DNA of 64,000 bases from Hyphomicrobiales bacterium (GTDB lineage Bacteria > Pseudomonadota > Alphaproteobacteria > Rhizobiales > Rhizobiaceae), in NCBI GenBank assembly GCA_900469615.1, contig UBYA01000008.1:62001-126000 (forward strand). The letters are read 5' to 3'. A model generated the notes under the pieces. The model saw only the letters and a list, made by a program, of their open reading frames with translations. It did no database searches and had not been told where the DNA came from. Of the stretch, positions 1-64,000 are shown one piece after another (positions within the stretch are counted from its first letter, which is position 1; every line of letters starts with the position of its first letter). The translations under genes were made by a program, and so were the position numbers.

Positions 1-463
1 GCCCCATCGCCAGTGCGCGCGCGATGGCGACACGCTGTTGCTGGCCGCCGGAAAGCTCGTCGGGATAGTTCGCTTCCTTGCCCGTCAGACCGACTTTTGC
101 CAGCAATTCGCGCGCCACGCGGTCGGCCTCTTCGGGTGCGACCTTCTTGACCTTGCGCGGCCCGATCGTGATATTTTCCAATATCGTCAGATGCTTGAAG
201 AGATTGAACTGCTGGAACACCATCCCCACATGCTGGCGCAGCTTGTGGATATTGGTCTTCGGATCGGTCAGCATCATTCCGGCAATCTCGATATCGCCGC
301 TTGTTGGCGTCTCCAGTCCGTTCAGGCAGCGCAGGAAGGTGCTTTTACCGCTTCCCGATGGCCCGATGACGACGACGACCTCGTTGTTTTCCACATGCGT
401 GGTGATGCCTTTCAGGATCTCGTGTTGCCCGAAGGATTTGTGAAGCTCTTTAACGCTTATCAA
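1..463 (-). CDS. Amino-acid ABC transporter ATP-binding protein (partial)
   Basis: This is the ATPase of a polar amino-acid ABC importer of the GlnQ/HisP type; it acts on the inner face of the cytoplasmic membrane. I translated the minus strand directly: it reads LISVKELHKSFG, then the Walker A motif GPSGSGKS, the Q-loop MVFQQFNLF and the signature LSGGQQQRVAIARAL before the window edge cuts it after about 154 codons. Walker B and the switch His lie outside. The start is TTG at 463, chosen because GAGGAGG stands 7 nt upstream and family members begin MISV at this point. It overlaps the permease stop by 14 bp, so the two are translationally coupled. Confidence 0.93.
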   Translation of the reverse strand, partial: MISVKELHKSFGQHEILKGITTHVENNEVVVVIGPSGSGKSTFLRCLNGLETPTSGDIEIAGMMLTDPKTNIHKLRQHVGMVFQQFNLFKHLTILENITIGPRKVKKVAPEEADRVARELLAKVGLTGKEANYPDELSGGQQQRVAIARALAMG

Positions 464-1127
464 CTTGAAGCCTCCTCTCAATGTACGACGAGAACTTCGA
501 CAGGGAGAAAATCATCACGAAATAAAGTGCCGCGACGAAGCCCCAGATTGTGAAGGACGCGAAGGTTTCGGAGATCACGATCTCGCCTTTGTAGACCAGT
601 TCGGCAATGCCGACCGGCGCCAGCAGCGAGGTATCCTTGATGGTCTGTGCCGCCTGGTTCACCAATGGCGGGATCATCCGCTTGAAGGCCTGCGGCAGAA
701 CGATATAGCGCATCGTCTGGAAGCCGGTCATCGCGATGCTTGCTGCCGCTTCCTTCTGCCCCCGGTCGACGCCGAGAATGCCGGCGCGGACGATCTCGGT
801 GACGTAGGCGCCTTCGTTCAGGCTGAGGGTGAAGGCGGCTGCGAGAATCGGATAGGTCAGCTGCCCGAACCAGGCATTGACCGGCAGGATTGCCGGCAGC
901 CCCAGCACGATGAAGAAGAGCTGGACCAGCAGCGGTGTCGACCGGAAAATCTCGACATAGGCTGTAGCGATCCACCTTAGCGGTGCGACCTTCGAAAGAC
1001 GCATGAGCGCCGCCACCAGGCCGATGACGACCATCAGGATGATAGCGACGAGCGAGTATTCGATGGTCAGGAGCAAGCCGCTCAAGATGACAGGTAGATT
1101 TTGCCAAATGGCGTCCATGAATCGCAT
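450..1127 (-). CDS. Polar amino-acid ABC transporter permease
   Basis: The 225-aa integral membrane permease belongs to the HisM/GlnP type. It has several hydrophobic segments and the conserved EAA loop around residues 125-155 (GQKEAAASIAMTGFQ..VLPQAF), which docks on the ATPase. It lies between the binding-protein gene upstream and the ATPase gene downstream, in the usual order. ATG at 1127 is given, but the ATG nine bases inside (MDAIW) is equally plausible. The substrate cannot be read from sequence; the family takes glutamate, glutamine, aspartate, arginine or related compounds. Confidence 0.92.
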   Translation of the reverse strand: MRFMDAIWQNLPVILSGLLLTIEYSLVAIILMVVIGLVAALMRLSKVAPLRWIATAYVEIFRSTPLLVQLFFIVLGLPAILPVNAWFGQLTYPILAAAFTLSLNEGAYVTEIVRAGILGVDRGQKEAAASIAMTGFQTMRYIVLPQAFKRMIPPLVNQAAQTIKDTSLLAPVGIAELVYKGEIVISETFASFTIWGFVAALYFVMIFSLSKFSSYIERRLQVDKR

Positions 1128-1160
1128 CCTGTTTCTTTGTTTTATCGAGGATGAGCAAGG

Positions 1161-1187
1161 CGCGCGGCACCCAGTTTATGCCGCGCG
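1161..1187 (-). promoter_or_regulatory. Intercistronic hairpin between binding-protein and permease genes
   Basis: A 9-bp perfect inverted repeat (cgcgcggca/tgccgcgcg, 9-nt loop) lies in the 127-bp gap between the binding-protein gene and the permease gene. No T-tract follows on the minus strand. It is more likely an mRNA-stabilising or attenuating hairpin that keeps binding protein in excess over membrane subunits, a common arrangement in such operons, than a full terminator. Confidence 0.45.
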
Positions 1188-1254
1188 GCCTATGGATCAA
1201 TCCCAGGACTTTCGGGAGGTTGAAATATCGTCGGCCCTATCGCGCCGGCGGATC

Positions 1255-2067
1255 TTATTCCGAAAGCGCGACTTTCGCCGGGTCGAGGGCCTCATTGACC
1301 TCGCCGCTGGTATCGCCGCCAAAATATTTTACGAAAAGCTGGTGGTACTCGCCGCTCTTCCGGATCTTGTCCAGCCCGTCATTGATCTTGTTGACGAGCT
1401 CGGGCTTCGTCTTGCTGAGGGCGATACCGTAATATTCGCCGGTCAGCAGCGGTCCGACCGTCTTTACATCGTCGTGCTTGGCCTTGAAGTCGATGTTGAC
1501 GGGATTGTCGAAGATGACAGCGTCCGCGCCGCCGGTTTCCAGCGCCTGATAGGCTGCATCGATGTTCTGGAACTGCTTGATGTAATCGGACGAGAAGCCG
1601 TGGCCGGTCAGGTAGTCGACCGAGGACGTCGCCTTCTTGGTTGCGACGACATGGCCCTTGAGATCGTCGAAGCTGTTGATGTTCGAATCCTTCTTCACCA
1701 GAACCGACAGGCCGGACTTATAGTAGGCATTGCTGAAGTTGGCGTTCTGCAACCGGCTGGCCTTGATGGTGATACCCGCGACGGCAGCATCGATGGAGCC
1801 GGCCTGCAGGCTCGGAATGAGGCCGTTGAACGGCAATGTCTTCAACGTGACCGTCATGTTCTCGGCCTTGGCGATCGCATTGATCATGTCAATGTCGAAT
1901 CCCGTAACCGTGCCGTCCTTTTCGCTTTCAAAAGGCGGAAAGGTCGTATCGGCACCGACCACGATGCTCGTCGCATCTTGAGCGGCGGCGGTGGAGGCGG
2001 TGCAAACGATGGTTGCAAGACCGGAAGCCAGTGCGGCGACCAATGCGATGGATGTTTTGTTTTTCAA
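1255..2067 (-). CDS. Amino-acid ABC transporter substrate-binding protein
   Basis: The 270-aa periplasmic binding protein is of the SBP_bac_3 family. An N-terminal signal peptide of about 29 residues ends STAAAQ-DA. The mature protein opens with the typical VGADTTFPPFE and later has GFDIDMINAIAK. It would deliver an amino acid to the permease and ATPase encoded downstream. The start is TTG at 2067, preceded by AAGGAGAG; no better in-frame ATG precedes the signal peptide. The operon has two TTG starts (here and in the ATPase). Confidence 0.93.
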   Translation of the reverse strand: MKNKTSIALVAALASGLATIVCTASTAAAQDATSIVVGADTTFPPFESEKDGTVTGFDIDMINAIAKAENMTVTLKTLPFNGLIPSLQAGSIDAAVAGITIKASRLQNANFSNAYYKSGLSVLVKKDSNINSFDDLKGHVVATKKATSSVDYLTGHGFSSDYIKQFQNIDAAYQALETGGADAVIFDNPVNIDFKAKHDDVKTVGPLLTGEYYGIALSKTKPELVNKINDGLDKIRKSGEYHQLFVKYFGGDTSGEVNEALDPAKVALSE

Positions 2068-2652
2068 GGGGGCTCTCCTTCTGGCGGGAGATCATACGCC
2101 TGGGCGACCGCAACGATTTTCACGGCGCGTAAGCTTATTTGTAAGCATCTCCCAACTAATATATTTAACGACATCGTTGATGGGTCAAGGGTCGATCGGA
2201 AACAAATTTGGCGATGCCGCGCCGCTTCCGGCCGGGCTTGGCAGCAGGAATTCGCTTTTTGAATGAAACCAGTGTCGCAATGCGAGCGCTGGAGTCTGAA
2301 GCCTATCGTGGAAAAGTCTGAGAGACCTTTCTGGCGGCGCAAGACTATTGAAGCTGCGCCCGAATTGCGCGACCGCATCGAACGATCCTGATCGCCGACA
2401 GCGACGTGGATTGAGTTACGCGCGTTGTTCGAATCCATAATGGAGAGCGGCGAGAAACAGCGACCTCGCTGCATCAGGGACTATGTCCGCAACTGCCTTG
2501 CAGCGCCGAATGCAGATGTTAGTACCGCTGTCGATCGGCCGCGGCCGAAAAGCTTTGATGAAATTGCCCCGGCAACTGGTTGAAGCCTGCAAAGGCAGCA
2601 GGCGGCCCTCGCAGGCCGCCCGCCGGCATTGTCTCGTGATGAAGCTCTGGCT
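2068..2652. other. Intergenic region, ABC operon promoter side
   Basis: No convincing gene is visible in these 585 bases. The AT-rich stretch around 2126-2180 probably carries the minus-strand promoter of the ABC operon. A 7-bp inverted repeat at 2601-2620 (ggcggcc/ggccgcc) lies just past the stop of the lipoprotein gene and may end its transcript, but it lacks a T-run. The open frames here are overlapping and compositionally poor. Confidence 0.5.
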
Positions 2653-3060
2653 TCAGCCCGCCTTTTCCGGCGGCGCCAGAAGTTCGGCGCAGTAGGAGGG
2701 GCCGCTGACGCCCGGCTGGTCGCCGAGGATACGGACCGAGCGGATTTCGTAGCTCTGGTTGGTGACGATGTCGGCCTTGCAACTGAGGGAGCGCTTGCCG
2801 GTCTTCTTGCCGTCCTTGTTGACGACGGTGACGTTCTTGTAGCCGCCGCGCCAGGTGTAGACGCGGTTGCCGCTTTCGTCGCGGTCGGCGATCGGCGGGC
2901 CGTAGGCTGCGAAGAAGCGGCCTGCGGACTGGCCCTGCCAGCGATCCTGAACGGGGTTCTTAGCAAGCAGCGGCAGGGCTGCTGTCGTTGTCGTCGTCGT
3001 GGTGCTGCAACCGGCCAGCGCCAGCAACAGTCCAGCCGCGGTGATCATGCGGATATTCAT
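2653..3060 (-). CDS. Small hypothetical lipoprotein
   Basis: The protein has 135 residues with a lipoprotein signal: MNIRMITAAGLL followed by the lipobox LALAGC, so Cys18 would be lipidated. A run of seven threonines follows at once, encoded by repeated ACN codons. The rest contains GRFFAAYGPP, VYTWRGGY and two later cysteines. I recognise the general type of small rhizobial envelope lipoprotein, but no function. It is monocistronic and lies next to the tRNA-Pro gene used by the prophage. Confidence 0.8.
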   Translation of the reverse strand: MNIRMITAAGLLLALAGCSTTTTTTTAALPLLAKNPVQDRWQGQSAGRFFAAYGPPIADRDESGNRVYTWRGGYKNVTVVNKDGKKTGKRSLSCKADIVTNQSYEIRSVRILGDQPGVSGPSYCAELLAPPEKAG

Positions 3061-3365
3061 CGTGTCGTCCTTGAGCTTCTGTCACGCATACGGTCGCGGA
3101 AAAGCCGCGCTGTCCCACGACGTTTCCACCTGTCCCGCCTAGGGCTTTAACGCCAAAGCCGGCAAAAGAAAATTCCCATCCGCGTGTACAAGCGGGATTT
3201 TACTTAATCTGTTGCGTCTTTTGCACGCCGACATTTTCAGCCTCTGTTTCCTGCCGATTTTCTGGGCAGATGCGGCTGTAATCTTTTCGTCAAAAATCCG
3301 ATGCTTTTTTTGAATTTGGTGCTTGTGCATCAAAAATGGCTGGTCTATAGAACCCGCGCTGGTCA

Positions 3366-3442
3366 CGGAGTGTAGCGCAGTCTGGTAGCGCACCACGTTC
3401 GGGACGTGGGGGTCGAGTGTTCGAATCACTCCACTCCGACCA
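3366..3442 (+). tRNA. tRNA-Pro (anticodon CGG)
   Basis: The cloverleaf folds fully: acceptor CGGAGTG/CACTCCG, anticodon stem CCACG/CGTGG around loop TTCGGGA (anticodon CGG, reads CCG), T arm with GTTCGAATC, and an encoded CCA at 3440-3442. The 3' half from 3396 onward is identical to the second att copy at 53189. The prophage therefore integrated in this gene, and the left junction preserves a complete tRNA. Confidence 0.97.
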
Positions 3443-3449
3443 GCTGAAA
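3396..3449 (+). repeat. attL core: 54-bp direct repeat in tRNA-Pro
   Basis: The 54 bases from the anticodon loop through the CCA end and seven bases beyond are identical to 53189-53242. The repeat lies 100 bp from the tyrosine recombinase gene. These are the expected marks of an integrase attachment core. Confidence 0.96.
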
Positions 3450-3549
3450 GCCTTTACTATCAAGGCATTAATCCCGAACTCAAATTTCCCCGCGAAAGCC
3501 ATTTTCAAATTATCGGACCGATTGCGGACCGATTGAAGTTTCGGACCGT

Positions 3550-4665
3550 TTAGAACGCGTTCGCTGCCTGCTGCTGGAAATCCGGATGCGCATGAGCATA
3601 AGTGCGCTCAAACTCCTCTGCTGTCATCCCCAGCGACGCTGCGGCCTGCTCTATCTCGACGCCAGCTTGAGCAAGCCAGGTCGCTCTTGTATGCCGCAAA
3701 ATATGCGGTGTTACGTCATCGCCGACGCATGCAAGGGAGCGGATCGATCGGAACGCCTTATGGGGCTTCGTGAGTTTTTTCCCGCCATAATGCACGGCAT
3801 AACGAAGCGCCACTTCTCGGCCCTGTTCATCCACCACGGTATCGGCCTTTTTCCAGTAGACCAGAAATCGCAGCAGGCGAGGCGGGATCTTGACTGGCGT
3901 CCGCCGCTTGTTGTGCGCCACGCGTTCACCGTCAGCTCTGCGATAAATTACGCCGCGCTCGAGATCTATGTGACCTCCGGTGGTGTTGGGCATCCATTGC
4001 AGGTTCAGGATCGCCGAAAGCCGCGTGCCGGTATACAGGCCGACCATGAGCAGGCGCGTGAGGTGCGGATATCGCCAGCCGGTCCTTTTCCATGCGATGG
4101 GTTCACGCGAAGCTATGTCGCAAGAGATCGGCACCCAGCCGAGCGAGACGAGCAGAAGCTTTGCGATCTCCCTGCGGGTAAGCCAGGCCTGCCGTGGCAT
4201 GCCCTTCTTGGGCAGAGTGATCTTCGGAACCATGTCGAGCGTGTGTTCGGCGTGGTAGTGATTGATGGCTGCGCGAAGTGTTTCCAGGTCGCGGCGCGCA
4301 CCTCCCAGATTGCCACGATCAGAGGCGTAGTCGCGGCAAGCTTGCCCCTTGATCTCGGTCAGGAACATTTCACCGAAAAAATCGCCGATGCGTTCCAGCA
4401 TGGCGATTGTCTCTCGCGGCCGGGCTGTGTCGGGTGCCTTTTCCCTGGAGTAGACTAAGACGACATCGTCTATCGTGACTTCGGCCGACCGACTGCTCCG
4501 CTTCGGGCGGTATTGGCTGCTGATGTAGTCGGCAAGCTTTCCTTGAGCTTCCTCAACTGCATCTTCGCGGCAATCCGTGGGGATACGCTTGCTTCCGTCC
4601 TTGATGAACCAGGTGCCGGTATCTGGTCTGAGCCAGAGCCGGGCTGGTCGTTTCTTTTGAGGCAT
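3550..4665 (-). CDS. int: Tyrosine recombinase (phage integrase)
   Basis: This 371-aa site-specific recombinase would catalyse integration at, and excision from, the tRNA-Pro site 100 bp away. The C-terminal catalytic domain shows Arg215 (YTGTRLSAI), His321-x-x-Arg324 (HILRHTRATW) and the likely nucleophile Tyr356 (ERTYAHAHPD). The N-terminal 150 residues hold the core-binding region. The gene ends a long minus-strand operon and its 5' end overlaps the putative excisionase gene by nearly 200 bp. Its start at 4665 (MPQKKRPARL) is followed by an arm-binding-like basic segment. Confidence 0.96.
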   Translation of the reverse strand: MPQKKRPARLWLRPDTGTWFIKDGSKRIPTDCREDAVEEAQGKLADYISSQYRPKRSSRSAEVTIDDVVLVYSREKAPDTARPRETIAMLERIGDFFGEMFLTEIKGQACRDYASDRGNLGGARRDLETLRAAINHYHAEHTLDMVPKITLPKKGMPRQAWLTRREIAKLLLVSLGWVPISCDIASREPIAWKRTGWRYPHLTRLLMVGLYTGTRLSAILNLQWMPNTTGGHIDLERGVIYRRADGERVAHNKRRTPVKIPPRLLRFLVYWKKADTVVDEQGREVALRYAVHYGGKKLTKPHKAFRSIRSLACVGDDVTPHILRHTRATWLAQAGVEIEQAAASLGMTAEEFERTYAHAHPDFQQQAANAF

Positions 4666-4850
4666 TTTTCTAACATCCTTTTGATTCCGTTCTTAGTGAC
4701 GAAATCCTTGTTGGCAATTTGGATAATCTCCAAATTGCCTTTCCCATGCTCCGTGCGGAGGCTGGATTTCGTCAGCTCGCCACGAAACAGCAGCTTTGCG
4801 GCTTTCGCAAGCGGTATCGGATCGTCCGGCCCATAGTCGTCAACACTCAT
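4470..4850 (-). CDS. Small HTH-like protein, possible excisionase
   Basis: The 126-aa protein opens MSVDDYGPDDPIPLAKAAKLL and carries a MerR/AlpA-like DNA-binding region (residues about 10-60, ending FVTKNGIKRMLEKC). Small proteins of this kind beside integrases often act as recombination directionality factors, which is the basis for the call. ATG at 4850 overlaps the previous stop (TAATG). The last third overlaps the integrase gene in another frame; this long overlap is unusual, so the C-terminal part may be partly spurious. Confidence 0.6.
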   Translation of the reverse strand: MSVDDYGPDDPIPLAKAAKLLFRGELTKSSLRTEHGKGNLEIIQIANKDFVTKNGIKRMLEKCLKRNDQPGSGSDQIPAPGSSRTEASVSPRIAAKMQLRKLKESLPTTSAANTARSGAVGRPKSR

Positions 4851-5374
4851 TATCCGCGCCTCCAGCGATTGAAAGCTTTCGTCAAATCGTCCCACCGTGC
4901 CGCCGCGGCGGGATCTTCATCCAGCTCCGCCATGGACTGGATCGCAAGAAGCGAGCGCACCTTGACCTTAACCCGTTCGGTGTCGGCCGCGTCGGGCATA
5001 TCGTGGCATTCGATCAGATAGCGCCGGAACGCTTGATCCTTCTGGCACTTGATGGCGCAGAGGTTGGCGCGGGTCAGCTGGCGCCGTTCTTCTTGTTGCT
5101 GAAGGCGGCTCGAAAGTTCCTGGCGTGCCCTCGCGCAGCGATCGAGGAGATCGACGAGGAAGCGCTGCTGCGCAACGGAGTGGACGGGGAAGTTCTGCAG
5201 GGCGATGTCGATACTCGGGAGCAGGATGGCGATCGGCGCGATTTCACCGTCCATCGGGTCGGCCGCGCAGAGGCGCAGCTCGTTTCCATCGGCCTGGATC
5301 GTCAGGTCCGGGCCGATGGCTGCCAACTCGTGGCGAATGCGCTTCAGGCGCTGGATTTCTTCCTCCGTCGCCAT
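4850..5374 (-). CDS. Hypothetical phage early protein
   Basis: The 174-aa protein starts MATEEEIQRLKRIRHELA and has a coiled-coil-prone, Gln/Arg-rich middle (residues about 85-115, SSRLQQQEERRQL) and an acidic C-terminal third. I do not recognise a family. The start at 5374 overlaps the upstream stop (ATGA) and the stop overlaps the downstream start, so it is an integral member of the left-arm operon. Confidence 0.7.
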   Translation of the reverse strand: MATEEEIQRLKRIRHELAAIGPDLTIQADGNELRLCAADPMDGEIAPIAILLPSIDIALQNFPVHSVAQQRFLVDLLDRCARARQELSSRLQQQEERRQLTRANLCAIKCQKDQAFRRYLIECHDMPDAADTERVKVKVRSLLAIQSMAELDEDPAAAARWDDLTKAFNRWRRG

Positions 5375-5832
5375 CAGCGATTCTCCACGCGACGTGCGTC
5401 GCGGCGCATATACCAGCGGCGCGGCTGCGCCGGCGCATTGGTCCACTCGACCGCGCCAAGACCGACAGAGAAGCGCTCGCCCTGGAACTCGACGATGTCG
5501 TCATTGGCGAGGCGGGTTTCGACTTGGTCCCATTGTTCATAGCCGGATGAGGAGGCGTGAAGCTTTCCACTCCTGTCCCGCCAGAACGTTTTGAATGGGC
5601 GTATGGTGTATGGTCGATGATAGAAAACGACCGTCTTGATGTAGCAGCAGTAGGGTTGGGCTCGGCTCGGCCCCGGAGCTTTCGTCAGGATCGGTTCCCA
5701 GATCACGAGCCGAAACGGCTTCGGGCATTCGACGATGCAATCGTCGAGGTTCGGCAAGCTCGTTGAATATTGGATCGTGTGCGGCTTGAGACCATGGGTG
5801 TGGCCCGGCCGGAGGTGTGGATCGAGCGTCAT
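5374..5832 (-). CDS. Hypothetical phage protein, aromatic- and proline-rich
   Basis: The 152-aa protein begins MTLDPHLRPGHTHGL. It contains DCIVECPKPFRLVIWEPI, a tyrosine-rich stretch (CCYIKTVVFYHRPY) and a basic tail. The pattern resembles a compact single-domain protein, but I cannot name a family. ATG at 5832 overlaps the preceding stop by four bases. Confidence 0.65.
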   Translation of the reverse strand: MTLDPHLRPGHTHGLKPHTIQYSTSLPNLDDCIVECPKPFRLVIWEPILTKAPGPSRAQPYCCYIKTVVFYHRPYTIRPFKTFWRDRSGKLHASSSGYEQWDQVETRLANDDIVEFQGERFSVGLGAVEWTNAPAQPRRWYMRRDARRVENR

Positions 5833-6287
5833 GGGTCGACCTTCGGCAGGCTGCCTATAACAAGCGTGATCTCCTTCGGCAAACCTTGCATGAACTCGAT
5901 AGAGCATGATGGGTCGATGCGTGCGCCATTTGGTAGGGCGGCTGCGCAGTCGGATATAACCTGACGCAACTTGGCGACATCCTCGAGATATTTCGCAACG
6001 CTCGCCTTCAGCTTCTCACATTCAGCACGAAGTGATCGCATTTCGGCGTAGGGATCGATTTCGGCCCTTTCCTTGATGACCGTATCCCAGCTCCACATGT
6101 CCATTTCGGACACGAGCTCTTTGAGGTATTCGAAGTCGTTGGTGCTCCCGAAGTAGACGCGGTCACCTTCGTCATCCGCATGGTCGACGACATCCTGGAG
6201 GTGACAACGGAAGCGCTCCAGCAGCTTTCCGCGCGCAATGGACTTCGCTTTGAAAGCCGCTGCCTGAGCTGCGGAGAGTTCCGTCAT
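5829..6287 (-). CDS. Hypothetical phage protein with coiled coil
   Basis: The protein has 152 residues. Residues about 80-115 (RSLRAECEKLKASVAKYLEDV) look coiled-coil, and the C-terminus (LPKEITLVIGSLPKVDP) is compact. The start MTELSAAQ at 6287 is chosen over an ATG 54 bases upstream because GAGGATACTGAG precedes it and it abuts the upstream stop. Function unknown. Confidence 0.65.
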   Translation of the reverse strand: MTELSAAQAAAFKAKSIARGKLLERFRCHLQDVVDHADDEGDRVYFGSTNDFEYLKELVSEMDMWSWDTVIKERAEIDPYAEMRSLRAECEKLKASVAKYLEDVAKLRQVISDCAAALPNGARIDPSCSIEFMQGLPKEITLVIGSLPKVDP

Positions 6288-6288
6288 C

Positions 6289-6909
6289 TCAGTATCCTCG
6301 CCCTGGATTGTCGCAATATCCGTCGCGATCATAGTGTTCATGAAAGCGCCACCAGCCTGCGCGAGCGGCGTTCACAACCGGTAGAAGCTTGCCTTCGAAA
6401 TATTCGAGTTGGCCCGGGATTTCCTTTTCCATCGGGATCTCAGTCTTCGACGCGGTAGCATCAGCATCAGCATCAGCGACGGCGGCGTGTGAAGGATCAA
6501 CAGTGGCGTAGAGCGCGATTGAGAAATGCTCGCTGTCGCTCTCGCCGGGAACGTTCTCAAGAGTCCACGTATCTTCGGGAAGGGTGCGGCACCCGTTCAG
6601 ATAACCATAGGGTCCGTAAAGTGTCGTCTCCCGGGTCGCGGATGGAGTGGCGATGATCAATCCGTCGCGCTGGTGGATCATCATTGCCAGGTTGGCAACG
6701 TCTACCGGATCGCCCTTGGCGACGTGATTGATAAGCAACCGGGAAAGATGTTCGATAGAGCAATCGTCCGGATCGTCCCATCCGCCAAATCCCTCTTCCC
6801 GCTTCTTGGCGAGCTTTGCCTTCATTGCGGCCGTGAGGCGGCCCACCATCGCCATCGCGAAGCGATCGACAGCGATGTCATCAGTATGCGGGGCGTCTTT
6901 CTCGCTCAC
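6289..6909 (-). CDS. Hypothetical phage protein
   Basis: The 206-aa protein uses a GTG start (VSEKDAPHTDD) that overlaps the upstream TGA as GTGA and has GAGAGGAAAG upstream. The N-terminal half is helical (AMVGRLTAAMKAKLAKKREEGFGG), the middle has a GPYGYLNG loop, and a short Asp-Ala repeat (DADADAT) lies near residue 160. No family recognised. The C-terminal WRFHEHYDRDGYCDNPGRGY is conserved-looking. Confidence 0.65.
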   Translation of the reverse strand: MSEKDAPHTDDIAVDRFAMAMVGRLTAAMKAKLAKKREEGFGGWDDPDDCSIEHLSRLLINHVAKGDPVDVANLAMMIHQRDGLIIATPSATRETTLYGPYGYLNGCRTLPEDTWTLENVPGESDSEHFSIALYATVDPSHAAVADADADATASKTEIPMEKEIPGQLEYFEGKLLPVVNAARAGWWRFHEHYDRDGYCDNPGRGY

Positions 6910-7115
6910 AGCAGCTTTCCTCTCATTCTGGTTTGGGCGCAGTCCGGGCAATAATGCTGCCAGGTGCCGGCATGGCGCTGGACGCTCCAGCGATCGTTCC
7001 TGGCGCTCGTGACGGTGGCCTGGACATCGAAGGGCTCGATGATGCGGGTGAAGGTGGCGGGGCAGCTCTCGCAGCGGAGCGTCGCGCGGCCGCTGGCCTT
7101 GTCGACGGTCAGCAT
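6906..7115 (-). CDS. Small zinc-ribbon protein
   Basis: This 69-aa protein has two CxxC knuckles (CESC near residue 15 and CPDC near residue 57), the pattern of a single structural zinc ribbon. It could bind nucleic acid or another protein. ATG at 7115 overlaps the upstream gene by seven bases. Confidence 0.6.
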   Translation of the reverse strand: MLTVDKASGRATLRCESCPATFTRIIEPFDVQATVTSARNDRWSVQRHAGTWQHYCPDCAQTRMRGKLL

Positions 7116-7450
7116 CGGCCGGCGTCCTGAAGGGCGGCAACGTGCGAGGTGATGCGCGGCACGGAGATCCGCTGGAACATCGTGCCGCCATGCATGCCGG
7201 CGGCTACCTCCTTGGTGAAGATGACGCGGTCGGGCTTGATCTCGACTTGGCGACGGAGATGGGGTGGGCGATAGGCTGGAAGCGTTCCTGCATCGGGCGT
7301 GCTGCGCATGGCGATGAACAGGCCGGCCTTGCGCATGACATAACGGAGCGTATCTGGATGGCAGCCGTACATTGTGGCGATCTCGATGCGGCCCATTCCG
7401 GCGTCGATATGTTGTTTCAGGACGCGGATGTCCGGAAGCTTTCTGGTCAT
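7109..7450 (-). CDS. HTH-containing phage protein
   Basis: The protein has 113 residues. An HTH of resolvase/homeodomain-like appearance lies at residues about 8-40 (VLKQHIDAGMGRIEIATMYG..PDTLRYVMRK), and the basic C-terminal half has no recognised domain. The start at 7450 is fixed by AGGAG seven bases upstream and an ATGA overlap with the DUF5131 gene. It is probably a small early regulator. Confidence 0.62.
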   Translation of the reverse strand: MTRKLPDIRVLKQHIDAGMGRIEIATMYGCHPDTLRYVMRKAGLFIAMRSTPDAGTLPAYRPPHLRRQVEIKPDRVIFTKEVAAGMHGGTMFQRISVPRITSHVAALQDAGRC

Positions 7451-8766
7451 TGACATGCTCCTTGGAAATGCTTTGGGAGGGGCGGAAAACCATTGTGCTC
7501 GACGCCATCGAGCAGCCGGCCGGCGACGGACTTGGCGACGCGGTGCATGGCGTACGGCCTCGTGAGATCGATGGAGCTGGGTTTGTGGCGCTTGCCGTCG
7601 ATATCGATCCAATAGGCGTCGTTGCGCGCCATGTTGTGATCGAGATGGCCGTTGCCTTCACTGGCGATCTGCCAGTTGCCCCACTGCTTGAATAGGAACG
7701 GCACGCCGGTCGCTGCGCATTGGTCGCGAAGCGATCTTGCCCAGTCCGGATGCATCGGCCTGGCGTTCGGTCCACTTTCACCGCCCGCAACAATCCAATT
7801 GATCCTTGGAGCCCGGCTTTGATAGGTTCCTGCAGAGACGCAATGGACTTCGCCAGCATCAGTGATAACGCGACCGATGTTATTCCATGCAGGAACGAAC
7901 CTGCCATCGATCAAGGGCTCGCCACGTCGAAAAGACCGATATCGACCAAGGGTACCTATCGGCGGCTGTCCGTTCTCTATAGCGCCGCGCATCCAGGCGT
8001 TCGGCCCGCGCCCCCACTGAGGGTTCCAGAACGATTCTATGTCTGTTTGGATTTGCGCTGGCACCCAGCTTGGCCAGACAAAGTCCGACCAGCTGCGTAC
8101 CGGTTGTTTGCATCTCCAGGCATCAGGCAAGAAGGCCCGAAGATCGACGACGCCGAGAAGAGGCTCGCCGCTAATCCATCGGACGGCCGCCGGGGTATCC
8201 ATGAGGATCGGGATGCGTTCGTCTGCGCGTCTCTGATCTTCCACGGAAACTCCGAGCCATAGTTGCGGCCAGAAGCCGGCATCTCGGGGATCGGAGATCG
8301 GGATATCGCCGAGATAAGGGCGCTCTGCTCGTAGGGGTCCAGCAGCATTTAGGATGCGGCCATACGCCTGAGGGTCGCGCAGATAATCACGCATGCGCTC
8401 CGGTCGCTTGGTCAGCACCTGAAAGATATGTTGCGGGCTGAGCGCGATCACGGCGAAGATCTGATCGAGCTGCTCATCGGTCACGCCATCGGCAAAGAGG
8501 TCGCCATGGGCGACTACGAAGATCATGCGCGGACGTTTCCAGCGCAGCGGCTGGTCGAGCCATTCGCGATTGAAGCGGACATCGCCGGTCCAGGCCGGGC
8601 CGGCCTTGCTATCCTTCGTCAGGCCGGCGCGGCTCGGAAGATTGCGCAGGCGCGTGCCGGCGAGGCGCATGGCGTAGCAGTTTGTGCAGCCGGGAGAGAC
8701 GATCTGGCAACCGGTGACGATGTTCCAGGTGGCGTCGGTCCATTCGATCTTGGTCTGATCAGCCAT
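7447..8766 (-). CDS. Phage Gp37/Gp68-type protein (DUF5131)
   Basis: The 439-aa protein matches the phage Gp37/Gp68 or DUF5131 family by its opening ADQTKIEWTDATWNIVTGC, the cysteine cluster CQIVSPGCTNCYA, FNREWLDQPLRWKRPR, FQVLTKRPERM and the later VAGGESGPNARPMHPDW. The three clustered cysteines (CxxxxxxCxxC) suggest an Fe-S cluster in a radical-SAM-like fold, but the biochemical role of the family is not established to my knowledge. The start at 8766 has AGGTGATC upstream. Confidence 0.88.
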   Translation of the reverse strand: MADQTKIEWTDATWNIVTGCQIVSPGCTNCYAMRLAGTRLRNLPSRAGLTKDSKAGPAWTGDVRFNREWLDQPLRWKRPRMIFVVAHGDLFADGVTDEQLDQIFAVIALSPQHIFQVLTKRPERMRDYLRDPQAYGRILNAAGPLRAERPYLGDIPISDPRDAGFWPQLWLGVSVEDQRRADERIPILMDTPAAVRWISGEPLLGVVDLRAFLPDAWRCKQPVRSWSDFVWPSWVPAQIQTDIESFWNPQWGRGPNAWMRGAIENGQPPIGTLGRYRSFRRGEPLIDGRFVPAWNNIGRVITDAGEVHCVSAGTYQSRAPRINWIVAGGESGPNARPMHPDWARSLRDQCAATGVPFLFKQWGNWQIASEGNGHLDHNMARNDAYWIDIDGKRHKPSSIDLTRPYAMHRVAKSVAGRLLDGVEHNGFPPLPKHFQGACQ

Positions 8767-9007
8767 GATGATCACCTTGCTCGGCTTTGAAGCCGGCGCA
8801 GGTGTTGATGGCGAGCACGACCCACAATGCGATCCGTTCAACCCGGGCGTCTGCCATTTCGCCATTGACGTCGACGGTGATGATGGCGCGTCCGTCGGCG
8901 TCGGCGATCACGCCGACATCATCGGTCACGTTGATTGGCGGCTTGACGTCAAGGGCGGCGAGCTCGCTGACGAATTGCTCGCTGGGTGACTGGCGGGTAT
9001 CCGTCAT
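8759..9007 (-). CDS. Small hypothetical phage protein
   Basis: The 82-aa protein begins MTDTRQSPSEQFVSELA, with a middle (DDVGVIADADGRAIITVDV) that looks like paired beta strands and a helical C-terminus (IALWVVLAINTCAGF). It overlaps both neighbours by a few bases within the operon. Function unknown. Confidence 0.65.
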   Translation of the reverse strand: MTDTRQSPSEQFVSELAALDVKPPINVTDDVGVIADADGRAIITVDVNGEMADARVERIALWVVLAINTCAGFKAEQGDHHG

Positions 9008-9357
9008 CGGACAGCCTCCAAACCGATCTCAGTGCGCGCCTTCTCGGAGAGAGCGGCAATCGCTGCCCGCTTCGACGCGATGTAGGCTTCAAGGATCGGA
9101 CGGGCGAGCGGCCACGGGACATCGAACAGCCTATGGCCTGATGCTCCGTTTGGAACCCCGAGCTGCAGGCCGCCGACCTGGCGCCCGAACGCATCGCGGA
9201 TATCGGGCACCTGTTTGCGGTCCATCGTTTCCAATATCTGCGTCAACAGCGTTTCGGCCGTTTCCATATCGCGGTAGGCGAGCGCGAGATCCATCGCCGT
9301 GGATTTACTGATCGGGCCAGCATGCTGAGAAGCGCGTGTCGGGTTATTCCTGCTCAT
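9004..9357 (-). CDS. Hypothetical protein directly downstream of the DGR reverse transcriptase
   Basis: The 117-aa mainly helical protein starts MSRNNPTRASQHAG and contains MDLALAYRDMETAETLLTQI and ILEAYIASKRAAIAAL. Its ATG overlaps the reverse transcriptase stop (ATGA), so the DGR and the downstream early genes share a transcript. I do not recognise a family. A DGR-associated role is possible but only by position. Confidence 0.65.
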   Translation of the reverse strand: MSRNNPTRASQHAGPISKSTAMDLALAYRDMETAETLLTQILETMDRKQVPDIRDAFGRQVGGLQLGVPNGASGHRLFDVPWPLARPILEAYIASKRAAIAALSEKARTEIGLEAVR

Positions 9358-10358
9358 TGGATGCCTTTCGCGTGTCTTTGGTCCAAACCAAGGCTCTTCA
9401 TCAAGTTGCGGCTGTCGGCCCATTGGGCATGTCCAGTCCAGGCGGCGAGAAAGCGTTCGAGGCGATCATGCTCTCCGGCGGCGCGATAGGCCGCGATCTT
9501 GCGCTGGGCGCGGATCACGCTGTCGCGGCGCAGTAGCTTGTGGGTGGGCCAGATGCGATAGCCGACGAAATTGACGCCGCGGCTGACCGGCTGGATGCTC
9601 CATTTGGAGAAGCGCAGCCCGAGCCGTTCGCGGGACAGGTTTTCGATTGAGGCGCGGACACGGCGCAGATGGTCGGTCGAGCGGCCGAGCACGACAATAT
9701 CGTCCATGTAGCGATACCAGTAGCGCTCGCCGAGATCCTGCTGCAGGTGCCGGTCGACGACGCCGGCGTAGATGTTGGCGAAGATCTGCGAGATGAGATT
9801 GCCGATCGGCAGGCCAATGCCGGTCCGTGGCAGCATGGTTTCGATCAGGCGCAGCGTCGCCCTGCATGATATCTTCGCCTCGATCAGCCGCCAGAGGGCG
9901 GCATGCTCGATGCTGGCGAAGTAGCGCGAGAAGTCCGTCTTCAGGGCGTAAAGCGGACCGCTGTCGCGAGACAGCCGGCGCATGTCGGCCTGGACTGCGA
10001 TCGCCGCGGCATGGGTGCCCTTGCCGGGGCGGCAGGCGAAGGCGCGCGGCAGCAATGTGGCTTCGAAGATCGGGCCGATGACGGCGCAGAGGGCATGTTG
10101 GGCAATGCGATCTTCGAACGGCAATGCCGAGATCAGGCGTTCCTTCGGATCGAAGATCCGGAACTCGTACGGCGTGCCGGGCACGTAGGTCCCGTCGCGC
10201 ATGGCGCGCGCCAGATCCTGAAGATTGATGATCGAGAATTCCTTGTATTCCAGAAAGCCCGGCGTCAGGCGCTTGCCGAGCGAGGTGAGGCGAAAGGCCC
10301 GACGCATGTTCGCGTCGTCGGTAATCGGGCCGATCAGGTTGCGGTATTTCCTGGCCAT
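9354..10358 (-). CDS. DGR reverse transcriptase
   Basis: This 334-aa protein is the reverse transcriptase of a diversity-generating retroelement. It copies the template repeat RNA with adenine-specific errors. The catalytic Asp142 lies in KTDFSRYF. The motif IGNLISQ at 185-191 has the DGR/retron form (IGxxxSQ) rather than the QGxxxSP of group II intron enzymes. The active site YMDD is at 217-220 and GVNFVGYR at 261-268. There is no maturase or endonuclease domain, as expected for DGRs. ATG at 10358 (MARKYRN) is chosen because AGGAGG lies 8 bases upstream. Upstream are avd and the template repeat; downstream genes are translationally coupled. Confidence 0.97.
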   Translation of the reverse strand: MARKYRNLIGPITDDANMRRAFRLTSLGKRLTPGFLEYKEFSIINLQDLARAMRDGTYVPGTPYEFRIFDPKERLISALPFEDRIAQHALCAVIGPIFEATLLPRAFACRPGKGTHAAAIAVQADMRRLSRDSGPLYALKTDFSRYFASIEHAALWRLIEAKISCRATLRLIETMLPRTGIGLPIGNLISQIFANIYAGVVDRHLQQDLGERYWYRYMDDIVVLGRSTDHLRRVRASIENLSRERLGLRFSKWSIQPVSRGVNFVGYRIWPTHKLLRRDSVIRAQRKIAAYRAAGEHDRLERFLAAWTGHAQWADSRNLMKSLGLDQRHAKGIQ

Positions 10359-10550
10359 GGCATCATCCTCCTGATGCCGGTCGCGGGTTTCGACAGCCGT
10401 AGCGCCGCTACTCCCCGCTGTACCGGACCTTGCAATGTGTTCGCCGAAGCTGGAAAATCGGGCCGACCACCCTGCGGCCATCCTGACGATGACCGCGTCT
10501 GTGGAAGAGGACCGGCGCGGCCGTGACCGGCGCCGAGTCGAAAGCGGGTC

Positions 10551-10671
10551 GTCGCTGGCCGCGCGGAGACCGATATTGTCGTTCGAGTTCTCGGCCCAGT
10601 AGTCCAAGTTCGCGTAGCGGGAACCGGCGTTCGAGCCGTTGATCCACGAGCCGCCGAAGATGGAAGGGCGC
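10551..10671 (-). repeat. DGR template repeat (TR)
   Basis: This 121-bp segment lies between avd and the reverse transcriptase and aligns without gaps to the 3' ends of the three variable genes (11121-11241, 12097-12217, 13035-13155). In coding orientation it has 22 adenines, many in AAC codons. All internal differences from the variable repeats (10, 15 and 11) fall at these adenines. The two adenines in the last 22 bases (10551-10572 side) are unchanged in all three copies, the expected initiation-of-mutagenic-homology segment. The 192 bases between TR and the RT start (10359-10550) correspond to the spacer that DGRs need for cDNA priming. Confidence 0.97.
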
Positions 10672-10678
10672 CGCAACG

Positions 10679-11059
10679 TCATTGCCCCGACCTCCCATTG
10701 CCCTTCGCGGTCTTGATCCACTGCCCGAGCATCGCGCCGGTTTCAGCGAGGTAGCGCAGCGCCACCGCATGCTGCCTGTGCGAGATCAGCTTCAGTTTCG
10801 GATCGGCCGCGAAGCGCAACCAGAAGCGCAGCGTCGCCAGATTGGAGTCCGCTGCATAGAGCCGCGAAGCCTGCTTCGACTTCGCTGCATCATAAAGGAG
10901 GCCGACCTGATCGAAGATCAGTCCGATCAGCCGGTCGCGCAGGACGCCGTGGCGTCGCGGGCAATTCTGGATGATCGGATAGAGATAGCTCACAGCGGCC
11001 TCATATTTTTCGACGATCGCCAGATCCTTGGCGCTTACGTGTTCGTCGCGTGTCATCAT
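10679..11059 (-). CDS. avd: Accessory variability determinant (Avd)
   Basis: The 126-aa basic helical protein lies between the last variable gene and the template repeat, the usual avd position. Avd forms a barrel-like pentamer of four-helix bundles that binds the RT and the template RNA. The sequence opens with an EKYEAAVSYLYPIIQNCPR helix and continues RHGVLRDRLIGLIFDQ, typical of the family (related to 23S rRNA intervening-sequence proteins). ATG at 11059 or 11056 is likely; a TTG two codons further upstream also stays open. The stop overlaps an ATG that opens the template repeat frame. Confidence 0.9.
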   Translation of the reverse strand: MMTRDEHVSAKDLAIVEKYEAAVSYLYPIIQNCPRRHGVLRDRLIGLIFDQVGLLYDAAKSKQASRLYAADSNLATLRFWLRFAADPKLKLISHRQHAVALRYLAETGAMLGQWIKTAKGNGRSGQ

Positions 11060-11083
11060 TGGCAATCGTCAAGGGTGGTGGAC

Positions 11084-11103
11084 GTTCGCGCTTTCGCGCG
11101 AAC
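11084..11103 (-). promoter_or_regulatory. DGR target-recognition hairpin after variable gene 1
   Basis: On the coding strand a perfect 8-bp stem GTTCGCGC/GCGCGAAC encloses the loop GAAA. It begins at the last base of the stop codon of variable gene 1 and 17 bp past the variable repeat. Hairpins or cruciforms with an 8-bp stem and a GNAA-type loop at this position are needed for efficient retargeting in the Bordetella phage BPP-1 DGR. Confidence 0.88.
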
Positions 11104-12029
11104 TAAGCAGGGCGCATGTGGTCGCTGGCCGCGCGGAGACCGAGATGGCCGCCCGAGTCCACGGCCCAGTAGTCCAAGCCCGCGTAGCGGGAACCGGCGT
11201 TCGAGCCGTGGATCCACGAGCCGCCGAAGATGGAAGGGCGCGGATCATCCGGATGGCCGTCCGTGCCCCACTGCCACATCGTCCCGGTCGCGTCGAAGAG
11301 ACCGCGCTGGGTGATGAAGCGTTGCGCCTCGTCGTCTGTCATGCCGGTCCTGGTCGGTTCCTTGCTGCGCGAGCATCGCTCCTTGACGCCGTAACTCGCG
11401 GCGAAGAATTCTTCCGCTCCGAGCAGGCGCTTGCCGTGATGCGCGGCTATTTCGACAGCAGTGGCATAATCGAGCCTCTCATACCTGCCGCTGCCATCCG
11501 GCCGCATGGGCAGATCGCGGCCATCGGCGATGGTGGCTCCGTAACGGCTGGTGCCTTGCTGATGATGGTCGGTGCCCAGCAGATAGATATCGGCCCAGAA
11601 GCGGCCGTGAGCGAACTCTACCATCGCCATGCCGCGCGGATCGGTGCAGGCTGGCCGAAAGCCGATATTCCAGAGGGAGTAAGGATTGATGGCGGGTGTC
11701 GTGTCGCCGCCTGCAATTCCTTGTGCATGGCCGCCGGGTGCAAAATGAAACCCTGCGAGATATCCCGGTGACAGCGGGTTTTGCTGGCTGACATTTTCGG
11801 CGAACGGCTGTCCATCGGCGTCGATCATGACGGCATAGTCCGTGCCGGCTTCCAGCGTCCCTAGCAGAACCGGCGTATCCTCGGCAAAGCGATGGGTGGC
11901 GTCTCCGATCTCGACGATCGTGCCGGCACGAATGCTGACGCTGTCGCGATCGGCTACGATCAGGATGGGCTTGTCGACGTTCAGGGTTTCAATGCGAATG
12001 CTGCTGTTGAGTGCGGATGCTGCCGTCAT
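11103..12029 (-). CDS. DGR variable protein 1 (C-type lectin/FGE-sulfatase fold)
   Basis: The 308-aa diversified protein has an N-terminal beta-rich part (residues 1-100, RAGTIVEIGD) followed by a formylglycine-generating-enzyme-like C-type lectin domain (NPYSLWNIGF, HHGKRLLGAEEF, GLFDATGTMWQWGTDG, FGGSWIHGS). The variable repeat at 11121-11241 encodes about residues 263-302, ending GLRAASDHMRPA. Such proteins are usually ligand-binding tips of phage tails or surface receptors. ATG at 12029 has AAGGATC upstream. No signal peptide is seen, which favours a virion or cytoplasmic location. Confidence 0.94.
   Translation of the reverse strand: MTAASALNSSIRIETLNVDKPILIVADRDSVSIRAGTIVEIGDATHRFAEDTPVLLGTLEAGTDYAVMIDADGQPFAENVSQQNPLSPGYLAGFHFAPGGHAQGIAGGDTTPAINPYSLWNIGFRPACTDPRGMAMVEFAHGRFWADIYLLGTDHHQQGTSRYGATIADGRDLPMRPDGSGRYERLDYATAVEIAAHHGKRLLGAEEFFAASYGVKERCSRSKEPTRTGMTDDEAQRFITQRGLFDATGTMWQWGTDGHPDDPRPSIFGGSWIHGSNAGSRYAGLDYWAVDSGGHLGLRAASDHMRPA
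11121..11241 (-). repeat. DGR variable repeat VR1
   Basis: Against the template repeat there are 10 differences, all at template adenines (coding strand): six A to G, three A to C, one A to T. All other positions are identical. The encoded changes include the residues after FGGSW, the AGLDYW region and the VDSGGHLG segment. Confidence 0.96.
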
Positions 12030-12059
12030 GATCTTGATCCTTGATTGAGGGAGGGGGGT

Positions 12060-12079
12060 GTTTGCGCTTCCGCGCAAAC
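12060..12079 (-). promoter_or_regulatory. DGR target-recognition hairpin after variable gene 2
   Basis: The coding strand shows a perfect 8-bp stem GTTTGCGC/GCGCAAAC with loop GGAA, starting in the stop codon of variable gene 2. It matches the hairpin after variable gene 3 base for base and differs in stem sequence, but not in architecture, from the one after variable gene 1. Confidence 0.87.
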
Positions 12080-12969
12080 TAGACAGGGGCCATGTGGTCG
12101 CTGGCCGCGCGGAGACCGACACCGCCGCCCGAGTCCCCGGCCCAGCAGTCCAAGCGCGCGCAGCGGGAACCGGCGTCCGAGCCGTTGAACCACGAGCCGC
12201 CGAAGACGGAAGGGCGTGGATCATTCGGATGGCCATCCGTGCCCCAGATCCAGAGGTTGCCGGTCGCCTGCATCAATCCGAACTGGCTCGTGCGCGCCGC
12301 GTCCAGACCTGTTTTCTTCGGATGCTTGCTTGCCGATGAGCGTTCGGTAGCGCCGAAGGCGGCCGTGCGAAACTCGTCATAGGTCGGGAGGCGCTTGCCA
12401 TGGCTGGCGCAGATCTCGGTAGCCACCTTGTAGTCAAGCCGAGGCAATGAAGAGCCGTGGGCGATCTCGACACCGTAGCGGCTCGTGCCCTCCTCTTTGT
12501 AATTGCTGCCAGTCAGGTAGATATCGATCCAGAAGGGTTTTCCGCCCACAAATTCGATGAGCGCCATGCCGCGCGGATCGGGGCAGGTCGGCTGAAAGCC
12601 GACGTTCCAGAAAGAATACGGGTTTATGGCCGGCGAAGAGTCTCCGCCTGCGACCCCTTCAGCGTGGCCGCCGGGCGCAAAATGAAACCCTGCGAAATAG
12701 CCTTCGACCGTGAGGGGATTTTCTGCGCTGACATTTTCGGCGACGGGCTGACCGTTCGCATCGATCCTGACCGCATAGTCCTTGCCTGGTTCGACGCCGC
12801 CCATTGTCACGGGTGTGTCGTCGGCGAAGCGATAGACTGCGTCGCCGATCTCGACGATCGTGCCGGCGCGGATGCTGGCATTGTTGCGATCGGCGGCAAA
12901 CAGGATGGGCTTCTCGTAATTCAGGGCCTCAATGCGAATGATGCTGTTGGCTGCGGCTATTGCCGTCAT
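12079..12969 (-). CDS. DGR variable protein 2 (C-type lectin/FGE-sulfatase fold)
   Basis: The 296-aa protein is a paralogue of variable proteins 1 and 3, with the same layout: an N-terminal beta-rich module with RAGTIVEIGD, then an FGE/C-type-lectin domain (NPYSFWNVGF, GLMQATGNLWIWGTDG, FGGSWFNGS) and the variable repeat at the C-terminus. The 5' region around ATG 12969 and the spacer to the next gene are near copies of the corresponding variable gene 1 sequences, so the cassettes arose by tandem duplication. Confidence 0.94.
   Translation of the reverse strand: MTAIAAANSIIRIEALNYEKPILFAADRNNASIRAGTIVEIGDAVYRFADDTPVTMGGVEPGKDYAVRIDANGQPVAENVSAENPLTVEGYFAGFHFAPGGHAEGVAGGDSSPAINPYSFWNVGFQPTCPDPRGMALIEFVGGKPFWIDIYLTGSNYKEEGTSRYGVEIAHGSSLPRLDYKVATEICASHGKRLPTYDEFRTAAFGATERSSASKHPKKTGLDAARTSQFGLMQATGNLWIWGTDGHPNDPRPSVFGGSWFNGSDAGSRCARLDCWAGDSGGGVGLRAASDHMAPV
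12097..12217 (-). repeat. DGR variable repeat VR2
   Basis: There are fifteen internal differences from the template, all at template adenines: thirteen A to G, one A to C and one A to T on the coding strand. It is the most heavily altered copy. One further difference, at the outermost base (12217), lies at the edge of the repeat and may mark its boundary. Confidence 0.95.
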
Positions 12970-12997
12970 GATTTTGATCCTTGGTTGAGGGAGGGGT

Positions 12998-13017
12998 GTT
13001 TGCGCTTCCGCGCAAAC
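12998..13017 (-). promoter_or_regulatory. DGR target-recognition hairpin after variable gene 3
   Basis: The stem GTTTGCGC/GCGCAAAC has loop GGAA, identical to the hairpin at 12060-12079, and starts in the stop codon of variable gene 3. The flanking intergenic sequence is also nearly identical between the two sites. Confidence 0.87.
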
Positions 13018-13889
13018 TAGACAGGGGCCATGTGGTCGCTGGCCGCGCGGAGACCGAAAAAGTCGTACGAGTTCTCGGCCCAGCAGCCCAAGTCCGCGTA
13101 GCGGGAACCGGCGCACGAGCCGCTGAGCCACGAGCCGCCGAAGATGGAAGGGCGCGGATCCTCGTCGTCTCCATCGGTGCCCCAGATCCAGAGATTGCCG
13201 GTTGCCTGCATCAATCCGAACTTGCTGGTGCGCGCCGCATCCAGTCCCGTTTTATTCGGGTCACCATCGGCGGACGAGTGTTCCGTTACGCCAAAGGCGG
13301 CGGAGCGGAATTCGCCATAGGTCAGCAGGCGCTTGCCGTGGATTGACACGATATCGGAGGCGGTCTGGTAATCGAGACGGGGAAGCGACCAGCCGTCGGC
13401 AATCTCGACGCCATATCGGCTTGTGCCCTGGTCCTTGTGATCGACGCCGGTCAGATAGATATCGACCCAGAAGCGATGACCGTCCTTGGCCTCGACGAGC
13501 GCCATGCCGCGCGGGTCCGGGCAGATGGGGCGAAAGTCCAGATCCCAGAGCGAATAGGGATTGATCGCCGGCGTCGCGTCTCCGCCATTGCGGTCCGCCG
13601 CACATCCGCCGGGGGCGAAGTGGAAGCCCGCCACGAAGGGCGATGTCAGCGGATTTGCTGCGACCGGCGTAGCATACGGTTTGCCGCCCATATCGATCAG
13701 GACGGCATAGTCGGCCCCGACGATCTGTTGGCTGATGCCGACCGGCGTCTCGGCCGCAAAGACGTGTGACTGTTCGCCGACCTTGATCGTCGTGCCGGCG
13801 CGGATCGCGATCGCGTCGCCCTTGGTCGCGACGAGAATGGCGGACGCGAGATCCGGCCGTTTGATGCTGATGCCTGTTGTTGAGGTCAT
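13017..13889 (-). CDS. DGR variable protein 3 (C-type lectin/FGE-sulfatase fold)
   Basis: This 290-aa protein is the first variable gene in transcription order. It shares the two-part layout of the others but its N-terminal module is more divergent (ISIKRPDLASAILVATKGD). The lectin-like domain has NPYSLWDLDF, GLMQATGNLWIWGTDG and FGGSWLSGS; the variable repeat encodes ...WAENSYDFFGLRAASDH. ATG at 13889 has AGGAACAGG upstream. Because the N-terminal modules differ, the three proteins may attach the same binding fold to different partners. Confidence 0.94.
   Translation of the reverse strand: MTSTTGISIKRPDLASAILVATKGDAIAIRAGTTIKVGEQSHVFAAETPVGISQQIVGADYAVLIDMGGKPYATPVAANPLTSPFVAGFHFAPGGCAADRNGGDATPAINPYSLWDLDFRPICPDPRGMALVEAKDGHRFWVDIYLTGVDHKDQGTSRYGVEIADGWSLPRLDYQTASDIVSIHGKRLLTYGEFRSAAFGVTEHSSADGDPNKTGLDAARTSKFGLMQATGNLWIWGTDGDDEDPRPSIFGGSWLSGSCAGSRYADLGCWAENSYDFFGLRAASDHMAPV
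13035..13155 (-). repeat. DGR variable repeat VR3
   Basis: There are eleven differences from the template, all at template adenines: five A to T, five A to G, one A to C on the coding strand. The substitution spectrum differs from VR2, consistent with independent mutagenic events. Confidence 0.96.
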
Positions 13890-13922
13890 GACCTGTTCCT
13901 TCGGTCTACGGGTTGGATGGGT

Positions 13923-14231
13923 TCACTCGGCCGCGTCGAGCAACTGCTGCCACTCGCGGAAGCCATGGAGTTTTCGGGCGGTGCGGGCATCGCGGCCGGG
14001 TGGAAGCGTGATGACCTCGTCGAGCCAGGCGACGGCCGCCGTCACGTCGGCGATCTCATCGGCCAGCGCCTCGATGTTCGGCTTGCCGGTGCGCGGGTCG
14101 GCCTTGTCGACGCCCTGCGCGAGACAGCGGCCGACGATCTGCAGCAGCTCTCCGGTTTCTTCGGTGAGCTTGTTCAGGACCTGGCGGCGGATGAGGTCAT
14201 TTTCCGGAAGCCAGAGGGTGATATCGGGCAT
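13923..14231 (-). CDS. MazG-like nucleotide pyrophosphohydrolase
   Basis: The 102-aa all-helical protein has the metal-binding pattern of MazG/dUTPase-like enzymes: EETGELLQI near residue 25 and EALADEIADVTAAV near residue 60. The family hydrolyses (d)NTPs to monophosphates; phage members may sanitise nucleotide pools or lower ppGpp. ATG at 14231 overlaps the previous stop (TGATG). Confidence 0.7.
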   Translation of the reverse strand: MPDITLWLPENDLIRRQVLNKLTEETGELLQIVGRCLAQGVDKADPRTGKPNIEALADEIADVTAAVAWLDEVITLPPGRDARTARKLHGFREWQQLLDAAE

Positions 14232-14383
14232 CACTTTTCCCTTACGATTTTGGTTTTTCGGATGATGCCGTCGTGCTGCGCGAGCGCGGCCTTGTTGGCG
14301 GTTGCCGCGTCCTTCGCCGTGACGTCGATCTTCTCGCCGTCTTCGAAATGGACGCGGAAAAGCGGCTGGGCGTCAGCAGGCAT
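14231..14383 (-). CDS. Small hypothetical phage protein (50 aa)
   Basis: The product is MPADAQPLFRVHF..., ending IIRKTKIVREK, with a beta-strand-like middle (GEKIDVTAKDA) often seen in small phage proteins. ATG at 14383 is supported by GGGAGG six bases upstream; an upstream in-frame ATG lacks a site. No function known. Confidence 0.6.
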   Translation of the reverse strand: MPADAQPLFRVHFEDGEKIDVTAKDAATANKAALAQHDGIIRKTKIVREK

Positions 14384-14729
14384 GGTCGCCTCCCTGATGG
14401 TCCTGTAGCCAATGGAGAAGCGCGGCATAGAGCGCGCGATCCCGGTTCGACATGCCGGCGAGATGAATGGTCGGGATCAGCGCCAGCACGATGCTTTCGA
14501 TCGTGTCGACGGCGACGCCCGACCTCGGGTCGGTGCCCTGCTGATGGAAGAGCTTCTGGGCTTCGGAAATGTCGGCGCCGGCGATCGAGAGCGATGCCAT
14601 CGCCTCCGATAGCTGGCGTGCGAGCCAATTCTTTCTCTGGCTGTCGGCGTCAGACTCGATGTCGCGGCCGGAAACAACGGCGAAGTGCGCGGCGGCAGGT
14701 GAGCGGGGGAAGGTGAGGATGTCGCCCAT
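14373..14729 (-). CDS. Hypothetical phage protein
   Basis: This 118-aa helical protein starts MGDILTFPRSPAAA and ends with a HWLQDHQ helix. It overlaps the genes on both sides. No family recognised. Confidence 0.6.
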   Translation of the reverse strand: MGDILTFPRSPAAAHFAVVSGRDIESDADSQRKNWLARQLSEAMASLSIAGADISEAQKLFHQQGTDPRSGVAVDTIESIVLALIPTIHLAGMSNRDRALYAALLHWLQDHQGGDHAC

Positions 14730-15004
14730 CAGGCAATCCCCCATGCATAGTCGCCCCGCAGGGCGGCGTCGCGGAAGTCGGCCCAGGTGGGCCAGCGGCG
14801 ATCGAGCTCGGCCTGGTCGCCGGTCTGCGCGACCAGCAGGAACTCCCGGCATTCGTAAATGCCGAGCTGGCGGGCGTATTCCAGCGTTGCGGTAAAGAGG
14901 CGCAGCTGACGCGCCTCCTGACGCTGGTAGCCGGCAAGTATCCCGTAGAAGAGCGCGGCGCTCGCGATGAAAACGATGGTCTGGACAGCAAGAAGGGCGG
15001 CCAT
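14729..15004 (-). CDS. Small membrane protein
   Basis: The 91-aa protein has one N-terminal transmembrane segment (residues 2-24, VQTIVFIASAALFYGIL), followed by a cytoplasmic helical domain (LRLFTATLEYARQLGIYECREFL). ATG at 15004. The topology suggests a membrane-anchored phage accessory protein; function unknown. Confidence 0.6.
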   Translation of the reverse strand: MAALLAVQTIVFIASAALFYGILAGYQRQEARQLRLFTATLEYARQLGIYECREFLLVAQTGDQAELDRRWPTWADFRDAALRGDYAWGIA

Positions 15005-15006
15005 GG

Positions 15007-15174
15007 TCAGATCATCCCTGCGATGGCCGCGCCGAGCGAAACGGCGATGATGGCGAGAAGGGCGAGCTCGATCCGGCGCAGCTGGGCTGCTGTGGCTTCC
15101 CGCATCCTGGCGGTTGGCAGGAACGGCGTGAAATGGTTCCCATGCCGATACGGGCTGGACATGCGATGCATCAT
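15007..15174 (-). CDS. Very small single-pass membrane protein (55 aa)
   Basis: I translated this short frame by hand. It reads MMHRMSSPYRHG, a polar middle (REATAAQLRRIE) and a C-terminal transmembrane segment (LALLAIIAVSLGAAIAGMI). It ends two bases before the next gene and has the same RRIE-TM pattern as small phage membrane proteins. No clear ribosome-binding site fixes the start; the third ATG (15162) is also possible. Confidence 0.5.
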   Translation of the reverse strand: MMHRMSSPYRHGNHFTPFLPTARMREATAAQLRRIELALLAIIAVSLGAAIAGMI

Positions 15175-15224
15175 GGTGGTGATCTCTATCGTCGTGTCGT
15201 GGGTGGAGACGGGGGAGTGGGCGC

Positions 15225-15650
15225 TCAGTTCGGCGGTGAGGCCGTGACGAGCGGCTGCATGCGCCCGGCCTTGTCGATCTCGACGCCGATGGTGACGGAT
15301 GTCTCCGGCGCGACGTCGTCGCTGCCAAGCGCACGTCTGGCGCGCGCGACACGCAATTCGAGATCCCGGTATCGGTGCGTCAGCTCCGCGAAGGCGGTGT
15401 TCTCGCCCGCATCGGCCTCAAGGCCGAGCAGTTCCATCGGGCTCACCTGCAGCGCGCCGCTGATGATGATCAGTGTCGAGGCGGCGACGCGGTTCGTGCC
15501 CTTCTCGTATTTCTGCACCTGCTGGAAGGTAATGCCCAGCCGCTCGGCCAGCGCCATCTGGCTCATGCCGCGCAGCAACCGGATGCTTCGAATTCTGGAC
15601 CCGATGGCGCAATCCATCTGCGCCGTCGTCTCGCTGAGACGCTTCGTCAT
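15225..15650 (-). CDS. XRE-family HTH transcriptional regulator
   Basis: The protein has 141 residues. Residues about 12-70 form a Cro/CI-type HTH (IGSRIRSIRLLRGMSQMALAERLG..FQQVQKYEKG), of the type common in rhizobial regulators. The C-terminal part is helical and may dimerise. ATG at 15650 has GGGGAAT upstream. It lies near the start of the left-arm operon, so it may autoregulate that operon or modulate the switch. Confidence 0.82.
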   Translation of the reverse strand: MTKRLSETTAQMDCAIGSRIRSIRLLRGMSQMALAERLGITFQQVQKYEKGTNRVAASTLIIISGALQVSPMELLGLEADAGENTAFAELTHRYRDLELRVARARRALGSDDVAPETSVTIGVEIDKAGRMQPLVTASPPN

Positions 15651-15726
15651 GGTATTCCCCTGTGCTGACGTTGAACTTCTGCTTTGGAAGCCGCCCGTGG
15701 TCCGGGCGGAGATCAAAGCAGACCGG

Positions 15727-15915
15727 TCAGGCGGCGAACTGCATGCCGCTGGCGCGCACGCCGGCTGCAATCGCGCCGCGGTTTCGTACTAGGCTTTCCG
15801 GCGAGATGCCGAGATCAAGGATCTGTTCGTCGCTCATCGAGCCAAGCTCGACGATCTTGGCAATGGCGAGCTTGATGTCACGCTTGTCGTCTGCGGTTGC
15901 GATGCTGGTTTTCAT
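15727..15915 (-). CDS. Small hypothetical protein, first gene of the left-arm operon
   Basis: The 62-aa protein begins MKTSIATADDKRDIK and has the helices LAIAKIVELGSM and EQILDLGI. It resembles small rhizobial DUF1127-like or stress-type proteins only in size. GAAAGGAGCC precedes ATG 15915. A strong hairpin lies in its 5' leader. Confidence 0.6.
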   Translation of the reverse strand: MKTSIATADDKRDIKLAIAKIVELGSMSDEQILDLGISPESLVRNRGAIAAGVRASGMQFAA

Positions 15916-15943
15916 AATGGCTCCTTTCAGCCTTTGGGTTGGT

Positions 15944-15976
15944 GCGGCCGCTACGGGGAGGAACCGTAGCGGCCGC
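15944..15976 (-). promoter_or_regulatory. 13-bp perfect hairpin in the leader of the DGR operon
   Basis: The arms 15944-15956 and 15964-15976 are perfectly complementary (gcggccgctacgg/ccgtagcggccgc) with a 7-base loop. On the minus-strand mRNA the loop reads UUCCUCC, complementary to a Shine-Dalgarno sequence such as the GAAAGGAG 20-30 bases downstream. No T-tract follows, so a terminator is unlikely. Confidence 0.6.
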
Positions 15977-16021
15977 TTTCTGCGGTCCGGTCTAGGGAGG
16001 GGTGGGCCGGATGACGGTAGT

Positions 16022-16036
16022 GGTACAATATGCACC
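16022..16036. promoter_or_regulatory. Putative repressor operator 1
   Basis: GGTACAATATGCACC fits the imperfect palindrome GGTR-N7-YACC seen at four other places around the switch. It sits upstream of the left-arm (DGR) operon and of the exonuclease gene. Confidence 0.55.
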
Positions 16037-16057
16037 ACCAGCAAGTCAAGCGGTAGT

Positions 16058-16072
16058 GGTACAAAAAATACC
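16058..16072. promoter_or_regulatory. Putative repressor operator 2
   Basis: GGTACAAAAAATACC is a palindromic 15-mer exactly 36 bp from operator 1. Both are preceded by CGGTAGT, giving a 14-base identical direct repeat (16015 and 16051). Confidence 0.6.
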
Positions 16073-16196
16073 CAATTAGCGCGATTTCTTGAAGTAGGTG
16101 TGAAGCATACCACCGCGAATCTGCAACAAAGCAAATCGAATCAATCGCTTGTATCAATTCGGAAAAGATGCTGTGCTGCTTGCATCGTGGGGTTGG

Positions 16197-17258
16197 ATGG
16201 GCAACATGGCGGCGCAACTTGCGGACAGAATGGCTTTTGTGGATGTCGAGACGACAGGGTTGTACTCATCTGATCGTGTAGTGAGCTTGGGCGTTGTTGA
16301 GTTGGACGGCTGCGCGTTGCGGCAAGGGCGACTGGAGGTGGAATTAACCCACCTTATTTTCGACCCAGGCAAGAAAAGCCACCCGCAAGCCGAGGCCGTG
16401 CATGGATATGACGACTGGCTATTGCGACACCAGGAAAGCTTTGGAGATTATGCGGAGTTACTTCGAACTCGGCTCGAAAATGCCGATATTATCGTAGCGC
16501 ATAATGCATCGTTCGACGAACGGTTTATCCGGCAGGAATTTAATGGAGCCGGCGTCGTTCTGAAAGCCCCCACGTTTCATTGCACCATGCAACATTATCG
16601 CCGGATGCATGAAGGGCGCGCCGGGCTTGATGCAGTTTTGGGTCGAATGGGACTTTCGCGACATGGGTCGCGACACGGAGCCTTGGAGGATGCGTGGCTC
16701 GCGATGTGCGTCTATCTATGGCTCTCGGGGCTTAGTCATCCTGGCTTGACCACCGAGGCTTTGGCGAGGCCGCTTAATCTTCGCGAACCGCCCCCTCATC
16801 CGGGTTCGCCTCTTCCTCGTCGTTCGAAAAAAATACAATCAGCTAAATCGGAGCCGGCAGTTGTAACGCCCGCCAAATCTTATTGGTCCGAAAATGATCG
16901 CGAAAGCATACGGTCTGCGCTGATGCCGTTTAGCACGGTATTGATGAGATTGGCCTGGGCTGATGGGCGACTAGATCAGACCGAAATTGCGGTCATAAAA
17001 GATCTGGTTTCTGAAGAGCGACGACGATTGATGCTTCCTGATAATCCTAAAGCTGAACAAGATCTTGCCGCCTCGATATTCGAGAAGGTGCCATCCTTAA
17101 AGGATATAGCATCGGTAGCAAAGACTATTCGGTCAGATGATGCGTTGAGAGCTCGGCTCGGCGAGTGGGTAGGGCGCGTTATCGCTGCTGATGGCGAATT
17201 CTCGGAAACCGAAAGAGCATCTCTTCATACAATCGCCGGCATGATCAGGCGGGCATAG
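16197..17258 (+). CDS. DEDDh exonuclease with C-terminal TerB-like domain
   Basis: The protein has about 353 residues. The N-terminal half is a DnaQ-like 3'-5' exonuclease: VDVETTG (DxE), VAHNASFD and the HGALEDA Asp/His motif. A linker rich in Pro and Ser follows. The last 115 residues look TerB/DjlA-like (RLAWADGRLDQTEIAVIKDLV and VIAADGEFSETERASL, two acidic helices). Start uncertain: ATG 16197, 16206 or 16230. Base composition is less GC-rich than the neighbours. It faces away from the DGR operon and ends beside the convergent repressor gene. Confidence 0.8.
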   Translation: MGNMAAQLADRMAFVDVETTGLYSSDRVVSLGVVELDGCALRQGRLEVELTHLIFDPGKKSHPQAEAVHGYDDWLLRHQESFGDYAELLRTRLENADIIVAHNASFDERFIRQEFNGAGVVLKAPTFHCTMQHYRRMHEGRAGLDAVLGRMGLSRHGSRHGALEDAWLAMCVYLWLSGLSHPGLTTEALARPLNLREPPPHPGSPLPRRSKKIQSAKSEPAVVTPAKSYWSENDRESIRSALMPFSTVLMRLAWADGRLDQTEIAVIKDLVSEERRRLMLPDNPKAEQDLAASIFEKVPSLKDIASVAKTIRSDDALRARLGEWVGRVIAADGEFSETERASLHTIAGMIRRA

Positions 17259-17906
17259 TCACATGTCTATTACAGATCTTCTCACGCGGCCAATGACATT
17301 GATGGCTCCCTCGAAAGTCGGGGCATCGATCTTTTTATAGGAAGCCGGCTGAAAAGGTGGGTACTCGTCAGATCGGTAGCGCTTATAAGTGGTATTCCCG
17401 GCTTCATCGGTAACGACATAGCAGGCATTGTGCACCAGCCGCTTATCCCGCCGATTGACGAAGATAATAGATTCTGGCGGGGATATCTTATTCATTGAGT
17501 CGCCTACGACGCGAAGAGCGATCCATTCTCCATCTGGCAAATCTAGTGCCGGTATAGTCTGAAAATCTCCGAAGTCTGTCACGGGCTGTTGTTCGGACAG
17601 CATGCCTGCGCTAACCCATGAGATAAGGGGTACATCAACGGCGACGACCGGATCGGCATCGACGTCTTCTGGAGCGCCGATTCCGAAATAAAGCCACTGA
17701 AGGGAAACCTTATACGCTTTGGCATATTTCTTTGCATCAACCAATCCGAAGCCATTTCTTCCGGATTCGTGTGCTTTGTAATTGTTGACATTCCATTTGA
17801 ATTTGCCGGAAGCGGACTTCACTCCGCCGAACCCGGCATTTTTTCGCGCTTGCTGAAGCCGCGCGGCCCTTGCTGCACGCTCAAACTGTTCATCTTCTTT
17901 GATCAT
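17259..17906 (-). CDS. CI/LexA-like prophage repressor (S24 family)
   Basis: This 215-aa repressor has an N-terminal DNA-binding half and a C-terminal S24 self-cleavage domain: Ala100-Gly101 in SWVSAGM is the likely scissile bond, Ser137 (VVGDSM) and Lys175 (TTYKRY) the catalytic dyad. It should hold the lysogenic state and be cleaved on RecA activation. A 15-bp operator lies directly against its start codon, implying autoregulation. It is convergent with the exonuclease gene and divergent from the Cro-like gene. Confidence 0.92.
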   Translation of the reverse strand: MIKEDEQFERAARAARLQQARKNAGFGGVKSASGKFKWNVNNYKAHESGRNGFGLVDAKKYAKAYKVSLQWLYFGIGAPEDVDADPVVAVDVPLISWVSAGMLSEQQPVTDFGDFQTIPALDLPDGEWIALRVVGDSMNKISPPESIIFVNRRDKRLVHNACYVVTDEAGNTTYKRYRSDEYPPFQPASYKKIDAPTFEGAINVIGRVRRSVIDM

Positions 17907-17921
17907 GGTGCAAAAAGTACC
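17907..17921. promoter_or_regulatory. Putative repressor operator 3
   Basis: GGTGCAAAAAGTACC touches the repressor ATG (17904-17906). Occupancy would block repressor translation-start-proximal transcription, as expected for autorepression. Confidence 0.55.
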
Positions 17922-17931
17922 CGCGTTTGGT

Positions 17932-17946
17932 GGTGCAAATAATCCC
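17932..17946. promoter_or_regulatory. Putative repressor operator 4 (imperfect)
   Basis: GGTGCAAATAATCCC matches the left half-site and spacing but has TCCC in place of YACC. It lies 25 bp from operator 3, centre to centre. Confidence 0.45.
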
Positions 17947-17968
17947 CAAAGAGACTTGACGCCAAGGT

Positions 17969-17983
17969 GGTATAAGATGTACC
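17969..17983. promoter_or_regulatory. Putative repressor operator 5 over the Cro promoter
   Basis: GGTATAAGATGTACC contains TATAAG, a good -10 element for the rightward early promoter. The Cro-like ATG lies only 10 bases further, so the transcript may be leaderless or nearly so. Repressor binding here would shut off early genes. Confidence 0.55.
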
Positions 17984-17992
17984 CCTTTGCGC

Positions 17993-18214
17993 ATGACGCA
18001 CGCTGACATCATCAATAGATGGCCGACACTGACCGCTTTTGCGGAAGATATCGGCGTTACCTATGTGACGGCCAAAGCGATGCGCCGCCGTGGATCAATT
18101 CCGTCGGGGTATTGGGTTCGCGTCATAACCGCCGCGCAAGCGCGCGAGATTGAGGATGTCACTTTCAAAGTTCTGGCCGAATTGGTCGCAATTCCGCAGG
18201 AGGCTGCCGAATGA
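17993..18214 (+). CDS. Cro-like regulatory protein
   Basis: This 73-aa HTH protein (MTHADIINRWPTLTAFAEDIG, then VTYVTAKAMRRRGSIP) resembles small Cro/YdaS-type phage regulators. It is divergent from the repressor with operators between, the classical CI/Cro arrangement. ATG at 17993 is preferred to a TTG two codons upstream. Confidence 0.78.
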   Translation: MTHADIINRWPTLTAFAEDIGVTYVTAKAMRRRGSIPSGYWVRVITAAQAREIEDVTFKVLAELVAIPQEAAE

Positions 18215-18359
18215 GCCGCCTTCTTCCCGTCGGCGTCCTGTCCTTCACCTCGGGATGCCTGATCGTCGTGCCGGGTTTTGCTACGGCCCGGCACGACCGT
18301 TTTCCCTCGCGCAGGTCGTCAACTGACTGCGCCAATTCGCGCCGGGGCGACATGGTGAT

Positions 18360-18392
18360 GCGCCGGACTGGCGGACCTTCGACGTCCGGCGC
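18360..18392 (+). terminator. Terminator-like hairpin after the Cro-like gene
   Basis: The 9-bp arms GCGCCGGAC/GTCCGGCGC enclose a 15-base loop and are followed by GCTTTCTCTTCTC. It would end or attenuate the Cro transcript before the tRNA. Confidence 0.5.
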
Positions 18393-18562
18393 GCTTTCTC
18401 TTCTCGTCCTTCATATTCGTCATGGCCATCTCTCCAGTGATTGGTTGCACGTTCCTCGGAGCGGGATACATGACGATAGCCCAGCAGCGCGGCCCCGCCG
18501 GCGTCGCGCTGCTGGCGCTCATCCCCGTTATTCGCGGGTTCGTTTCCCGCAGGCCCATATTT

Positions 18563-18640
18563 CGCAGGGTAGGGAAGCCTGGTCATCCCATGTGGTTCAT
18601 ACCCACAAGATCGCTGGTTCGAATCCAGCCCCTGCAACCA
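18563..18640 (+). tRNA. Phage-encoded initiator-like tRNA-Met (CAU)
   Basis: A full cloverleaf can be drawn: acceptor CGCAGGG/CCCTGCA, D stem GGGA/TCCC, anticodon stem TGTGG/CCACA with loop TTCATAC (anticodon CAT), T stem GCTGG/CCAGC with TTCGAAT, and encoded CCA. Position 1 is C and position 72 is A, the unpaired C1-A72 that marks bacterial initiator tRNAs. The 11:24 pair is G:C, the purine:pyrimidine order of initiators. Of the three G:C pairs normal in initiator anticodon stems the first is U:A here. Hence initiator-like, with an altered P-site element. Confidence 0.85.
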
Positions 18641-18722
18641 GTTTGCCCTTGTTGAAATGGATGCCTCGCGCATGCGGTCCCCCGTGATCTGCTGACGGCT
18701 GGACACTCACATTTTCGATTTC

Positions 18723-18774
18723 TTCCCGCCACGGGAAAACCCACGCCGATTTCCCGGCGCGGGAACGGCTTTTT
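18723..18774 (+). promoter_or_regulatory. Tandem hairpin attenuator-like element
   Basis: Two copies of TTCCCG-NNN-CGGGAA (18723-18737 and 18751-18765) lie 28 bases apart. The second has outer CCG/CGG pairs and is followed by CTTTTTC, a rho-independent terminator. The arms are interchangeable: arm 2 can pair with arm 3 and so open the terminator. This sits just before the next gene's ribosome-binding site. Confidence 0.6.
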
Positions 18775-18792
18775 CATTTCGGAGGACAGGCC

Positions 18793-19284
18793 ATGGATGA
18801 CGCATTTCTCTATCGCATCAAGGCGGCGCAGCGGGATCTGATCTCACGCTCAGGCGGCATCATGCGCGTCGTCGAGCTGACGGGCTTTTCCAAGAGCGAG
18901 GTCGGCCGCTGGAACAACGGCGCCGATCCCGACCTGATGCCGGTCGGGCCGATCGTCGTGCTCGAAAAGGATTGCGGCTATGCGCTGGTGACGGGCGTGC
19001 TCGCCGATGTCAACGGCCGCCGCCTGACGGATCCGGAAGACGATCGTCGCGCCGGCATGGGGCTGATGTCGGCGCTCGCCGAAGTGCAACGCCAGATTGG
19101 CGAACTTGTGACCGCCGCAGGCGCGGCGATCGCGGACGGCTTCGTCACGGCGACGGAGGGCGCATCGATCGACCGGCCCGCGGCGAATGCCGAACGGGCC
19201 ATTTCCGATCTGCGGGCGGCGGTCGCGGTGATCAAGGCACAGGGCGGCGTCAAGGCCGGCCTTCGTGTGGTCGGTGAGGACTGA
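18793..19284 (+). CDS. Phage early regulator with HTH (CII-like position)
   Basis: The 163-aa protein has an N-terminal HTH-like segment (MRVVELTGFSKSEVGRWNNG, within residues 20-45) and a helical C-terminal half (ALAEVQRQIGELVTAAGAAIAD, then AERAISDLRAAVAVI) suited to oligomerisation. GGAGGACAGGCC precedes ATG 18793. By position it corresponds to a CII-type or replication-region regulator. Confidence 0.7.
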   Translation: MDDAFLYRIKAAQRDLISRSGGIMRVVELTGFSKSEVGRWNNGADPDLMPVGPIVVLEKDCGYALVTGVLADVNGRRLTDPEDDRRAGMGLMSALAEVQRQIGELVTAAGAAIADGFVTATEGASIDRPAANAERAISDLRAAVAVIKAQGGVKAGLRVVGED

Positions 19285-19285
19285 C

Positions 19286-19531
19286 GTGTCGGGCGCGTGC
19301 GAGACAAGACGAGACTTCGTCATGGACCCTCCCGTCGGCGCGGCCGCTCGCGCCTTGCTGCGGCGCATTTCTCAGGCCGGCCCTTTTGGCATGCATGTCG
19401 AAGAGCATGACTGGCCTATGGCGTGGCACTGCGTTCTGGCCGGCCTGATCTGCCTTGCCGGCGTCACCTGCCGCTACGTCGTGACCTTGACGGGTCAGGC
19501 GTTCCTCGACCGGCTGGCGAGGTGCGAGTGA
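19286..19531 (+). CDS. Small hypothetical membrane-associated phage protein
   Basis: The 81-aa protein starts at GTG 19286 (VSGACETRRDFVMD), supported by GTGAGGAC upstream; ATG at 19322 is an alternative. The C-terminal part has a hydrophobic segment (WHCVLAGLICLAGVTCRYVV). Its stop overlaps the next start (TGATG). Confidence 0.55.
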   Translation: MSGACETRRDFVMDPPVGAAARALLRRISQAGPFGMHVEEHDWPMAWHCVLAGLICLAGVTCRYVVTLTGQAFLDRLARCE

Positions 19532-19860
19532 TGGCGAAGACGTTCAAGACGGTCGGCATCACGATCACCATTCCCGAGAAGGCCAGGGAAACGATCGACC
19601 GGCAGGCGCGCGAGCGCGGCGTCGGATCGTCGCTATGGGCCAATCAGATTTTCGACATGGGCTTTGCCGCTGTCTGCGCGCGCGAAAAGAGCCTGCCTGC
19701 CACCGACGCGGATCTCGATGCCATCGTCGGCGCGGCCGGGCTGCTGTTCTACGGCGAGCGCTGGGACACGGCGCGCATAGCCGCCGGCCTCGGCATTTCG
19801 GAAGCGGTCGTCGATCGCATCCTCGCCGGCTGGAAAACCTATCGGCGGGGGCAGGGATGA
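19531..19860 (+). CDS. Hypothetical phage protein with HTH-like C-terminus
   Basis: This 109-aa protein opens MAKTFKTVGITITIPEKARE, a ribbon-helix-helix-like start, followed by a C-terminal helix pair (TARIAAGLGISEAVVDRILAG) that resembles an HTH. It is probably a small DNA-binding protein. Overlaps both neighbours by a few bases. Confidence 0.62.
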   Translation: MAKTFKTVGITITIPEKARETIDRQARERGVGSSLWANQIFDMGFAAVCAREKSLPATDADLDAIVGAAGLLFYGERWDTARIAAGLGISEAVVDRILAGWKTYRRGQG

Positions 19861-20576
19861 CCTCCGCATTTCAATCCGACCATCAGCAAGGACAGCAAGC
19901 CATGGCAAAGGGCGAAGGGCGCGTGACCGGGCGCAACACGGTTTCCGGCAAGATGCTGCAATCGTACATCGAGCGGCTGGAACGGCTGGGCGAGGAGAAA
20001 AAGCAGATCGGCGAAGACGAGAAGGCCGTCTATGCCGAGATGAAGGCGTCTGGCTTCAATCCGAAGATCGCCCGTCTCGTCCTCAAGCGCCGCGCCGCCA
20101 AGCCTGCCGATATCGAGGAGGTCGAGGCCGAACTCGATATGTATCTCAATGCGCTCGGCATGACGACCGAAGCGCCGCTGTTCCGCGCCGTCGGCATGAT
20201 GAACGTCGACCTGGCGGCGCGCGAGCAGGTGATCGACGCCTTCAAACAGCTCGTGCCGATGGAAGGCGAGATCATCGTCAAGGTCGGCAAGCAGCCGGTG
20301 CGGCTCTGGCGCGACGCCAAAGGCGTGGCGCATGCCGAGGATATCCAGGAGACGGCGGCGCCCGCCAGCGGCCCGAAGCCGTCGCCGGCGTCACGGCCGC
20401 CGCGCGAGGTGCCCGATGTGGATGAGGCCGGCGCCTTCGAGCTGGGGCAGGCGGCCTATCACGCCAACGAGCCGATCACCTCCAATCCCTTTGCCTGGGA
20501 TGACAAGCGCCGGCCGCAGTTCGATGCGGGCTGGCGCGACGCTTCGGGCTCCGACGGCATGGGGCCTGATACCTGA
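19857..20576 (+). CDS. GapR-domain (DUF2312) protein with RMF/CrpP-like C-terminus
   Basis: The 239-aa protein has two recognisable ends. Residues about 30-85 match GapR/DUF2312 (LQSYIERLERLGEEKKQIGED..VYAEMKASGF..KIARLVLKRR), a coiled-coil protein that clamps overtwisted DNA in alphaproteobacteria. After a Pro-rich linker, residues about 190-235 (GAFELGQAAYHANEPITSNPF..QFDAGWRDA) have the pattern of the small ribosome-modulation-factor/CrpP fold. ATG 19857 overlaps the upstream stop; MAKGEGRV at 19902 is an alternative. Confidence 0.78.
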   Translation: MTSAFQSDHQQGQQAMAKGEGRVTGRNTVSGKMLQSYIERLERLGEEKKQIGEDEKAVYAEMKASGFNPKIARLVLKRRAAKPADIEEVEAELDMYLNALGMTTEAPLFRAVGMMNVDLAAREQVIDAFKQLVPMEGEIIVKVGKQPVRLWRDAKGVAHAEDIQETAAPASGPKPSPASRPPREVPDVDEAGAFELGQAAYHANEPITSNPFAWDDKRRPQFDAGWRDASGSDGMGPDT

Positions 20577-21544
20577 TGCAGGAATTGTTCCCCACACAGA
20601 TCGACAGCCTGCAGCAGTTCGGCGACGTGCTGGAGCCCTCGGAAGCATCCGAGCCGATTCTTTCGCGGCCCGTGCGGGAAGCGCTTCTCGAATGGCTGAA
20701 CGAGATCTGGGCGAAGGACGAGCTGGAGGCGGTGAAGCTGCAGCCGCGCAAGCGCGCGCTGTTTTCCGGCGTTCCCGGGACCGGCAAGACGACGCTGGCG
20801 CATCATCTGGCGGGGCGGCTCGGGCTTCCCATGCTGGTGATCCGCCCGGAGCGGCTGCAATCGAAATATCTCGGCGACTGCGCCGGCCTGATCGGCAAGC
20901 TGTTCGACGTGCTCAGGCGCCGGCCGGAGCCGGTCTTCCTGTTCTTCGACGAGTTCGACAGCTTCGCCGCCAGGCGCATGAACAGCGGCCATAACCAGAC
21001 GGCAGAGCAGGATCATAACCTGACGATCAATACGTTGCTCGCGCATCTCGACCGCTACAAGGGTTTCATGGTGGCGGCGACGAATTTCGCCGACCGGATC
21101 GACGAGGCCGTCTGGCGCCGTTTCGAGATCCAGATCGTCATCGATCTGCCGGGCGAAGCCGAACGCCGCCATATCCTGGCGCGGTATTTCGCGCCCTTCG
21201 TGCTGCCGGAACCGGCGCTGACGGCGCTGGCCGTGTCGATGGAGGGCGCGACGCCTGCCCTGATGCGGCAGTTTGCGGAGCACATCAAGCGGCAGATCGT
21301 CGTCGGGCCGAAAGCGGGATGGGAGATGAACCGGGTTGCGGTGATCGGCCGTGTCCTGTCTTCGGTGCAGCCGCATCCGGACGCCGGCAAACCGCGCCTG
21401 TGGAGCCTCGGCGCGAAGGACCTCGCGGCCAGCCGGTTTCCCTGGCCGCTGCACAAGAGCTTGAAGGACTATCCGCCAGAGCCGGCCGTCGCTGCGCATG
21501 GCGAAGCGGTCGTTCCGTTCAAGCGGCCGGGAGGCGAGGCATGA
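20576..21544 (+). CDS. AAA+ ATPase
   Basis: This 322-aa classical AAA ATPase has Walker A GVPGTGKTT near residue 65, Walker B VFLFFDEFDS near 125, sensor 1 MVAATNFADR and an arginine-finger region (DEAVWRRFEIQI). It is related to the FtsH/proteasome-activator type and lacks any protease domain. In phage early operons such proteins remodel DNA-protein complexes. It overlaps the genes on both sides by four bases. Confidence 0.85.
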   Translation: MQELFPTQIDSLQQFGDVLEPSEASEPILSRPVREALLEWLNEIWAKDELEAVKLQPRKRALFSGVPGTGKTTLAHHLAGRLGLPMLVIRPERLQSKYLGDCAGLIGKLFDVLRRRPEPVFLFFDEFDSFAARRMNSGHNQTAEQDHNLTINTLLAHLDRYKGFMVAATNFADRIDEAVWRRFEIQIVIDLPGEAERRHILARYFAPFVLPEPALTALAVSMEGATPALMRQFAEHIKRQIVVGPKAGWEMNRVAVIGRVLSSVQPHPDAGKPRLWSLGAKDLAASRFPWPLHKSLKDYPPEPAVAAHGEAVVPFKRPGGEA

Positions 21545-22731
21545 GCGAAAGCGCCCCCTATCAGGTCATGCCGCCGCTCTCGGCCGACGATTATGCGGCG
21601 CTCGAAGCTGATATCGTCAAGAATGGCGTCCTCGTGCCCGTCGAATATGACGAGCATGGCAATATCCTCGACGGTCATAATCGCGTCGCCGTCTGCGAGA
21701 GCCTCGGCCTTGTCGACTGGCCGCGCTTCGTGCGCAAGGGGCTTTCGGAGGAAGAAAAGCGGTCGCATGCGCGATCGCTCAATCTTGCCCGCCGTCATCT
21801 CTCCAGCGCGCAGAAGCGGGATCTGATCGAGACGCAGCTGCGCGAGACGCCGTCGCTATCGTCGCGCGCCATCGCTGCGCGCCTCGGGGTTGACGACAAG
21901 ACGGTTTCGTCCGTGCGCGGAAAGCTTGAGGCAACTGCGGAAATTCCGCAGTTGGACAAGACGGTCGGCGCGGACGGTCGCGAGCGTCGCAAGCCGATCC
22001 GGACGATGTTTGTGCCCGATCGGGCCAATATTCCCGAGCTGAAGAAGGTCAGCAAGCAGATCCGCGCGGAAGAGCAGAAGGCGCGGCATGCGGTGCGCTC
22101 GGATCTGGCAACCCAGATCGCGGCCCGGCAGGATGCTTCGCCCTGGTGGCGCGCGGCCGGTGGAAACAGTGGCAAGGCGTTTCCGGTCATCTACGCCGAT
22201 CCGCCGCATCGCTTCGAGACCTATTCCGCCGTGACCGGGGGCGAGAAGAGCGCCGACAATCATTACCCGACGATGTCGCTCGACGATATCCTCGCGCTGG
22301 GTTGCCCCGCCGCGTCGGTCTCCGCCCTGTTCCTCTGGGTGACCGATCTTGCCAACGGCCTCAGGATCATGGGTTCGTGGGGCTTCGTCTACAAGTCCTT
22401 CTGGGCATGGAAGAAGCTCTATCCCGGCGAGCAGACGGGCACCGGCTATTGGGGCTTCGACAATTGCGAACTGCTGCTGATCGGCACGCGCGGCGATTTC
22501 CCGGCGCCATTGCCGGGTACGCAGCCGATCAAATGCACCGATCATCCGGTCGGCCGGCATTCCCGCAAGCCGGCGTTTTTCGCCGAGCAGATCGACCGGC
22601 TTTATCCCGACATGCCGAAACTGGAGATGTTCCAGCGCAAGGAAAGCCTTGCGAAAGGCGACGTGCGTCTGGCCGGTCAATGGGAATTCTGGGGCAATCA
22701 GGCCGGACGGCCGGAAGGTGAGGCGGCGTGA
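21541..22731 (+). CDS. ParB-like / MT-A70-type adenine methyltransferase
   Basis: The 396-aa protein has a ParB/Srx-type N-terminal domain (LEADIVKNGVLVPVEYDE, GNILDGHNRVAV), a middle HTH (SSRAIAARLGVDDKTVSSVRGKL) and a C-terminal MT-A70-like methyltransferase (VIYADPPHRF, LFLWVTDLANGLRI, GYWGFDNCELLLIGTRG, RHSRKP). The expected catalytic DPPW reads DPPH here (residues 220-223). The enzyme should methylate adenine N6, in phage self-protection, if the substitution is tolerated. Confidence 0.87.
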   Translation: MSESAPYQVMPPLSADDYAALEADIVKNGVLVPVEYDEHGNILDGHNRVAVCESLGLVDWPRFVRKGLSEEEKRSHARSLNLARRHLSSAQKRDLIETQLRETPSLSSRAIAARLGVDDKTVSSVRGKLEATAEIPQLDKTVGADGRERRKPIRTMFVPDRANIPELKKVSKQIRAEEQKARHAVRSDLATQIAARQDASPWWRAAGGNSGKAFPVIYADPPHRFETYSAVTGGEKSADNHYPTMSLDDILALGCPAASVSALFLWVTDLANGLRIMGSWGFVYKSFWAWKKLYPGEQTGTGYWGFDNCELLLIGTRGDFPAPLPGTQPIKCTDHPVGRHSRKPAFFAEQIDRLYPDMPKLEMFQRKESLAKGDVRLAGQWEFWGNQAGRPEGEAA

Positions 22732-25352
22732 CGATTCAGGATTATGACAGCTTTCTCCGCGGCAAGATGCAAGTTGCCGAAGCCAGCGGGATCACCATCG
22801 AGCCCGATCGGATCAATCCGGCGCTCGCGCCGCATTGCAAGGTCATCATTCGCTGGGCGCTGAAGGGTGGCCGCAGGGCGATCTTCGCCAACTTCGGGCT
22901 GCACAAGACGTCGATGCAGATCGAGCTGATGCGCCTGATCGCGAACGAGACGAAAGGGCGTTGCCTGATCGTCCTGCCGCTCGGCGTCCGCCAGGAGTTC
23001 TTCGACGAGGTGCGCGAGCGTTTCGTCGGCGATCATGCCGTGCGACTGAAGTTCATCCAGTCGATGGCCGGCATCGATGAAGCGGCCGAGCAGGATGATG
23101 CGCAAGGGCCGCTGATCTACCTGACGAACTACGAAAGCGCCCGAGAATCGAAGATCGACGCATCCGGATTCATTGCGGTGTCGCTTGACGAGGCGGCCGT
23201 GCTGCGCGGCTACGGCACGAAGACGTTTCAGACCTTCCTGCCGCTCTTCGCCGGCGTGCGGTTCAAATTCGTGGCGACCGCCACGCCTTCTCCGAACCGG
23301 ACGAAGGAACTGATCCATTATGCCGGCTTCCTTGGCGTGATGGACACGGGGCAGGCGCTGACCCGTTTCTTTCAGCGCAATTCCGAGAGCGCCGGCGACC
23401 TCACCCTGTTTCCGCACAAGGAAGAGGAGTTCTGGCTCTGGGTGCACAGCTGGGCGGTCTTCCTACAAAACCCGTCCGATCTCGGCTTTTCGGATGATGG
23501 ATACCGGCTTCCCGAAGTCACCGTGCATTGGCACGAGGTGCCCATCGATCACTCGACGGCCGGCTTCGACCGCGACAATCAGGGCCTGCTGATCCGCAAT
23601 GCCGCCCTCGGCGTCACGCAGGCGAGCGCGGCCAAGCGCGACAGCCTGCCGGCGCGCATCGCCAGGATGGTCGAGCTGATCGCCGAGGATCCGGAGGCGC
23701 ATCGCATTCTCTGGCACGACCTCGAGGATGAGCGCCGCGCCATCGAGGCGGCGGTGCCCGGCGTGCGGTCGATCTATGGCAGCCAGGATATCAACCTCAA
23801 TGAGCAGAACGCCATCGGGTTCAAGAACGGCGCCTTCCGGGATCTGGCCACCAAGCCGGAGATGAGCGGGGCCGGCTGCAATTTCCAGAAGCATTGCGCC
23901 TGGGAAATCTTCGTCGGGATCGGCTTCAAGTTCCATGACTTCATCCAGGCCGTCCATCGCATCGTGCGCTTCGGGCAGAGCAGGGCGTGCCGGATCGATA
24001 TCATCTATTCGGAGGCCGAGCGCGAGGTCAGGCGTTCGCTCGAAACCAAATGGGCCGAGCACGATCGCCTGATGGAGCGCATGGCGGAGATCATTCGCCG
24101 CTATGGCCTCGACAGCCTTCCCGTCGATCAGATGCTGACCCGCTCCATCGGCGTGCCGCGCCGGGTGGAAGAGGGCAGCTTCTTCAAGATCGCCCACAAT
24201 GATTGCGTCGATGAGGCGCGCAGAACCGAGCGCAACTCGGTGGGCGAGATCATCACCTCGATCCCGTTTTCGAACCATTACGAATATACCGAGAGCTACA
24301 ACGACTTCGGCCATACCGACGACAACGACCATTTCTGGGGTCAGATGGACTATCTGACGCCGGAGCTGCTGCGCATTCTCCAGCCCGGCCGGCTTGCCTG
24401 TATCCACGTCAAGGATCGCGTGCTGTTCGGCAACGTGACCGGCGAGGGCGTTCCGACGATCTCGCCCTTCCATGCCGAAGCGATCTTCCACTATCGCAAG
24501 CATGGCTTCCAGTATTTCGGGATGATCACGATCGTCACCGATGTCGTGCGCGAGAACAATCAGACCTATCGCCTCGGCTATTCCGAGATGATGAAGGACA
24601 GCACGAAGATGGGCGTGGGTTGCCCGGAATATGTGCTGCTGTTTCGCAAGCCGCAGAGCGACCGGTCGAAGGGCTACGCGGATGTGCCGGTCGTACAGCC
24701 GAAGCCGCTCGTCGTGACCGAGGATGGCGGCACGGCGCAATGGAAGGACGGTGACCGTCGACCGCATGTCCCGGGTTCGGGCTACACGCTGGCCCGATGG
24801 CAGCTCGACGCGCACGCCTTCTGGATATCCTCCGGAAACCGGCTGCTTTCTCCCGACGAGATCAAGCACCTCGGCTCCAACGTCATCGGCAAGCTGTTCG
24901 ATGAAGCGTTCAGGGCGGTCTATAATTTCGATCGTCATGTCGAGCTCGGCGAAGAGCTGGCGGTGCGTTCGGCTCTGCCGAAGACGTTCATGCTGCTCGA
25001 TCCGCCGTCCGCCGATCCGGCCGTCTGGCATGATGTCGTCCGCATGCGCACGCTGAATGGAGAGCAGTCGCAGCGCAATCTGGAAAAGCATGTCTGCCCG
25101 CTTCAGTTCGATATCGTCGACCGGCTGATCGACCGCTATTCGAATTCGGGCGATATCATCTACGATCCCTTCGGCGGCCTGATGACCGTTCCGTATCGCG
25201 CCATCCTGAAGGGCCGTCGCGGTCAGGCCTCGGAACTGTCGGGAACATACTTCCCGGACGGACTGCATTATTGCCGCGCCGCCGAGGCGAAGATCGCCGT
25301 GCCCGACATGTTCGCGGCCATGGGATTGGAGGCTGCCGACGATGCAGCCTGA
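22728..25352 (+). CDS. SNF2-like helicase fused to a DNA methyltransferase
   Basis: This 874-aa fusion starts with GTG at 22728 (GTGA overlap). Residues 1-450 resemble an SF2/SNF2 helicase with degenerate motifs: FGLHKTSMQIEL (motif I region), SLDEAAVLRG (DEAA box), TATPSPNRTKEL (motif III) and QAVHRIVRFGQ (motif VI). Residues about 490-860 resemble an N4/N6 methyltransferase: TSIPFSNHYEY at the catalytic-loop position, LLRILQPGRLACIHVKD, and YDPFGGLMTVPYRAI with GRRGQASEL as SAM-binding motifs. The family is known in phages; it likely tracks DNA and modifies it. Confidence 0.85.
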   Translation: MTIQDYDSFLRGKMQVAEASGITIEPDRINPALAPHCKVIIRWALKGGRRAIFANFGLHKTSMQIELMRLIANETKGRCLIVLPLGVRQEFFDEVRERFVGDHAVRLKFIQSMAGIDEAAEQDDAQGPLIYLTNYESARESKIDASGFIAVSLDEAAVLRGYGTKTFQTFLPLFAGVRFKFVATATPSPNRTKELIHYAGFLGVMDTGQALTRFFQRNSESAGDLTLFPHKEEEFWLWVHSWAVFLQNPSDLGFSDDGYRLPEVTVHWHEVPIDHSTAGFDRDNQGLLIRNAALGVTQASAAKRDSLPARIARMVELIAEDPEAHRILWHDLEDERRAIEAAVPGVRSIYGSQDINLNEQNAIGFKNGAFRDLATKPEMSGAGCNFQKHCAWEIFVGIGFKFHDFIQAVHRIVRFGQSRACRIDIIYSEAEREVRRSLETKWAEHDRLMERMAEIIRRYGLDSLPVDQMLTRSIGVPRRVEEGSFFKIAHNDCVDEARRTERNSVGEIITSIPFSNHYEYTESYNDFGHTDDNDHFWGQMDYLTPELLRILQPGRLACIHVKDRVLFGNVTGEGVPTISPFHAEAIFHYRKHGFQYFGMITIVTDVVRENNQTYRLGYSEMMKDSTKMGVGCPEYVLLFRKPQSDRSKGYADVPVVQPKPLVVTEDGGTAQWKDGDRRPHVPGSGYTLARWQLDAHAFWISSGNRLLSPDEIKHLGSNVIGKLFDEAFRAVYNFDRHVELGEELAVRSALPKTFMLLDPPSADPAVWHDVVRMRTLNGEQSQRNLEKHVCPLQFDIVDRLIDRYSNSGDIIYDPFGGLMTVPYRAILKGRRGQASELSGTYFPDGLHYCRAAEAKIAVPDMFAAMGLEAADDAA

Positions 25353-25632
25353 CTTTTCGCCCGACATGCTCAAACGCTTCCTTCGGCTCCGTGTCGACAT
25401 GATGGTGCGTCTGTCCTTTCCTTCGCCGAGCCGTTCGGCGGAGAAGGCGGCGCGCGCCGAGCTGCGGCAACGGTGCGATGTGACGCGTCAGGAATTCTGG
25501 GATGCCTGGCAGGGTTCGCTGACCAAGGGGCGTGTGCGGGCGAAGATCTGGGCGGCGCTCTGGGTCGATCCGGCGGACGACAGAATCCTTCTGACCGACG
25601 ACGGCGGACAGGAGATGCGCGATGCGGGCTGA
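25342..25632 (+). CDS. Small hypothetical phage protein
   Basis: The 96-aa protein starts MQPDFSPDMLKRFLRLR and has a helix with RQEFWDAWQGSL and a short beta segment at the end. It overlaps the upstream methyltransferase by 11 bp. Function unknown. Confidence 0.62.
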   Translation: MQPDFSPDMLKRFLRLRVDMMVRLSFPSPSRSAEKAARAELRQRCDVTRQEFWDAWQGSLTKGRVRAKIWAALWVDPADDRILLTDDGGQEMRDAG

Positions 25633-25906
25633 CTTCGACCGCGCTTCCTTTGGGCGCGACATCGGCCAATGGCTGGGGCGCGAGGGGCTTTCCTATCGCG
25701 CCGCGATGATCCGGCATGATGGTCTGAATACCGCGATGCTCTCGCGGGCGATCCATCAGCACGACCTGAGCGTGGCAAGTGTGCTGCTTTTGTGCCGCTT
25801 CGCCGGCCTCGACCCGATGAACTACCTTGTGCTGCCCGAGCGAAATCAGGCTGTTACAGCAATCGATACCCGTGAAACATCCGGCGGAACGGGGGTGCGG
25901 TCATGA
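25622..25906 (+). CDS. Small HTH-like phage protein
   Basis: The 94-aa protein has helices (FGRDIGQWLGREGLSYRAAM, AMLSRAIHQHDLSVASVLLL, FAGLDPMNYL) in the arrangement of a compact Cro/CI-type HTH. Such proteins occur repeatedly in rhizobial prophage early operons. Likely DNA binding; role unknown. Confidence 0.62.
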   Translation: MRADFDRASFGRDIGQWLGREGLSYRAAMIRHDGLNTAMLSRAIHQHDLSVASVLLLCRFAGLDPMNYLVLPERNQAVTAIDTRETSGGTGVRS

Positions 25907-26097
25907 GCGCGGCATCGCTGGAAACCGAGATGGGGTGGCTGCCGCTCATCCTGACGGTGCTGGTGTTCGCGCTGGCCTTCGCCAATGCCACGCCGGCCGA
26001 TGGCGCGTTTTCGGCCTTTCGCAACGGCATGCTTCTGTTCGGCGCCGGCGTCGCCTCGGCGGCCGTCTGGCTCATGTGGGCGGCGTTGTTGCGATGA
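25903..26097 (+). CDS. Small membrane protein, two transmembrane segments
   Basis: The protein has 64 residues. Hydrophobic segments span residues about 12-29 (LPLILTVLVFALAFA) and 42-62 (GMLLFGAGVASAAVWLMWAA). It is coupled to both neighbours by ATGA overlaps. It could be a superinfection or holin-like factor, but nothing decides this. Confidence 0.6.
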   Translation: MSAASLETEMGWLPLILTVLVFALAFANATPADGAFSAFRNGMLLFGAGVASAAVWLMWAALLR

Positions 26098-26387
26098 CGG
26101 ATCTGCTGCCGATCCTCGAAGAGCTGGCCGACTGCACCACGAATGCCGAGCGCGTGGACTGGCTGCTGCGGGCGCCGCCTTACGTCTTCCATCGCGAGCA
26201 CATGGCGCTGCGCCGCATCCTGCAGGAGCGACGTCACCATGCCGCCATCGCCTATGTCGAGGCCAAGCTCGCCGAGCAGATGCGCACGCGCATGGCCGAC
26301 GGCTCGATCGCGATCACCATTCGAACGGCGGTCCATATCGCCGAGACTGATCTCAAGATTTCCGCAAGACAAGAGGGAGGGCTTTGA
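26094..26387 (+). CDS. Hypothetical phage protein
   Basis: The 97-aa helical protein opens MTDLLPILEELADCTTN and contains WLLRAPPYVFHREHM and RRHHAAIAYVEAKL. No family recognised. Coupled to the neighbours. Confidence 0.6.
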   Translation: MTDLLPILEELADCTTNAERVDWLLRAPPYVFHREHMALRRILQERRHHAAIAYVEAKLAEQMRTRMADGSIAITIRTAVHIAETDLKISARQEGGL

Positions 26388-26659
26388 TGGCTCAGCCGGT
26401 TCATTTCCATGGAGCGAACATGGTTCTCGGGCCGCCGCAAGGCTCCGAGAACGTGTGCGACCTCTTCACCTACACGAACGGTCGCTGCTCGGTGTCCTGC
26501 TGGGAGTTCTCGCCCGAAGAGCTTGCCGAGATCATGCGCACCGGCCGCGTCTTCGTCTCCATCCTTTCCGGCTCCACGCAGCCGCCGGTCTTTATTGGCA
26601 GCGAAGAGAACGTGCGCGATCTGGTGGTCGATTATGGCGGCGTCTGGAGGCGGTCCTGA
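26387..26659 (+). CDS. Hypothetical phage protein
   Basis: This 90-aa protein has a conserved-looking core (VCDLFTYTNGRCSVSCWEFS, EELAEIMRTGRVFVSILSG) seen in small proteins of rhizobial phages. ATG 26387 is used because the TTG one codon upstream has no better site. The next gene starts within its stop (TGATG). Confidence 0.62.
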   Translation: MAQPVHFHGANMVLGPPQGSENVCDLFTYTNGRCSVSCWEFSPEELAEIMRTGRVFVSILSGSTQPPVFIGSEENVRDLVVDYGGVWRRS

Positions 26660-28449
26660 TGTATCTCGAGACGCTCTTCGGAGACGCCAGCACCGCTGAC
26701 CTTCGGACCCGATATGGTCATCTTCCGCCGATGATCATCGACAGCTTCGCCGGCGGTGGCGGCGCGTCGACCGGGATCGAGATGGCATTGGGTCGCTCAC
26801 CCGATATCGCCATCAACCACAATGCCGACGCTCTGGCGCTGCATGCCGCCAATCATCCCGATACGCTGCATCTGTCGGAAAACGTCTACAAGGTCGATCC
26901 GCTCGACTATCTCAGTGGCCGGCATATCGGGCTGGCGTGGTTCAGCCCCGATTGCAAGCACTTCTCGAAAGCCAAGGGCGGCAAGCCGGTTTCCCGCAAC
27001 ATCCGCGATCTCTGCTGGATCATTCCCGGCTGGATCGAGAGGATTCAGAAGAGCGGCGGCAAGGTCGACGTCGTCATTATGGAGAACGTCGAGGAATTCA
27101 AGGATTACGGCCCGCTGATCAAGACGGCGAAGGGTGAAATGCCCGATCCTGAACGGAAGGGCGAGACATTCCAGAAATGGTGCAAGAGGCTGCGCCAGCT
27201 CGGTGCCAAGATCGAGATGCGGGAGCTTCGCGGCCGCGACTATGGTGCACCGACCATCCGCAAGCGTCTCTTCATCATCATGCGGTTCGATGGCCTCAGG
27301 ATTGTCTGGCCGAAACCGACGCATGGCGCTCCGGATGATGCCGATGTCCTCGCTGGCCGCCTGCAGCCCTGGCCGATCGTCGCCGGCTGCATCGACTGGA
27401 GCATTCCGTGCCCGTCGATCTTCGATACGGCCGAAGAGATCTGGCGGAAATATGGTGTTCGTGCCGTGCGGCCTCTGGCGGCGAACTCCAACGCGCGCAT
27501 TGCCAGAGGGTTCGATCGTTACGTCAGCCGCGCAAAGCGGCCATTCCTGGTCAACCTGACGCACGGAGGTCGTGTCGAAAGCATCGATGAGCCCGCCAAG
27601 GTGATCACGGCGGCGCATCGCGGCGAAAAAGCATTGGTCGTTCCCACGATCGTTGGCTGCGGCGGCAGGGCGGGCCAAAGTCGTCCGCGCGGCGGCGGGG
27701 AGCAGCTGGCGACGGTGACAGCAAAGGCGGACGCCTGTGTCGCCATGGCCTTCATGGCACAGGCAAACAATGACAGCAGGCGCACCGGTGGCGTCAATCC
27801 CGGTAGGTCAATGGATGAAGCCGCATCGACGATCACCCAGACCGGCAGTCATCAGCAGCTGGTATCGGCCTATATTGCCCGGCAATTCGGCACCTCGACC
27901 GGGCATCCCGTCGATCAGCCGTCCGGCACGATCATGGCTGATGGTCAGGGCAAGAGCCAGTTGGTCATGCCCTATCTGCAGTCCTATTACGGGACAGGCG
28001 ATGGCGGGCGCGAAGACGAATCTTGCCGCACCGTCACGACACGGGACCGGTTCGGCCATGTCGAGGCAATCGTCGCCATACCGCCATTTACAGAGGCGCA
28101 GGCAGCGCGAGCCCGGCAAGTTGCGGATTTCCTGCGCGCGCATGGTGTCTGGGACGATCGTGAATTCGTCACGGTCGAAGTCGACGGGCATGTCTTCGTC
28201 GTTATCGATATCGGCCTGCGCATGCTCACGCCGCGCGAATTGTACAATGCGCAAGGGTTTCCGGCCGATTACAAGATCGATGGCTATTTCGACAATTCAC
28301 GGATTGGCCACAATGGCGGTCCGGTCTGGGTGCCGTTCTCGAAGTCCGTTCAGGTGTCCTGTGTCGGGAACAGCGTGTGCCCGCCTGTCGCGGAGGCGCT
28401 TGTCGCAGCCAATTGCGGCCATCTGGCGGAAGCGAGGATGGCGGCATGA
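26659..28449 (+). CDS. C5 cytosine DNA methyltransferase with internal repeats
   Basis: This 596-aa enzyme is of the DNMT/Dcm type. Motif I is DSFAGGGGASTGIEMAL. The catalytic Pro-Cys loop reads SPDCKHFS in place of the common GPPCQ-FS. MENVEEF follows (motif VI), and RDYGAPTIRKRLFI (motif VIII). At residues about 295-475 there are five degenerate repeats of about 35-40 residues ending in QLV, ALV or AIV (for example TGHPVDQPSGTIMADG), where the target-recognition region is expected. QVSCVGNSVCPPVAEAL closes the fold (motif X). Confidence 0.9.
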   Translation: MYLETLFGDASTADLRTRYGHLPPMIIDSFAGGGGASTGIEMALGRSPDIAINHNADALALHAANHPDTLHLSENVYKVDPLDYLSGRHIGLAWFSPDCKHFSKAKGGKPVSRNIRDLCWIIPGWIERIQKSGGKVDVVIMENVEEFKDYGPLIKTAKGEMPDPERKGETFQKWCKRLRQLGAKIEMRELRGRDYGAPTIRKRLFIIMRFDGLRIVWPKPTHGAPDDADVLAGRLQPWPIVAGCIDWSIPCPSIFDTAEEIWRKYGVRAVRPLAANSNARIARGFDRYVSRAKRPFLVNLTHGGRVESIDEPAKVITAAHRGEKALVVPTIVGCGGRAGQSRPRGGGEQLATVTAKADACVAMAFMAQANNDSRRTGGVNPGRSMDEAASTITQTGSHQQLVSAYIARQFGTSTGHPVDQPSGTIMADGQGKSQLVMPYLQSYYGTGDGGREDESCRTVTTRDRFGHVEAIVAIPPFTEAQAARARQVADFLRAHGVWDDREFVTVEVDGHVFVVIDIGLRMLTPRELYNAQGFPADYKIDGYFDNSRIGHNGGPVWVPFSKSVQVSCVGNSVCPPVAEALVAANCGHLAEARMAA

Positions 28450-29663
28450 CGGCGCATCAACCGACGCTATTCGAGGGCAGCAAACGCCTTGTCTATGACG
28501 AGGCGATTGAGATGACGTTGCAGTCGATGCAGGCTTACGGTCCCGCGCATGAGCATTGGGGCATCGCCTGGTCGGGCGGCAAGGACAGCAGCGCCACGCT
28601 GACGCTGATCCTGCACCTGCTGGAAACCGGCAGGCTCGCGCCGCCAAAAAGCCTGACGATCTTCTATGCCGACACGCGGCAGGAGCTGCCGCCTCTTGCC
28701 ATCGCCGCGGCGGCAATCATGCAGCAGCTTAGCGCACGAGGCATCCGCTGCGAGGTCGTTCGCGCGCCGCTCGACAAGCGGTTTCTCGTCTACATCCTCG
28801 GTCGCGGCGTGCCGCCACCCAACAACAACACGCTTCGCTGGTGCACGCGCCAGATCAAGGTCGATCCGATGACGCAGGCGCTGGCGGAGCGGCTCGACGA
28901 GCTCGCCGGCAATATCCTGATGATCACCGGCGTTCGCCAGGGCGAGAGCGCCGTTCGAGACGGCCGTATCGCCATGTCCTGCGGCAAGGACGGCGCCGAA
29001 TGCGGGCAGGGCTGGTATCAGCAGATGCTACCGCAATCCAAGGGCATACGCGGCCGCATCGCCACACTGGCGCCGATCCTGCATTGGCGGGTCTGCAACG
29101 TCTGGGACTGGCTGCGCATCTATGCGCCCATGCGTGAATATGGCGGCTGGGCCACGGCTGCGATCGCCGACGCCTATGGCGGCGACGAGGCGACGGAGAT
29201 CAATGCGCGCACGGGCTGCATCGGTTGCCCGCTGGCGAGCAAGGAGAAGGCGCTGGAAACCGTGCTGGCGACGCCGGATTGGGCTTACCTCGCTCCATTG
29301 CGCGGCCTGAAGCCGCTCTATCGCGAACTGCGCGAGCCGCGCCACCGTCTTCGCAAGTCTGGCGTGGAACTGCTGAAGGACGGTTCCATCGCCGCCAATC
29401 CCCAGCGTATGGGCCCGCTGACATTCGCAGCGCGCTTGATGGGGCTTGAGCGTGTCCTTTCGATTCAGGGCGAGTGCAACGCTGCAGCTGCCCGGCTGGG
29501 ACGGCCCAGTATCGATTTACTGAATGCGGAAGAGGAAGCACGGATCCGCCAGCTGATCGCCGCGGAAACGTGGCCTGACGGCTGGGACGGCGGCGAGCCG
29601 ACCGCCGACACGCCAATGGATACGGTCTTTGCGGACGGCTCCGTGCAGCCGCTGTTTTTATGA
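28446..29663 (+). CDS. PP-loop ATP pyrophosphatase, DndC/PAPS-reductase-like
   Basis: The 405-aa protein has the PP-loop WSGGKDSSATL near residue 40, FYADTRQELP, then GRGVPPPNNNTLRWCTRQIK, MITGVRQGESAVRD, and a cysteine pair (TGCIGCPLAS) near residue 260. This order matches the DndC/phosphoadenosine-phosphosulfate-reductase family, in which DndC activates DNA for phosphorothioation. No dndB, dndD or dndE and no cysteine desulfurase lies nearby. It is the last gene of the modification run; ATG overlaps the methyltransferase stop. Confidence 0.83.
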   Translation: MTAHQPTLFEGSKRLVYDEAIEMTLQSMQAYGPAHEHWGIAWSGGKDSSATLTLILHLLETGRLAPPKSLTIFYADTRQELPPLAIAAAAIMQQLSARGIRCEVVRAPLDKRFLVYILGRGVPPPNNNTLRWCTRQIKVDPMTQALAERLDELAGNILMITGVRQGESAVRDGRIAMSCGKDGAECGQGWYQQMLPQSKGIRGRIATLAPILHWRVCNVWDWLRIYAPMREYGGWATAAIADAYGGDEATEINARTGCIGCPLASKEKALETVLATPDWAYLAPLRGLKPLYRELREPRHRLRKSGVELLKDGSIAANPQRMGPLTFAARLMGLERVLSIQGECNAAAARLGRPSIDLLNAEEEARIRQLIAAETWPDGWDGGEPTADTPMDTVFADGSVQPLFL

Positions 29664-29679
29664 TGCGAGGGGGACGGTG

Positions 29680-29922
29680 CTAGTTTCTAACGAAAATATC
29701 CGCTTCACGGCACGCCTCGATAAAGGCCTTGCGCGCCCTGCTGGCCGGCGCTTTTTCCGCGATCGCATCAAGGCAGGCCTGCTGGGCCTTTCTGTGGGCA
29801 TCGCCATGGCCGGGCCAGTCTCCGAGCAGATGACGGGCGGCATCCTCGACGCTGGCGATATGCCGATACTTCCCAAGGCCGATCTCGATCTCGACGGCCG
29901 GCGTCCAGCTGTGAACGTGCAT
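29680..29922 (-). CDS. DUF982 family small protein
   Basis: This 80-aa protein fits the rhizobial DUF982 family by size and pattern (SVEDAARHLLGDWPGHGDAHRKAQQACLDAI). GAAGGAGCGGAACC precedes ATG 29922. The family is expanded in Rhizobiaceae and has no settled function. It is on the opposite strand to the early operon. Confidence 0.75.
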   Translation of the reverse strand: MHVHSWTPAVEIEIGLGKYRHIASVEDAARHLLGDWPGHGDAHRKAQQACLDAIAEKAPASRARKAFIEACREADIFVRN

Positions 29923-29991
29923 GGTTCCGCTCCTTCGCAGGAGAAACTGGCGGCGGCTCCCATGGTTCCATCGCCGGGGCCGGGCAGACCT

Positions 29992-30339
29992 TCAGGTCAG
30001 GTCGTCCAGGCTGATCATCAGAGCGCCGGCGATGGATTTCAGGGCTTCGAACGAACCGGCTTTCTTGCCGGTTTCGATCTCGGAGATATAGGGCTGCGAC
30101 AGTCCGGTTTTGGCGGCCAGCTCCGCAATCGTCATGCCTCGATGCTTGCGGAACACGCGCACGGCGCTCTCTCCATCAATCATCGCCTTGACGACGCTTT
30201 CGGGCCAGGTCTCTTCACCTGCGGCGATGCGAGCCTTGATGGCGCGCGCTTCGGCGATGTCGAGGAGGTTTTCATAATCGGCCTCGGGCATGAGAACGTA
30301 GCCCTTGCCCTCGATGGTGATGCGATTGATGTCGGCCAT
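29992..30339 (-). CDS. Antitoxin with HTH (HigA/RelB-like)
   Basis: The 115-aa protein has an N-terminal Phd/RelB-like strip (RITIEGKGYVLMPEADYENLL) and a C-terminal XRE HTH (MTIAELAAKTGLSQPYISEIETGKK). It follows the RelE-like toxin gene by ten bases. It should neutralise the toxin and repress the pair's own promoter. Confidence 0.87.
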   Translation of the reverse strand: MADINRITIEGKGYVLMPEADYENLLDIAEARAIKARIAAGEETWPESVVKAMIDGESAVRVFRKHRGMTIAELAAKTGLSQPYISEIETGKKAGSFEALKSIAGALMISLDDLT

Positions 30340-30348
30340 GATGGTCTC

Positions 30349-30594
30349 CTATTCCTTGTAGATGTCGCCGCGAGGTCCGGCCTTGACGACCAGAACCGTC
30401 ATGGTCTGATCGTCGATGATGACGCGGTCCTGACCGACGCGGATGCGGAAAAACTCGCTGCCTTGCAGCTTCTTCAGATCGACCGCCTCACCGCGAGCGA
30501 AAGCTTCGACCTTCGCCATGATGGCCTGGGCGCGCTTCGGCTGCATCTTGCGCAGGGCTTTCGTGGCGTCTTTGCTGTAAGCGATCTTTTTCAT
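30349..30594 (-). CDS. RelE/ParE-family toxin
   Basis: This 81-aa protein has the RelE fold pattern (IAYSKDATKALRKM, FFRIRVGQDRVIIDD, VLVVKAGPRGDIYKE). The gene comes before its antitoxin, the order of HigBA-type pairs. RelE-type toxins cut mRNA in the ribosomal A site. The pair may stabilise the prophage. Confidence 0.88.
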   Translation of the reverse strand: MKKIAYSKDATKALRKMQPKRAQAIMAKVEAFARGEAVDLKKLQGSEFFRIRVGQDRVIIDDQTMTVLVVKAGPRGDIYKE

Positions 30595-30613
30595 GAATTT
30601 TGTATAGCAATAC

Positions 30614-30655
30614 GCGATATTATTCGCAAGCGGAAATATCGCTATTGGCGAATAA
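30614..30655. promoter_or_regulatory. Interleaved inverted repeats: toxin-antitoxin operator
   Basis: Two overlapping palindromes, gcgatatt (30614-30621) with aatatcgc (30635-30642), and ttattcgc (30620-30627) with gcgaataa (30648-30655), fill the AT-rich gap between the toxin gene and the replication gene. They are likely the autoregulatory operator of the antitoxin and also overlap the upstream region of the rightward gene. Confidence 0.6.
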
Positions 30656-30677
30656 ATCTCATGCGCGAGGCTTCGCC

Positions 30678-32027
30678 ATGAGCCATGATGCCACGAATTG
30701 GGCTTCCAAGCAGCGCGGCATTAAACCGGCGCTCAAGGTCGTGCTCTGGCAGCTCTGTGATCGCTATCATCCCGACAACGGCTGCTTTCCCTCGCAGGAG
30801 ACGCTGGCGGCCGACTGTGAGGTGTCGCGCTCCGCGTTGAACGTCTATCTCGACGAACTGGAAGAGCGGGGCCTGATCATGCGCGAACAGCGCCGGGAGA
30901 AGGGTTCGAACCGGCAGGAACGGACCCGCTATCGCTTCCCGTTCGAGGCCGGTTTCGTTGCCAAAAGTGCGGAAAACCCGTGTCCAGATTCTGGACACGG
31001 CAGCGGCGAGGCCGTGTCCGGAAATGACGCGGAGCCGAGTCCAGAAAATGGCGAAAGCCGAGTCCAGAATCTGGACAGTAACCCTGTAAGGGAACCAGTA
31101 AATGAACCAGTAAGGGAGAGAGAGGCGCGCGAGCGCGAGCGTTCTGGTGAAGATTTGAAGGCGCTGGAGAAGCGCTTCGATGCGCTGATGATCGGTAAAC
31201 ATGGCAATCCATGGCCCGGCGTGTTGAGCAAATCGAAGGAATGGGCCTTTCGCCAGTTTCTGAACCTGGCGCCTGAGGAACGATTGATCGCTGAGGATCG
31301 GCGCGACGACTATCTGGCCGCATGCCCAAAGATCAACTCCGGGCCCCGCAAGGGAGCACCGGATGCTGCTTTTCTTGGTATCTACCTGAAGGATAAGCTG
31401 TTTTTGCTGGTTGATGCGGTGGCGCCCAAGGCGGTGGCCAGGAATGCCGAGCGCCAGCGGGCGGCTGAACATATCGCCGTCGCGCCGTTCGGGCCTGTCT
31501 GGGGCGGCGCGCGGGCTCTTGCGTTGCTGAAGGGCCCGGTGCGGATCGAAATGCCTGCGAACGTCAGGGAGGCGTTCATGAATTCCTTCGAGATCCATCT
31601 CAGGCAAGGTGTTCCCTTCGCCGCCCGCTGGGCCGCTAAAAGGGGTGTTCGCGTCGATGATGCAGGCAATCCGATCTTCCCGGAGGATTTCGAGCGACAG
31701 GAATACCGGCGACGTTTGCTTGATCTGGGATATCCGGAGGTCAGCCGGCTTCACGAGGCCGCAAAGCAACGCGGGCAGGTCAGCGTTGCCGCGACATTCG
31801 AGCGGTTGAAAGATCTCTGCGAGGCAGTGCCTGTCGGCTCCGATATGTGGGAACGGTGGCGGATCTACCATGAAGAGCAGGGCTGGCCGTTCGTGCCGAC
31901 GCCAGCGGCGATGAAGGTCGTATTTTTCCCGAAGGGTGGACCGGACGGGCTTTCCGCTTTCGAGCGGGCGGCCAATGCTGTGTTGGGTGTGGAGCGGGGC
32001 GATGACGATGCAATTCAGGAAGGGTGA
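30678..32027 (+). CDS. Replication-initiation-like protein with winged HTH
   Basis: The 449-aa protein has an N-terminal winged helix (GIKPALKVVLWQLCDRYHPD, FPSQETLAADCEVSRSALNVYLDELEERGLI) typical of phage and plasmid replication or DnaD-like proteins. A low-complexity linker with repeated Glu-Pro/Val-Arg units follows (residues about 100-165), then a helical C-terminal region. It occupies the replication position at the end of the early region. ATG 30678 is preceded by GAGG. Confidence 0.75.
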   Translation: MSHDATNWASKQRGIKPALKVVLWQLCDRYHPDNGCFPSQETLAADCEVSRSALNVYLDELEERGLIMREQRREKGSNRQERTRYRFPFEAGFVAKSAENPCPDSGHGSGEAVSGNDAEPSPENGESRVQNLDSNPVREPVNEPVREREARERERSGEDLKALEKRFDALMIGKHGNPWPGVLSKSKEWAFRQFLNLAPEERLIAEDRRDDYLAACPKINSGPRKGAPDAAFLGIYLKDKLFLLVDAVAPKAVARNAERQRAAEHIAVAPFGPVWGGARALALLKGPVRIEMPANVREAFMNSFEIHLRQGVPFAARWAAKRGVRVDDAGNPIFPEDFERQEYRRRLLDLGYPEVSRLHEAAKQRGQVSVAATFERLKDLCEAVPVGSDMWERWRIYHEEQGWPFVPTPAAMKVVFFPKGGPDGLSAFERAANAVLGVERGDDDAIQEG

Positions 32028-32682
32028 TCTGCGCGGGATGATCGTGGTCAGCGCCGAGGCGTGGGCGAAAAGCGACAGGGCGGCGTCTGCGAATCGCATG
32101 CGCATTGATCATCTGAGTATGGCGTCCAGGCGGGTTGTTGCGCGGCTCGAGGCTGAAGGCGATGCGCCAAAGCCGGGCTGGTTCTGCCTGCGGGTCATGA
32201 CCGGCTGCGAAAAGGCTGTGGAAAAGGTGCTGTCTGCGGCTGATGTAGAAACCCTCGTCGTGATGACGAATGTATCCAAAGTGGTGAAGCGCGGCCGTGT
32301 TCGCATCATCGCTTCCCGGCCTGTGATCAGAGGCTACGTGCTTGTGCGATGCTGCCCCGTACCTGCTGCGATGATGGGTTTGCTGCAGGTTGACGATGTG
32401 ATCGACATTGTCGGCGGCGCCATCCGGCCCTATCGCGCCGATGCGGATTCGATAAGCCGATTCAAGAAGATGGCGGCTGAAGGCAAGTACGATCCCGGCA
32501 CGGTGAAAGAGCATAGTTTCGAGCTGACGGAAAGGGTTCGTGTGACGGATGGGCCGTTTGCATCCTTCCCGGCGATCATCATCGCGATCGATGACGAAAA
32601 GGCATTGGTGTCCGTCGAGGTGGACATCTTCGGGCGTCCGACGCCGGTTCACATGCATCTTGATCAGATCGAGAAAATGTGA
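32002..32682 (+). CDS. NusG-like transcription factor
   Basis: The 226-aa protein has an NGN-like N-terminal domain (WFCLRVMTGCEKAVEKVLSAA, then RPVIRGYVLVRCCP) and a C-terminal KOW motif (ERVRVTDGPFASFPAIIIAID). NusG paralogues such as RfaH act as operon-specific antiterminators. At the end of the early region this one is a candidate late antiterminator. Start by GGAG at 32002; 32008 and 32038 are alternatives. Confidence 0.85.
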   Translation: MTMQFRKGDLRGMIVVSAEAWAKSDRAASANRMRIDHLSMASRRVVARLEAEGDAPKPGWFCLRVMTGCEKAVEKVLSAADVETLVVMTNVSKVVKRGRVRIIASRPVIRGYVLVRCCPVPAAMMGLLQVDDVIDIVGGAIRPYRADADSISRFKKMAAEGKYDPGTVKEHSFELTERVRVTDGPFASFPAIIIAIDDEKALVSVEVDIFGRPTPVHMHLDQIEKM

Positions 32683-32856
32683 TTCTGAATCCGTCCGTGG
32701 ACGATCCTAGATCCCAGCGTGGGCTTTGAGTCGATGGCGTGACCATCGGCAAGCGAGGCGAAAGCTTCGGAGCTGCTTACCGGTAGGACCCCGCTCTGAC
32801 AGCTTCCAGGCGAAGCGCCGATTCAGGGCCAGTGCTACTGCTATGACTTGATGACG

Positions 32857-32879
32857 GGCGGCCTTCGGGTCGCCTTTTT
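32857..32879 (+). terminator. Rho-independent terminator after the NusG-like gene
   Basis: GGCGGCC/GGTCGCC (one G-T pair) with a TTCG tetraloop is followed directly by TTTTT. The 170 bases between the NusG stop and this hairpin show no gene. Confidence 0.85.
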
Positions 32880-32882
32880 GCA

Positions 32883-33416
32883 TCAAGGGGTATGGGTAGA
32901 CTTGCCTCCATCAAATCCAGATTGATGCCGATCGGCTCTCGCCTCGTGGCAGGTTCGCCGACGAGGGAGGATGCGGAAGCGGAGCGCCATCAGCGTCTCG
33001 ACGGGAGCATGGTTGCGAAGAGCGGAGGCATAAAGCTGGTTTTGCGTTTTTTGCAGCTGATCGCCCTGAAGGCCGGCAACCTTGAGGGAGTTTGCCATTC
33101 GTGTGGAGCTATCGATCAATGACTGAAAGCCCTTGGCAGACCCAATGAGCGCGAAGAAACGGGCATAGACCGCCATGACATCGATGCCCGCGCGGCTCAC
33201 GTCCCGAGAAGCGGTCCCGATCTTGCGCATGGAGGCCGCCGCATTGTCTCCGCTCTTGGTGAAAGCAGCGTCTATCTTGGCACCAAGCGCGGCAGTATTC
33301 TGCTCGATCTTTTTGAAGGTTTCGGCCATCGCCGCCTCCAACCGCTTGTTGCTCCGACGAAGTGTGGCAACGTCCGTGCTGATGCTAAGTACAATGTCAT
33401 CCGTATTGTCAGTCAT
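32883..33416 (-). pseudogene. Truncated tail tape-measure protein
   Basis: The first about 140 residues look like the start of a tape-measure protein (LRRSNKRLEAAMAETFKKIEQ, VYARFFALIGSAKGFQSLID, MANSLKVAGLQGDQLQKTQ, ASALRNHAPVETLMAL). The remaining 35 residues are arginine-rich and unlike the family, and the frame ends at 177 codons where several hundred are normal. The gene is cut, most likely by the rearrangement that ends the late module here. Confidence 0.75.
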
Positions 33417-33473
33417 GCTCTATGCATCCTAGAATAGAAATTCCGCATGATGGCGGTTCACGGGAGGGCAAAA

Positions 33474-33785
33474 ATGCAAGAAGATCGCAGAGAGTTTACC
33501 TTCGGCCGGGGCATCGTTTTTTGCGCCGGTCTCTTCATCGCGATATATGTTTTTACGAACGCCTCGGACGGCGGAAGCGATCCGGCAAACAACCGACCGG
33601 AAACCTACCGGTTGATTCAAGCGATAGGAAATTCGGAACACGAGTCCGCGCGTGGCCTGTCCAAAGCCGAATGCGAAGCCAGAAAAAGCGATCTGAAGAA
33701 AGTGGCGACGGCACTTGGGACTTACGACGAGAATACGGGCCTTGGCTCCATAACGTGCCTGCCGGAATCGTCTTTCAAGCCTTGA
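33474..33785 (+). CDS. Small membrane-anchored protein on the strand opposite the tail genes
   Basis: The 103-aa protein has a single transmembrane segment (GIVFCAGLFIAIYVF, residues 13-28), then a polar domain with two cysteines (AECEARKSDLKKVATALG, ITCLPESS). GGGAGGGCAAAA precedes ATG 33474. Its opposite orientation inside the tail module suggests an independently expressed accessory gene (moron). Confidence 0.6.
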   Translation: MQEDRREFTFGRGIVFCAGLFIAIYVFTNASDGGSDPANNRPETYRLIQAIGNSEHESARGLSKAECEARKSDLKKVATALGTYDENTGLGSITCLPESSFKP

Positions 33786-33791
33786 CCATTC

Positions 33792-33980
33792 CTATCCATA
33801 CCGAGCAACGAGCGCCGCAAGTTCTCCGTCGCTTGGCACATCGGCGTTACTCTCGCCGCCATTCGCCTCATTGAAACCGCGTATGGCCTCGAAGAATTCT
33901 GTCAGGGTGGCGTCCCAGAAATCCGCAGGGCGCCAGGAGAGCGCGCCGATGCCAATGCGCATCCACGCGCGCCATGGCAT
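33792..33980 (-). CDS. Phage tail assembly chaperone (short)
   Basis: The 62-aa protein MPWRAWMRIGIGALSW...ADFWDATLTEFFEAIRGFN matches the TAC/DUF2376 type found after the tail tube gene in rhizobial siphophages and gene transfer agents. Start at 33980 follows the previous stop closely. Confidence 0.75.
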   Translation of the reverse strand: MPWRAWMRIGIGALSWRPADFWDATLTEFFEAIRGFNEANGGESNADVPSDGELAALVARYG

Positions 33981-33991
33981 CGGCTCATCGT

Positions 33992-34384
33992 TTACGCCGC
34001 CTCGCCGGCGGCGTCCCCGTTTCCCTGGCCACCATCGAAGTGATGGGCAAGGATCGCGCCAAACACCATCCCGCAAGCGGCGAAATGCCTGAGCTGAAAT
34101 TTCCCGAGGGCCGCATCCCGATCACCCCTGATCGTCAGCAGTTCTATGCCCGCCATCGCCGCCGCTATTTCCACTTGAGACAGGCGCAGAAAGAGTTCGT
34201 TCAGCGATTTGCATTGCAGGCGACTGGAGACGTTCGCCAATCCCTCCATGGTCGCGGCGAGCACCAGTGGAACATCGTCGATCCACAGACCCGCTTCGCC
34301 GCGTGCCTCGTTGACCTTGAGCGGAAATGGCTTTTCAGTCGGCTTCTGCTTCTCGGCTGCCTTCCTTGTCGGAGCCCTGCTCAT
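33992..34384 (-). CDS. Tail assembly chaperone, gene-transfer-agent-like
   Basis: This 130-aa protein has the core NEARGEAGLWIDDVPLVLAATMEGLANV and SLNELFLRLSQVEIAAAMAGI, which is the pattern of the GTA gp10-like tail proteins. It lies between the tail tube gene and the short chaperone, the expected order. Confidence 0.78.
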   Translation of the reverse strand: MSRAPTRKAAEKQKPTEKPFPLKVNEARGEAGLWIDDVPLVLAATMEGLANVSSRLQCKSLNELFLRLSQVEIAAAMAGIELLTIRGDRDAALGKFQLRHFAACGMVFGAILAHHFDGGQGNGDAAGEAA

Positions 34385-34385
34385 A

Positions 34386-34832
34386 TCACGAACCCTCCGC
34401 CACGAAGGTATATTCGGTCGTGGTGTTCCACGTCGCGCTGAACTCCATGGTGTTGGTTTCATCGCCCGAGAGCTCGAAATTCGTCACCACCCATTGCGCC
34501 TCATAGGTGCCGTCGCCCGGAACGACGACCTGGGCGGCGAACGGCTCGTTATCACGCACGTAGCCCATGAAAGCGCTGGTATTGGCGCCGACGATGACCT
34601 TGCCGGCGCCGGTGAAGCTGACCGCCTGGACGCCGGGCCGGCTGGTCTGCACGACTTTACCGCCGGGGTTGGTGCAGCTCGGAACGGTCGTGTCGACACG
34701 GTCGGACGACAGCGTGAAACTGCGTGTCTTCAGACCGCAGAAGTTCGAGAAGACTTCTGGCGAACCGCCGTCACCGATCTTGATCAGGAGCGTACGGCCA
34801 AAGACCTGGCCGTCATCATAATCCTCAGCCAT
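34386..34832 (-). CDS. Major tail tube protein
   Basis: The 148-aa protein resembles the TP901-1/GTA major tail protein: FGRTLLIKIGDGG, FCGLKTRSFTLSSDRVDTT, then a beta-rich middle and MEFSATWNTTTEYTF at the end. It forms the tail tube of a long-tailed phage. Confidence 0.88.
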   Translation of the reverse strand: MAEDYDDGQVFGRTLLIKIGDGGSPEVFSNFCGLKTRSFTLSSDRVDTTVPSCTNPGGKVVQTSRPGVQAVSFTGAGKVIVGANTSAFMGYVRDNEPFAAQVVVPGDGTYEAQWVVTNFELSGDETNTMEFSATWNTTTEYTFVAEGS

Positions 34833-34867
34833 GGGATGATCCTTCTATAGGCTTGGGGTTGGTCCGG

Positions 34868-35278
34868 TCAGGCCGGAATTTCCTCAACACGGGTATCGAA
34901 GGTGATGACCGCGTGAGATGTGGCGCCGTCGGCATCGCGAAACACGCGCGTCTGGCTATGGGTGATGATCGCGGCACGGAAATGCGCCATCGGCAAGCTC
35001 GCCAGATGCAGCGCGTCGGCGACGGCGGATGCGACCTGTTTAACCTCCGGATATCCGGTCTTTTGCGACCAGGCATGCAAGGTAAGGTACGCCCGCCAGG
35101 CACGACGGCACGTCATGTCGTCGTTCAGCAACTGGCTTTCGCCGAGCGTCACATAGGGATAGCGCGCGCCATCCGGCGGCTCGTCATAGATGCGGTCATC
35201 AACCAGCGCCGACAGATCGGCATAGGCAGTTAGCCGCGTCAGTAACGCACCCTGCAATTCGAGATCCGGGCTTGGCAT
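34868..35278 (-). CDS. Tail completion protein (DUF3168)
   Basis: The 136-aa protein has the family signature LQGALLTRLTAYADLSALV, IYDEPPDGARYPYVTLGES and YLTLHAWSQKTGYPEVKQVA. Members cap the tail or join it to the head. Confidence 0.88.
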   Translation of the reverse strand: MPSPDLELQGALLTRLTAYADLSALVDDRIYDEPPDGARYPYVTLGESQLLNDDMTCRRAWRAYLTLHAWSQKTGYPEVKQVASAVADALHLASLPMAHFRAAIITHSQTRVFRDADGATSHAVITFDTRVEEIPA

Positions 35279-35280
35279 GG

Positions 35281-35787
35281 CTACTTCTTCATCGCCTCGC
35301 GGACGCCGCGGTTGACGGCCGCCAGCAGCTTGCGCCGCGCCTGCGGCTTCAAGGCGCGCCAGATCGGAAACAGATGCGGATGCGCCCGTGAGCCGGGATG
35401 CTTCACGCCCTTGGCAAAGACCTGCTCGCCATCTTTGCCGGTGAAGGCCAGCATCTTCGCGAGCTTCGGCTTGATCGGGTGGCCGCTCGTGCCGAATTCG
35501 AGAAAGCGCCAGATGAACATGGCGAAGATGCCGGCTGCGCTCGGGTCTTTCGTGCCGTTCGCGCCGTTCAGGGCATGCGCGCCCGGGCGGTTACGCAGAA
35601 AATCGCCGTCGATGCTTTCGGCATACTCCAGCGTTGCACCGCGTGGCGCTGCATCGCGCATCCTCTCCGCCGCTTCCTGGGCGATCTCGTATTTCGCATC
35701 GGCGGCATATTTTTCGACATTCGGAGCCAGTTGCGCCAGCCTGCGCGACAGCGCCTCGCGCCCGACGATTTTCGCTTGCAAAGCCAT
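35281..35787 (-). CDS. HK97 gp10-family tail component
   Basis: This 168-aa protein contains ALSRRLAQLAPNVEKYAADA, RMRDAAPRGATLEYAESI and FLEFGTSGHPIKPKLAKML, typical of HK97-gp10 neck or tail-terminator proteins. It overlaps the head-closure gene by one base. Confidence 0.85.
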   Translation of the reverse strand: MALQAKIVGREALSRRLAQLAPNVEKYAADAKYEIAQEAAERMRDAAPRGATLEYAESIDGDFLRNRPGAHALNGANGTKDPSAAGIFAMFIWRFLEFGTSGHPIKPKLAKMLAFTGKDGEQVFAKGVKHPGSRAHPHLFPIWRALKPQARRKLLAAVNRGVREAMKK

Positions 35788-36173
35788 CAGCCCGCCAACC
35801 CCTGTACGATGAGCATTTCCAGATATTGCCGGCGCTCGTCAGGATCGACGATCGTCTTGATGGCAAAGAAACGCTTCGGCTCGCCCTTGTCGTCCTTGCC
35901 GGCGCGAGCGTCGAAAACGCGCCAGTTCGGCGTGATCCCGCGCGTGTCGGCGCAATTGCGAACGATCAGGTTATACGGCTGCTGCGATTGCAGCCGCGCC
36001 TGCGACACACCCTCGACATCGAGTTTGCTCGTGAACAGTGGCTGCAGACGCGCCGACATAGTGAAGCGATCGACCCATATCGTCTGCTTATTGCCATAAC
36101 CGTCATCGACAAAATCCCTTTCCTGAAAGGTCACGCGATGATCGAGCGAGCCGGCACCGCTACGCTTTACCAT
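35787..36173 (-). CDS. Phage head closure / head-tail adaptor protein
   Basis: The 128-aa protein has GSLDHRVTFQERDFVDDGYG, WVDRFTMSARLQPL and FFAIKTIVDPDERRQYLEML, the SPP1 gp16/HK97 gp7-type adaptor pattern. It closes the filled head and joins the tail. Confidence 0.88.
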   Translation of the reverse strand: MVKRSGAGSLDHRVTFQERDFVDDGYGNKQTIWVDRFTMSARLQPLFTSKLDVEGVSQARLQSQQPYNLIVRNCADTRGITPNWRVFDARAGKDDKGEPKRFFAIKTIVDPDERRQYLEMLIVQGLAG

Positions 36174-36354
36174 GCCGCTTTCCTTTCGACGCCTTGCGGC
36201 CGGCCGGCCGGTCGACGATCCGTCCTCGGGACTTCGCCACTGCCTCGCCGGCGCAGCGGCGGTGAACGAACTCGACCATGCCGACGCGATAGGCGATGGT
36301 GACGGCCGGCGTCACCGCGAAATTGAAATCGCGCGTAAAATGAACCCACGGCAT
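36160..36354 (-). CDS. Small phage structural-module protein (64 aa)
   Basis: MPWVHFTRDFNFAVTPAVTI...VEFVHRRCAGEAVAKSRG; short proteins of this pattern (a beta strand pair, then a basic tail) are often found between the connector and adaptor genes of siphophages. ATG 36354 overlaps the upstream stop; its end overlaps the adaptor start. Confidence 0.65.
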   Translation of the reverse strand: MPWVHFTRDFNFAVTPAVTIAYRVGMVEFVHRRCAGEAVAKSRGRIVDRPAGRKASKGKRHGKA

Positions 36355-36689
36355 CACGAACCCGAGCAATCCACAACGCGCCAGACTCGATAGGGAGCCA
36401 GCAAGGCCCTGACGCCCTGCGGCAGGACCGCATCGCGCTGCGCCGCCGCGTCGGCGTCGCTGTTTTCGTACATGGCGGCGGTCAGCAGCAGGATCGCCAC
36501 GGTGATCGCCGGCGTGACGGCGATGCCGTCGACGGTGGCCGGCATGTCGCCGGCCGCCACCAATTCCCTGTCGATGTATTCGGCGACGATCGTCTCCGCG
36601 GCCGCCTGATAGGCTGCGATGATGGTATCGTCGTCCGCGAAATCGACGCGAAGATGCTGCTTGACGAGGGCAATATCCAGAAGAGTCAT
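36354..36689 (-). CDS. Head-tail connector protein (gp6-like)
   Basis: The 111-aa helical protein has MTLLDIALVKQHLRVDFADDD, IIAAYQAAAETIVAEYI and ITVAILLLTAAMYEN, the HK97 gp6-type connector signature. Start at 36689, coupled to the glycosyltransferase gene. Confidence 0.85.
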   Translation of the reverse strand: MTLLDIALVKQHLRVDFADDDTIIAAYQAAAETIVAEYIDRELVAAGDMPATVDGIAVTPAITVAILLLTAAMYENSDADAAAQRDAVLPQGVRALLAPYRVWRVVDCSGS

Positions 36690-37291
36690 GCGCAATCCTC
36701 CAGGCTGGCGAGCCGCCACGCGCGCCGGACTTCCGTTCTCGCCTGCCCGTCCCGATGCTTCTCGACGCTCGGGCCATCATCATGGTCGACCAGGGAACGG
36801 ACCGGATAGATCACCGCCCGGCGTCCCACCTGTCGCCACGCATCCCCGACCGCATAGTCGGCCGGTCGGTTCATCGGCATGGCGGCCAGGAGCGCGACTA
36901 CCTTGCCGGCAGGTGGCGAATAACAAACGCCGTGGAGAAGCTGCGGCAACGCGATATAGCTCAATTGCATCTCGTCGGCGTTGCGCAGCATATGGGCGAT
37001 CGTCCGCTGCCATTGAGGCGGCCGTCCGGTTCCGAGGTAAAGGCTCAGGAGGTCTTCCGGAAAACGATCAAGCCACCAACCGGCCATCGGCAGAAAGCTG
37101 GCGATGGGAAGCGCATCGTCTTCCATGACGATGCAGCGGTCATGTTGCCCGGCGCACCATTGCAGGGCTTGCCGATGCGCCCGCAAGGCGCCGAGGCCCG
37201 TCTCGTCCATGATCAGATGAGCCGATAGACCCGCTGCCAATAGCTCGGCCTGCCTGCGGCGCGCGTAATGGCCGATGACGACGATCTTCAT
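36686..37291 (-). CDS. Glycosyltransferase-like protein (GT25-type)
   Basis: The 201-aa protein starts MKIVVIGHYARRRQAELL. CIVMEDDALP (the acidic EDD motif of LPS-type GT25 enzymes), DRFPEDLLSLYLGTG and DYAVGDAWRQVGRRAVIYPV follow. It likely transfers a sugar in the cytoplasm. Its place within the head-tail gene run is odd and is discussed among the findings. Confidence 0.72.
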   Translation of the reverse strand: MKIVVIGHYARRRQAELLAAGLSAHLIMDETGLGALRAHRQALQWCAGQHDRCIVMEDDALPIASFLPMAGWWLDRFPEDLLSLYLGTGRPPQWQRTIAHMLRNADEMQLSYIALPQLLHGVCYSPPAGKVVALLAAMPMNRPADYAVGDAWRQVGRRAVIYPVRSLVDHDDGPSVEKHRDGQARTEVRRAWRLASLEDCA

Positions 37292-37297
37292 GATCAA

Positions 37298-37591
37298 TCA
37301 GGCGGCAATGTGCTTCACAGCCCACATGACTGCTTCTTCGATCCGCTCGGCAGCAATGACCAGTTCGCGGTCAATCGTGCCGATCGCCATCGAAATGCCG
37401 TCGACGTTCTCTCCAAGCGGCTGCGTGGGCGTGCGCAGCCCGTCGATGAGGTCAAGGAACTCCTGCCCCTTGTCCTTTACGGCCTGCATGTTGGCCTTCT
37501 CCTCTTCGGACAGAATGCGATACTTATGGCGCAGCGAATTGTTCACCGTCCGACCATCGCAAGCGCTATCGACATAATGAGTGTCTGCCAT
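37298..37591 (-). CDS. Acb2/Tad1-like small helical protein
   Basis: The 97-aa protein MADTHYVDSACDG has the conserved-looking segments HKYRILSEEEKANMQAVKDK, GQEFLDLIDGL and RIEEAVMWAVKHIA. These resemble the small Acb2/Tad1 hairpin-domain proteins of phages, some of which bind and sequester cyclic nucleotide signals of CBASS or Thoeris defence. AGGAGAATGATT precedes ATG 37591. The call rests on motif memory alone. Confidence 0.55.
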   Translation of the reverse strand: MADTHYVDSACDGRTVNNSLRHKYRILSEEEKANMQAVKDKGQEFLDLIDGLRTPTQPLGENVDGISMAIGTIDRELVIAAERIEEAVMWAVKHIAA

Positions 37592-37593
37592 AA

Positions 37594-39672
37594 TCATTCT
37601 CCTGCCTTGGGGCGATATTTCCGTTTCCATGCCGTGTATCGGGCATCGTTCTTGAACTTGCGAACACCATACTTCTCTTCGAAGCGCCAGACTTGCGCCC
37701 ACGTCAGCGCTCCGTCGTCGCTGCCATCTGCATGGGTTATCTTGCCGATCGTCCTCGACGTCAGGTGACTGACCTTCGATGCTGGAACCAGCATCGGATG
37801 AACGCCGGCCGCCTTCAGCTGTTCGATGACGCTGTCGTCGGCGCACCAGAAGCGGAAATCCTCGTCCAGGCCGCCGATCTTCTTCCAGATGTCGCGCTTC
37901 ATCATGAAGCACCAGCCGGAAAAGTGGCGGCCGTTGATGACGCCGGTTTCGTTCTTCGCTATCCCTGATTGCCGCCGATCGTCTGGATTCATCGGCGACA
38001 TGACCTCATGGCCCACGCCGAGCAGGGCATCCAGCCAGCCGGCGGAAAACTCAAGATCATTGTTGGCGATCATGATCCACGGCGCATTCCCCGTCGCCGC
38101 CGCTCTGTTGGCGAAGGCGTTATAGGCAAACTCGCCGCCCTCAAACATGGTGATCGCCTCGCGATGACGAACGCCTTCGACCTGCTCCACCACGACGACA
38201 TTGACCGGATGGTCGCCGGCGCCGGACCGGCAGGTATCAATGGTATGCTGCGTCATCTTGCGCCTGACCTCATCAGACGCTTTCGACAGGATGACGATAT
38301 CGACGACGGGCGGACGCGCGCGCCGCGCTATGACGCCCTGAAACCGGTCGATGAGCTGCGTTTCGGTGGTCGCACTGCTGTAGTCGTAATGGTAAAGCAC
38401 GCGGTCGATCGCATGCTCCGTCTTCAGCAGCGGCCGAAGCTCGGCGGCATAGACGCTATCCTCACCACACAGGACGGAGGGAAACGGCGTTCGCAGCGCC
38501 AGCCTGCGTTTCACCGCGCAGATATGGTTCGGCAGCCGATGATATTCTCCGCCGACATTCTCATCCTTGGCATATTTCAGCGCGTATCGGCAGATCTTCG
38601 CCGGGCCGCCATCGATGCGTACCTTGACCTGGAACGTGAGCACGTCCGCGCCCGAGCCGGTCGCATTCAGGAGCGCGGCGATGTAGTCGGGCTCGATCCG
38701 ATCGTCATCGTCGACAAAGGCGACGTATTCGCCCTTGGCCATCCGCACCATCTCGTTGCGTTTGTCGCCAAGGGTCATCGACCGGGTATCCGTCAGCATC
38801 AGGATCTCGACGCGAAGTTTGTCCGCTTGGGAAAGCGCTTCGTACTGGCCGTAGATCTGCGCCTGCATCTTCTGCGCCAGAGTGTTCCAGCGCGCGTGAA
38901 CCGATGGAATCAGGATGGACAGCATCATCCTGTTTGCGTCCCGCATCGGGCGACGGCGATACTCGACATATTCCGCGCTGTTCCGCTTCTGCTCCGCCAG
39001 ATGCGGGCTAGCTTTGCGCCGCGTCGCCTCCGGGACGGAAGACTGAACATCCCCGACTTCGTCCGATGCCTGGAACAGGCCCGTGGACGTCGGCACATCC
39101 TGGTAGCGGCAGGTGGTGAAGCCGGCATTGTGGATCCGGTCCGACCAGCTTTCGTGCTCGAAGCCCCATACGCCGAAGGCCGGGTCCATGCCGCCGACGC
39201 GATCGACGACCCGGCGCTCGACATAGAGAATGCAGCCTTTCGGCCGCGTGTAGCCGACGACATCATCGTCCCGGTAAAGCTGCGCACCGCCCCAGATGTA
39301 CATCAGATGCGGCTGCGGCGACCGCACATAGGGCTGCCACCAATCGGCGGTCACGGGCCAGGTATCGTCATCGAAAAGAAACAGGTGCTCGCACCCGGCA
39401 TCCATCAAGGCTTCGATACAGGCATTCTTCGACAGGGCAATGCCCTTCGCCTCGTCATGCCGCAGCAGCCGCACCCATTCGGGTGCAGTCGCCGCGGGAT
39501 CGGAACCGTCATCGATGACGACGAAAACCGCGCCGTCCGGCAGATACCTGCGGTGATGATCCAGCGCCTGCTTCAGCATGGCGGAGCGATTGTTGGCCGT
39601 GACGGCAATTCCGATCCGACCGCACTGCCGGTCGGCGGATACGTAGGGCACGCCATCGATCAGGACTTGCAT
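37594..39672 (-). CDS. Tandem multi-domain glycosyltransferase (GT2-type)
   Basis: The 692-aa protein has three GT-A-like segments. Residues 1-230 have IGIAVTANNRSAMLKQAL, FVVIDDGSDP and LFLFDDDTWP. Residues about 245-450 have LSILIPSVHARWNTLAQKM and GEYVAFVDDDDRIEPDYI. Residues about 455-690 have IVILSKASDEVR, NVVVVEQVEG, WIMIANNDLEFSAGW and GWCFMMKRDIWKKIGGLDE. It lies directly after the capsid gene in transcription order, so capsid or tail glycosylation is one possibility. The three domains may build a short oligosaccharide. Confidence 0.85.
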   Translation of the reverse strand: MQVLIDGVPYVSADRQCGRIGIAVTANNRSAMLKQALDHHRRYLPDGAVFVVIDDGSDPAATAPEWVRLLRHDEAKGIALSKNACIEALMDAGCEHLFLFDDDTWPVTADWWQPYVRSPQPHLMYIWGGAQLYRDDDVVGYTRPKGCILYVERRVVDRVGGMDPAFGVWGFEHESWSDRIHNAGFTTCRYQDVPTSTGLFQASDEVGDVQSSVPEATRRKASPHLAEQKRNSAEYVEYRRRPMRDANRMMLSILIPSVHARWNTLAQKMQAQIYGQYEALSQADKLRVEILMLTDTRSMTLGDKRNEMVRMAKGEYVAFVDDDDRIEPDYIAALLNATGSGADVLTFQVKVRIDGGPAKICRYALKYAKDENVGGEYHRLPNHICAVKRRLALRTPFPSVLCGEDSVYAAELRPLLKTEHAIDRVLYHYDYSSATTETQLIDRFQGVIARRARPPVVDIVILSKASDEVRRKMTQHTIDTCRSGAGDHPVNVVVVEQVEGVRHREAITMFEGGEFAYNAFANRAAATGNAPWIMIANNDLEFSAGWLDALLGVGHEVMSPMNPDDRRQSGIAKNETGVINGRHFSGWCFMMKRDIWKKIGGLDEDFRFWCADDSVIEQLKAAGVHPMLVPASKVSHLTSRTIGKITHADGSDDGALTWAQVWRFEEKYGVRKFKNDARYTAWKRKYRPKAGE

Positions 39673-39719
39673 GCGATCCTCGAAGGTGAGCGGGGCGCCT
39701 CGCAGCGCCCCACTGATGA

Positions 39720-40928
39720 TTACGAGCCGGCTTCGATGTCGCCGGCGACGAAGGCTTGCGGACGATAGACGGCGAGCGCCAGGCGCTCTTCGACACGGAT
39801 CGTGAACATGTTCTTCTCGAAGTCATCGACGTTCTCGCTCGACAGCAGGACCTCGATATCCATGCGATCGAAGATCTGGGCAGCGAGATTGAAGGCGCCG
39901 GTCAGGAACTCCCCGACGGCCATCGCCTGGGTCTGAACGACCGGCAGTCCCCACAGGGACGGCCCGATCGGGGACATGGCGTTACCGACGATATAGCGGC
40001 CTTCGTTGTCCTTCGTCAGTTCGACCTTGGCCCAATCGGTCGGATGAAGCACGAAGCCGGAGGCGGGATATTCGGCCAGAATGACCTGCAGCACAGCGAG
40101 ACGCAGGCGGTCGATCGCCGTTTCGTCCGCCGGGGTGAAGGCCGGAGCAAAAGCCGTCGCCTGCGGCAGGATGCCGTTCAGGTTCTGGCCGGTATTGTCG
40201 CCGTTCAGAAGCTGCTGCTCCTCGACATATTTCAGGCCATAGGTGCCGCGCGCGTTGATATAGGACGCCAGCGCCGGCGCATCCTCGAGGATCTGGCGGG
40301 ATGCCTTGAAGATGTGGGCGATGGTCCGGACCGGCGTGGTGACGAGGTCGAAGGTCAGATCCGACTTCGGCTTTGTCGTTCCCTCGGCAACCGGGGCGGC
40401 CGCGTTTGTGAAGCCGGTTTCCTTGACATATTCGATACTGGACGCCGAGGTGCGGCCGGGAGCGAGCAGGTCGCGGATCGTAAACTGCCGGTTCGGGGGC
40501 GCGACGATGCCCGGCACGCGCGCGCCCGGAACGAGCGATGTGCCAGCCGAGCGACCGGCGCCCACGGTCGTATTGGCTGAGGTGATATCGGCGCGTTCGA
40601 AGCCCACGCGAATGGCGCCGCGCCAGCCACCGGACACATCGGTCGACTTGAACTTTTCGGAATTGACGACGATATCGCCGATATCGCGCGGTTCATGCTC
40701 GACGCTTTCCTTCTGGCGATCGGCGGCCTTCTCCAACTCGCGAATGCGTGTGACGGTATCGCCGAGTTCGGACAGGGCCTTGTCGACCTTACCGGTCAGT
40801 TCTGCGGACACTTCGCCGTTCTTGGCGAGCTTTTCGGTGAAGTCGGTGGCGAGATTACCAACCTGCTCCCTGATGGCGACGAGGGACGTGCCAAGCTCGC
40901 CGATCTTCTCGGAAATGACATCAGACAT
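39720..40928 (-). CDS. HK97-type major capsid protein
   Basis: This 402-aa capsid protein has an N-terminal coiled-coil delta/scaffold domain (residues 1-75, GTSLVAIREQVGNLATDFTE). After it the mature shell domain opens around SEKFKSTDVSGG, with YVKETGFTNAAAPVAEGTTK, HIFKASRQILEDAPALASYI and FVLHPTDWAKVEL typical of the family. The protease gene upstream would remove the delta domain. Confidence 0.95.
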   Translation of the reverse strand: MSDVISEKIGELGTSLVAIREQVGNLATDFTEKLAKNGEVSAELTGKVDKALSELGDTVTRIRELEKAADRQKESVEHEPRDIGDIVVNSEKFKSTDVSGGWRGAIRVGFERADITSANTTVGAGRSAGTSLVPGARVPGIVAPPNRQFTIRDLLAPGRTSASSIEYVKETGFTNAAAPVAEGTTKPKSDLTFDLVTTPVRTIAHIFKASRQILEDAPALASYINARGTYGLKYVEEQQLLNGDNTGQNLNGILPQATAFAPAFTPADETAIDRLRLAVLQVILAEYPASGFVLHPTDWAKVELTKDNEGRYIVGNAMSPIGPSLWGLPVVQTQAMAVGEFLTGAFNLAAQIFDRMDIEVLLSSENVDDFEKNMFTIRVEERLALAVYRPQAFVAGDIEAGS

Positions 40929-40937
40929 CGGGATCTC

Positions 40938-42071
40938 CTATTTGCTGATGTTGATGGAAAAGGTCCTGGCGGTCGCCAGAACCCGGTCTAGTTCAGCGAG
41001 CCTTGCGGCCTGCCTTGCTGCATCAGCATCGAGATCCCCTCGACTATCCTTGAAGTAGAGCTTTGCAGCATGCTCCGCCTCCGATTTCGACAGGCCCATC
41101 AGTCCCCTGATGCCATGTTCGAATTCGCGAATTGTGATGTCTTCGCCGGCCGCCATCTTGACCGACAGGATATGCGCCGCCTCGGCGCGCGCCTGGTTCC
41201 GGGCTTTCACGCGCCGCACATAGGCGGGCTGGGTATCGGCGCCGAAGCGCTCGAGCGTCTGGTCCATGGTCGCGACGCGGTCGACCATGCCGCGATCGAG
41301 CAACTGATCGGCAAAGAAGACGCGCCCCTGTCCGTATCCGTCTTGCACCTTGCCGGCGGTGGTGCCGCGGCCTTCGGCGACGGCGGCGACGAAACGCTCG
41401 TAGGATCGGTTCACACCATCCTGGATGTGCGCCAGCGCCTCGTCGCCCAGTGGCTCGATCTCGCTGCCTTCCGTCTTGTACTTGCCGGCCGAAATGTAAG
41501 TCCGTTTGATACCGCGCTTTTCCATGGCGGCGGAAACATCGTCATGGGCGACATAAACCCCAATCGAGCCGGCTCGGCCTGAGGGCGTGACCACGACTTC
41601 ATCGGCGGACGATGCCAACCAATAAGCCGCACTTGCCGCGAGGGTGTTGACCTGGGCGACGATCGGCTTATCACCGCCCCGAAGGCTGCGGATCTCGGTC
41701 GAGAGCTCTTCCGTGCCGGGAACGGTACCACCGGGACTGTCGATATCGAGCACGACCGCCTTGACATCTTCGTTGGCGAGCGCGGCATGAAGCTGTTTCT
41801 TGATGCCCGCGTAGGATGTGCCACCCGACATCGCGGAAAACAGATCCATCTTGTTCGACAGGACGCCGTAGACGGGAATCACCGCGATATTGCCATCCGT
41901 CTCGGCGATTTCCTTCGACCGCGCATCACTGACCGCGGCGGCGAATTCGGTCGAAAACAGCTTCTCGCCTTCGGCCCTGGCAACGAGGATATCCGCCAGG
42001 ACAGCCAGCTTCTCGCGCTGAATCGCCCACGGCTCGGCCAGAAAGGCCGTCAGAACGTGCTCAAACTTCAT
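40938..42071 (-). CDS. S49-family prohead protease
   Basis: The 377-aa protein is related to SppA: IAVIPVYGVLSNK, VVLDIDSPGGTVPGTEEL, QVNTLAASAAYWLASSADEV (with the nucleophile Ser in AASAAY) and SGRAGSIGVYVAHDD. The C-terminal about 90 residues are helical and may act as scaffold. It processes the capsid protein encoded next. ATG 42071 is chosen for fit to the family start. Confidence 0.93.
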   Translation of the reverse strand: MKFEHVLTAFLAEPWAIQREKLAVLADILVARAEGEKLFSTEFAAAVSDARSKEIAETDGNIAVIPVYGVLSNKMDLFSAMSGGTSYAGIKKQLHAALANEDVKAVVLDIDSPGGTVPGTEELSTEIRSLRGGDKPIVAQVNTLAASAAYWLASSADEVVVTPSGRAGSIGVYVAHDDVSAAMEKRGIKRTYISAGKYKTEGSEIEPLGDEALAHIQDGVNRSYERFVAAVAEGRGTTAGKVQDGYGQGRVFFADQLLDRGMVDRVATMDQTLERFGADTQPAYVRRVKARNQARAEAAHILSVKMAAGEDITIREFEHGIRGLMGLSKSEAEHAAKLYFKDSRGDLDADAARQAARLAELDRVLATARTFSINISK

Positions 42072-42133
42072 GACTTTGGTCCTGTCTGCAGGTTGTCCGG
42101 CGCGCAACAGCGGCTACCGTTTCTTAAATCCGG

Positions 42134-43339
42134 CTATTCGGCCGCGACGCCGAGTTTGCCGAGCGGCGTCATTGTCCCGTTCACGATCGCGGCGTCGCCG
42201 CCGGCGACGGTGCCCTTGTTTTCGTAGGCCCGGGCTTCGTTCGGCGTGTAGATGCCGTTTGTGACCATCTTCGACAGAAATTCCGCCCGCGCCTGGCTGT
42301 CGCCGCGCAGCAGACCTTCCATGCTGAACTTGACGACTGTGGTCTTGCGCGTGGTCGCGTCGAGAAGGTCGCGGTAGATGGCCGATTCGATGCTCCTGAG
42401 CAGCGGCGTCAGGCAGGTCTTGGTGAACTGCAGGATCAACTGCTCGATGCCTGATCCCCATGTCGTCGTACCGGATGCGGCATGGCCGATCATGACCGGC
42501 GGGACACCGAATATGCGGCAGATCTGCTCGACGCTGTACTGCCTAGCCTCCAGAAGCTGTGCATCCTTCGGGTTTATGGTGAGCTGGAACGGCTTCAATC
42601 CAGCCTCCAGAACCGAAATGCCGCCCGCTTTATCGGCGCCGGCGAACTGCCGCAGCGTGTCTTCGATCTGCTTGCGCTGGTCCGGCTTGAGCGTCTGGTC
42701 CGACATCAGGAATGTCGTGGCGATCAGGCCGCCCTTATAGACTTTTCCCGCGGACTTCTCACCGGCCAGGGCATTGCCGATGACGTTCCGCGCCATGGCG
42801 ATCGGGGAAAGGCCTCTGTCGCAGCCAGGCATGATCGCACCGCGCACATGGAACATGTTTTCCGCTGCTATCTTTCGCTTGCCGCCCGCGCCTCGCGAAT
42901 TCGTCCGCTCCGTCACCTCGTAATAGCGGACGTTGCGGTCGTCGCGGCAGACGTCCACGCACAACGGGTCCAGCGGTATGAGCGAGGAAAGCTTTCCGGA
43001 CCGCATCTTCTTCTCGGCGAAGAAATTTCCGTCCAGGAAGAGACACATGGCCGCCATCGCCCAGAAATCCGCCGCAGTATCGTCGACGTTCGGCATGTCG
43101 TGCAGCAGTTCGTACAAGACGCTTTCGCTGTCGACCGTGACGCCATCGGCGCCATAGACGAGACAGGGCAGCGTCTTCACCGCATTCGCGCCCAGATTGA
43201 CGCAGGCCCAGACAGCATCGAGCTGCATGGCCTTGTCATAGGTCACCGTTTCGCCGCTCGTCGTTTCCGAACCATAGAAAGCCCGCCAGGGTCCGGTCAG
43301 CAGGTTGAAAGGCTTGCCGATCCAATTCCAAAGCCCCAT
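42134..43339 (-). CDS. HK97-family portal protein
   Basis: The 401-aa portal opens MGLWNWIGKPFNLL. AVWACVNLGANAVKTLPCLVYG, LLHDMPNVDDTAADFWAM and ICRIFGVPPVMIGH are family hallmarks. It forms the dodecameric DNA channel. ATG 43339 has GGGAGATGCC upstream. Confidence 0.95.
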   Translation of the reverse strand: MGLWNWIGKPFNLLTGPWRAFYGSETTSGETVTYDKAMQLDAVWACVNLGANAVKTLPCLVYGADGVTVDSESVLYELLHDMPNVDDTAADFWAMAAMCLFLDGNFFAEKKMRSGKLSSLIPLDPLCVDVCRDDRNVRYYEVTERTNSRGAGGKRKIAAENMFHVRGAIMPGCDRGLSPIAMARNVIGNALAGEKSAGKVYKGGLIATTFLMSDQTLKPDQRKQIEDTLRQFAGADKAGGISVLEAGLKPFQLTINPKDAQLLEARQYSVEQICRIFGVPPVMIGHAASGTTTWGSGIEQLILQFTKTCLTPLLRSIESAIYRDLLDATTRKTTVVKFSMEGLLRGDSQARAEFLSKMVTNGIYTPNEARAYENKGTVAGGDAAIVNGTMTPLGKLGVAAE

Positions 43340-43352
43340 CACGGCATCTCCC

Positions 43353-45068
43353 TCACCACGTCACCGTGACCATGTTGTTGACGAAATCGTCGATGTTCCC
43401 ATGTGCCGCTTCCGGGTTCTGGAACATCAGCATGGCGGCATTGAACAGAGCCATCAGAAGGTCGATCTTCGCAGCGCCGGACACTTCCTTGGTAACGATG
43501 TAGTTGCTGCCCTTCAGGGTCTGCTTGGCGTTTCCAACCGACCAGGCCATGATCGACTGATCACCATGGACGAAACGCTTGTCTTCCAGCTTCAGAGGGA
43601 CCGAAGAGATGGCCGTCTGCAGCTTCCAACCCTGCATGACCGCCCTGACGAGAGGCTCCGTCAGATCCAGTTCCTCAAGTGCGTCCAGCAGCAGCGCCAC
43701 CCCGGCCGAATCGAGACCGATGCCCTCTTCCGCCGGCAGCAAACCGGTGTCGTATATCTTTCGGCAGATCGCCGCGGCTGACGCCGCCTGCTCTTCGCCC
43801 GATCGGGCGACAATCAGATCGCCATCTTCCTGGAACTGGCGCAAGCGCGATGCGATGCTCTTGCGTTGCTCGAAAACCGTCGGCCTGGCCCAGGCGACGC
43901 CCCAACCAAGCCAGCGCCGGGTGATCTTTTCCCGCCCGATGACATAAAGCGCCGCCAAGTCGTCCGCGCCGCCCCAATCGATCCCGATGGTGCAGACCTC
44001 CGACCGTCCCAGCAGATCGTCGAGATCCTTCAGCGTCTCATCTACGCAGGAATTCCAGTGCATCGCACCGGACCATCCATCACCGCCAAGACCGACGCCG
44101 ATCTCTATGTTGAGATGCTGGCTGGCCCAGATCTGCTCGGCCTCTTTCGTGGCCCTGCCGTTGTTCTCGTAATCGTCAATGATCGCCTGGCGGTCGATCG
44201 AACGGTTCATGTTCGGCAGGATCATGTCCCAGTTAAGGGGATCTCGCCAATAATCCTGATTGAGCTGCTTCTCGACCGGATATTCGTAGAGCACAGGCAG
44301 CAGAATGGGGGATGAACCGCCTTTTCCGTCCCTGATGGCGCGCGCCTTGTCGAGCTCGGTACGCCAGATGCCCGCAGGCGGCTCGTCCGACTGCGTCGTG
44401 ATCATCAGCACCTGCCCGCGCTGCTTGGTGATGCCGCCGCCGCGGATCTGCTGCATCACAGCTGCAGCCTTCGCTTTCTTGCCGAGCTCGTGAACCTCGT
44501 CGAGGATGGTCAGGATCGGGATCTCGCCCGTGACGATCGTCGTATCGAAGGTTTTCACGTCCAGCTTCGTGCCGGTCTTGCGGCGCGTGATGCATTTCAG
44601 GTGATCCTGAACCTTGAAGATCTTGTCGAGCTTCGGATCGAGGCGGATCATCCCTTGGGCCTGGCCGAAGCAACGCTCCGAGATGTTCTGGCTTGGGCCG
44701 ACCAGCAACATCTGGCGGTTCGGCACTTCCAGCATATAAAGGGCCGTCAGGCCCAACCCGGCGACATAAGTCGTCTTCGAATTCTTCTTCGGCACCATGC
44801 ACAGCAGTTCCCAGACCAACTGCTGCTGCGTGTCGGGATCTTCACTGGCGAGGAAAGCGCAAAGGATATCCCGGAACCAGTCGCCACAGGCTTCCGCCAA
44901 CGGCGGATTGCCCGGAACATCCGGCAGACGAAGCCGGTTGAAGAATGCGACAGCCTTGGCCGCCCTGGCGGCGTTTACCGGCACGTCGGCCATCGGCGTC
45001 TGTCCGGACTGGATGCGATCCCACCAATCCGGACAGGAAAACCGCGGCAGAACATCAATGGTGGGCAT
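43353..45068 (-). CDS. Terminase large subunit
   Basis: This 571-aa packaging motor has an ATPase domain with an adenine-motif/Walker A variant (MVPKKNSKTTYVAG) and Walker B LTILDEVHELG. The RNase-H-like nuclease begins TIGIDWGGADDLAAL with later acidic residues. ATG 45068 is preferred to the upstream in-frame start; it overlaps the small subunit gene by 14 bp. Confidence 0.95.
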   Translation of the reverse strand: MPTIDVLPRFSCPDWWDRIQSGQTPMADVPVNAARAAKAVAFFNRLRLPDVPGNPPLAEACGDWFRDILCAFLASEDPDTQQQLVWELLCMVPKKNSKTTYVAGLGLTALYMLEVPNRQMLLVGPSQNISERCFGQAQGMIRLDPKLDKIFKVQDHLKCITRRKTGTKLDVKTFDTTIVTGEIPILTILDEVHELGKKAKAAAVMQQIRGGGITKQRGQVLMITTQSDEPPAGIWRTELDKARAIRDGKGGSSPILLPVLYEYPVEKQLNQDYWRDPLNWDMILPNMNRSIDRQAIIDDYENNGRATKEAEQIWASQHLNIEIGVGLGGDGWSGAMHWNSCVDETLKDLDDLLGRSEVCTIGIDWGGADDLAALYVIGREKITRRWLGWGVAWARPTVFEQRKSIASRLRQFQEDGDLIVARSGEEQAASAAAICRKIYDTGLLPAEEGIGLDSAGVALLLDALEELDLTEPLVRAVMQGWKLQTAISSVPLKLEDKRFVHGDQSIMAWSVGNAKQTLKGSNYIVTKEVSGAAKIDLLMALFNAAMLMFQNPEAAHGNIDDFVNNMVTVTW

Positions 45069-45582
45069 TCTGGGATGCCTCAAGTTCGAGTTCTGCCATC
45101 AACTCCGCATCGGCATCGAGAGCATGTTGCTCATCGATGATTTTCTTGCCGATGCGTCCCGTTGGCTGCTTTTCGGTCTTCGGCTGCGAGGCGATCTCGC
45201 GTTCGATTTCCATGCGGTCGTTGCGGTCCATGAGACGGCCGAACTCCCTGAACGCACCGACATTGCCTTTTTCCGCAAGCTCCCAGGCTAACTCGAGCCT
45301 ACGCGCTTCGAGCTGATCGCGAGCGGTCTCCCGCTTCTTCAGCTCGGGAAAATAATTCTTCCGCAAAGTCGGCAGGGAGATCGAAAGCGCATTGGCAATG
45401 CGCGGGTTCGCCCATCCCATCGCGATTAACATCTTGACTCTGTTGCGGGTTTTCTCAGTCACCTCATGCGGCGGCCGTCCTGCCTTGCGCTCACGCGGCT
45501 CGAACGGATTGCCGAACAGGTCCAAATCACATGGCACGAGAAAAAAATCCCTAGCTGAGGGGGACGCGGGTCTAGGAGGCAA
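45055..45582 (-). CDS. Terminase small subunit
   Basis: The 175-aa protein has an HTH (EKTRNRVKMLIAMGWANPRI, ANALSISLPTLRKNY) followed by a coiled-coil-like helix (KKRETARDQLEARRLELAWE), as in small terminases that recognise the packaging site. The packaging (cos or pac) site is expected nearby, but I cannot point to it. Confidence 0.85.
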   Translation of the reverse strand: MPPRPASPSARDFFLVPCDLDLFGNPFEPRERKAGRPPHEVTEKTRNRVKMLIAMGWANPRIANALSISLPTLRKNYFPELKKRETARDQLEARRLELAWELAEKGNVGAFREFGRLMDRNDRMEIEREIASQPKTEKQPTGRIGKKIIDEQHALDADAELMAELELEASQNAHH

Positions 45583-45639
45583 GGGCTTTCGGACTTTTGA
45601 CCCACCCCCCCTTTGAGGGGTCGACGTGTTGCATTCTGG

Positions 45640-45867
45640 TCACATATCGTCCGAAAGGCAGGTCGCGGTCAGGGTCGCGATGGTCGATCCGATGACCCTG
45701 TTGACCCCAATCTTCACTTTCGGTTGGTCAGGGACGATGTCGCCCTCGATGATGAGGCAGACCACGCCCTCCGCCTCTTTCGACCCAGTGACCGTGACGC
45801 CGAATTGCTTGAGCATGGCGATGATGTCGGCGAGACATTCGGGTTCGACGTCAATGCTGGATCTCAT
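45640..45867 (-). CDS. Small hypothetical phage protein
   Basis: The 75-aa protein opens MRSSIDVEPECLADIIAMLKQ, with a beta-rich second half (VVCLIIEGDIVPDQPKVKIGV). It lies between HNH and terminase genes. Function unknown. Confidence 0.62.
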   Translation of the reverse strand: MRSSIDVEPECLADIIAMLKQFGVTVTGSKEAEGVVCLIIEGDIVPDQPKVKIGVNRVIGSTIATLTATCLSDDM

Positions 45868-45888
45868 TTCCTCAGCCCTAGGTGCTGG

Positions 45889-46308
45889 TCAGTCGCGGAA
45901 GCGCGACGCCCGCTCCTGCTTCTGCTTCAGCTTATCGTGGCAGGGCTTGCACAGGCATTGGAGGTTGTTCTCATCCCAGAACAGCGCTTCATCGCCATGA
46001 TGCGGGATCTTGTGGTCGGCGACGAGCTGCGACGTATCGGCCTCGATACGGCCGCATCCTCTCATCTGGCAAGTGAAGAGGTCACGCAACAACACGGACA
46101 TGCGCAGCTTCTGCCAGCGCGAGGTCTTGTACCAGGCGCGCCATGGCTGCACGCGGTCGCGTTGGCGACGACGCTCTACGGGCGTGCCGCCCTGCAGCAA
46201 AAGGAGCTGGGCGCATCGACCGGTCAGCTCGTGACCTTTCGGCACGGACCAATTGCGGTTCAATAATCGAAAGGCGTGATCAATGGGCAGCCTGATCGAC
46301 CAGCCCAT
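45889..46308 (-). CDS. HNH endonuclease
   Basis: The 139-aa protein has the phage packaging-type HNH pattern: WYKTSRWQKLRMSVLLRD, CQMRGCGRIEADTSQLVADHKIPHH (His-Asp-His region) and NLQCLCKPCHDKL. HNH proteins next to terminases assist DNA cleavage during packaging in HK97-like phages. The start is uncertain (ATG 46308 with GAGG, or GTG 46245). Confidence 0.85.
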   Translation of the reverse strand: MGWSIRLPIDHAFRLLNRNWSVPKGHELTGRCAQLLLLQGGTPVERRRQRDRVQPWRAWYKTSRWQKLRMSVLLRDLFTCQMRGCGRIEADTSQLVADHKIPHHGDEALFWDENNLQCLCKPCHDKLKQKQERASRFRD

Positions 46309-46507
46309 CCTCGACCTCGATTTTCTTGCGTGCCCGAAGGCTTCTTACGATGTTATCGGCGCTGCTCTTGATGGCGGCAGAAACAGTGTCGGCGAAAGTC
46401 AGTCCATCGAGCTCAGCGGCGGCGGTATCATCACCGCCTCCCTGGAAGACTGCAAGATCGTCAGCAAGGAACAGATGGCCTACCGCAGCCAAAACGCTCG
46501 ACAGCAT
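46280..46507 (-). CDS. Small hypothetical phage protein
   Basis: The 75-aa product begins MLSSVLAAVGHLFLADDLAV and ends in a helix (FADTVSAAIKSSADNIVRSL). It overlaps the HNH frame by 29 bp. The upstream sequence beyond 46507 looks unrelated, so the gene may have lost its own 5' part or promoter in a rearrangement. Confidence 0.45.
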   Translation of the reverse strand: MLSSVLAAVGHLFLADDLAVFQGGGDDTAAAELDGLTFADTVSAAIKSSADNIVRSLRARKKIEVEDGLVDQAAH

Positions 46508-47372
46508 TCCTCCGGTTCGCGGTGCGCTGACGCAGATCGGCATCACGACGCTGGACGAATATTACCAGCCGATGAGCTCCATCATTCCGATCTGGTGGGG
46601 CACCGCCTCTCACGTCAGCGAGGCCAGCGAGATCGCCCAGGGAGAGGCTTCGCCGTCCCTGACGTTGAGCCTTTCCGTCGTAACCGGTGAATCGACACGT
46701 TCACGGCCGTCGAGAGCGCTCTGGACGGACTCCATGCAGCGGACAATCTCTGCGGATGATGATTTCTGCAAGCAGGTCTCACGCCTGTCGCGCGGCATTG
46801 CGCCGGTCTGGCCGAATTATTGAGGATGCGAGAAATGGAAGACTATGTCGATGGCGCTTCCGTCTATCACGGTGGCGGGAAGCTTATCCTTTTGGAAGGA
46901 CTGCCCCCGATCGTGAACGATTTTCTGCGTTTCTCAACTGAGGCCGAAGAGCACTACTGGTTTGGGTCGAAAGGAGAAAGTAATGGGGAACGTCCTGTTC
47001 GTCAAAGAGGCAAAGGGAGACCTTCCCGGGCTCCTCGACGGCGTTCGCCGCAGCAGTCTTGATGGGTGTCATCCGGACAAAGCCGATGCCTCCGGTTGAT
47101 GTTTTCTCGCTTGTGTTCGCCGAAAGGCTGACGCTTAGACTGTGAAGAAGCGATTGGGCCTGATCACGCGATAGCGAGAAGGAAATTTTGCTCTCCTGAT
47201 CCATGGTGAATTCGATGGCAATTTCTGAGCCGTCAGGCGCCACCAAGACGCTGGCTTTGGCGGCTCGATGTCCCACTAACTGCTCGCGCGTAACTTTCAT
47301 AATCCTCTCCCTTGCCTATTGACCTACTGAAGCACGGCGACCCGCAAGAGTCGACTCGACCAAAGGCACATC
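46508..47372. other. Rearranged zone with tail-gene remnants
   Basis: Several short frames on both strands compete and none is convincing alone. On the plus strand a frame through 46500-46823 (ITTLDEYYQPMSSIIPIWWG) and one at 46835-47062 (MEDYVDGASVYHGGGKLILL) look protein-like. On the minus strand 46884-47300 has GGGAGAGGATT before ATG and reads APDGSEIAIEFTMDQESKIS. I interpret the zone as leftover tail genes next to a deletion or inversion junction. Confidence 0.45.
46884..47300 (-). CDS. Hypothetical protein (uncertain)
   Basis: The 138-residue frame has a good ribosome-binding site (GGGAGAGG, ATG 47300) and a plausible N-terminal half (MKVTREQLVGHRAAKASVLV, SLSRDQAQSLLHSLSVSLSA). The C-terminal half is less convincing and overlaps a plus-strand frame at 46835-47062. 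No family recognised. Confidence 0.4.
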   Translation of the reverse strand: MKVTREQLVGHRAAKASVLVAPDGSEIAIEFTMDQESKISFSLSRDQAQSLLHSLSVSLSANTSEKTSTGGIGFVRMTPIKTAAANAVEEPGKVSLCLFDEQDVPHYFLLSTQTSSALRPQLRNAENRSRSGAVLPKG

Positions 47373-47780
47373 ATGACACTGAAACAATGGCTCGATCTGC
47401 CGCATCGGTTTCGATGGGGCGGGGTGGGCGGCGATGACTGCACGACCTTCTGTGCCTCATGGGTGGCGGAGGCCCTTGGCGCCGATCCGGCCGAACGTCT
47501 GCGCGGAACATATGCCACGCAGGAAGAGGCGCATGCCATCCTCGTAGCGGCCGGCGGCCTGGTGCCGTTCATGACCTCTCACCTTCAGCCGTTGGGCTAT
47601 GAGCGTATCGATGCTCCGCAAGACGGTGATATCGGCGCGGTGCTCGCCCCTGTCGGTTCGGAGGGTGATTTCAAGGAAATTGGCGCCGTCCGCTTTGGCC
47701 CATTGTGGGCGGTGCTCGGGCCACATGGCGTCTCCGCCAGAAAGCTCGAACATATAGCGGCATGGGGACTGCGCGCATGA
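47373..47780 (+). CDS. NlpC/P60-like tail assembly protein (DUF6950)
   Basis: The 135-aa protein MTLKQWLDLPHRFRWGG has the catalytic-cysteine segment GGDDCTTFCASWVAEALG, like phage tail-tip cysteine peptidases (lambda K-related). In long-tailed phages this gene follows the tape measure and precedes the J-like gene. It does so here, but on the opposite strand to the tape measure. Confidence 0.75.
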   Translation: MTLKQWLDLPHRFRWGGVGGDDCTTFCASWVAEALGADPAERLRGTYATQEEAHAILVAAGGLVPFMTSHLQPLGYERIDAPQDGDIGAVLAPVGSEGDFKEIGAVRFGPLWAVLGPHGVSARKLEHIAAWGLRA

Positions 47781-48535
47781 GGAGAGATCTTTTATACGAG
47801 CAGAGCTTTGCGCTGCCATTCCAGCGTCGCCTTGATGACGGGTGGCTTCGGGACTCCACCATATTATATCCGCCGCGCCGCGACCCGTTCCTGACGCCGC
47901 TGCTCACCTCTCTTGGAGTGACCGGTTCGATCGCGATCGGTACGACGGGATCGATTACCTATGCTTCCATCGCATCGGCGATCATCACGACCGCAGGCTC
48001 GATCGCCCTGCAGATGCTCATGCAGAAGTCCCCGGACGTCGCCAGCGGGCACGTTCCGAAGACGGAGCCGGTTTCCTACAGATCGTGGATCGTCGGCCGC
48101 ACACGCGTTTCCGGCGCCTACATGCTGTGGGAATCCAAGGGAACGCATCTGTTTTCCGTGCAGGCCATCGCCGGCCATAAGATCCAGTCGGTCAATAGGT
48201 ACTGGCTTCATAGCGACGAAGTCGAGCTCGGGCCGGATAATCGCACCACGAACGATGACGCCGGCCGCTACAGCAACAATGTTCTGATCCTGCATCGTCT
48301 CGGCAACAATCCAGAGACGGCCTACAGCGAATTGGTCGACTACCTCGGCGCGTCCGGCGTCTGGACGAATACCCGAATCGATCGTGTTGTAGAATCGCTG
48401 GGTGGCAAGCTGGATACCGCGATCGACAGCATCAACAAGGTCGGGACCCAAGTTCAGGTTCTCAGCTCTAAGCTTGAGGACATACAGGGCAAGCCGGAGA
48501 AAAGCATTTTCAGGACGCCGATCGTCCGGCCGTAA
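47777..48535 (+). CDS. Short host-specificity (J-like) tail tip protein, probably truncated
   Basis: The 252-aa protein is coupled to the NlpC-like gene by ATGA. It has the hydrophobic loop typical of J N-termini (IGTTGSITYASIASAIITTA) and a domain SYRSWIVGRTRVSGAYMLWE..LFSVQAIAGHKI. J proteins are usually above 800 residues; here the last about 60 residues form a coiled-coil-like tail (DTAIDSINKVGTQVQVLSSK). An internal deletion or a different small tip protein would both explain this. Confidence 0.6.
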   Translation: MRRDLLYEQSFALPFQRRLDDGWLRDSTILYPPRRDPFLTPLLTSLGVTGSIAIGTTGSITYASIASAIITTAGSIALQMLMQKSPDVASGHVPKTEPVSYRSWIVGRTRVSGAYMLWESKGTHLFSVQAIAGHKIQSVNRYWLHSDEVELGPDNRTTNDDAGRYSNNVLILHRLGNNPETAYSELVDYLGASGVWTNTRIDRVVESLGGKLDTAIDSINKVGTQVQVLSSKLEDIQGKPEKSIFRTPIVRP

Positions 48536-48718
48536 ACGGGGACGATGAAAAGCCAATCGAATGGTTGCATTATCACAATTTGCGTTGCGCGGTCCGATTG
48601 ATATGGACTCTCTAACATAAGCGGGTACTGTAAGAGGATTGCCAGTATCCGAATTCGTAGGCGGGGTCCGCCGATCGGTGACAGATGCCCTGCCTGCGAC
48701 GACCGAGGAGGGATCGTT

Positions 48719-49015
48719 ATGCCTTTTCGGAAATACGCAAGTGCGCCGCTAGACCTGCATTTTCGTGAAGACCTTCAACGATGGGCGAAGAAATTCGTAA
48801 GGTCAGAGGTTGCGGCAGCCCGTATCGTTGAGCGGACAATCAGCGTGCTTTGCGACAATCCACATTTACTCGACGGCCCCAATATCAATGAAGATATATT
48901 TGCGCTTTTGCGCCGGCACGCATTCGACGAGAGCGATATTGCCAGCGGCCCAGATACCCGTCGAAAAGCGATTCTAGGCAATGATCAGACCATACCTGAA
49001 GATGAGGCCACCTGA
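48719..49015 (+). CDS. Hypothetical protein
   Basis: The 98-aa protein MPFRKYASAPLDLHFREDLQ has GAGGAGGGATCG before its ATG, an unusually strong ribosome-binding site. It is helical and acidic towards the end (NINEDIFALLRRHAFDESDI). No family recognised. The 183 bases before it show no gene. Confidence 0.6.
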   Translation: MPFRKYASAPLDLHFREDLQRWAKKFVRSEVAAARIVERTISVLCDNPHLLDGPNINEDIFALLRRHAFDESDIASGPDTRRKAILGNDQTIPEDEAT

Positions 49016-49114
49016 TCGGCGAGGCGAAGGCTTCGACGAACGGTCGGGTTCCCTCGCCCCTTGACCTCTTTGAAGGGAGTTGTTGGAAATAGGGAAGAGC
49101 AGGGGATATAAAAC

Positions 49115-49144
49115 AAAAAAAGCCCCGCACAAAATGAGCGGGGC
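49115..49144 (-). terminator. Rho-independent terminator (minus strand)
   Basis: On the minus strand GCCCCGC/GCGGGGC with a 9-base loop is followed by TTTTTTTGTTTT. No minus-strand gene ends close to it; it may protect the late module from leftward read-through. Confidence 0.75.
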
Positions 49145-49467
49145 AAGTGGAGAAACGGAGCCCGCGTGGAGTTCGAACGGGCTAGGGGATATTGAAGCAA
49201 TCTCTCATGCAGTGTCTAGGTCGGATCGCGCCATTTCGGTACGGTGCGAAAAACCTACTCGTGGCGGCCTTGGGGGAAGTGTTGGAAATAGGGGAAGGGA
49301 CTTTGGAAATTATTTGCAAGGAAAATCGGCCTCAAGTGCTCCTCAATCATCTCCCGAGCTGCAGCGAAGACAGCGGCTGCTAAAATAAATAAAATATTAT
49401 GAAATTATTCCCAAAAAGTGTGATATTGTCTGGTTCCCATAGAAAATAATTATAACAGGGAGCCGAA
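49145..49467. other. AT-rich intergenic stretch
   Basis: No gene is visible. The composition changes sharply to AT-rich around 49381-49467 (aataaataaaatattatg and similar), which suggests recently acquired DNA and a promoter for the small gene that follows. Confidence 0.5.
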
Positions 49468-49596
49468 ATGGCAAATGTACTTTCTGTAACTGGTGTGCGG
49501 CGGTCGCTATCCGTTTTAATCCAGACGAGCGTTCTGATAGCTATCACAGCATCTATACTCAGCGTTGGGTTTTCCTCAATTTACCTTCGGTCATGA
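49468..49596 (+). CDS. Very small hydrophobic peptide (42 aa)
   Basis: I read this short frame by hand. MANVLSVTGVRRSLSV is followed by a hydrophobic segment (LIQTSVLIAITASILSVGF) and SSIYLRS. GGGAGCC stands seven bases upstream and TATAAC lies further up. The form is that of a single-pass membrane peptide, such as a type I toxin or a superinfection factor; nothing here decides which. Confidence 0.5.
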   Translation: MANVLSVTGVRRSLSVLIQTSVLIAITASILSVGFSSIYLRS

Positions 49597-49799
49597 TGAT
49601 GGCCAGACCTTCAAGAAAATTCAAATGCCCTATTAGTGAGAAAACGCAGACTGTCTTTCGGCCAATTACATCCGGCGATGTTGCCGTCCGGCTGGAAAGG
49701 GCCGCGCTTCTCAAAGCTCTACGGATCGAGCGGGATCGCCCTCTTCGTCCTCAAACTCTTCATTAACCCATCGTCCATTCCGCTTGATGAGGAACATCT

Positions 49800-50099
49800 A
49801 TGGAGCGCTTGCTGCGCCTTGATCGAAAGGCGTTGCATCCGAGCGAATTGGAAACAATCCGGCGGATATTCGATCTCGTAACGGGACAGCCGTGGTTCGA
49901 TGGACGCGAATATTGCCTGGATGGTTTCGCTGTCCGGGTCACCCATTTGTTTCAGTCCGGCATCACAAATCCGGGCCAACTTGAGACCGTCGCTGTCCTT
50001 TGGGCTATGACGGATTTCAGCCGAGAAATGACGAACAGTCAACGGAGGAGACTGATGGCAGCTTATGAAGCGAAGAGATATTGCCACCCGACGCGCTAG
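49800..50099 (+). CDS. Hypothetical protein
   Basis: This 99-aa helical protein starts MERLLRLDRKALHPSELETI, with GAGGAACATCT before the ATG. Its pattern (AVRVTHLFQSGITNPGQLE, TNSQRRRLMAAYEA) is like small regulatory or DNA-associated proteins, but no family is recognised. The 200 bases before it show no gene. Confidence 0.6.
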   Translation: MERLLRLDRKALHPSELETIRRIFDLVTGQPWFDGREYCLDGFAVRVTHLFQSGITNPGQLETVAVLWAMTDFSREMTNSQRRRLMAAYEAKRYCHPTR

Positions 50100-50135
50100 C
50101 TGCTCGCAGCAATTTCATTCCGCTCTTTCCATAGG

Positions 50136-50324
50136 CTAGAAAGTCTTACGGCCCTTGGCCAACGGATATTCCGCCCACTTATGTTCAAAGCAATACCAGC
50201 GGGTTTCGCCCTTGCCGATGTCATACCCGAGGCCGCCCCACTTCTTGCAGCCGGGATGCTCACAATAATGCTCATATAGGCTGGCAGAGGCGCTATTGGT
50301 CGGGGTAGGGGTTTCATCGCTCAT
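50136..50324 (-). CDS. Small cysteine/histidine-rich protein
   Basis: The 62-aa protein has HYCEHPGCKKWGGLGYD and WYCFEHKW, a C/H pattern that suggests one zinc site. Similar short proteins are common in Rhizobiaceae prophages. Function unknown. Confidence 0.65.
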   Translation of the reverse strand: MSDETPTPTNSASASLYEHYCEHPGCKKWGGLGYDIGKGETRWYCFEHKWAEYPLAKGRKTF

Positions 50325-50325
50325 A

Positions 50326-50625
50326 TCAGTTCATGCCTTTCTTGTGCGCTGATTTAAGCGACCGCTGCATCGATGCCGCAAAGTTCTCGAAAGCTTCCAG
50401 CGCATAGGCGCATCGGGCCTTGGCATCATCGTCGGAGGCTTGGGCCGCGTTCTGCTGAAGATCCCCGCCAACCTCTGGCAGGACCGAGTTAATAAATCCT
50501 TCCATATCGCCGGAGGCCGCTCCTATGCGGCCCAGCAGGTGTGCGATGAAGACATCGTGCATGAGGGCGCGGCCCTCGATCTCCTGAATGGCGCTTTCAA
50601 GCTCATCAACGCGTTCTTTCAGCAT
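50326..50625 (-). CDS. Hypothetical coiled-coil protein
   Basis: The 99-aa protein MLKERVDELESAIQEIEGRA begins with a coiled coil, followed by VFIAHLLGRIGAASGDMEGF. ATG 50625 has GAGG six bases upstream; ATG 50637 overlapping the SRAP stop is possible. No family recognised. Confidence 0.6.
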   Translation of the reverse strand: MLKERVDELESAIQEIEGRALMHDVFIAHLLGRIGAASGDMEGFINSVLPEVGGDLQQNAAQASDDDAKARCAYALEAFENFAASMQRSLKSAHKKGMN

Positions 50626-50636
50626 GTCGGACCTCA

Positions 50637-51359
50637 TCAAGCTTGTTTAGGCGGCAGTAAGACGAGCTCGTCGTCTGGCAGCGGCCGCTGAAGCGCCTTC
50701 GCTTCCTCCCAAGACGCGGTGAGCCAGGTCTCTACCTCATCCTGATTTCGAAGAATGGCGGGCATCGCCTTCTGATGGATAGGCGCAACGATCCCATTTG
50801 GCTCCGTCGTCAGGAAGCCATAGAGGTCAACCGTAATCTCTCCCTCCTTCACCTTCCTCACCGATCGCCATTGCTGCACCCATAGGCCCGCAAAGAACAT
50901 CAGCGGCTCGTCCGGGCCGCGGGCGAACCAAGCGTTCGGCGTTCTGCCTCCCTCAACCTTGCTTGCCGGATCCGGCTCGGCAAATCGGTTGAAGGGCACC
51001 ACGCAACGGTTCTCCACGCCTAGCCATCTCCTCCAATGCTTGCTCGAGGTGTTGCGAACGTTTGTCGTTCCGCCGTCGGGCTCCATCCTCAGAAGCTCGT
51101 CAAAGTCCACTTGCTTGCCCTTGGCGCGGAGCTTGTCGGCGCGCTTGGTGGCGGCGTCCAGTTGGGCTTTCTGGGAGGAGGGCAAGCCCCAGCGAACCTT
51201 GGCAAGCTCCCGGCCGGCCGGTGTGTTCCGAACGATCGGCCCCATCTGATCGGGATAGAGATCCAGTTCCGGCTCAAGGTTGCCGACGCTATCGATCATC
51301 GCGCGCGTGATCTGCCGGATCGCCTCTTGATTGGTTGAAATATTATAGAGATTGCACAT
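50637..51359 (-). CDS. SRAP/YedK-family abasic-site protein
   Basis: This 240-aa protein begins MCNLYNISTNQEAI; Cys2 is the residue that HMCES/YedK proteins crosslink to abasic sites in single-stranded DNA. It also has MGPIVRNTPAGRELAKVRWG, NVRNTSSKHWRRWLGVENRC and the later AIHQ-like segment (VAPIHQKAMPAIL) with the catalytic His. It would protect replication forks or aid SOS repair. Unusually it is prophage cargo. Confidence 0.9.
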   Translation of the reverse strand: MCNLYNISTNQEAIRQITRAMIDSVGNLEPELDLYPDQMGPIVRNTPAGRELAKVRWGLPSSQKAQLDAATKRADKLRAKGKQVDFDELLRMEPDGGTTNVRNTSSKHWRRWLGVENRCVVPFNRFAEPDPASKVEGGRTPNAWFARGPDEPLMFFAGLWVQQWRSVRKVKEGEITVDLYGFLTTEPNGIVAPIHQKAMPAILRNQDEVETWLTASWEEAKALQRPLPDDELVLLPPKQA

Positions 51360-51369
51360 AAAAACTCCT

Positions 51370-51873
51370 CTATTCCCGCGCCATCGAGACGACGACAATC
51401 TTTGCCGAACCCTTCAGGCCGCATTTCCGGCACCTGAGAACCGCGCTGGCGTCGGAAATGGGCGCGTCTTTTCCAAGGGCCTTTGCCAGCGCTCCTTTGT
51501 CGATCTCGCTTTTCCTCCCGCACGAGCAATGCGCGTAGAGCCTATGCCATTCCCTCATGTCGGAAAAGAGAAGCGCTTCTTTCCTTTTTTCCTTTGGGTT
51601 GATGTATCCCATCCGCTTCGCCCATTCATCGGCCGAAAAATGGAAATGCATCTTGCAACGATCGTAAAAGGTGTTTTCGGTGCGTGTGCATCCAAGTGAT
51701 TTGGCAACCAGCGGCGGCAGCGATGGCATAGTCAGATTGCCATATTCTTTCAAAAGAACGTCCGGCTTTATGCGTTTCAGGATCTCGCAATCCTCGCAGA
51801 TGAAATCGACGGTCTCTCTCTTCTCATCCGCCAGCATGTTTTCAGACGACGTTACAAGCCTAACGTGAGACAT
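51370..51873 (-). CDS. Zinc-finger-like hypothetical protein
   Basis: The 167-aa protein has three cysteine pairs (ICEDCEIL, HCSCGRKS, LRCRKCGLKG), so one or two zinc sites are likely. ATG 51873 (MSHVRLVTSSEN). It lies upstream of the SRAP gene on the same strand. No known function. Confidence 0.62.
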   Translation of the reverse strand: MSHVRLVTSSENMLADEKRETVDFICEDCEILKRIKPDVLLKEYGNLTMPSLPPLVAKSLGCTRTENTFYDRCKMHFHFSADEWAKRMGYINPKEKRKEALLFSDMREWHRLYAHCSCGRKSEIDKGALAKALGKDAPISDASAVLRCRKCGLKGSAKIVVVSMARE

Positions 51874-51877
51874 TGGA

Positions 51878-52081
51878 TTAATCCGGCTCGTATCCCGGCC
51901 TAAAGCCTCTCGTGAAGCCATGGCTCATTGCCGCTTCCGCCAACGCGAGCTGACCCCGAACGAATTGCAGCATGTCCAGAGCGGCCGCGATTGTCGCGCG
52001 TGCATCGCCACCATACAAGGCAAGCGCTGCATCAACCGGATCAAGGTCAAGCTTTTCAACGGCGATCGATTGGGCAGTCAT
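51878..52081 (-). CDS. Small hypothetical protein
   Basis: The 67-aa protein MTAQSIAVEKLDLDPVDAAL has GAGGA eight bases before ATG 52081 and a helical second half (AALDMLQFVRGQLALAEAAM). Function unknown. Confidence 0.6.
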   Translation of the reverse strand: MTAQSIAVEKLDLDPVDAALALYGGDARATIAAALDMLQFVRGQLALAEAAMSHGFTRGFRPGYEPD

Positions 52082-52145
52082 AGTCACACGTCCTCATTCC
52101 GCCCCATCGCTGCGGCGGTCCAATATTGAAAATGGTCGATCTATC

Positions 52146-52385
52146 TCAGGCGGCGTTCAGGTCTGCGATTTCGCCATGCTTTACCAGCAGGCGAGGGGAT
52201 GACATGTCGCCGGTCTCTTCATCGACCATCACGGCGTAAGCCGCGACGCCGATGAAGCGGGAAGCCATGGAGGCCGCAATCTTCTCCGCAGACGGCACGC
52301 TCGATGCCTGACGCATCTCACCCGGTACGAGATTTCCGCGGTTCTTGCGGTACGGGAGAATGATAAATTTTTCTGCGGTACTCAT
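52146..52385 (-). CDS. Small hypothetical protein
   Basis: This 79-aa protein MSTAEKFIILPYRKNRGNLV..FIGVAAYAVMVDEETGDM has AAGGAAGACGCT before the ATG. It looks like a compact alpha/beta domain of the kind found in small rhizobial accessory proteins. Function unknown. Confidence 0.62.
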   Translation of the reverse strand: MSTAEKFIILPYRKNRGNLVPGEMRQASSVPSAEKIAASMASRFIGVAAYAVMVDEETGDMSSPRLLVKHGEIADLNAA

Positions 52386-52465
52386 AGCGTCTTCCTTGCT
52401 TTGTTCTCAAAATGTTCTCATTTTGGAGAAGAGTCAAGCGTGACCGAAAATGCTATGGAACCGAG

Positions 52466-52990
52466 ATGAGAATTGCTGCCGCCACTATCGCCGCCCTAAT
52501 GTTCGCCAGCCCACTCTACGCTGGCCAATCCGTCACAGCCAAAGTTTCGGCTTGCTTCACGCCAGCCGAACAATGCGAGGGCCAGATAGTGGGTGAGATC
52601 GACAGGGCGAAATCCTCCATTCGTGTCCAGGCTTACGGCTTCACGTCATTGCCAATTATCCACGCGCTGCAGCGCGCCGCGGGTAGGGGCGTCGAAGTCT
52701 TGGCGATCCTCGATAAGGTGAATGAACGGAAATATTCCGGTGCCACTTTGCTCGAAGCCGCCGGTATCCCGGTGTGGATCGATTTCGAGCCGGCGATTGC
52801 CCACAACAAGATCATCGTTATCGACGGGCATATGACGATCGGCGGGTCATATAACTACACCATGGCAGCCCAAAAACGGAATGCGGAGAATGTGACTTTC
52901 ACCGAAAGCCGAGATCTCGCACGCGATTATCTGGCAAATTGGGATAATCGGCTGAGGGTTTCGCGCACGTTTGATGGTGGATCTCGATAG
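52466..52990 (+). CDS. Secreted phospholipase-D-family protein
   Basis: The 174-aa protein has a cleavable signal peptide (MRIAAATIAALMFASPLYA) and one HKD motif (AHNKIIVIDGHMTIGGSYNYT region, His-x-Lys-x4-Asp). The single-motif size matches the Nuc/BfiI-type subfamily, whose members dimerise and cleave phosphodiesters, often nucleic acids. It is the last gene before the right att site and the only clearly exported prophage product. Confidence 0.85.
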   Translation: MRIAAATIAALMFASPLYAGQSVTAKVSACFTPAEQCEGQIVGEIDRAKSSIRVQAYGFTSLPIIHALQRAAGRGVEVLAILDKVNERKYSGATLLEAAGIPVWIDFEPAIAHNKIIVIDGHMTIGGSYNYTMAAQKRNAENVTFTESRDLARDYLANWDNRLRVSRTFDGGSR

Positions 52991-53188
52991 TATCGAACCA
53001 TTGACCCGCAAATTAAATTTTTGTGGTAAGAATCAATTGAGAAACGTTCTGGCGTAAGCCGAAAGTAAGCGAGAACATCCAGCCCACGCGGACCTTTTGC
53101 GGACCGCTTCACTGGACATAACCGGAACAGACAAAGATCAAATGATTTTGGCTGCCCCGGAAACGCTGGGTTTTCGCGGGGCCTTCTC

Positions 53189-53242
53189 CGTTCGGGACGT
53201 GGGGGTCGAGTGTTCGAATCACTCCACTCCGACCAGCTGAAA
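53189..53242 (+). repeat. attR core: 54-bp direct repeat (tRNA-Pro 3' half)
   Basis: Identical to 3396-3449. It carries the tRNA-Pro 3' half from the anticodon loop to the CCA and beyond, without the 5' half. This marks the right end of the prophage and the displaced part of the tRNA gene. Confidence 0.96.
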
Positions 53243-53566
53243 ACACTGATATTTTCCCGAAAATCTCCACCGAAATATGCTGTGATGTCTCCGTCGAAGG
53301 CCGGTTATCGGTTCGATGGGCGCGTTCCGTCTTTGCGTCGCCCCGTGGCCGCCGGAAGATTGTCCGGCCTTGGGTTGGCTTTGGACGCCGCAAGGCCGGT
53401 GCGTTGTGCTCCGCATCCGGGCTGGCATGGGAGATCGGAGCGCATATCGGACCTGCATTCGCAAAACCGGCTCTTTTTGTCGCCCGAAGCTCCATATACA
53501 AAGAAAGGACGCTTGCATTCGATTCACGGATGAGATGGGTTGCGGGCGCAGAGGCGGAGTTATGGA
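53243..53566. other. Intergenic region right of the prophage
   Basis: No convincing gene lies in these 324 bases. Frames here are antisense or out-of-frame shadows; the region presumably holds the promoter of the pentapeptide-repeat gene and was the sequence downstream of tRNA-Pro before integration. Confidence 0.5.
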
Positions 53567-54370
53567 ATGAATCGTGTTGACGGGGCCGCAGGATCGGCCG
53601 GGGAGAAGCCAGTGTATCGGCGACAGCGTCGCTCGGCGTATGCCGGTGTCGGGCAGCGATCGGGATTTGCCACAGGTTTTGGCGTATTGGCGTTGGGGAC
53701 TGCGTTGCTTCTTGGGTCCGGCACCGATGCGCTGCGTGCTGCCGATTGCGGTAGCGTTGCCGCACCGGGTCTCGACTGGAGCGGATGCAGCAAGACCAAC
53801 ATCATGATCCAGAGCAGCGACCTGCACGGCGCCAATCTCGCCGGCGCCCATTTCGACAGCACGGATTTGAGCGACGCGGACCTGACTTCCGCCAATCTGG
53901 AGAAGGCGACGCTGGTGCGCGCCTGGTTGAAGAATGCCAAGGCCGATGGAGCGAACTTCGCGAAAATCGAGGCCTATCGCTCCGATTTCAGCAATGCCAC
54001 CGCCAATAACGTGTCCTTTGCCAATGCCGAGCTACAACGTGCGGAATTTGCCGGCGCGCAGCTCAGGAACACCGATTTTCAGAAGGCGGAGCTCGGTCGT
54101 GCCGATTTCGACAAGGCTGTGCTGACGGGGGTGAACTTCTCCTTCGCCAATCTGTCGCGTGCGACGCTGAACGGCGCCATCATGGAGGGGCCGACCTCGT
54201 TCGGCGGGGCCTTCATGTATCTGACCCGCATCGAGGGCGTGGATCTGTCGAAGGCAAGCGGCCTGCAGCAGGCGCAGATCAATCTGGCCTGCGGCGACAG
54301 CACGACCATATTGCCGTCCTGGCTGAAGGCGCCGTCCGCCTGGCCTTGCCCGCCGGATGAAAAGGACTGA
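53567..54370 (+). CDS. Pentapeptide-repeat protein
   Basis: The 267-aa protein has a basic N-terminus, a hydrophobic signal-like segment (GVLALGTALLLGSGTDALRA) and then a run of A(D/N)LXX-type pentapeptide repeats (residues about 85-215, e.g. DLHGANLAGAHFDSTDLSDA), which fold into a right-handed quadrilateral beta helix. The export signal suggests an envelope role. Start by MNRVDGAAG at 53567. Confidence 0.87.
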   Translation: MNRVDGAAGSAGEKPVYRRQRRSAYAGVGQRSGFATGFGVLALGTALLLGSGTDALRAADCGSVAAPGLDWSGCSKTNIMIQSSDLHGANLAGAHFDSTDLSDADLTSANLEKATLVRAWLKNAKADGANFAKIEAYRSDFSNATANNVSFANAELQRAEFAGAQLRNTDFQKAELGRADFDKAVLTGVNFSFANLSRATLNGAIMEGPTSFGGAFMYLTRIEGVDLSKASGLQQAQINLACGDSTTILPSWLKAPSAWPCPPDEKD

Positions 54371-54405
54371 CAATCCTCGTCAGGACAGAGAACCTTCGAA
54401 AGACC

Positions 54406-54909
54406 ATGCCGATGTTCGTAGAAAAGACGATCCAGCACGATAGCAAGCCCGAATTCTATCGCGAGCTTGCGGATCAACTCGCAGCCTTGCTGGAAGGCGA
54501 GCGGGATCCGATTGCCAATGCGGCCAATACGTCCGCTCTGATCTTCCAGATGCTGCCCGAGCTCAATTGGGCCGGCTTTTACTTCCTGCGGCAGGAAGGC
54601 GAGCTGGTGCTCGGGCCATTCCAGGGCAAGCCCGCCTGCGTACGCATTGCCGTCGGCCGCGGCGTCTGCGGGACCGCGGTCGAAAGGGCGCAGTCGGTCC
54701 TGGTGGAGGATGTGCACGCGTTCCCCGGTCATATCGCCTGCGATGCCGCCTCGCGCTCGGAGCTGGTGGTGCCGCTCTTCGGCAACGGAAAGGTCATCGG
54801 CGTCATCGATCTCGATAGCCCGCATGCCGGCCGTTTCGATCGGGACGATCAGGCCGGCATCGAGGCGCTTGCCGCAATCTACGTCGCCTCGAGCAAGGCG
54901 GAGGGGTAG
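54406..54909 (+). CDS. msrC: Free methionine-(R)-sulfoxide reductase (GAF domain)
   Basis: The 167-aa protein is a single GAF domain with the fRMsr pattern: NWAGFYFLRQEGELVLGPFQ, the catalytic cysteines in GRGVCGTAV and HIACDAASRSELVVPL, and GVIDLDSPH. The enzyme reduces free Met-R-SO in the cytoplasm. It lies beside msrB and msrA, giving a methionine-repair cluster. Confidence 0.9.
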   Translation: MPMFVEKTIQHDSKPEFYRELADQLAALLEGERDPIANAANTSALIFQMLPELNWAGFYFLRQEGELVLGPFQGKPACVRIAVGRGVCGTAVERAQSVLVEDVHAFPGHIACDAASRSELVVPLFGNGKVIGVIDLDSPHAGRFDRDDQAGIEALAAIYVASSKAEG

Positions 54910-55086
54910 AAAGCGGAAGGGCAGGGCGTCACGCAGTCGTGATCCATATGGCAAATCGATCCGGTGATGCCTATATTGGCTCTGCAAACATTCCCTTAGC
55001 GCTGATCGAGCTCTTCCGGCCCTCTCGCGTCCCGTTCAAGGACCCGGCCTCGCTCGAAATGCGTGCCAGGGGCAAGGAGAACAACA

Positions 55087-55536
55087 ATGGGCAAATACAG
55101 CAAGACGGCAGAGGCGATAGCCAAGCTTACCCCCGAGCAGTATCGCGTGACGCAGCAGAGCGGCACCGAACGTCCCGGCTCCGGCGAATATCTCCATAAC
55201 AAGCAGTCGGGCATCTATGTCGACATCGTCTCGGGCGAGCCGCTTTTTGCCTCAGCGGATAAATTCGATTCCGGCTGCGGCTGGCCGAGCTTTACCAAGC
55301 CCATCGAGCCCGCCAATGTCAGCGAACTGACCGATATGTCGCATGGCATGGTGCGCGTCGAAGTCCGTTCGGCCAACGGCGACAGCCATCTGGGCCACGT
55401 TTTCCCGGACGGGCCGATCGATCGCGGTGGCCTGCGCTATTGCATCAATTCCGCCTCCCTCCGCTTCGTTCCGCGTGACCGCATGGAAGCAGAGGGCTAT
55501 GGTGCCTACATCGATCAAGTGGAGGATGTAAGATGA
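55087..55536 (+). CDS. msrB: Peptide methionine-(R)-S-oxide reductase
   Basis: The 149-aa protein has the MsrB signatures [43 protein letters not shown] and the catalytic [12 protein letters not shown]. The zinc-binding CxxC pairs of some MsrBs are not present. AAGGAGAACAAC precedes ATG 55087. The stop overlaps the msrA start. Confidence 0.95.
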
Positions 55537-56057
55537 CAACGGAGCGTGCAGTTCTCGCCGGGGGTTGCTTCTGGGGCATGCAGGATCTCATCCGCCGCTA
55601 TGACGGCGTCATCTCGACGCGCGTCGGCTATAGCGGCGGCGATGTCCGCAACGCCACCTATCGCAACCACGGCACCCATGCCGAGGCGATCGAGATCATT
55701 TTCGATCCGCAGAAGATCAGCTATCGCGATCTGCTGGAATTCTTCTTCCAGATCCACGATCCGAGCACGCGCAACCGCCAGGGCAACGATGTCGGCATGA
55801 GCTACCGCTCCGCGATCTTCTACACCAGCGAAGAGCAGAAGCAGGTCGCGCTGGACACGATCGCCGACGTCGACGCTTCCGGCTTGTGGCCCGGCAAGGT
55901 CGTGACCGAGGTGGAGCCAGCCGGCGACTTCTGGGAGGCCGAGCCGGAGCATCAGGATTATCTGGAGCGCTATCCGAACGGCTATACCTGCCATTTCATC
56001 CGGCCAGGCTGGAAGCTTCCGCGCCGGCAGGCAGACGCGCAGCGCGCGGCCTCCTGA
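55533..56057 (+). CDS. msrA: Peptide methionine-(S)-S-oxide reductase
   Basis: This 174-aa protein has the active-site [28 protein letters not shown] and FEIHDP-type segment [18 protein letters not shown], and YRSAIFY. With MsrB it repairs both diastereomers of methionine sulfoxide in proteins. Translationally coupled to msrB and to the next gene. Confidence 0.96.
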
Positions 56058-56470
56058 TGAAAGGATCGGCCGGCCTCGACCGGCTGAAGCTCTTCTCCGG
56101 TACATGGGAGGTGAAGCGGCGGATCATCGACCGCTTCAACCGCTCGCTGGTCACATTCGAGGGGCAGGCGTTCGTGACGCCTGTCCAGTTCGAGGAACAT
56201 GGCGATACGCGCAGCGGCGACGTGGCACTGAGAAGCAGCCGCACCTATCGGCTCGATGAAACCGACGACGGCCTCGTGGTGCGTTTCCCCGATCTTTCGG
56301 AATTCATCCGCATCGGTGAGGGCGTCTCGCAGCGCCTTACTCATCATTGCGGGCAGGATCTTTACCGCGGCCGCCTCTTCTTTCGCGGGGTCGATGCCTG
56401 GGCCGAGATGTGGCATGTGCGCGGGCCCAGGAAACACTATCTGAGCCTCGCGCATTATCGGCGTGCCTGA
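56057..56470 (+). CDS. DUF6314-type protein
   Basis: The 137-aa beta-rich protein (LKLFSGTWEVKRRIIDRF, FEGQAFVTPVQFEEHGDTR, CGQDLYRGRLFF, AEMWHVRGPRKHYLSLAHYR) resembles a small calycin-like barrel family, DUF6314. It is coupled to msrA by ATGA, hinting at an oxidative-stress role. Confidence 0.75.
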   Translation: MKGSAGLDRLKLFSGTWEVKRRIIDRFNRSLVTFEGQAFVTPVQFEEHGDTRSGDVALRSSRTYRLDETDDGLVVRFPDLSEFIRIGEGVSQRLTHHCGQDLYRGRLFFRGVDAWAEMWHVRGPRKHYLSLAHYRRA

Positions 56471-56500
56471 CCCGAGGCCGCTTTCAGGCCAAGGGATGTC

Positions 56501-57562
56501 TTACTTGGCCAGTCGCCGCCTTGCCTGCACTGCCTTTGCCAGGTCTTCCAGCGTACGAACCGATGTCGGCCAGTCGATGCAGCCGTCGGTGATGCTCTGG
56601 CCATAGACCAGCGGCTTGCCGGGAACCAGATCCTGACGACCGGCCACGAGATTGCTCTCCATCATCATGCCCTTGATCCGCCGATCGCCGGCGGCAACCT
56701 GCTCCGCGACCGAAGTGACGACCAGCGGCTGGTTCTCCGGGTTCTTGCTGCTGTTGGCATGGCTGGCGTCGATGATGATCCGCGGATCGAGGCCCGCCTT
56801 GAGGGAGAGTTCCGCCGTCGACTGGACGCTTTCGGCATCGTAGTTGGGCTGCTTGCCGCCGCGCAGGATGATATGGCAGTCCTCATTGCCGCGTGTCGAA
56901 GCGATCGCGGCCAGGCCTTCCTTGGTCACGGCCGGGAAGTGATGGGGCTGCGACGCCGCAACGATCGCGTCGAGCGCGATGCGCACGTCGCCGTTGGTGC
57001 CGTTCTTGAAGCCGACGGGGCAGGAGAGGCCCGATGCCAGCTGCCGGTGTACCTGGCTTTCGGTTGTCCGCGCACCGATCGCGCCCCAGCTGACGAGATC
57101 GGAAATATATTGCGGCGTGATCGTATCGAGATATTCGCAGCCCGCCGGCAGGCCGATCTCGTTGACGTCGAACAGCAGCTTGCGGGCGATGCGCAGGCCT
57201 TCCTCGATGCGGTAGCTACCGTCGAGATGCGGGTCGTTGATCAGCCCCTTCCATCCCACGGTCGTGCGCGGCTTCTCGAAGTAGACCCGCATGATGATTT
57301 CGAGTTCGTCGGCGAAGCGGTTCCGCTGTTCCTTCAGCCGCGCCGCATAGTCGAAGGCGGCAGCCGGATCGTGGATGGAGCAGGGGCCGATGACGACGAT
57401 CAGGCGGTCATCCTCGCCGTGCAGGATATTATGGACGGCATTGCGTGCCCCGGTGACGGTGGCCGTCACCGCTTCGTCGCGGGGAATTTCGTCTATGATC
57501 CGGGAGGGCGGTGTCAGCGCCGTGATCTCGACAATGCGCAGGTCATCAGTGGAATTCAACAC
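56501..57562 (-). CDS. aroG: 3-deoxy-7-phosphoheptulonate (DAHP) synthase, class I
   Basis: The 353-aa enzyme condenses PEP and erythrose-4-phosphate, the first step of aromatic biosynthesis. Motifs: VIGPCSIHDP, MRVYFEKPRTTVGWKGLINDP, GARTTESQVHR, PVGFKNGTNG, ILRGGKQPNYD, IIDASHANSSKNPENQ. These fit the AroF/G/H type, with Phe/Tyr-sensitive homologues in E. coli. Start is GTG 57562 with AGGAACC upstream. A leader peptide and terminator lie upstream. Confidence 0.95.
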   Translation of the reverse strand: MLNSTDDLRIVEITALTPPSRIIDEIPRDEAVTATVTGARNAVHNILHGEDDRLIVVIGPCSIHDPAAAFDYAARLKEQRNRFADELEIIMRVYFEKPRTTVGWKGLINDPHLDGSYRIEEGLRIARKLLFDVNEIGLPAGCEYLDTITPQYISDLVSWGAIGARTTESQVHRQLASGLSCPVGFKNGTNGDVRIALDAIVAASQPHHFPAVTKEGLAAIASTRGNEDCHIILRGGKQPNYDAESVQSTAELSLKAGLDPRIIIDASHANSSKNPENQPLVVTSVAEQVAAGDRRIKGMMMESNLVAGRQDLVPGKPLVYGQSITDGCIDWPTSVRTLEDLAKAVQARRRLAK

Positions 57563-57597
57563 GGTATCGGTTCCTTCAAGGGTCGTACCGTGGCGAC

Positions 57598-57625
57598 AAA
57601 AAAGCCGCCAGGTAGACTAGCGGCT
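57598..57625 (-). terminator. aroG leader attenuator terminator
   Basis: On the minus strand AGCCGC/GCGGCT with an 11-base loop is followed by TTTTTTG, between the leader peptide and the aroG start. The 5' arm can instead pair with the second arm of a hairpin within the leader (57675-57680), so it can act as an attenuator. Confidence 0.75.
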
Positions 57626-57656
57626 GTTCGGGTCTTTGCTGTCGTGTCTCTTCTAA

Positions 57657-57731
57657 CTACGCACAGGCCCGCCTCCGCTGAGAGCAGCGGTACGAATAAA
57701 ATCGCGAGGCGTATGCATAGGTGAAAGACAT
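57657..57731 (-). CDS. aroG leader peptide rich in Phe and Tyr
   Basis: This 24-residue reading frame begins MSFTYAYASRFYSYRC and ends RRRACA. Six of the first 14 residues are Phe or Tyr. Its last Tyr codon sits directly before hairpin arm CCGCTG (57685-57690), which pairs with CAGCGG (57675-57680). Ribosome stalling at Phe/Tyr codons would free the second arm to form the antiterminator. The ribosome-binding site is weak (GAG 8-10 bases upstream). Confidence 0.72.
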   Translation of the reverse strand: MSFTYAYASRFYSYRCSQRRRACA

Positions 57732-57907
57732 GCGCTGTCTCTACGACAAAAAAAGCAGCTTGTCGATGTGTCGTCGCGTGAAATGCGCAAGGCTGGATGC
57801 TGAGCGATTTTTGGGCCAATGCTCCACGCGCCTGCTCGTCGGCCTTCGATAGCCGTCTCCCGCAAGCGGCGCCGCGCCAACGAATCAACCCCTGCCTCGG
57901 AAGGAAC

Positions 57908-57933
57908 GGCCCGACTTCGCTGGAAGTCGGGCC
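57908..57933 (-). terminator. Terminator after the porin gene
   Basis: A perfect 10-bp stem ggcccgactt/aagtcgggcc with a 6-base loop lies 50 bases past the porin stop. The T-tract on the minus strand is weak (GTTCCTTCC), but the stem strength and place fit a terminator. Confidence 0.7.
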
Positions 57934-57983
57934 GCCCCCCATCCGATCAGGGGTCAAGTCAGATCAGATCTCGTAAACGAGGC

Positions 57984-59045
57984 TTAGAAGCTGCGCTGGA
58001 AGCGCAGAACGCCGGCCCACTGGTCCTGGTTGATGGAGTCCCAGTTGGTGTAGGAAACTTCCGGCTGAATCAGGAGGTTCTTGACCGGGTTCCAGCGGAC
58101 GTTTGCGGTCGCTGCGAAGATCTTCGAGTCGGTGTAGGCAACCTGAGCGTTGGCCTGCAGCTTTTCGTTGATCGGAACGGTCACGCCGCCCCACAGAGCC
58201 CAGTCACCCCAGCCGATGGTCTTGGCCGGGCCGGTGCCGTTCGAGCTGGCGTACTTGTTGAGCTTGTCGCCGTCGGTGTTCCAGCCGCCCATCAAGAAAG
58301 CCTTGAGGACGCCGAAGTCGGCATCGAAGCGAGCCTTGACGGCGCCTTCTTCGACGATGGAGTCGTAACCGCCGACAACCTTGAAGCCGAAGTTGCCCGC
58401 CTTGTAGCCGAGACCGGCAACGACGTCCGGAGCGTAATGATCGGAGCTGTCTTCGCCGTTGACGCCCGTGGCGCCCGTGCCGGAGTTCGAGTCTTCGAGC
58501 GAGATGACGGCCGTGAAGCCGTTGCCTGCGTCGTAGTTGTAGGTCAACTGGTTGAGTTCGTACGGGCCGTCATAGACCACGTCGTCGTTAATGACGTTGC
58601 CGGCGTAGCCCATGTACAGGTTGTACTGCGAGTCGAGCTTGCCGACCGTGAAGCCGGCGAGGCTGATATTGGCCCAGAGCAGCTTCGTGGTGGTCGAGCC
58701 GCCATCCTGCCAGTCGAAGCGGTAGACGGTGTTGGTTTTCAGCGGACCGTATTCGGTGTCGGTCGCGGTGTCGATGCTCAGCTGAGCGCGCGTATGCCAG
58801 AGCGTGCCGTAGCGATCCGACGGATTGTAAGCGTTGTACCACTTACCTTCGGTACGAACCATGCCGCCGATCTTGAGGCAGGTTTCGGTGCCCGGAATGA
58901 AGAAGTAGCCGGCACCGTAGGCGTCGCAGATGCGAACGTATTCCAGCGGCTCGGGCTCGGCAGCGACGATCGCGTCGGCTGCGTGCGCGCCGGATACTGC
59001 TGCCAGGGCAGCAGCGGAGCCGAGAAGAAGGCTCTTGATATTCAT
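57984..59045 (-). CDS. ropA: RopA-like outer-membrane porin
   Basis: The 353-aa protein has a signal peptide (MNIKSLLLGSAAALAAVSG-AHA) and then the rhizobial porin opening EPLEYVRICDAYGAGYFFIPG..CLKIGGMVR. The body is a beta-barrel with alternating aromatic residues, ending in a terminal Phe (WAGVLRFQRSF), the usual outer-membrane assembly signal. ATG 59045 has GGAG upstream. Confidence 0.94.
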   Translation of the reverse strand: MNIKSLLLGSAAALAAVSGAHAADAIVAAEPEPLEYVRICDAYGAGYFFIPGTETCLKIGGMVRTEGKWYNAYNPSDRYGTLWHTRAQLSIDTATDTEYGPLKTNTVYRFDWQDGGSTTTKLLWANISLAGFTVGKLDSQYNLYMGYAGNVINDDVVYDGPYELNQLTYNYDAGNGFTAVISLEDSNSGTGATGVNGEDSSDHYAPDVVAGLGYKAGNFGFKVVGGYDSIVEEGAVKARFDADFGVLKAFLMGGWNTDGDKLNKYASSNGTGPAKTIGWGDWALWGGVTVPINEKLQANAQVAYTDSKIFAATANVRWNPVKNLLIQPEVSYTNWDSINQDQWAGVLRFQRSF

Positions 59046-59460
59046 AAAAACTCCAATCCAATATAGATTGGGCACAGGCATTCGCGCCGAAAATCGACGT
59101 GCCTTGACCCTATCCCTGTTAAAACCCCGACTCGGGAGAAGCAGGCCCCACCCGCTTCTGATCGTTATTAAAGCCCAATTACTGTAAAGTTATATGATAT
59201 ATTTTTTCCAAGATTGGTTTTTCGTGGTTTTTAAATTTAAGTTGCATGAAAGTCACATCTACAAATGTAGATAGTAAGTCATGCAGAATATTGGCTGCGT
59301 AATAGTCATCTCAAGATATGAATTCACGCGTGCCCGGATTTCATTCGTCTTGCGGATACTTTGAGATGAGGCAAGCCGATACCGGCGACAGGTCGCCATG
59401 CCGTGGTCATGACTGGCTGACGGCGAGCGAGCATTTCAAGGAAATGGGGATTGGCTGCTT
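59046..59460. other. Intergenic region upstream of the porin gene
   Basis: These 415 bases are AT-rich between 59170 and 59310 and hold no convincing gene. The region likely carries the strong porin promoter and a long 5' leader; an sRNA target or gene is possible but not visible by eye. Confidence 0.45.
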
Positions 59461-59826
59461 TTAGTAAGATATCGGCGGCTTGGAGGCCGAAACGACGAGC
59501 TTGCTCAGCATGGAGCCGATCATGATGCCCCAGAGGCCACTGGTCATGCCGACGATGAGATCGAGCGTCGAACCGTAATCGCCGTTTGCCAGGAAATGCG
59601 AAACGGAAAGCGCCAGCACGCTGCCGATCATCAGGAGGCAGGTGAAGGAGGGCGATTGCGGATAGGCGAGACGGGCGAGCATGCCCGCTATGCAGAGCGC
59701 ACCGGCGCGAAAAATGTCGAAGGGATTGCCGAAAGCAGCCTGCCAATTGAGGTGGGCAAGCGTTACGCCGATGAGCGCCGCGATGTAGGTCCAGGCAATA
59801 ATCTTCAAAAACCGGTCTGATATCAT
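59461..59826 (-). CDS. Small multi-spanning membrane protein
   Basis: The 121-aa protein has four hydrophobic segments (IIAWTYIAALIGVTLAHL, FRAGALCIAGMLARLA, FTCLLMIGSVLALSVSHF, LIVGMTSGLWGIMIGSML), similar in layout to VanZ-like proteins. Start at MISDRFLK (59826). Function unknown. The 260 bases to its right, up to the MFS gene end, hold nothing evident. Confidence 0.65.
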   Translation of the reverse strand: MISDRFLKIIAWTYIAALIGVTLAHLNWQAAFGNPFDIFRAGALCIAGMLARLAYPQSPSFTCLLMIGSVLALSVSHFLANGDYGSTLDLIVGMTSGLWGIMIGSMLSKLVVSASKPPISY

Positions 59827-60086
59827 GGGGATATGATATAGCAGCGGCGAATTCAAACGCCAGCCTCGCGCTATCGCCAAGCGCGTCCGGGCGCCTTTTC
59901 GGCGCGCACATTTTATGTGGTTGCGAAATATTCTGTTGCGATGCGGTAAGGTTTTTGGCGCTTCTCGGCCTTCGATTTGCCTTCTTGCTATGCCGCAACA
60001 GGCAGGTAAGACCGGCAGGGGCGAGCCCCGCCGGCCACCGAAACCGCCGCGAGCCGCTTCGCTTTCCTTCGAACTGCGAAATCGCT

Positions 60087-61712
60087 CTATCCCTTTGTTT
60101 TTACGGGGTTCCGCACGGAAACCCCGGCATGCCTCTTTCCTGGACCTGCCCTAGGCATTCGCGGCGCAAAGGGGCTTTTCGTCTGGTTGCGACGGTCTTG
60201 ATCTTCGGGGTCGACATTTGGCGATGCCCGGCCAAGGAAGGAAAAGACGACAACGGCCGTGATGACCGTAATGGCGGTCAAAAGCCAAAGCAGCGCACCG
60301 AAGGCGTGGCTGTAACCCTGAACGAGCGCGTCGTGTGCGATCGCCGGTACCGCCAATGCCGCGGCCGCAAGATTTCCTGTCACGAGCCGTTGCGCGGCGG
60401 TTGAGGCGTGCTCGCCTGCCGAGGCTCCGAGGTTCGACCGGATGAGCGCGGAGAGGACGGCACTGACGATGGCAAGCGCCACACCTTCGCCGGCGACGCG
60501 GGTGGTGCTGAAGATGCCGGTTGCCATGCCGGCCCGCTCCTTGGGAACGACACTGACCGCGAGACCATCCATGAGACCCCAAGGCAGGCTGATGCCGATG
60601 CCGATCGTCAGCAGCGGGCCGATCAGCGCGGAAGGCGCCGAATTCGTGGCGAAATGGCCGAGCCAGAACAGACCTGCCGCCGAGACGAGAAGCCCGGTGC
60701 CGCAGATCGTCGCCGCGCTGAACCAGCGGGTCAGAAGGCCGGCAACGATCGGCAGGATGAGCAGCGGCGCCGAGAGTGCGACCATCATCCGCCCGGCTGC
60801 AATCTCGCTCATGCCCTCGATGCCGACGAAGCGCACCGGCAGCAGGATCAGCAGTACGACGAACGCATAGGCAGGGGCTGCCGCCAGCAACTGCACGCCG
60901 ACGAAGCGCGGATAGCGAAACAGGCTGAGGTCCAGCATGGGCCGCCGGACAACACGCTCGATGATGCCGAAGACGATAAAAAGCAACGCGGCGCCAAGCA
61001 GCAGGGCGATGACGAGCGCATCGCTCCAGCCGGTTTCCGGCGCGCGCAGCACGCCGTAGGTGAACAGCGTCAAGGCCAGCGTGAAGCTCAGTGCGCCGGG
61101 CCAGTCAAGGCCGGCGGCTTCCGGATTGCGGGACTCGCGCAGGAAAGGGGCTCCGAGACCAAGGGCAAGCAATGCCAGCGCCACCACCAGGATAAAGATC
61201 GAGGGCCAGCCGAAGGCATCGATCAGCAGCCCGGATGCTATCGGCCCGAAGGCGAGACCGACGCCGAAGCTGGAGCCGACGATGCTGAAGGCTCTCATGC
61301 GGGCCGTACCCTCGAATTCCTGGGCGAGCGACGCCATGCCGCCGGAAAAGGCGGCTGCGGCGCCGAGGCCCTGCAGCGCCCGCAGCAGGTCGAACCAGAC
61401 GATATCGCTTGCCAGTGCCAGGCCGGCTGAAAACAGTGCGAAGCAGCCGGTGCCGGTCAGGAAGACGCGCCGGCGGCCAAAACTGTCCGCCAGTGCGCCA
61501 GCCGCCATCAGGCAGTTTCCGAAGGTCAGCATGAAAGCATTCGTCACCCAGTTCAGGGCGATCGGGCTGCCGCCGAGCGTCCGGCCGATGGCCGGCAAGG
61601 CAACGGCGGGTCCGGTAAATGTAAGCGGCATCGCCGCTGCAGCGCAGCAGACGGCGACGAGGACGAAGAATTTCTCGGTCGCGCTTGCGACCTTTTTCTC
61701 AGGTGAGGTCAT
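60087..61712 (-). CDS. MFS transporter, DHA2-type (14 segments)
   Basis: The 541-aa drug:proton antiporter type has LNWVTNAFMLTFGNCLMAAG, ADSFGRRRVFLTG (motif A), DLLRALQGLGAAAAFSGGMA and many hydrophobic segments consistent with 14 spans. The last 40 residues are basic and polar. It is divergent from the LysR regulator, its probable controller. ATG 61712. Confidence 0.9.
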   Translation of the reverse strand: MTSPEKKVASATEKFFVLVAVCCAAAAMPLTFTGPAVALPAIGRTLGGSPIALNWVTNAFMLTFGNCLMAAGALADSFGRRRVFLTGTGCFALFSAGLALASDIVWFDLLRALQGLGAAAAFSGGMASLAQEFEGTARMRAFSIVGSSFGVGLAFGPIASGLLIDAFGWPSIFILVVALALLALGLGAPFLRESRNPEAAGLDWPGALSFTLALTLFTYGVLRAPETGWSDALVIALLLGAALLFIVFGIIERVVRRPMLDLSLFRYPRFVGVQLLAAAPAYAFVVLLILLPVRFVGIEGMSEIAAGRMMVALSAPLLILPIVAGLLTRWFSAATICGTGLLVSAAGLFWLGHFATNSAPSALIGPLLTIGIGISLPWGLMDGLAVSVVPKERAGMATGIFSTTRVAGEGVALAIVSAVLSALIRSNLGASAGEHASTAAQRLVTGNLAAAALAVPAIAHDALVQGYSHAFGALLWLLTAITVITAVVVFSFLGRASPNVDPEDQDRRNQTKSPFAPRMPRAGPGKRHAGVSVRNPVKTKG

Positions 61713-61887
61713 CGGATTACCGTTCGGTTTGAGCAAGGGGAAGGCCGCGGGCTGTAGTGGGAGCGGCTTGACCCAAAAAGTCGCCACCCGCAGCTTTCGA
61801 ATGACCGAAGCAAGATAGATTTGCTGCAATCGAATGATAATGGCGCTATAATTCCATAGATACCGGAATAAAATTCTCGAATGGGAT

Positions 61888-62817
61888 ATGGATATGGATC
61901 GCTTGAGCGGCCTGACGGCCTTTGTTCGCACGGCGGATCTCGGCAGCTTCGCAGCCGCCGGGCGCGTGCTTGGTCTTTCGGCCTCCGCCGTCGGCAAGGC
62001 AGTCAGCAATCTGGAACGTCAGCTTGGCGTCCGCCTGCTGCAGCGCTCCACCCGCAGCATCCGGCTGACGGAGGAGGGGCGGCTTTTTCACGAACATTGC
62101 CGGCGCGTGCTCGACGATCTCGACGACGCACAGGCCTCTCTTGCGCATGCGGTCGCGGTGCCGCGCGGGCGGCTGCGCGTCAGCGTGCCCATTGTCAGCT
62201 ATCATTTCCTGCTGCCGGTGGTGCCGGAATTCCTGGCCCGCTATCCGGATGTCGAACTCGATATCGATTTCAACGACCGCATCGTCGACATGATCGAGGA
62301 GGGGGTCGATGTCGCGATCCGCAGCGGCGACCTGCCGGATTCACGGCTGATATCGCGCACGCTGCGTCCGTTCCAGATGCTGCTCTGCGCCGCGCCAAGC
62401 TATATCGAGCAGTTCGGCCTGCCCGATTGCCCGCGTGCGCTCAACGAGCATCATGCCGTCAGATTTCGGTTTCCCAACAGCGGCAAGCTGCAGGATTGGC
62501 CGCTGACCATGCCGGAGGCCGAACCGGACCTGCGCATGCGGACGGCTTTTTCCTGTAACAACATGGAGGCTGTTCGCGGCGCGACGGTCGCCGGCCTCGG
62601 TATCGGCTGCATGCCGGATTTCCTCGTGCGCAGCACGCTTGCGGAGGGAAGGCTGAGAACCGTTCTCGACGATTTCATCGACGAGCCGGGCCATTTCCAT
62701 CTGCTCTGGCCGTCCAATCGCCACATGTCGCCCAAGGTCCGCGTATTTGTCGATTTCCTGAGCGAGCGGCTCTTTGCAAAGAGCTGCGAAGTTTTACCGG
62801 GCGCAACCGCCATTTAA
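61888..62817 (+). CDS. LysR-family transcriptional regulator
   Basis: The 309-aa protein has an N-terminal winged HTH (FVRTADLGSFAAAGRVLGLS, AVGKAVSNLERQLGVRLLQR) and a periplasmic-binding-like effector domain (GRLRVSVPIVSYHFLLPVVP and following). It likely controls the divergent MFS gene. ATG 61888; a second ATG two codons inside is possible. Confidence 0.93.
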   Translation: MDMDRLSGLTAFVRTADLGSFAAAGRVLGLSASAVGKAVSNLERQLGVRLLQRSTRSIRLTEEGRLFHEHCRRVLDDLDDAQASLAHAVAVPRGRLRVSVPIVSYHFLLPVVPEFLARYPDVELDIDFNDRIVDMIEEGVDVAIRSGDLPDSRLISRTLRPFQMLLCAAPSYIEQFGLPDCPRALNEHHAVRFRFPNSGKLQDWPLTMPEAEPDLRMRTAFSCNNMEAVRGATVAGLGIGCMPDFLVRSTLAEGRLRTVLDDFIDEPGHFHLLWPSNRHMSPKVRVFVDFLSERLFAKSCEVLPGATAI

Positions 62818-62936
62818 GCAAGAGAGCCGGTGCCCGGCCTGCGGCGAGGGTGGCGCACAGCCGGAATAGTTCAAATTGCCTTCGGCAATCAGGCCGAACG
62901 GCACTCGTCTTGACGCAGCAATCAGCAAACAGAAGA

Positions 62937-62966
62937 GAAGGCGGCTGAGCCGTGGCCGCCGCCTTC
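62937..62966. terminator. Bidirectional terminator between LysR and cysN
   Basis: The 9-bp arms gaaggcggc/gccgccttc have a 12-base loop; the plus strand continues TTCTTCAG and the minus strand TCTCTTCTG. The two genes converge on it, so it may serve both. The bases from 62818 to 62936 show no gene. Confidence 0.65.
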
Positions 62967-62992
62967 TTCTTCAGAGTCAGATGTAAAAGCGA

Positions 62993-64000
62993 TCAGATGT
63001 CGCTCGCCGCATTCGCCCAGATTTCCGCGGCCTGTGCGGCCGTCACCCGTCGCACATCCGTCTCGTCGCGGCGGCTGGCGAAGAGCTCGCTGGCCATGAT
63101 CTGCTCGGCAAGATCGGCCGGCAGGGACAGGAGAACACGCTGGCCATCCTTGTGGATACCGCCGACATCGGTGCGCTTGCCGGTGATCATGCCGCCGGCA
63201 ACCGTATTGTTGCTCTCGGGGTCGATCAGGATGAAGGAGCCGGTCGAACGGTTCTGCTCATAAGGGTCGAAGATGGCGCTCTCATCGAAGGTCAGGCGAA
63301 CCTTGCCGATGGCGTTCATCCAGAGCGCTTGCGCCGGTGCCCAGGCGCCTGTCTTCAGCTCAAGCTGGGCTATCGGCTGCACCTGCACGCGCTGGCGGCG
63401 GCTGCCGCTCTTCAGCCAGTAGCGCTTGCCGGGTTCGATGCCTTCCGGCTGCAGCGCCACGATCTGGGCATCGAAGGTGAGGCCCGTCTGCGGCTGGCTG
63501 TCGATGGCGACGATCATGTCGCCGCGCGACACGTCCACCTGGCGATCGAGAACGAGCGTGATCGCATCTCCTGCGACCGCCGCGTTGCGTACGAGATCAA
63601 AGGTGACGATCTTCGAGACATTGGCGACCATGCCGGACGGCAGGATCATGACACTGTCTCCCGGCTTCACCGAGCCGCCCGCAACCGTGCCCTGATAGCC
63701 GCGAAAGCTTTCGCCGGGGCGGGAGACACGCTGCACCGAGAGACGGAAGCCAACAGTCTGCGCCGAGCGCACGGTCGCCAGCTCCAGCGTCTCGACCAGC
63801 GTCGGGCCATTGTACCAGGGCATGGCGGCCTGCCCGGAATAGACGACATTTTCGCCCTTCAGAGCCGACATCGGGATGGCCGTGATCTGCTTGACGCCGA
63901 GCGACAGCGCGAATTCGCGGAATTCGTTGGAAATCTTCTCGAAACCGGCGCGATCGTAATTCGTCAGGTCGATCTTGTTGACGGCCAGCACGAACTGCTT
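62993..64000 (-). CDS. cysN: Sulfate adenylyltransferase subunit 1 (partial)
   Basis: The 335 visible residues are the C-terminal two thirds of CysN, an EF-Tu-like GTPase that drives ATP sulfurylase (with CysD). VNKIDLTNY (the G4 NKxD motif), then PMSALKGENVV (G5 region), then EF-Tu domain II/III sequences (RGYQGTVAGGSVKPGDSVMI, FDESAIFDPYEQNRSTGSFI). The 5' end lies beyond the window. A CysC fusion cannot be at this end: the protein stops at ANAASDI. Confidence 0.95.
   Translation of the reverse strand, partial: KQFVLAVNKIDLTNYDRAGFEKISNEFREFALSLGVKQITAIPMSALKGENVVYSGQAAMPWYNGPTLVETLELATVRSAQTVGFRLSVQRVSRPGESFRGYQGTVAGGSVKPGDSVMILPSGMVANVSKIVTFDLVRNAAVAGDAITLVLDRQVDVSRGDMIVAIDSQPQTGLTFDAQIVALQPEGIEPGKRYWLKSGSRRQRVQVQPIAQLELKTGAWAPAQALWMNAIGKVRLTFDESAIFDPYEQNRSTGSFILIDPESNNTVAGGMITGKRTDVGGIHKDGQRVLLSLPADLAEQIMASELFASRRDETDVRRVTAAQAAEIWANAASDI

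What the first reader, a model, noticed from the sequence alone, without database searches (positions are those of the whole stretch)
9354..13889. Complete diversity-generating retroelement with three tandem variable genes in a rhizobial prophage
The sequence shows RT (YMDD, IGNLISQ), avd, one template repeat and three C-type-lectin/FGE-type genes, each ending in a 121-bp variable repeat. Within these repeats all 36 internal differences from the template (10, 15 and 11) are at template adenines on the coding strand, and none of the other roughly 98 internal positions differs in any copy. This is the signature of DGR retrohoming and shows that the element has been active on all three targets. 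One template feeding three adjacent targets is less common than a single target.
Basis: partly seen in the sequence, partly recalled or inferred. Interest (0 to 1): 0.95.

Follow-up and report, generated by a model that had tools for sequence, protein, structure and literature searches.

The report
Phage mutator with a translated template
A dormant virus in a Rhizobium-type bacterium carries a mutation machine: three genes for predicted host-binding proteins end in copies of its single template that differ from it at adenines only, and the template itself lies in an open reading frame that runs on into the gene for the machine's copying enzyme, so ribosomes likely read the template too.

Summary
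One 121-bp template repeat (TR) and three variable repeats (VRs) differ at 36 internal positions, all template adenines. RT, Avd, DGR RNA and a hairpin behind each VR are present, and the targets are BPP-1 Mtd-type proteins: a BPP-1-type DGR in a tRNA-Pro prophage. Multi-target DGRs are known. (1) The middle target is a chimera of its neighbours, as unequal crossing-over in a two-target array would produce. (2) An ATG overlapping avd's stop opens a frame through TR and spacer RNA into RT. Of 36 clade loci (window included), 32 have a stop-free frame from a junction ATG into RT, 3 end in a TGA overlapping the RT start codon, one stops early; the start overlaps the avd stop in 29. Spacer length changes keep phase in 10 of 12 independent pairs, a control stretch in 4 of 13. 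Of 28 fresh loci 22 passed a strict rule, 27 a relaxed one. The spacer peptide is not conserved, so ribosome passage is the likely point. Translation is predicted, not shown.

The parts
9354..10358 (-). DGR reverse transcriptase from its conventional start (334 aa)
   Evidence: Pfam RVT_1 1.3e-18, phrog_1423 3.8e-111; BPP-1 RT chain 8ub7_A E 1.2e-112
9354..10682 (-). Extended open frame: ATG overlapping the avd stop, through TR and spacer, into RT (442 aa, no stop)
   Evidence: conserved in relatives
10376..10504 (-). Spacer (DGR RNA that in BPP-1 recruits RT-Avd and primes the cDNA)
   Evidence: Rfam RF03022 Phage_DGR 66.9 bits, gathering 50; role in BPP-1 from a passage of PMC12875486
10551..10671 (-). 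Template repeat (TR)
10679..11059 (-). avd; its TGA stop (10681-10679) overlaps the ATG at 10682-10680
   Evidence: Pfam bAvd 1.2e-26; Bbp7 4dwl E 3.3e-27
11103..12029 (-). Target 1 (Mtd-type, 308 aa)
   Evidence: Mtd second domain 2.1e-09, phrog_11262 tail 5.6e-75
11121..11241 (-). VR1: 10 differences, all at template A
11084..11103 (-). Hairpin after VR1: 8-bp stem, GAAA loop
12079..12969 (-). Target 2 (Mtd-type, 296 aa), chimera: front half target-1-like, back half distal-target-like
   Evidence: AlphaFold2 model matches Mtd 1yu0
12097..12217 (-). VR2: 15 internal differences, all at template A, plus one G>A at the outermost base
12060..12079 (-). Hairpin after VR2: 8-bp stem, GGAA loop
13017..13889 (-). 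Target 3 (Mtd-type, 290 aa)
   Evidence: Mtd second domain 7.9e-07, phrog_11262 3.2e-71; PDB Mtd E 4e-43
13035..13155 (-). VR3: 11 differences, all at template A
12998..13017 (-). Hairpin after VR3: 8-bp stem, GGAA loop
3396..3449 (.). Left att repeat at the end of tRNA-Pro (copy at 53189-53242)
3550..4665 (-). Prophage integrase
   Evidence: Phage_integrase 8.1e-09, phrog_1 8.1e-33
17259..17906 (-). CI-like repressor (S24 peptidase)

Best explanation
This is a BPP-1-type diversity-generating retroelement whose one template has likely overwritten the ends of three Mtd-type genes (they differ from it at adenines only), and whose template and spacer RNA lie in an open frame that starts on avd's stop codon and runs into the reverse transcriptase, so that the same RNA is likely both translated and used as template. 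Shown by sequence: the parts, the A-only differences, the tracking of each locus's own template by its VRs, the junction start codon, the phase kept over variable spacer lengths, and the chimeric middle target. Inferred: a ribosome finishing avd restarts at the overlapping ATG, passes through TR and spacer and delivers RT, either as a form with a 108-residue N-terminal extension or by restarting at the RT start codon. RT and Avd would then bind the folded spacer of the same or a sister RNA and prime a cDNA whose errors at A are pasted into the VR in front of each hairpin. Ribosome passage and RT-Avd binding would compete for the spacer, which would tie RT supply to Avd and set when an RNA serves as messenger or as template. 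The third target likely arose by unequal crossing-over between two tandem targets. The products are likely receptor-binding tail proteins.
For: A-only differences. In 36 clade loci (window included) 61 VRs carry 709 differences at A and 19 at other template positions (only VRs with at most 2 non-A mismatches were counted, so 19 is a floor). 519 of 521 VR copies examined carry their own template's private non-A state (first 90 positions). Families and folds. Frame: a junction ATG is in phase with the VR frame of the TR in 36 of 36 and with RT in 33 of 36, stop-free in 32; the start overlaps the avd stop in 29 of 36 and follows it by 2 nt in 4; the three out-of-phase loci L053, L059, L060 end in a TGA overlapping the RT ATG. 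Length changes: 10 of 12 independent pairs are multiples of 3 (P 5e-4), fewest changes 20-21 in length but 3 in phase; control stretch 4 of 13, 20 versus 12. Shuffled substitutions would give 8.6 (SD 1.9) stops over 16 hand-picked pairs; 1 was seen. A letter-shuffled spacer stays open to RT in 0.24 of cases on average. Fresh loci: 22 of 28 strict, 27 of 28 relaxed. Chimera: 257 informative sites, 0 of 5000 shuffles as extreme; front half sister to target 1 (99/93), the opposite groupings rejected at p 0.006 and 8e-8.
Against: The spacer shows no codon bias (pN/pS 0.89 in phase, 0.89 and 1.22 in the other phases; 24 loci), so no peptide is being conserved. RT's usual start has a Shine-Dalgarno-like site in 30 of 36, so RT may simply start there. 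The G-rich stretch before avd's stop also exists in BPP-1, which has no ATG there, and may be the motif that ends reverse transcription. L046 has a stop 153 nt before RT. In L015, L024 and L052 the avd frame did not stop before the TR, so the junction is not of this form there. AlphaFold2 gives the extension pLDDT about 25 and models the extended protein poorly overall. Of 15 more distant fresh loci with a located avd stop only 5 fit, and BPP-1 does not. The back half of target 2 is not placed firmly in one group (p 0.034).
Confidence: 0.74

Rival explanations
1. The DGR is real but the continuous frame is incidental: the TR must be open because the VR is coding, the spacer is open because the DNA is GC-rich and the RNA is conserved, and RT starts only at its own ATG.
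For: No codon bias in the spacer; Shine-Dalgarno-like sites at the RT start in 30 of 36; conserved RNA family in the window and in 7 of 7 loci searched.
Against: Length changes keep phase in the spacer but not in the control stretch beside it; stops are fewer than shuffles give; the out-of-phase loci end on the RT start codon; the pattern repeats in fresh loci; judged by eye in 29 printed loci, the RNA motif is read in another phase in L017, L022, L024, L052 and L056 while the total stays in phase.
Confidence: 0.17
2. The TR-spacer frame encodes a functional protein or an N-terminal domain of RT, and that product is what is selected.
For: Open frame of about 100-130 codons before RT in 32 of 36, and a separate small ORF of 104-110 codons in L053, L059 and L060.
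Against: pN/pS 0.89 in the spacer; the same RNA stretch is read in different phases in different loci; the extension is predicted without structure (a poor model overall).
Confidence: 0.08
3. The element is a relic: retrohoming happened in the past but no longer does in this prophage.
For: No second isolate to compare; the prophage tail module looks cut short, so its targets may have no virion to act in.
Against: RT, avd and all three targets are intact with the YMDD box; the RNA family and three hairpins are intact; no internal non-A change has accumulated in any of the three VRs.
Confidence: 0.15
4. The third target arose by import of a gene from another phage, not by crossing-over within the array.
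For: The back half of target 2 sits nearest to distal targets of BK602 and the window without firm placement.
Against: Its front half is sister to target 1 of the same prophage, and the stretches behind targets 3 and 2 agree at 45 of 47 positions, as duplication predicts, against 27 of 41-43 with the stretch behind target 1.
Confidence: 0.25

Closest known systems
Bordetella phage BPP-1 DGR (mtd-avd-TR-brt, AY029185.2)
   Same: Gene order target-avd-TR-RT; Mtd target (36% identity over 97% of target 3), Avd, RT (8ub7_A), spacer RNA RF03022 at 104.7 bits, hairpin with GRNA loop after the VR (PMC3240598, abstract and passages seen)
   Different: One target, not three; Mtd has an N-terminal stretch that is missing here (target 3 matches from residue 63 of 381); avd ends in TAA with no start codon at the junction, and the TR is not in its VR phase relative to brt
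DGRs with several targets (24 in Table 2 of PMC3521204: 19 with two, 2 with three, 3 with four VRs)
   Same: One TR, paralogous targets, A exchanges in each
   Different: The clade here has Mtd-type targets, and the third gene is a traceable chimera
[quoted passage not shown]
   Same: TR inside a frame that an annotator would call RT
   Different: The sections read record annotation overlap only, with no test of frame, junctions or translation; they suggest that RT and TR RNAs are transcribed separately
Prophage of Rhizobium sp. BK602 (L012, same att site)
   Same: Integrase 78%, DUF5131 protein 76% and RT 87% identical, ATGA junction and fused frame
   Different: Two targets, different TR end matched by its own VRs, other terminase and capsid families, no match to the window's repressor

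Membership tests
Diversity-generating retroelement | DGR-type reverse transcriptase with YMDD and the SQ motif (IGNLISQ) | tested here: met
   the SQ motif as a DGR mark is from a passage of PMC3521204
Diversity-generating retroelement | TR/VR pair with differences confined to template adenines | tested here: met
   36 of 36 internal differences
Diversity-generating retroelement | Accessory protein Avd | tested here: met
   bAvd 1.2e-26; Bbp7/Avd chains
Diversity-generating retroelement | C-type-lectin-fold target with VR at its C-terminus | tested here: met
   Target 2 model against Mtd 1yu0 E 3.3e-24, though the VR loop itself is modelled with pLDDT under 50; VR at the C-terminal end of all three
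Diversity-generating retroelement | Demonstrated mutagenic retrohoming | not testable with these tools
   needs culture or several isolates
BPP-1-type phage DGR | Spacer RNA between TR and RT | tested here: met
   RF03022 66.9 bits
BPP-1-type phage DGR | Hairpin with GRNA tetraloop just after each VR | tested here: met
   3 of 3 in the window; none of this form in the 61 nt behind the TR. In the clade a perfect stem of 7 bp or more was found behind 36 of 61 VRs, 35 of them with a GRNA loop; imperfect stems were not looked for
BPP-1 Mtd family | Mtd second domain plus lectin domain | tested here: met
BPP-1 Mtd family | N-terminal stretch of Mtd (about residues 1-62) | tested here: not met
   alignment of target 3 begins at Mtd residue 63; second and lectin domains are present, so 'shortened relative of Mtd' is the claim
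BPP-1 Mtd family | Receptor binding and tropism switching | not testable with these tools
   inferred from family
Translationally coupled genes | Start codon overlapping the upstream stop, downstream frame open to the next gene | tested here: met
   window; clade: 29 of 36 overlap, 4 more within 2 nt; fresh loci
Translationally coupled genes | Downstream translation depends on upstream translation | not testable with these tools
   needs reporter assays

The most novel reading that the evidence does not exclude
In this clade of Mtd-type DGRs the mutagenic template is itself translated: avd, template plus priming spacer, and RT form one translationally coupled chain, so every template RNA is first a messenger for the enzyme that copies it, and ribosome traffic decides when it becomes a template.
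Probability: 0.65. Interest if true: 0.75.

Novelty: new variant of a known kind. Interest (0 to 1): 0.62.

Why it matters
DGRs are natural targeted mutators, and how a template RNA would be shared between translation and reverse transcription has, as far as my searches show, not been asked. A template that must stay readable by ribosomes puts a second constraint on TR and spacer and offers a simple way to tie RT output to Avd and to time retrohoming. The two-junction pattern makes this testable with ordinary reporters and ribosome profiling. The chimeric third target shows how a multi-target array can grow, while the shared template keeps the variable ends of long-diverged paralogs the same at non-adenine positions.

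Tried and rejected
A separate functional peptide from the TR-spacer frame was considered and rejected on pN/pS 0.89 and on the changing phase of the RNA motif. Folding of the extended RT gave a poor model (mean pLDDT 44.8), so it decides nothing. A second control, target-2 stop to target-1 GGSW, was uninformative because it includes a gene body (6 of 9 pairs multiples of 3, 13 length changes versus 5 phase changes). The claim that TGA at the RT start marks only out-of-phase loci (3 of 3 versus 2 of 33) weakened with fresh loci (3 of 4 versus 6 of 18; combined Fisher P 4.5e-4). Remote copies of the TR elsewhere in the genome: none. Same-species strains: none found; of 150 genomes searched, own included, 3 had an RT match: the own genome, the sister G002 and the distant G105. 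The halves of target 2 were cut at a conserved motif near the break found, after seeing it, with 34 of 61 targets used.

Literature: nine searches of the held library. No paper there holds both 'diversity-generating retroelement' and 'translational coupling'; of three papers listed for 'TR overlaps' or 'RT ORF', only PMC3521204 holds 'TR overlaps'. Seen: sections 13 and 14 of PMC3521204 plus passages; passages of PMC8144416, PMC12875486, PMC6642488, PMC10743442 and PMC3240598; all others in listings only. Subscription papers were not available.

Rows dropped: of 78 sources (window and 77 loci; the six loci repeat contigs) 69 gave a TR in the expected place; 56 remained after near-duplicates were removed; 37 rows form the clade on the RT tree, of which L058 was left out of the counts for lack of the TR front, leaving 36. 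Six of the 36 loci hold under 9 kb upstream of the TR, so VR numbers are floors. Of 48 fresh non-redundant loci 32 had RT identity of at least 62% to the RT of the window, L059 or L060; 28 of these had an avd stop before RT, 3 an avd frame that runs on (one, L178, ends on the RT start), 1 no avd found.
Full report
What is there. On the minus strand between 9354 and 13889 lie, in the order of transcription, three target genes (13889-13017, 12969-12079, 12029-11103), avd (11059-10679), the template repeat (10671-10551), a spacer RNA (10504-10376) and a reverse transcriptase (10358-9354). I re-aligned the four repeats by script. The three variable repeats differ from the template at 10, 15 and 11 internal positions, all 36 at template adenines (24 A>G, 7 A>T, 5 A>C). 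One more difference, G>A, is at the outermost base of 12097-12217. The chance of such placement is about 1e-31. The assembly has no further copy.

Families. RT matches RVT_1 and phrog_1423 and, in the PDB, the BPP-1 RT chain at E 1.2e-112. Avd matches bAvd and Bbp7. All three targets carry the Mtd second domain and match the tail family phrog_11262. Target 3 matches crystal structures of BPP-1 Mtd at 4e-43 from residue 63 of 381 onward, so the front stretch of Mtd is missing. An AlphaFold2 model of target 2 (mean pLDDT 81, under 50 in the variable loop) has Mtd as its five best structural matches. The spacer matches Rfam RF03022. Each VR is followed, at the stop codon, by an 8-bp stem with a GAAA or GGAA loop; the 61 nt behind the TR hold none of this form. 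In the clade a perfect stem of 7 bp or more was found behind 36 of 61 VRs. In BPP-1 such a hairpin is needed for efficient homing and its loop fits GRNA (PMC3240598, abstract and passages seen).

Setting. A 54-bp repeat of the tRNA-Pro end at 3396-3449 and 53189-53242, an integrase beside it, a CI-like repressor, terminase, portal, protease and capsid genes mark a prophage. The BK602 prophage sits at the same site and shares integrase, DUF5131 gene and DGR, but has other terminase and capsid families and no match to the window's repressor.

Was it active on all three targets? In 36 loci of the clade (window included), 61 VRs carry 709 differences at template A and 19 elsewhere (VRs with more than 2 non-A mismatches were not counted, so 19 is a floor). 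Where a locus's template has a private non-A letter, 519 of 521 VR copies examined carry the same letter. Paralogous targets in one locus are 45-65% identical outside the VR, yet in 25 of 26 within-locus comparisons they differ at 0 or 1 of about 70 non-A template positions; the exception, L039, differs at 10. So each template has kept overwriting its own targets. Whether it still does so in this strain is not shown.

Number and origin of the targets. Of 36 loci, 12 have one VR, 23 two and only the window three; six loci hold under 9 kb upstream, so these are floors. Target 2 is a chimera. Of 257 informative sites, the first part is 98 to 27 like target 1 and the rest 91 to 41 like target 3, and none of 5000 shuffles is as extreme. 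The front half is sister to target 1 (99/93), and grouping it with distal targets is rejected (p 0.006). The back half cannot be grouped with target 1 (p 8e-8) and lies nearest to BK602 target 2 and window target 3, though its exact group is not settled (p 0.034). The stretches behind targets 3 and 2 agree at 45 of 47 positions. Unequal crossing-over in a two-target array predicts this: old distal gene, hybrid with proximal front and distal back, old proximal gene.

The template lies in an open frame with RT. In the window an ATG at 10682-10680 overlaps avd's TGA stop and opens a 442-codon frame through TR (in the VR phase), spacer and RT. I tested this in the 36 clade loci. A junction ATG is in phase with the VR frame of the TR in 36 of 36, and with RT in 33, of which 32 have no stop; its distance to RT runs from 309 to 390 nt, with 15 values, in those 33. 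The start codon overlaps the avd stop in 29 of 36 and follows it by 2 nt in 4; in L015, L024 and L052 the avd frame did not stop before the TR. The three out-of-phase loci (L053, L059, L060) have the frame open through TR and spacer and end in a TGA that overlaps the RT start codon. One locus, L046, has a stop 153 nt short of RT.

Is that more than relatedness and GC content? On the RT tree I took pairs on separate branches whose spacer lengths differ: 10 of 12 differ by a multiple of 3 (P 5e-4), and the tree needs 20-21 changes of length but only 3 of phase. The stretch from the target-1 stop to the avd end in the same loci gives 4 of 13 and 20 versus 12. Random placement of the observed substitutions would give 8.6 (SD 1.9) stops over 16 pairs picked by hand; one was seen. 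A letter-shuffled spacer stays open to RT in 24% of cases on average. By eye, in five of 29 loci printed the conserved RNA stretch is read in another phase, yet the total remains in phase with RT.

Fresh test. Four more scans of viral contigs gave 48 non-redundant loci outside the first set. With the rule written before the result (start codon at -1 or +2 of the avd stop, then either in phase with RT or ending within -10 to +25 nt of its start), 22 of 28 evaluable close relatives fit: 18 fused, 4 ending at the RT start (three at +1, one at +5). One ends 13 nt before RT. The other five have an ATG 5-8 nt behind the avd stop; four of these are fused and one ends on the RT start codon, so 27 of 28 fit under the relaxed rule. 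Of 15 more distant fresh loci with a located avd stop 5 fit, and BPP-1 does not. The feature is thus a mark of this clade; L020 (Pusillimonas) and L071 (viral contig), outside it, also have an ATGA junction fused to RT although their TR is read in another phase.

What it does not show. The spacer has no synonymous bias (pN/pS 0.89, against 0.25 in TR and 0.22 in RT, 24 loci), so no peptide is conserved. Both the junction ATG and the RT start have Shine-Dalgarno-like sites upstream (34 and 30 of 36 against 20% of 720 random places), so RT may be made in two forms. The G-rich stretch before the avd stop is also present in BPP-1 without an ATG and may be the signal that ends reverse transcription mentioned in PMC12875486 (figure-legend passage). 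The extension is predicted without structure in a poor model.

Likely working. Shown: parts, A-only differences, frame, junctions, chimera. Inferred: ribosomes pass from avd through the template into RT; RT and Avd bind the folded spacer when ribosomes are absent; cDNA with errors at A is placed into three VRs in front of their hairpins; three Mtd-like tail proteins vary independently. What is selected is probably unbroken ribosome passage, since a stop in the spacer would cut RT supply, rather than the extension itself.

Compared with what is known. Multi-target DGRs are known (24 with 2-4 VRs in Table 2 of PMC3521204), and the same paper lists a class in which TR overlaps the end of an annotated RT ORF, without testing frame or translation in the sections read. 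A search for DGR with translational coupling found no paper in the held library. I therefore rate the array as an ordinary though rare member, and the translated-template arrangement as a new variant.

Noticed in passing
window 32883-33416: The prophage's tail module looks cut short: a 177-aa tape-measure-like fragment is followed by oppositely oriented replication genes; among the ORFs scanned the only further tail hits are a tail protein (46283-46690) and a tail fibre (47705-48535) on the other strand. The virion may be defective or its tail genes unusual.
   Followed up: partly
L130, L157, L178 (upstream of RT): In three fresh loci the avd frame has no stop well before RT; in L178 it ends on the RT start codon and in L130 it runs on to the end of RT, as if avd, template and RT were one frame.
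   Followed up: partly
L019:3223-3346: A second VR about 6 kb upstream of its TR, with no perfect hairpin found behind its stop codon.
   Followed up: no
L008-L011 versus window 2601-53250: Prophages at the same tRNA-Pro site share integrase, DUF5131 gene, DGR and pieces of the replication region but have other terminase and capsid families, so the receptor-binding array travels with the integrase arm.
   Followed up: partly
window 7447-8769: DUF5131 protein next to the DGR, 76% identical to one beside the DGR of BK602.
   Followed up: no
window 36686-39672: Two glycosyltransferase-like genes between capsid and tail genes.
   Followed up: no
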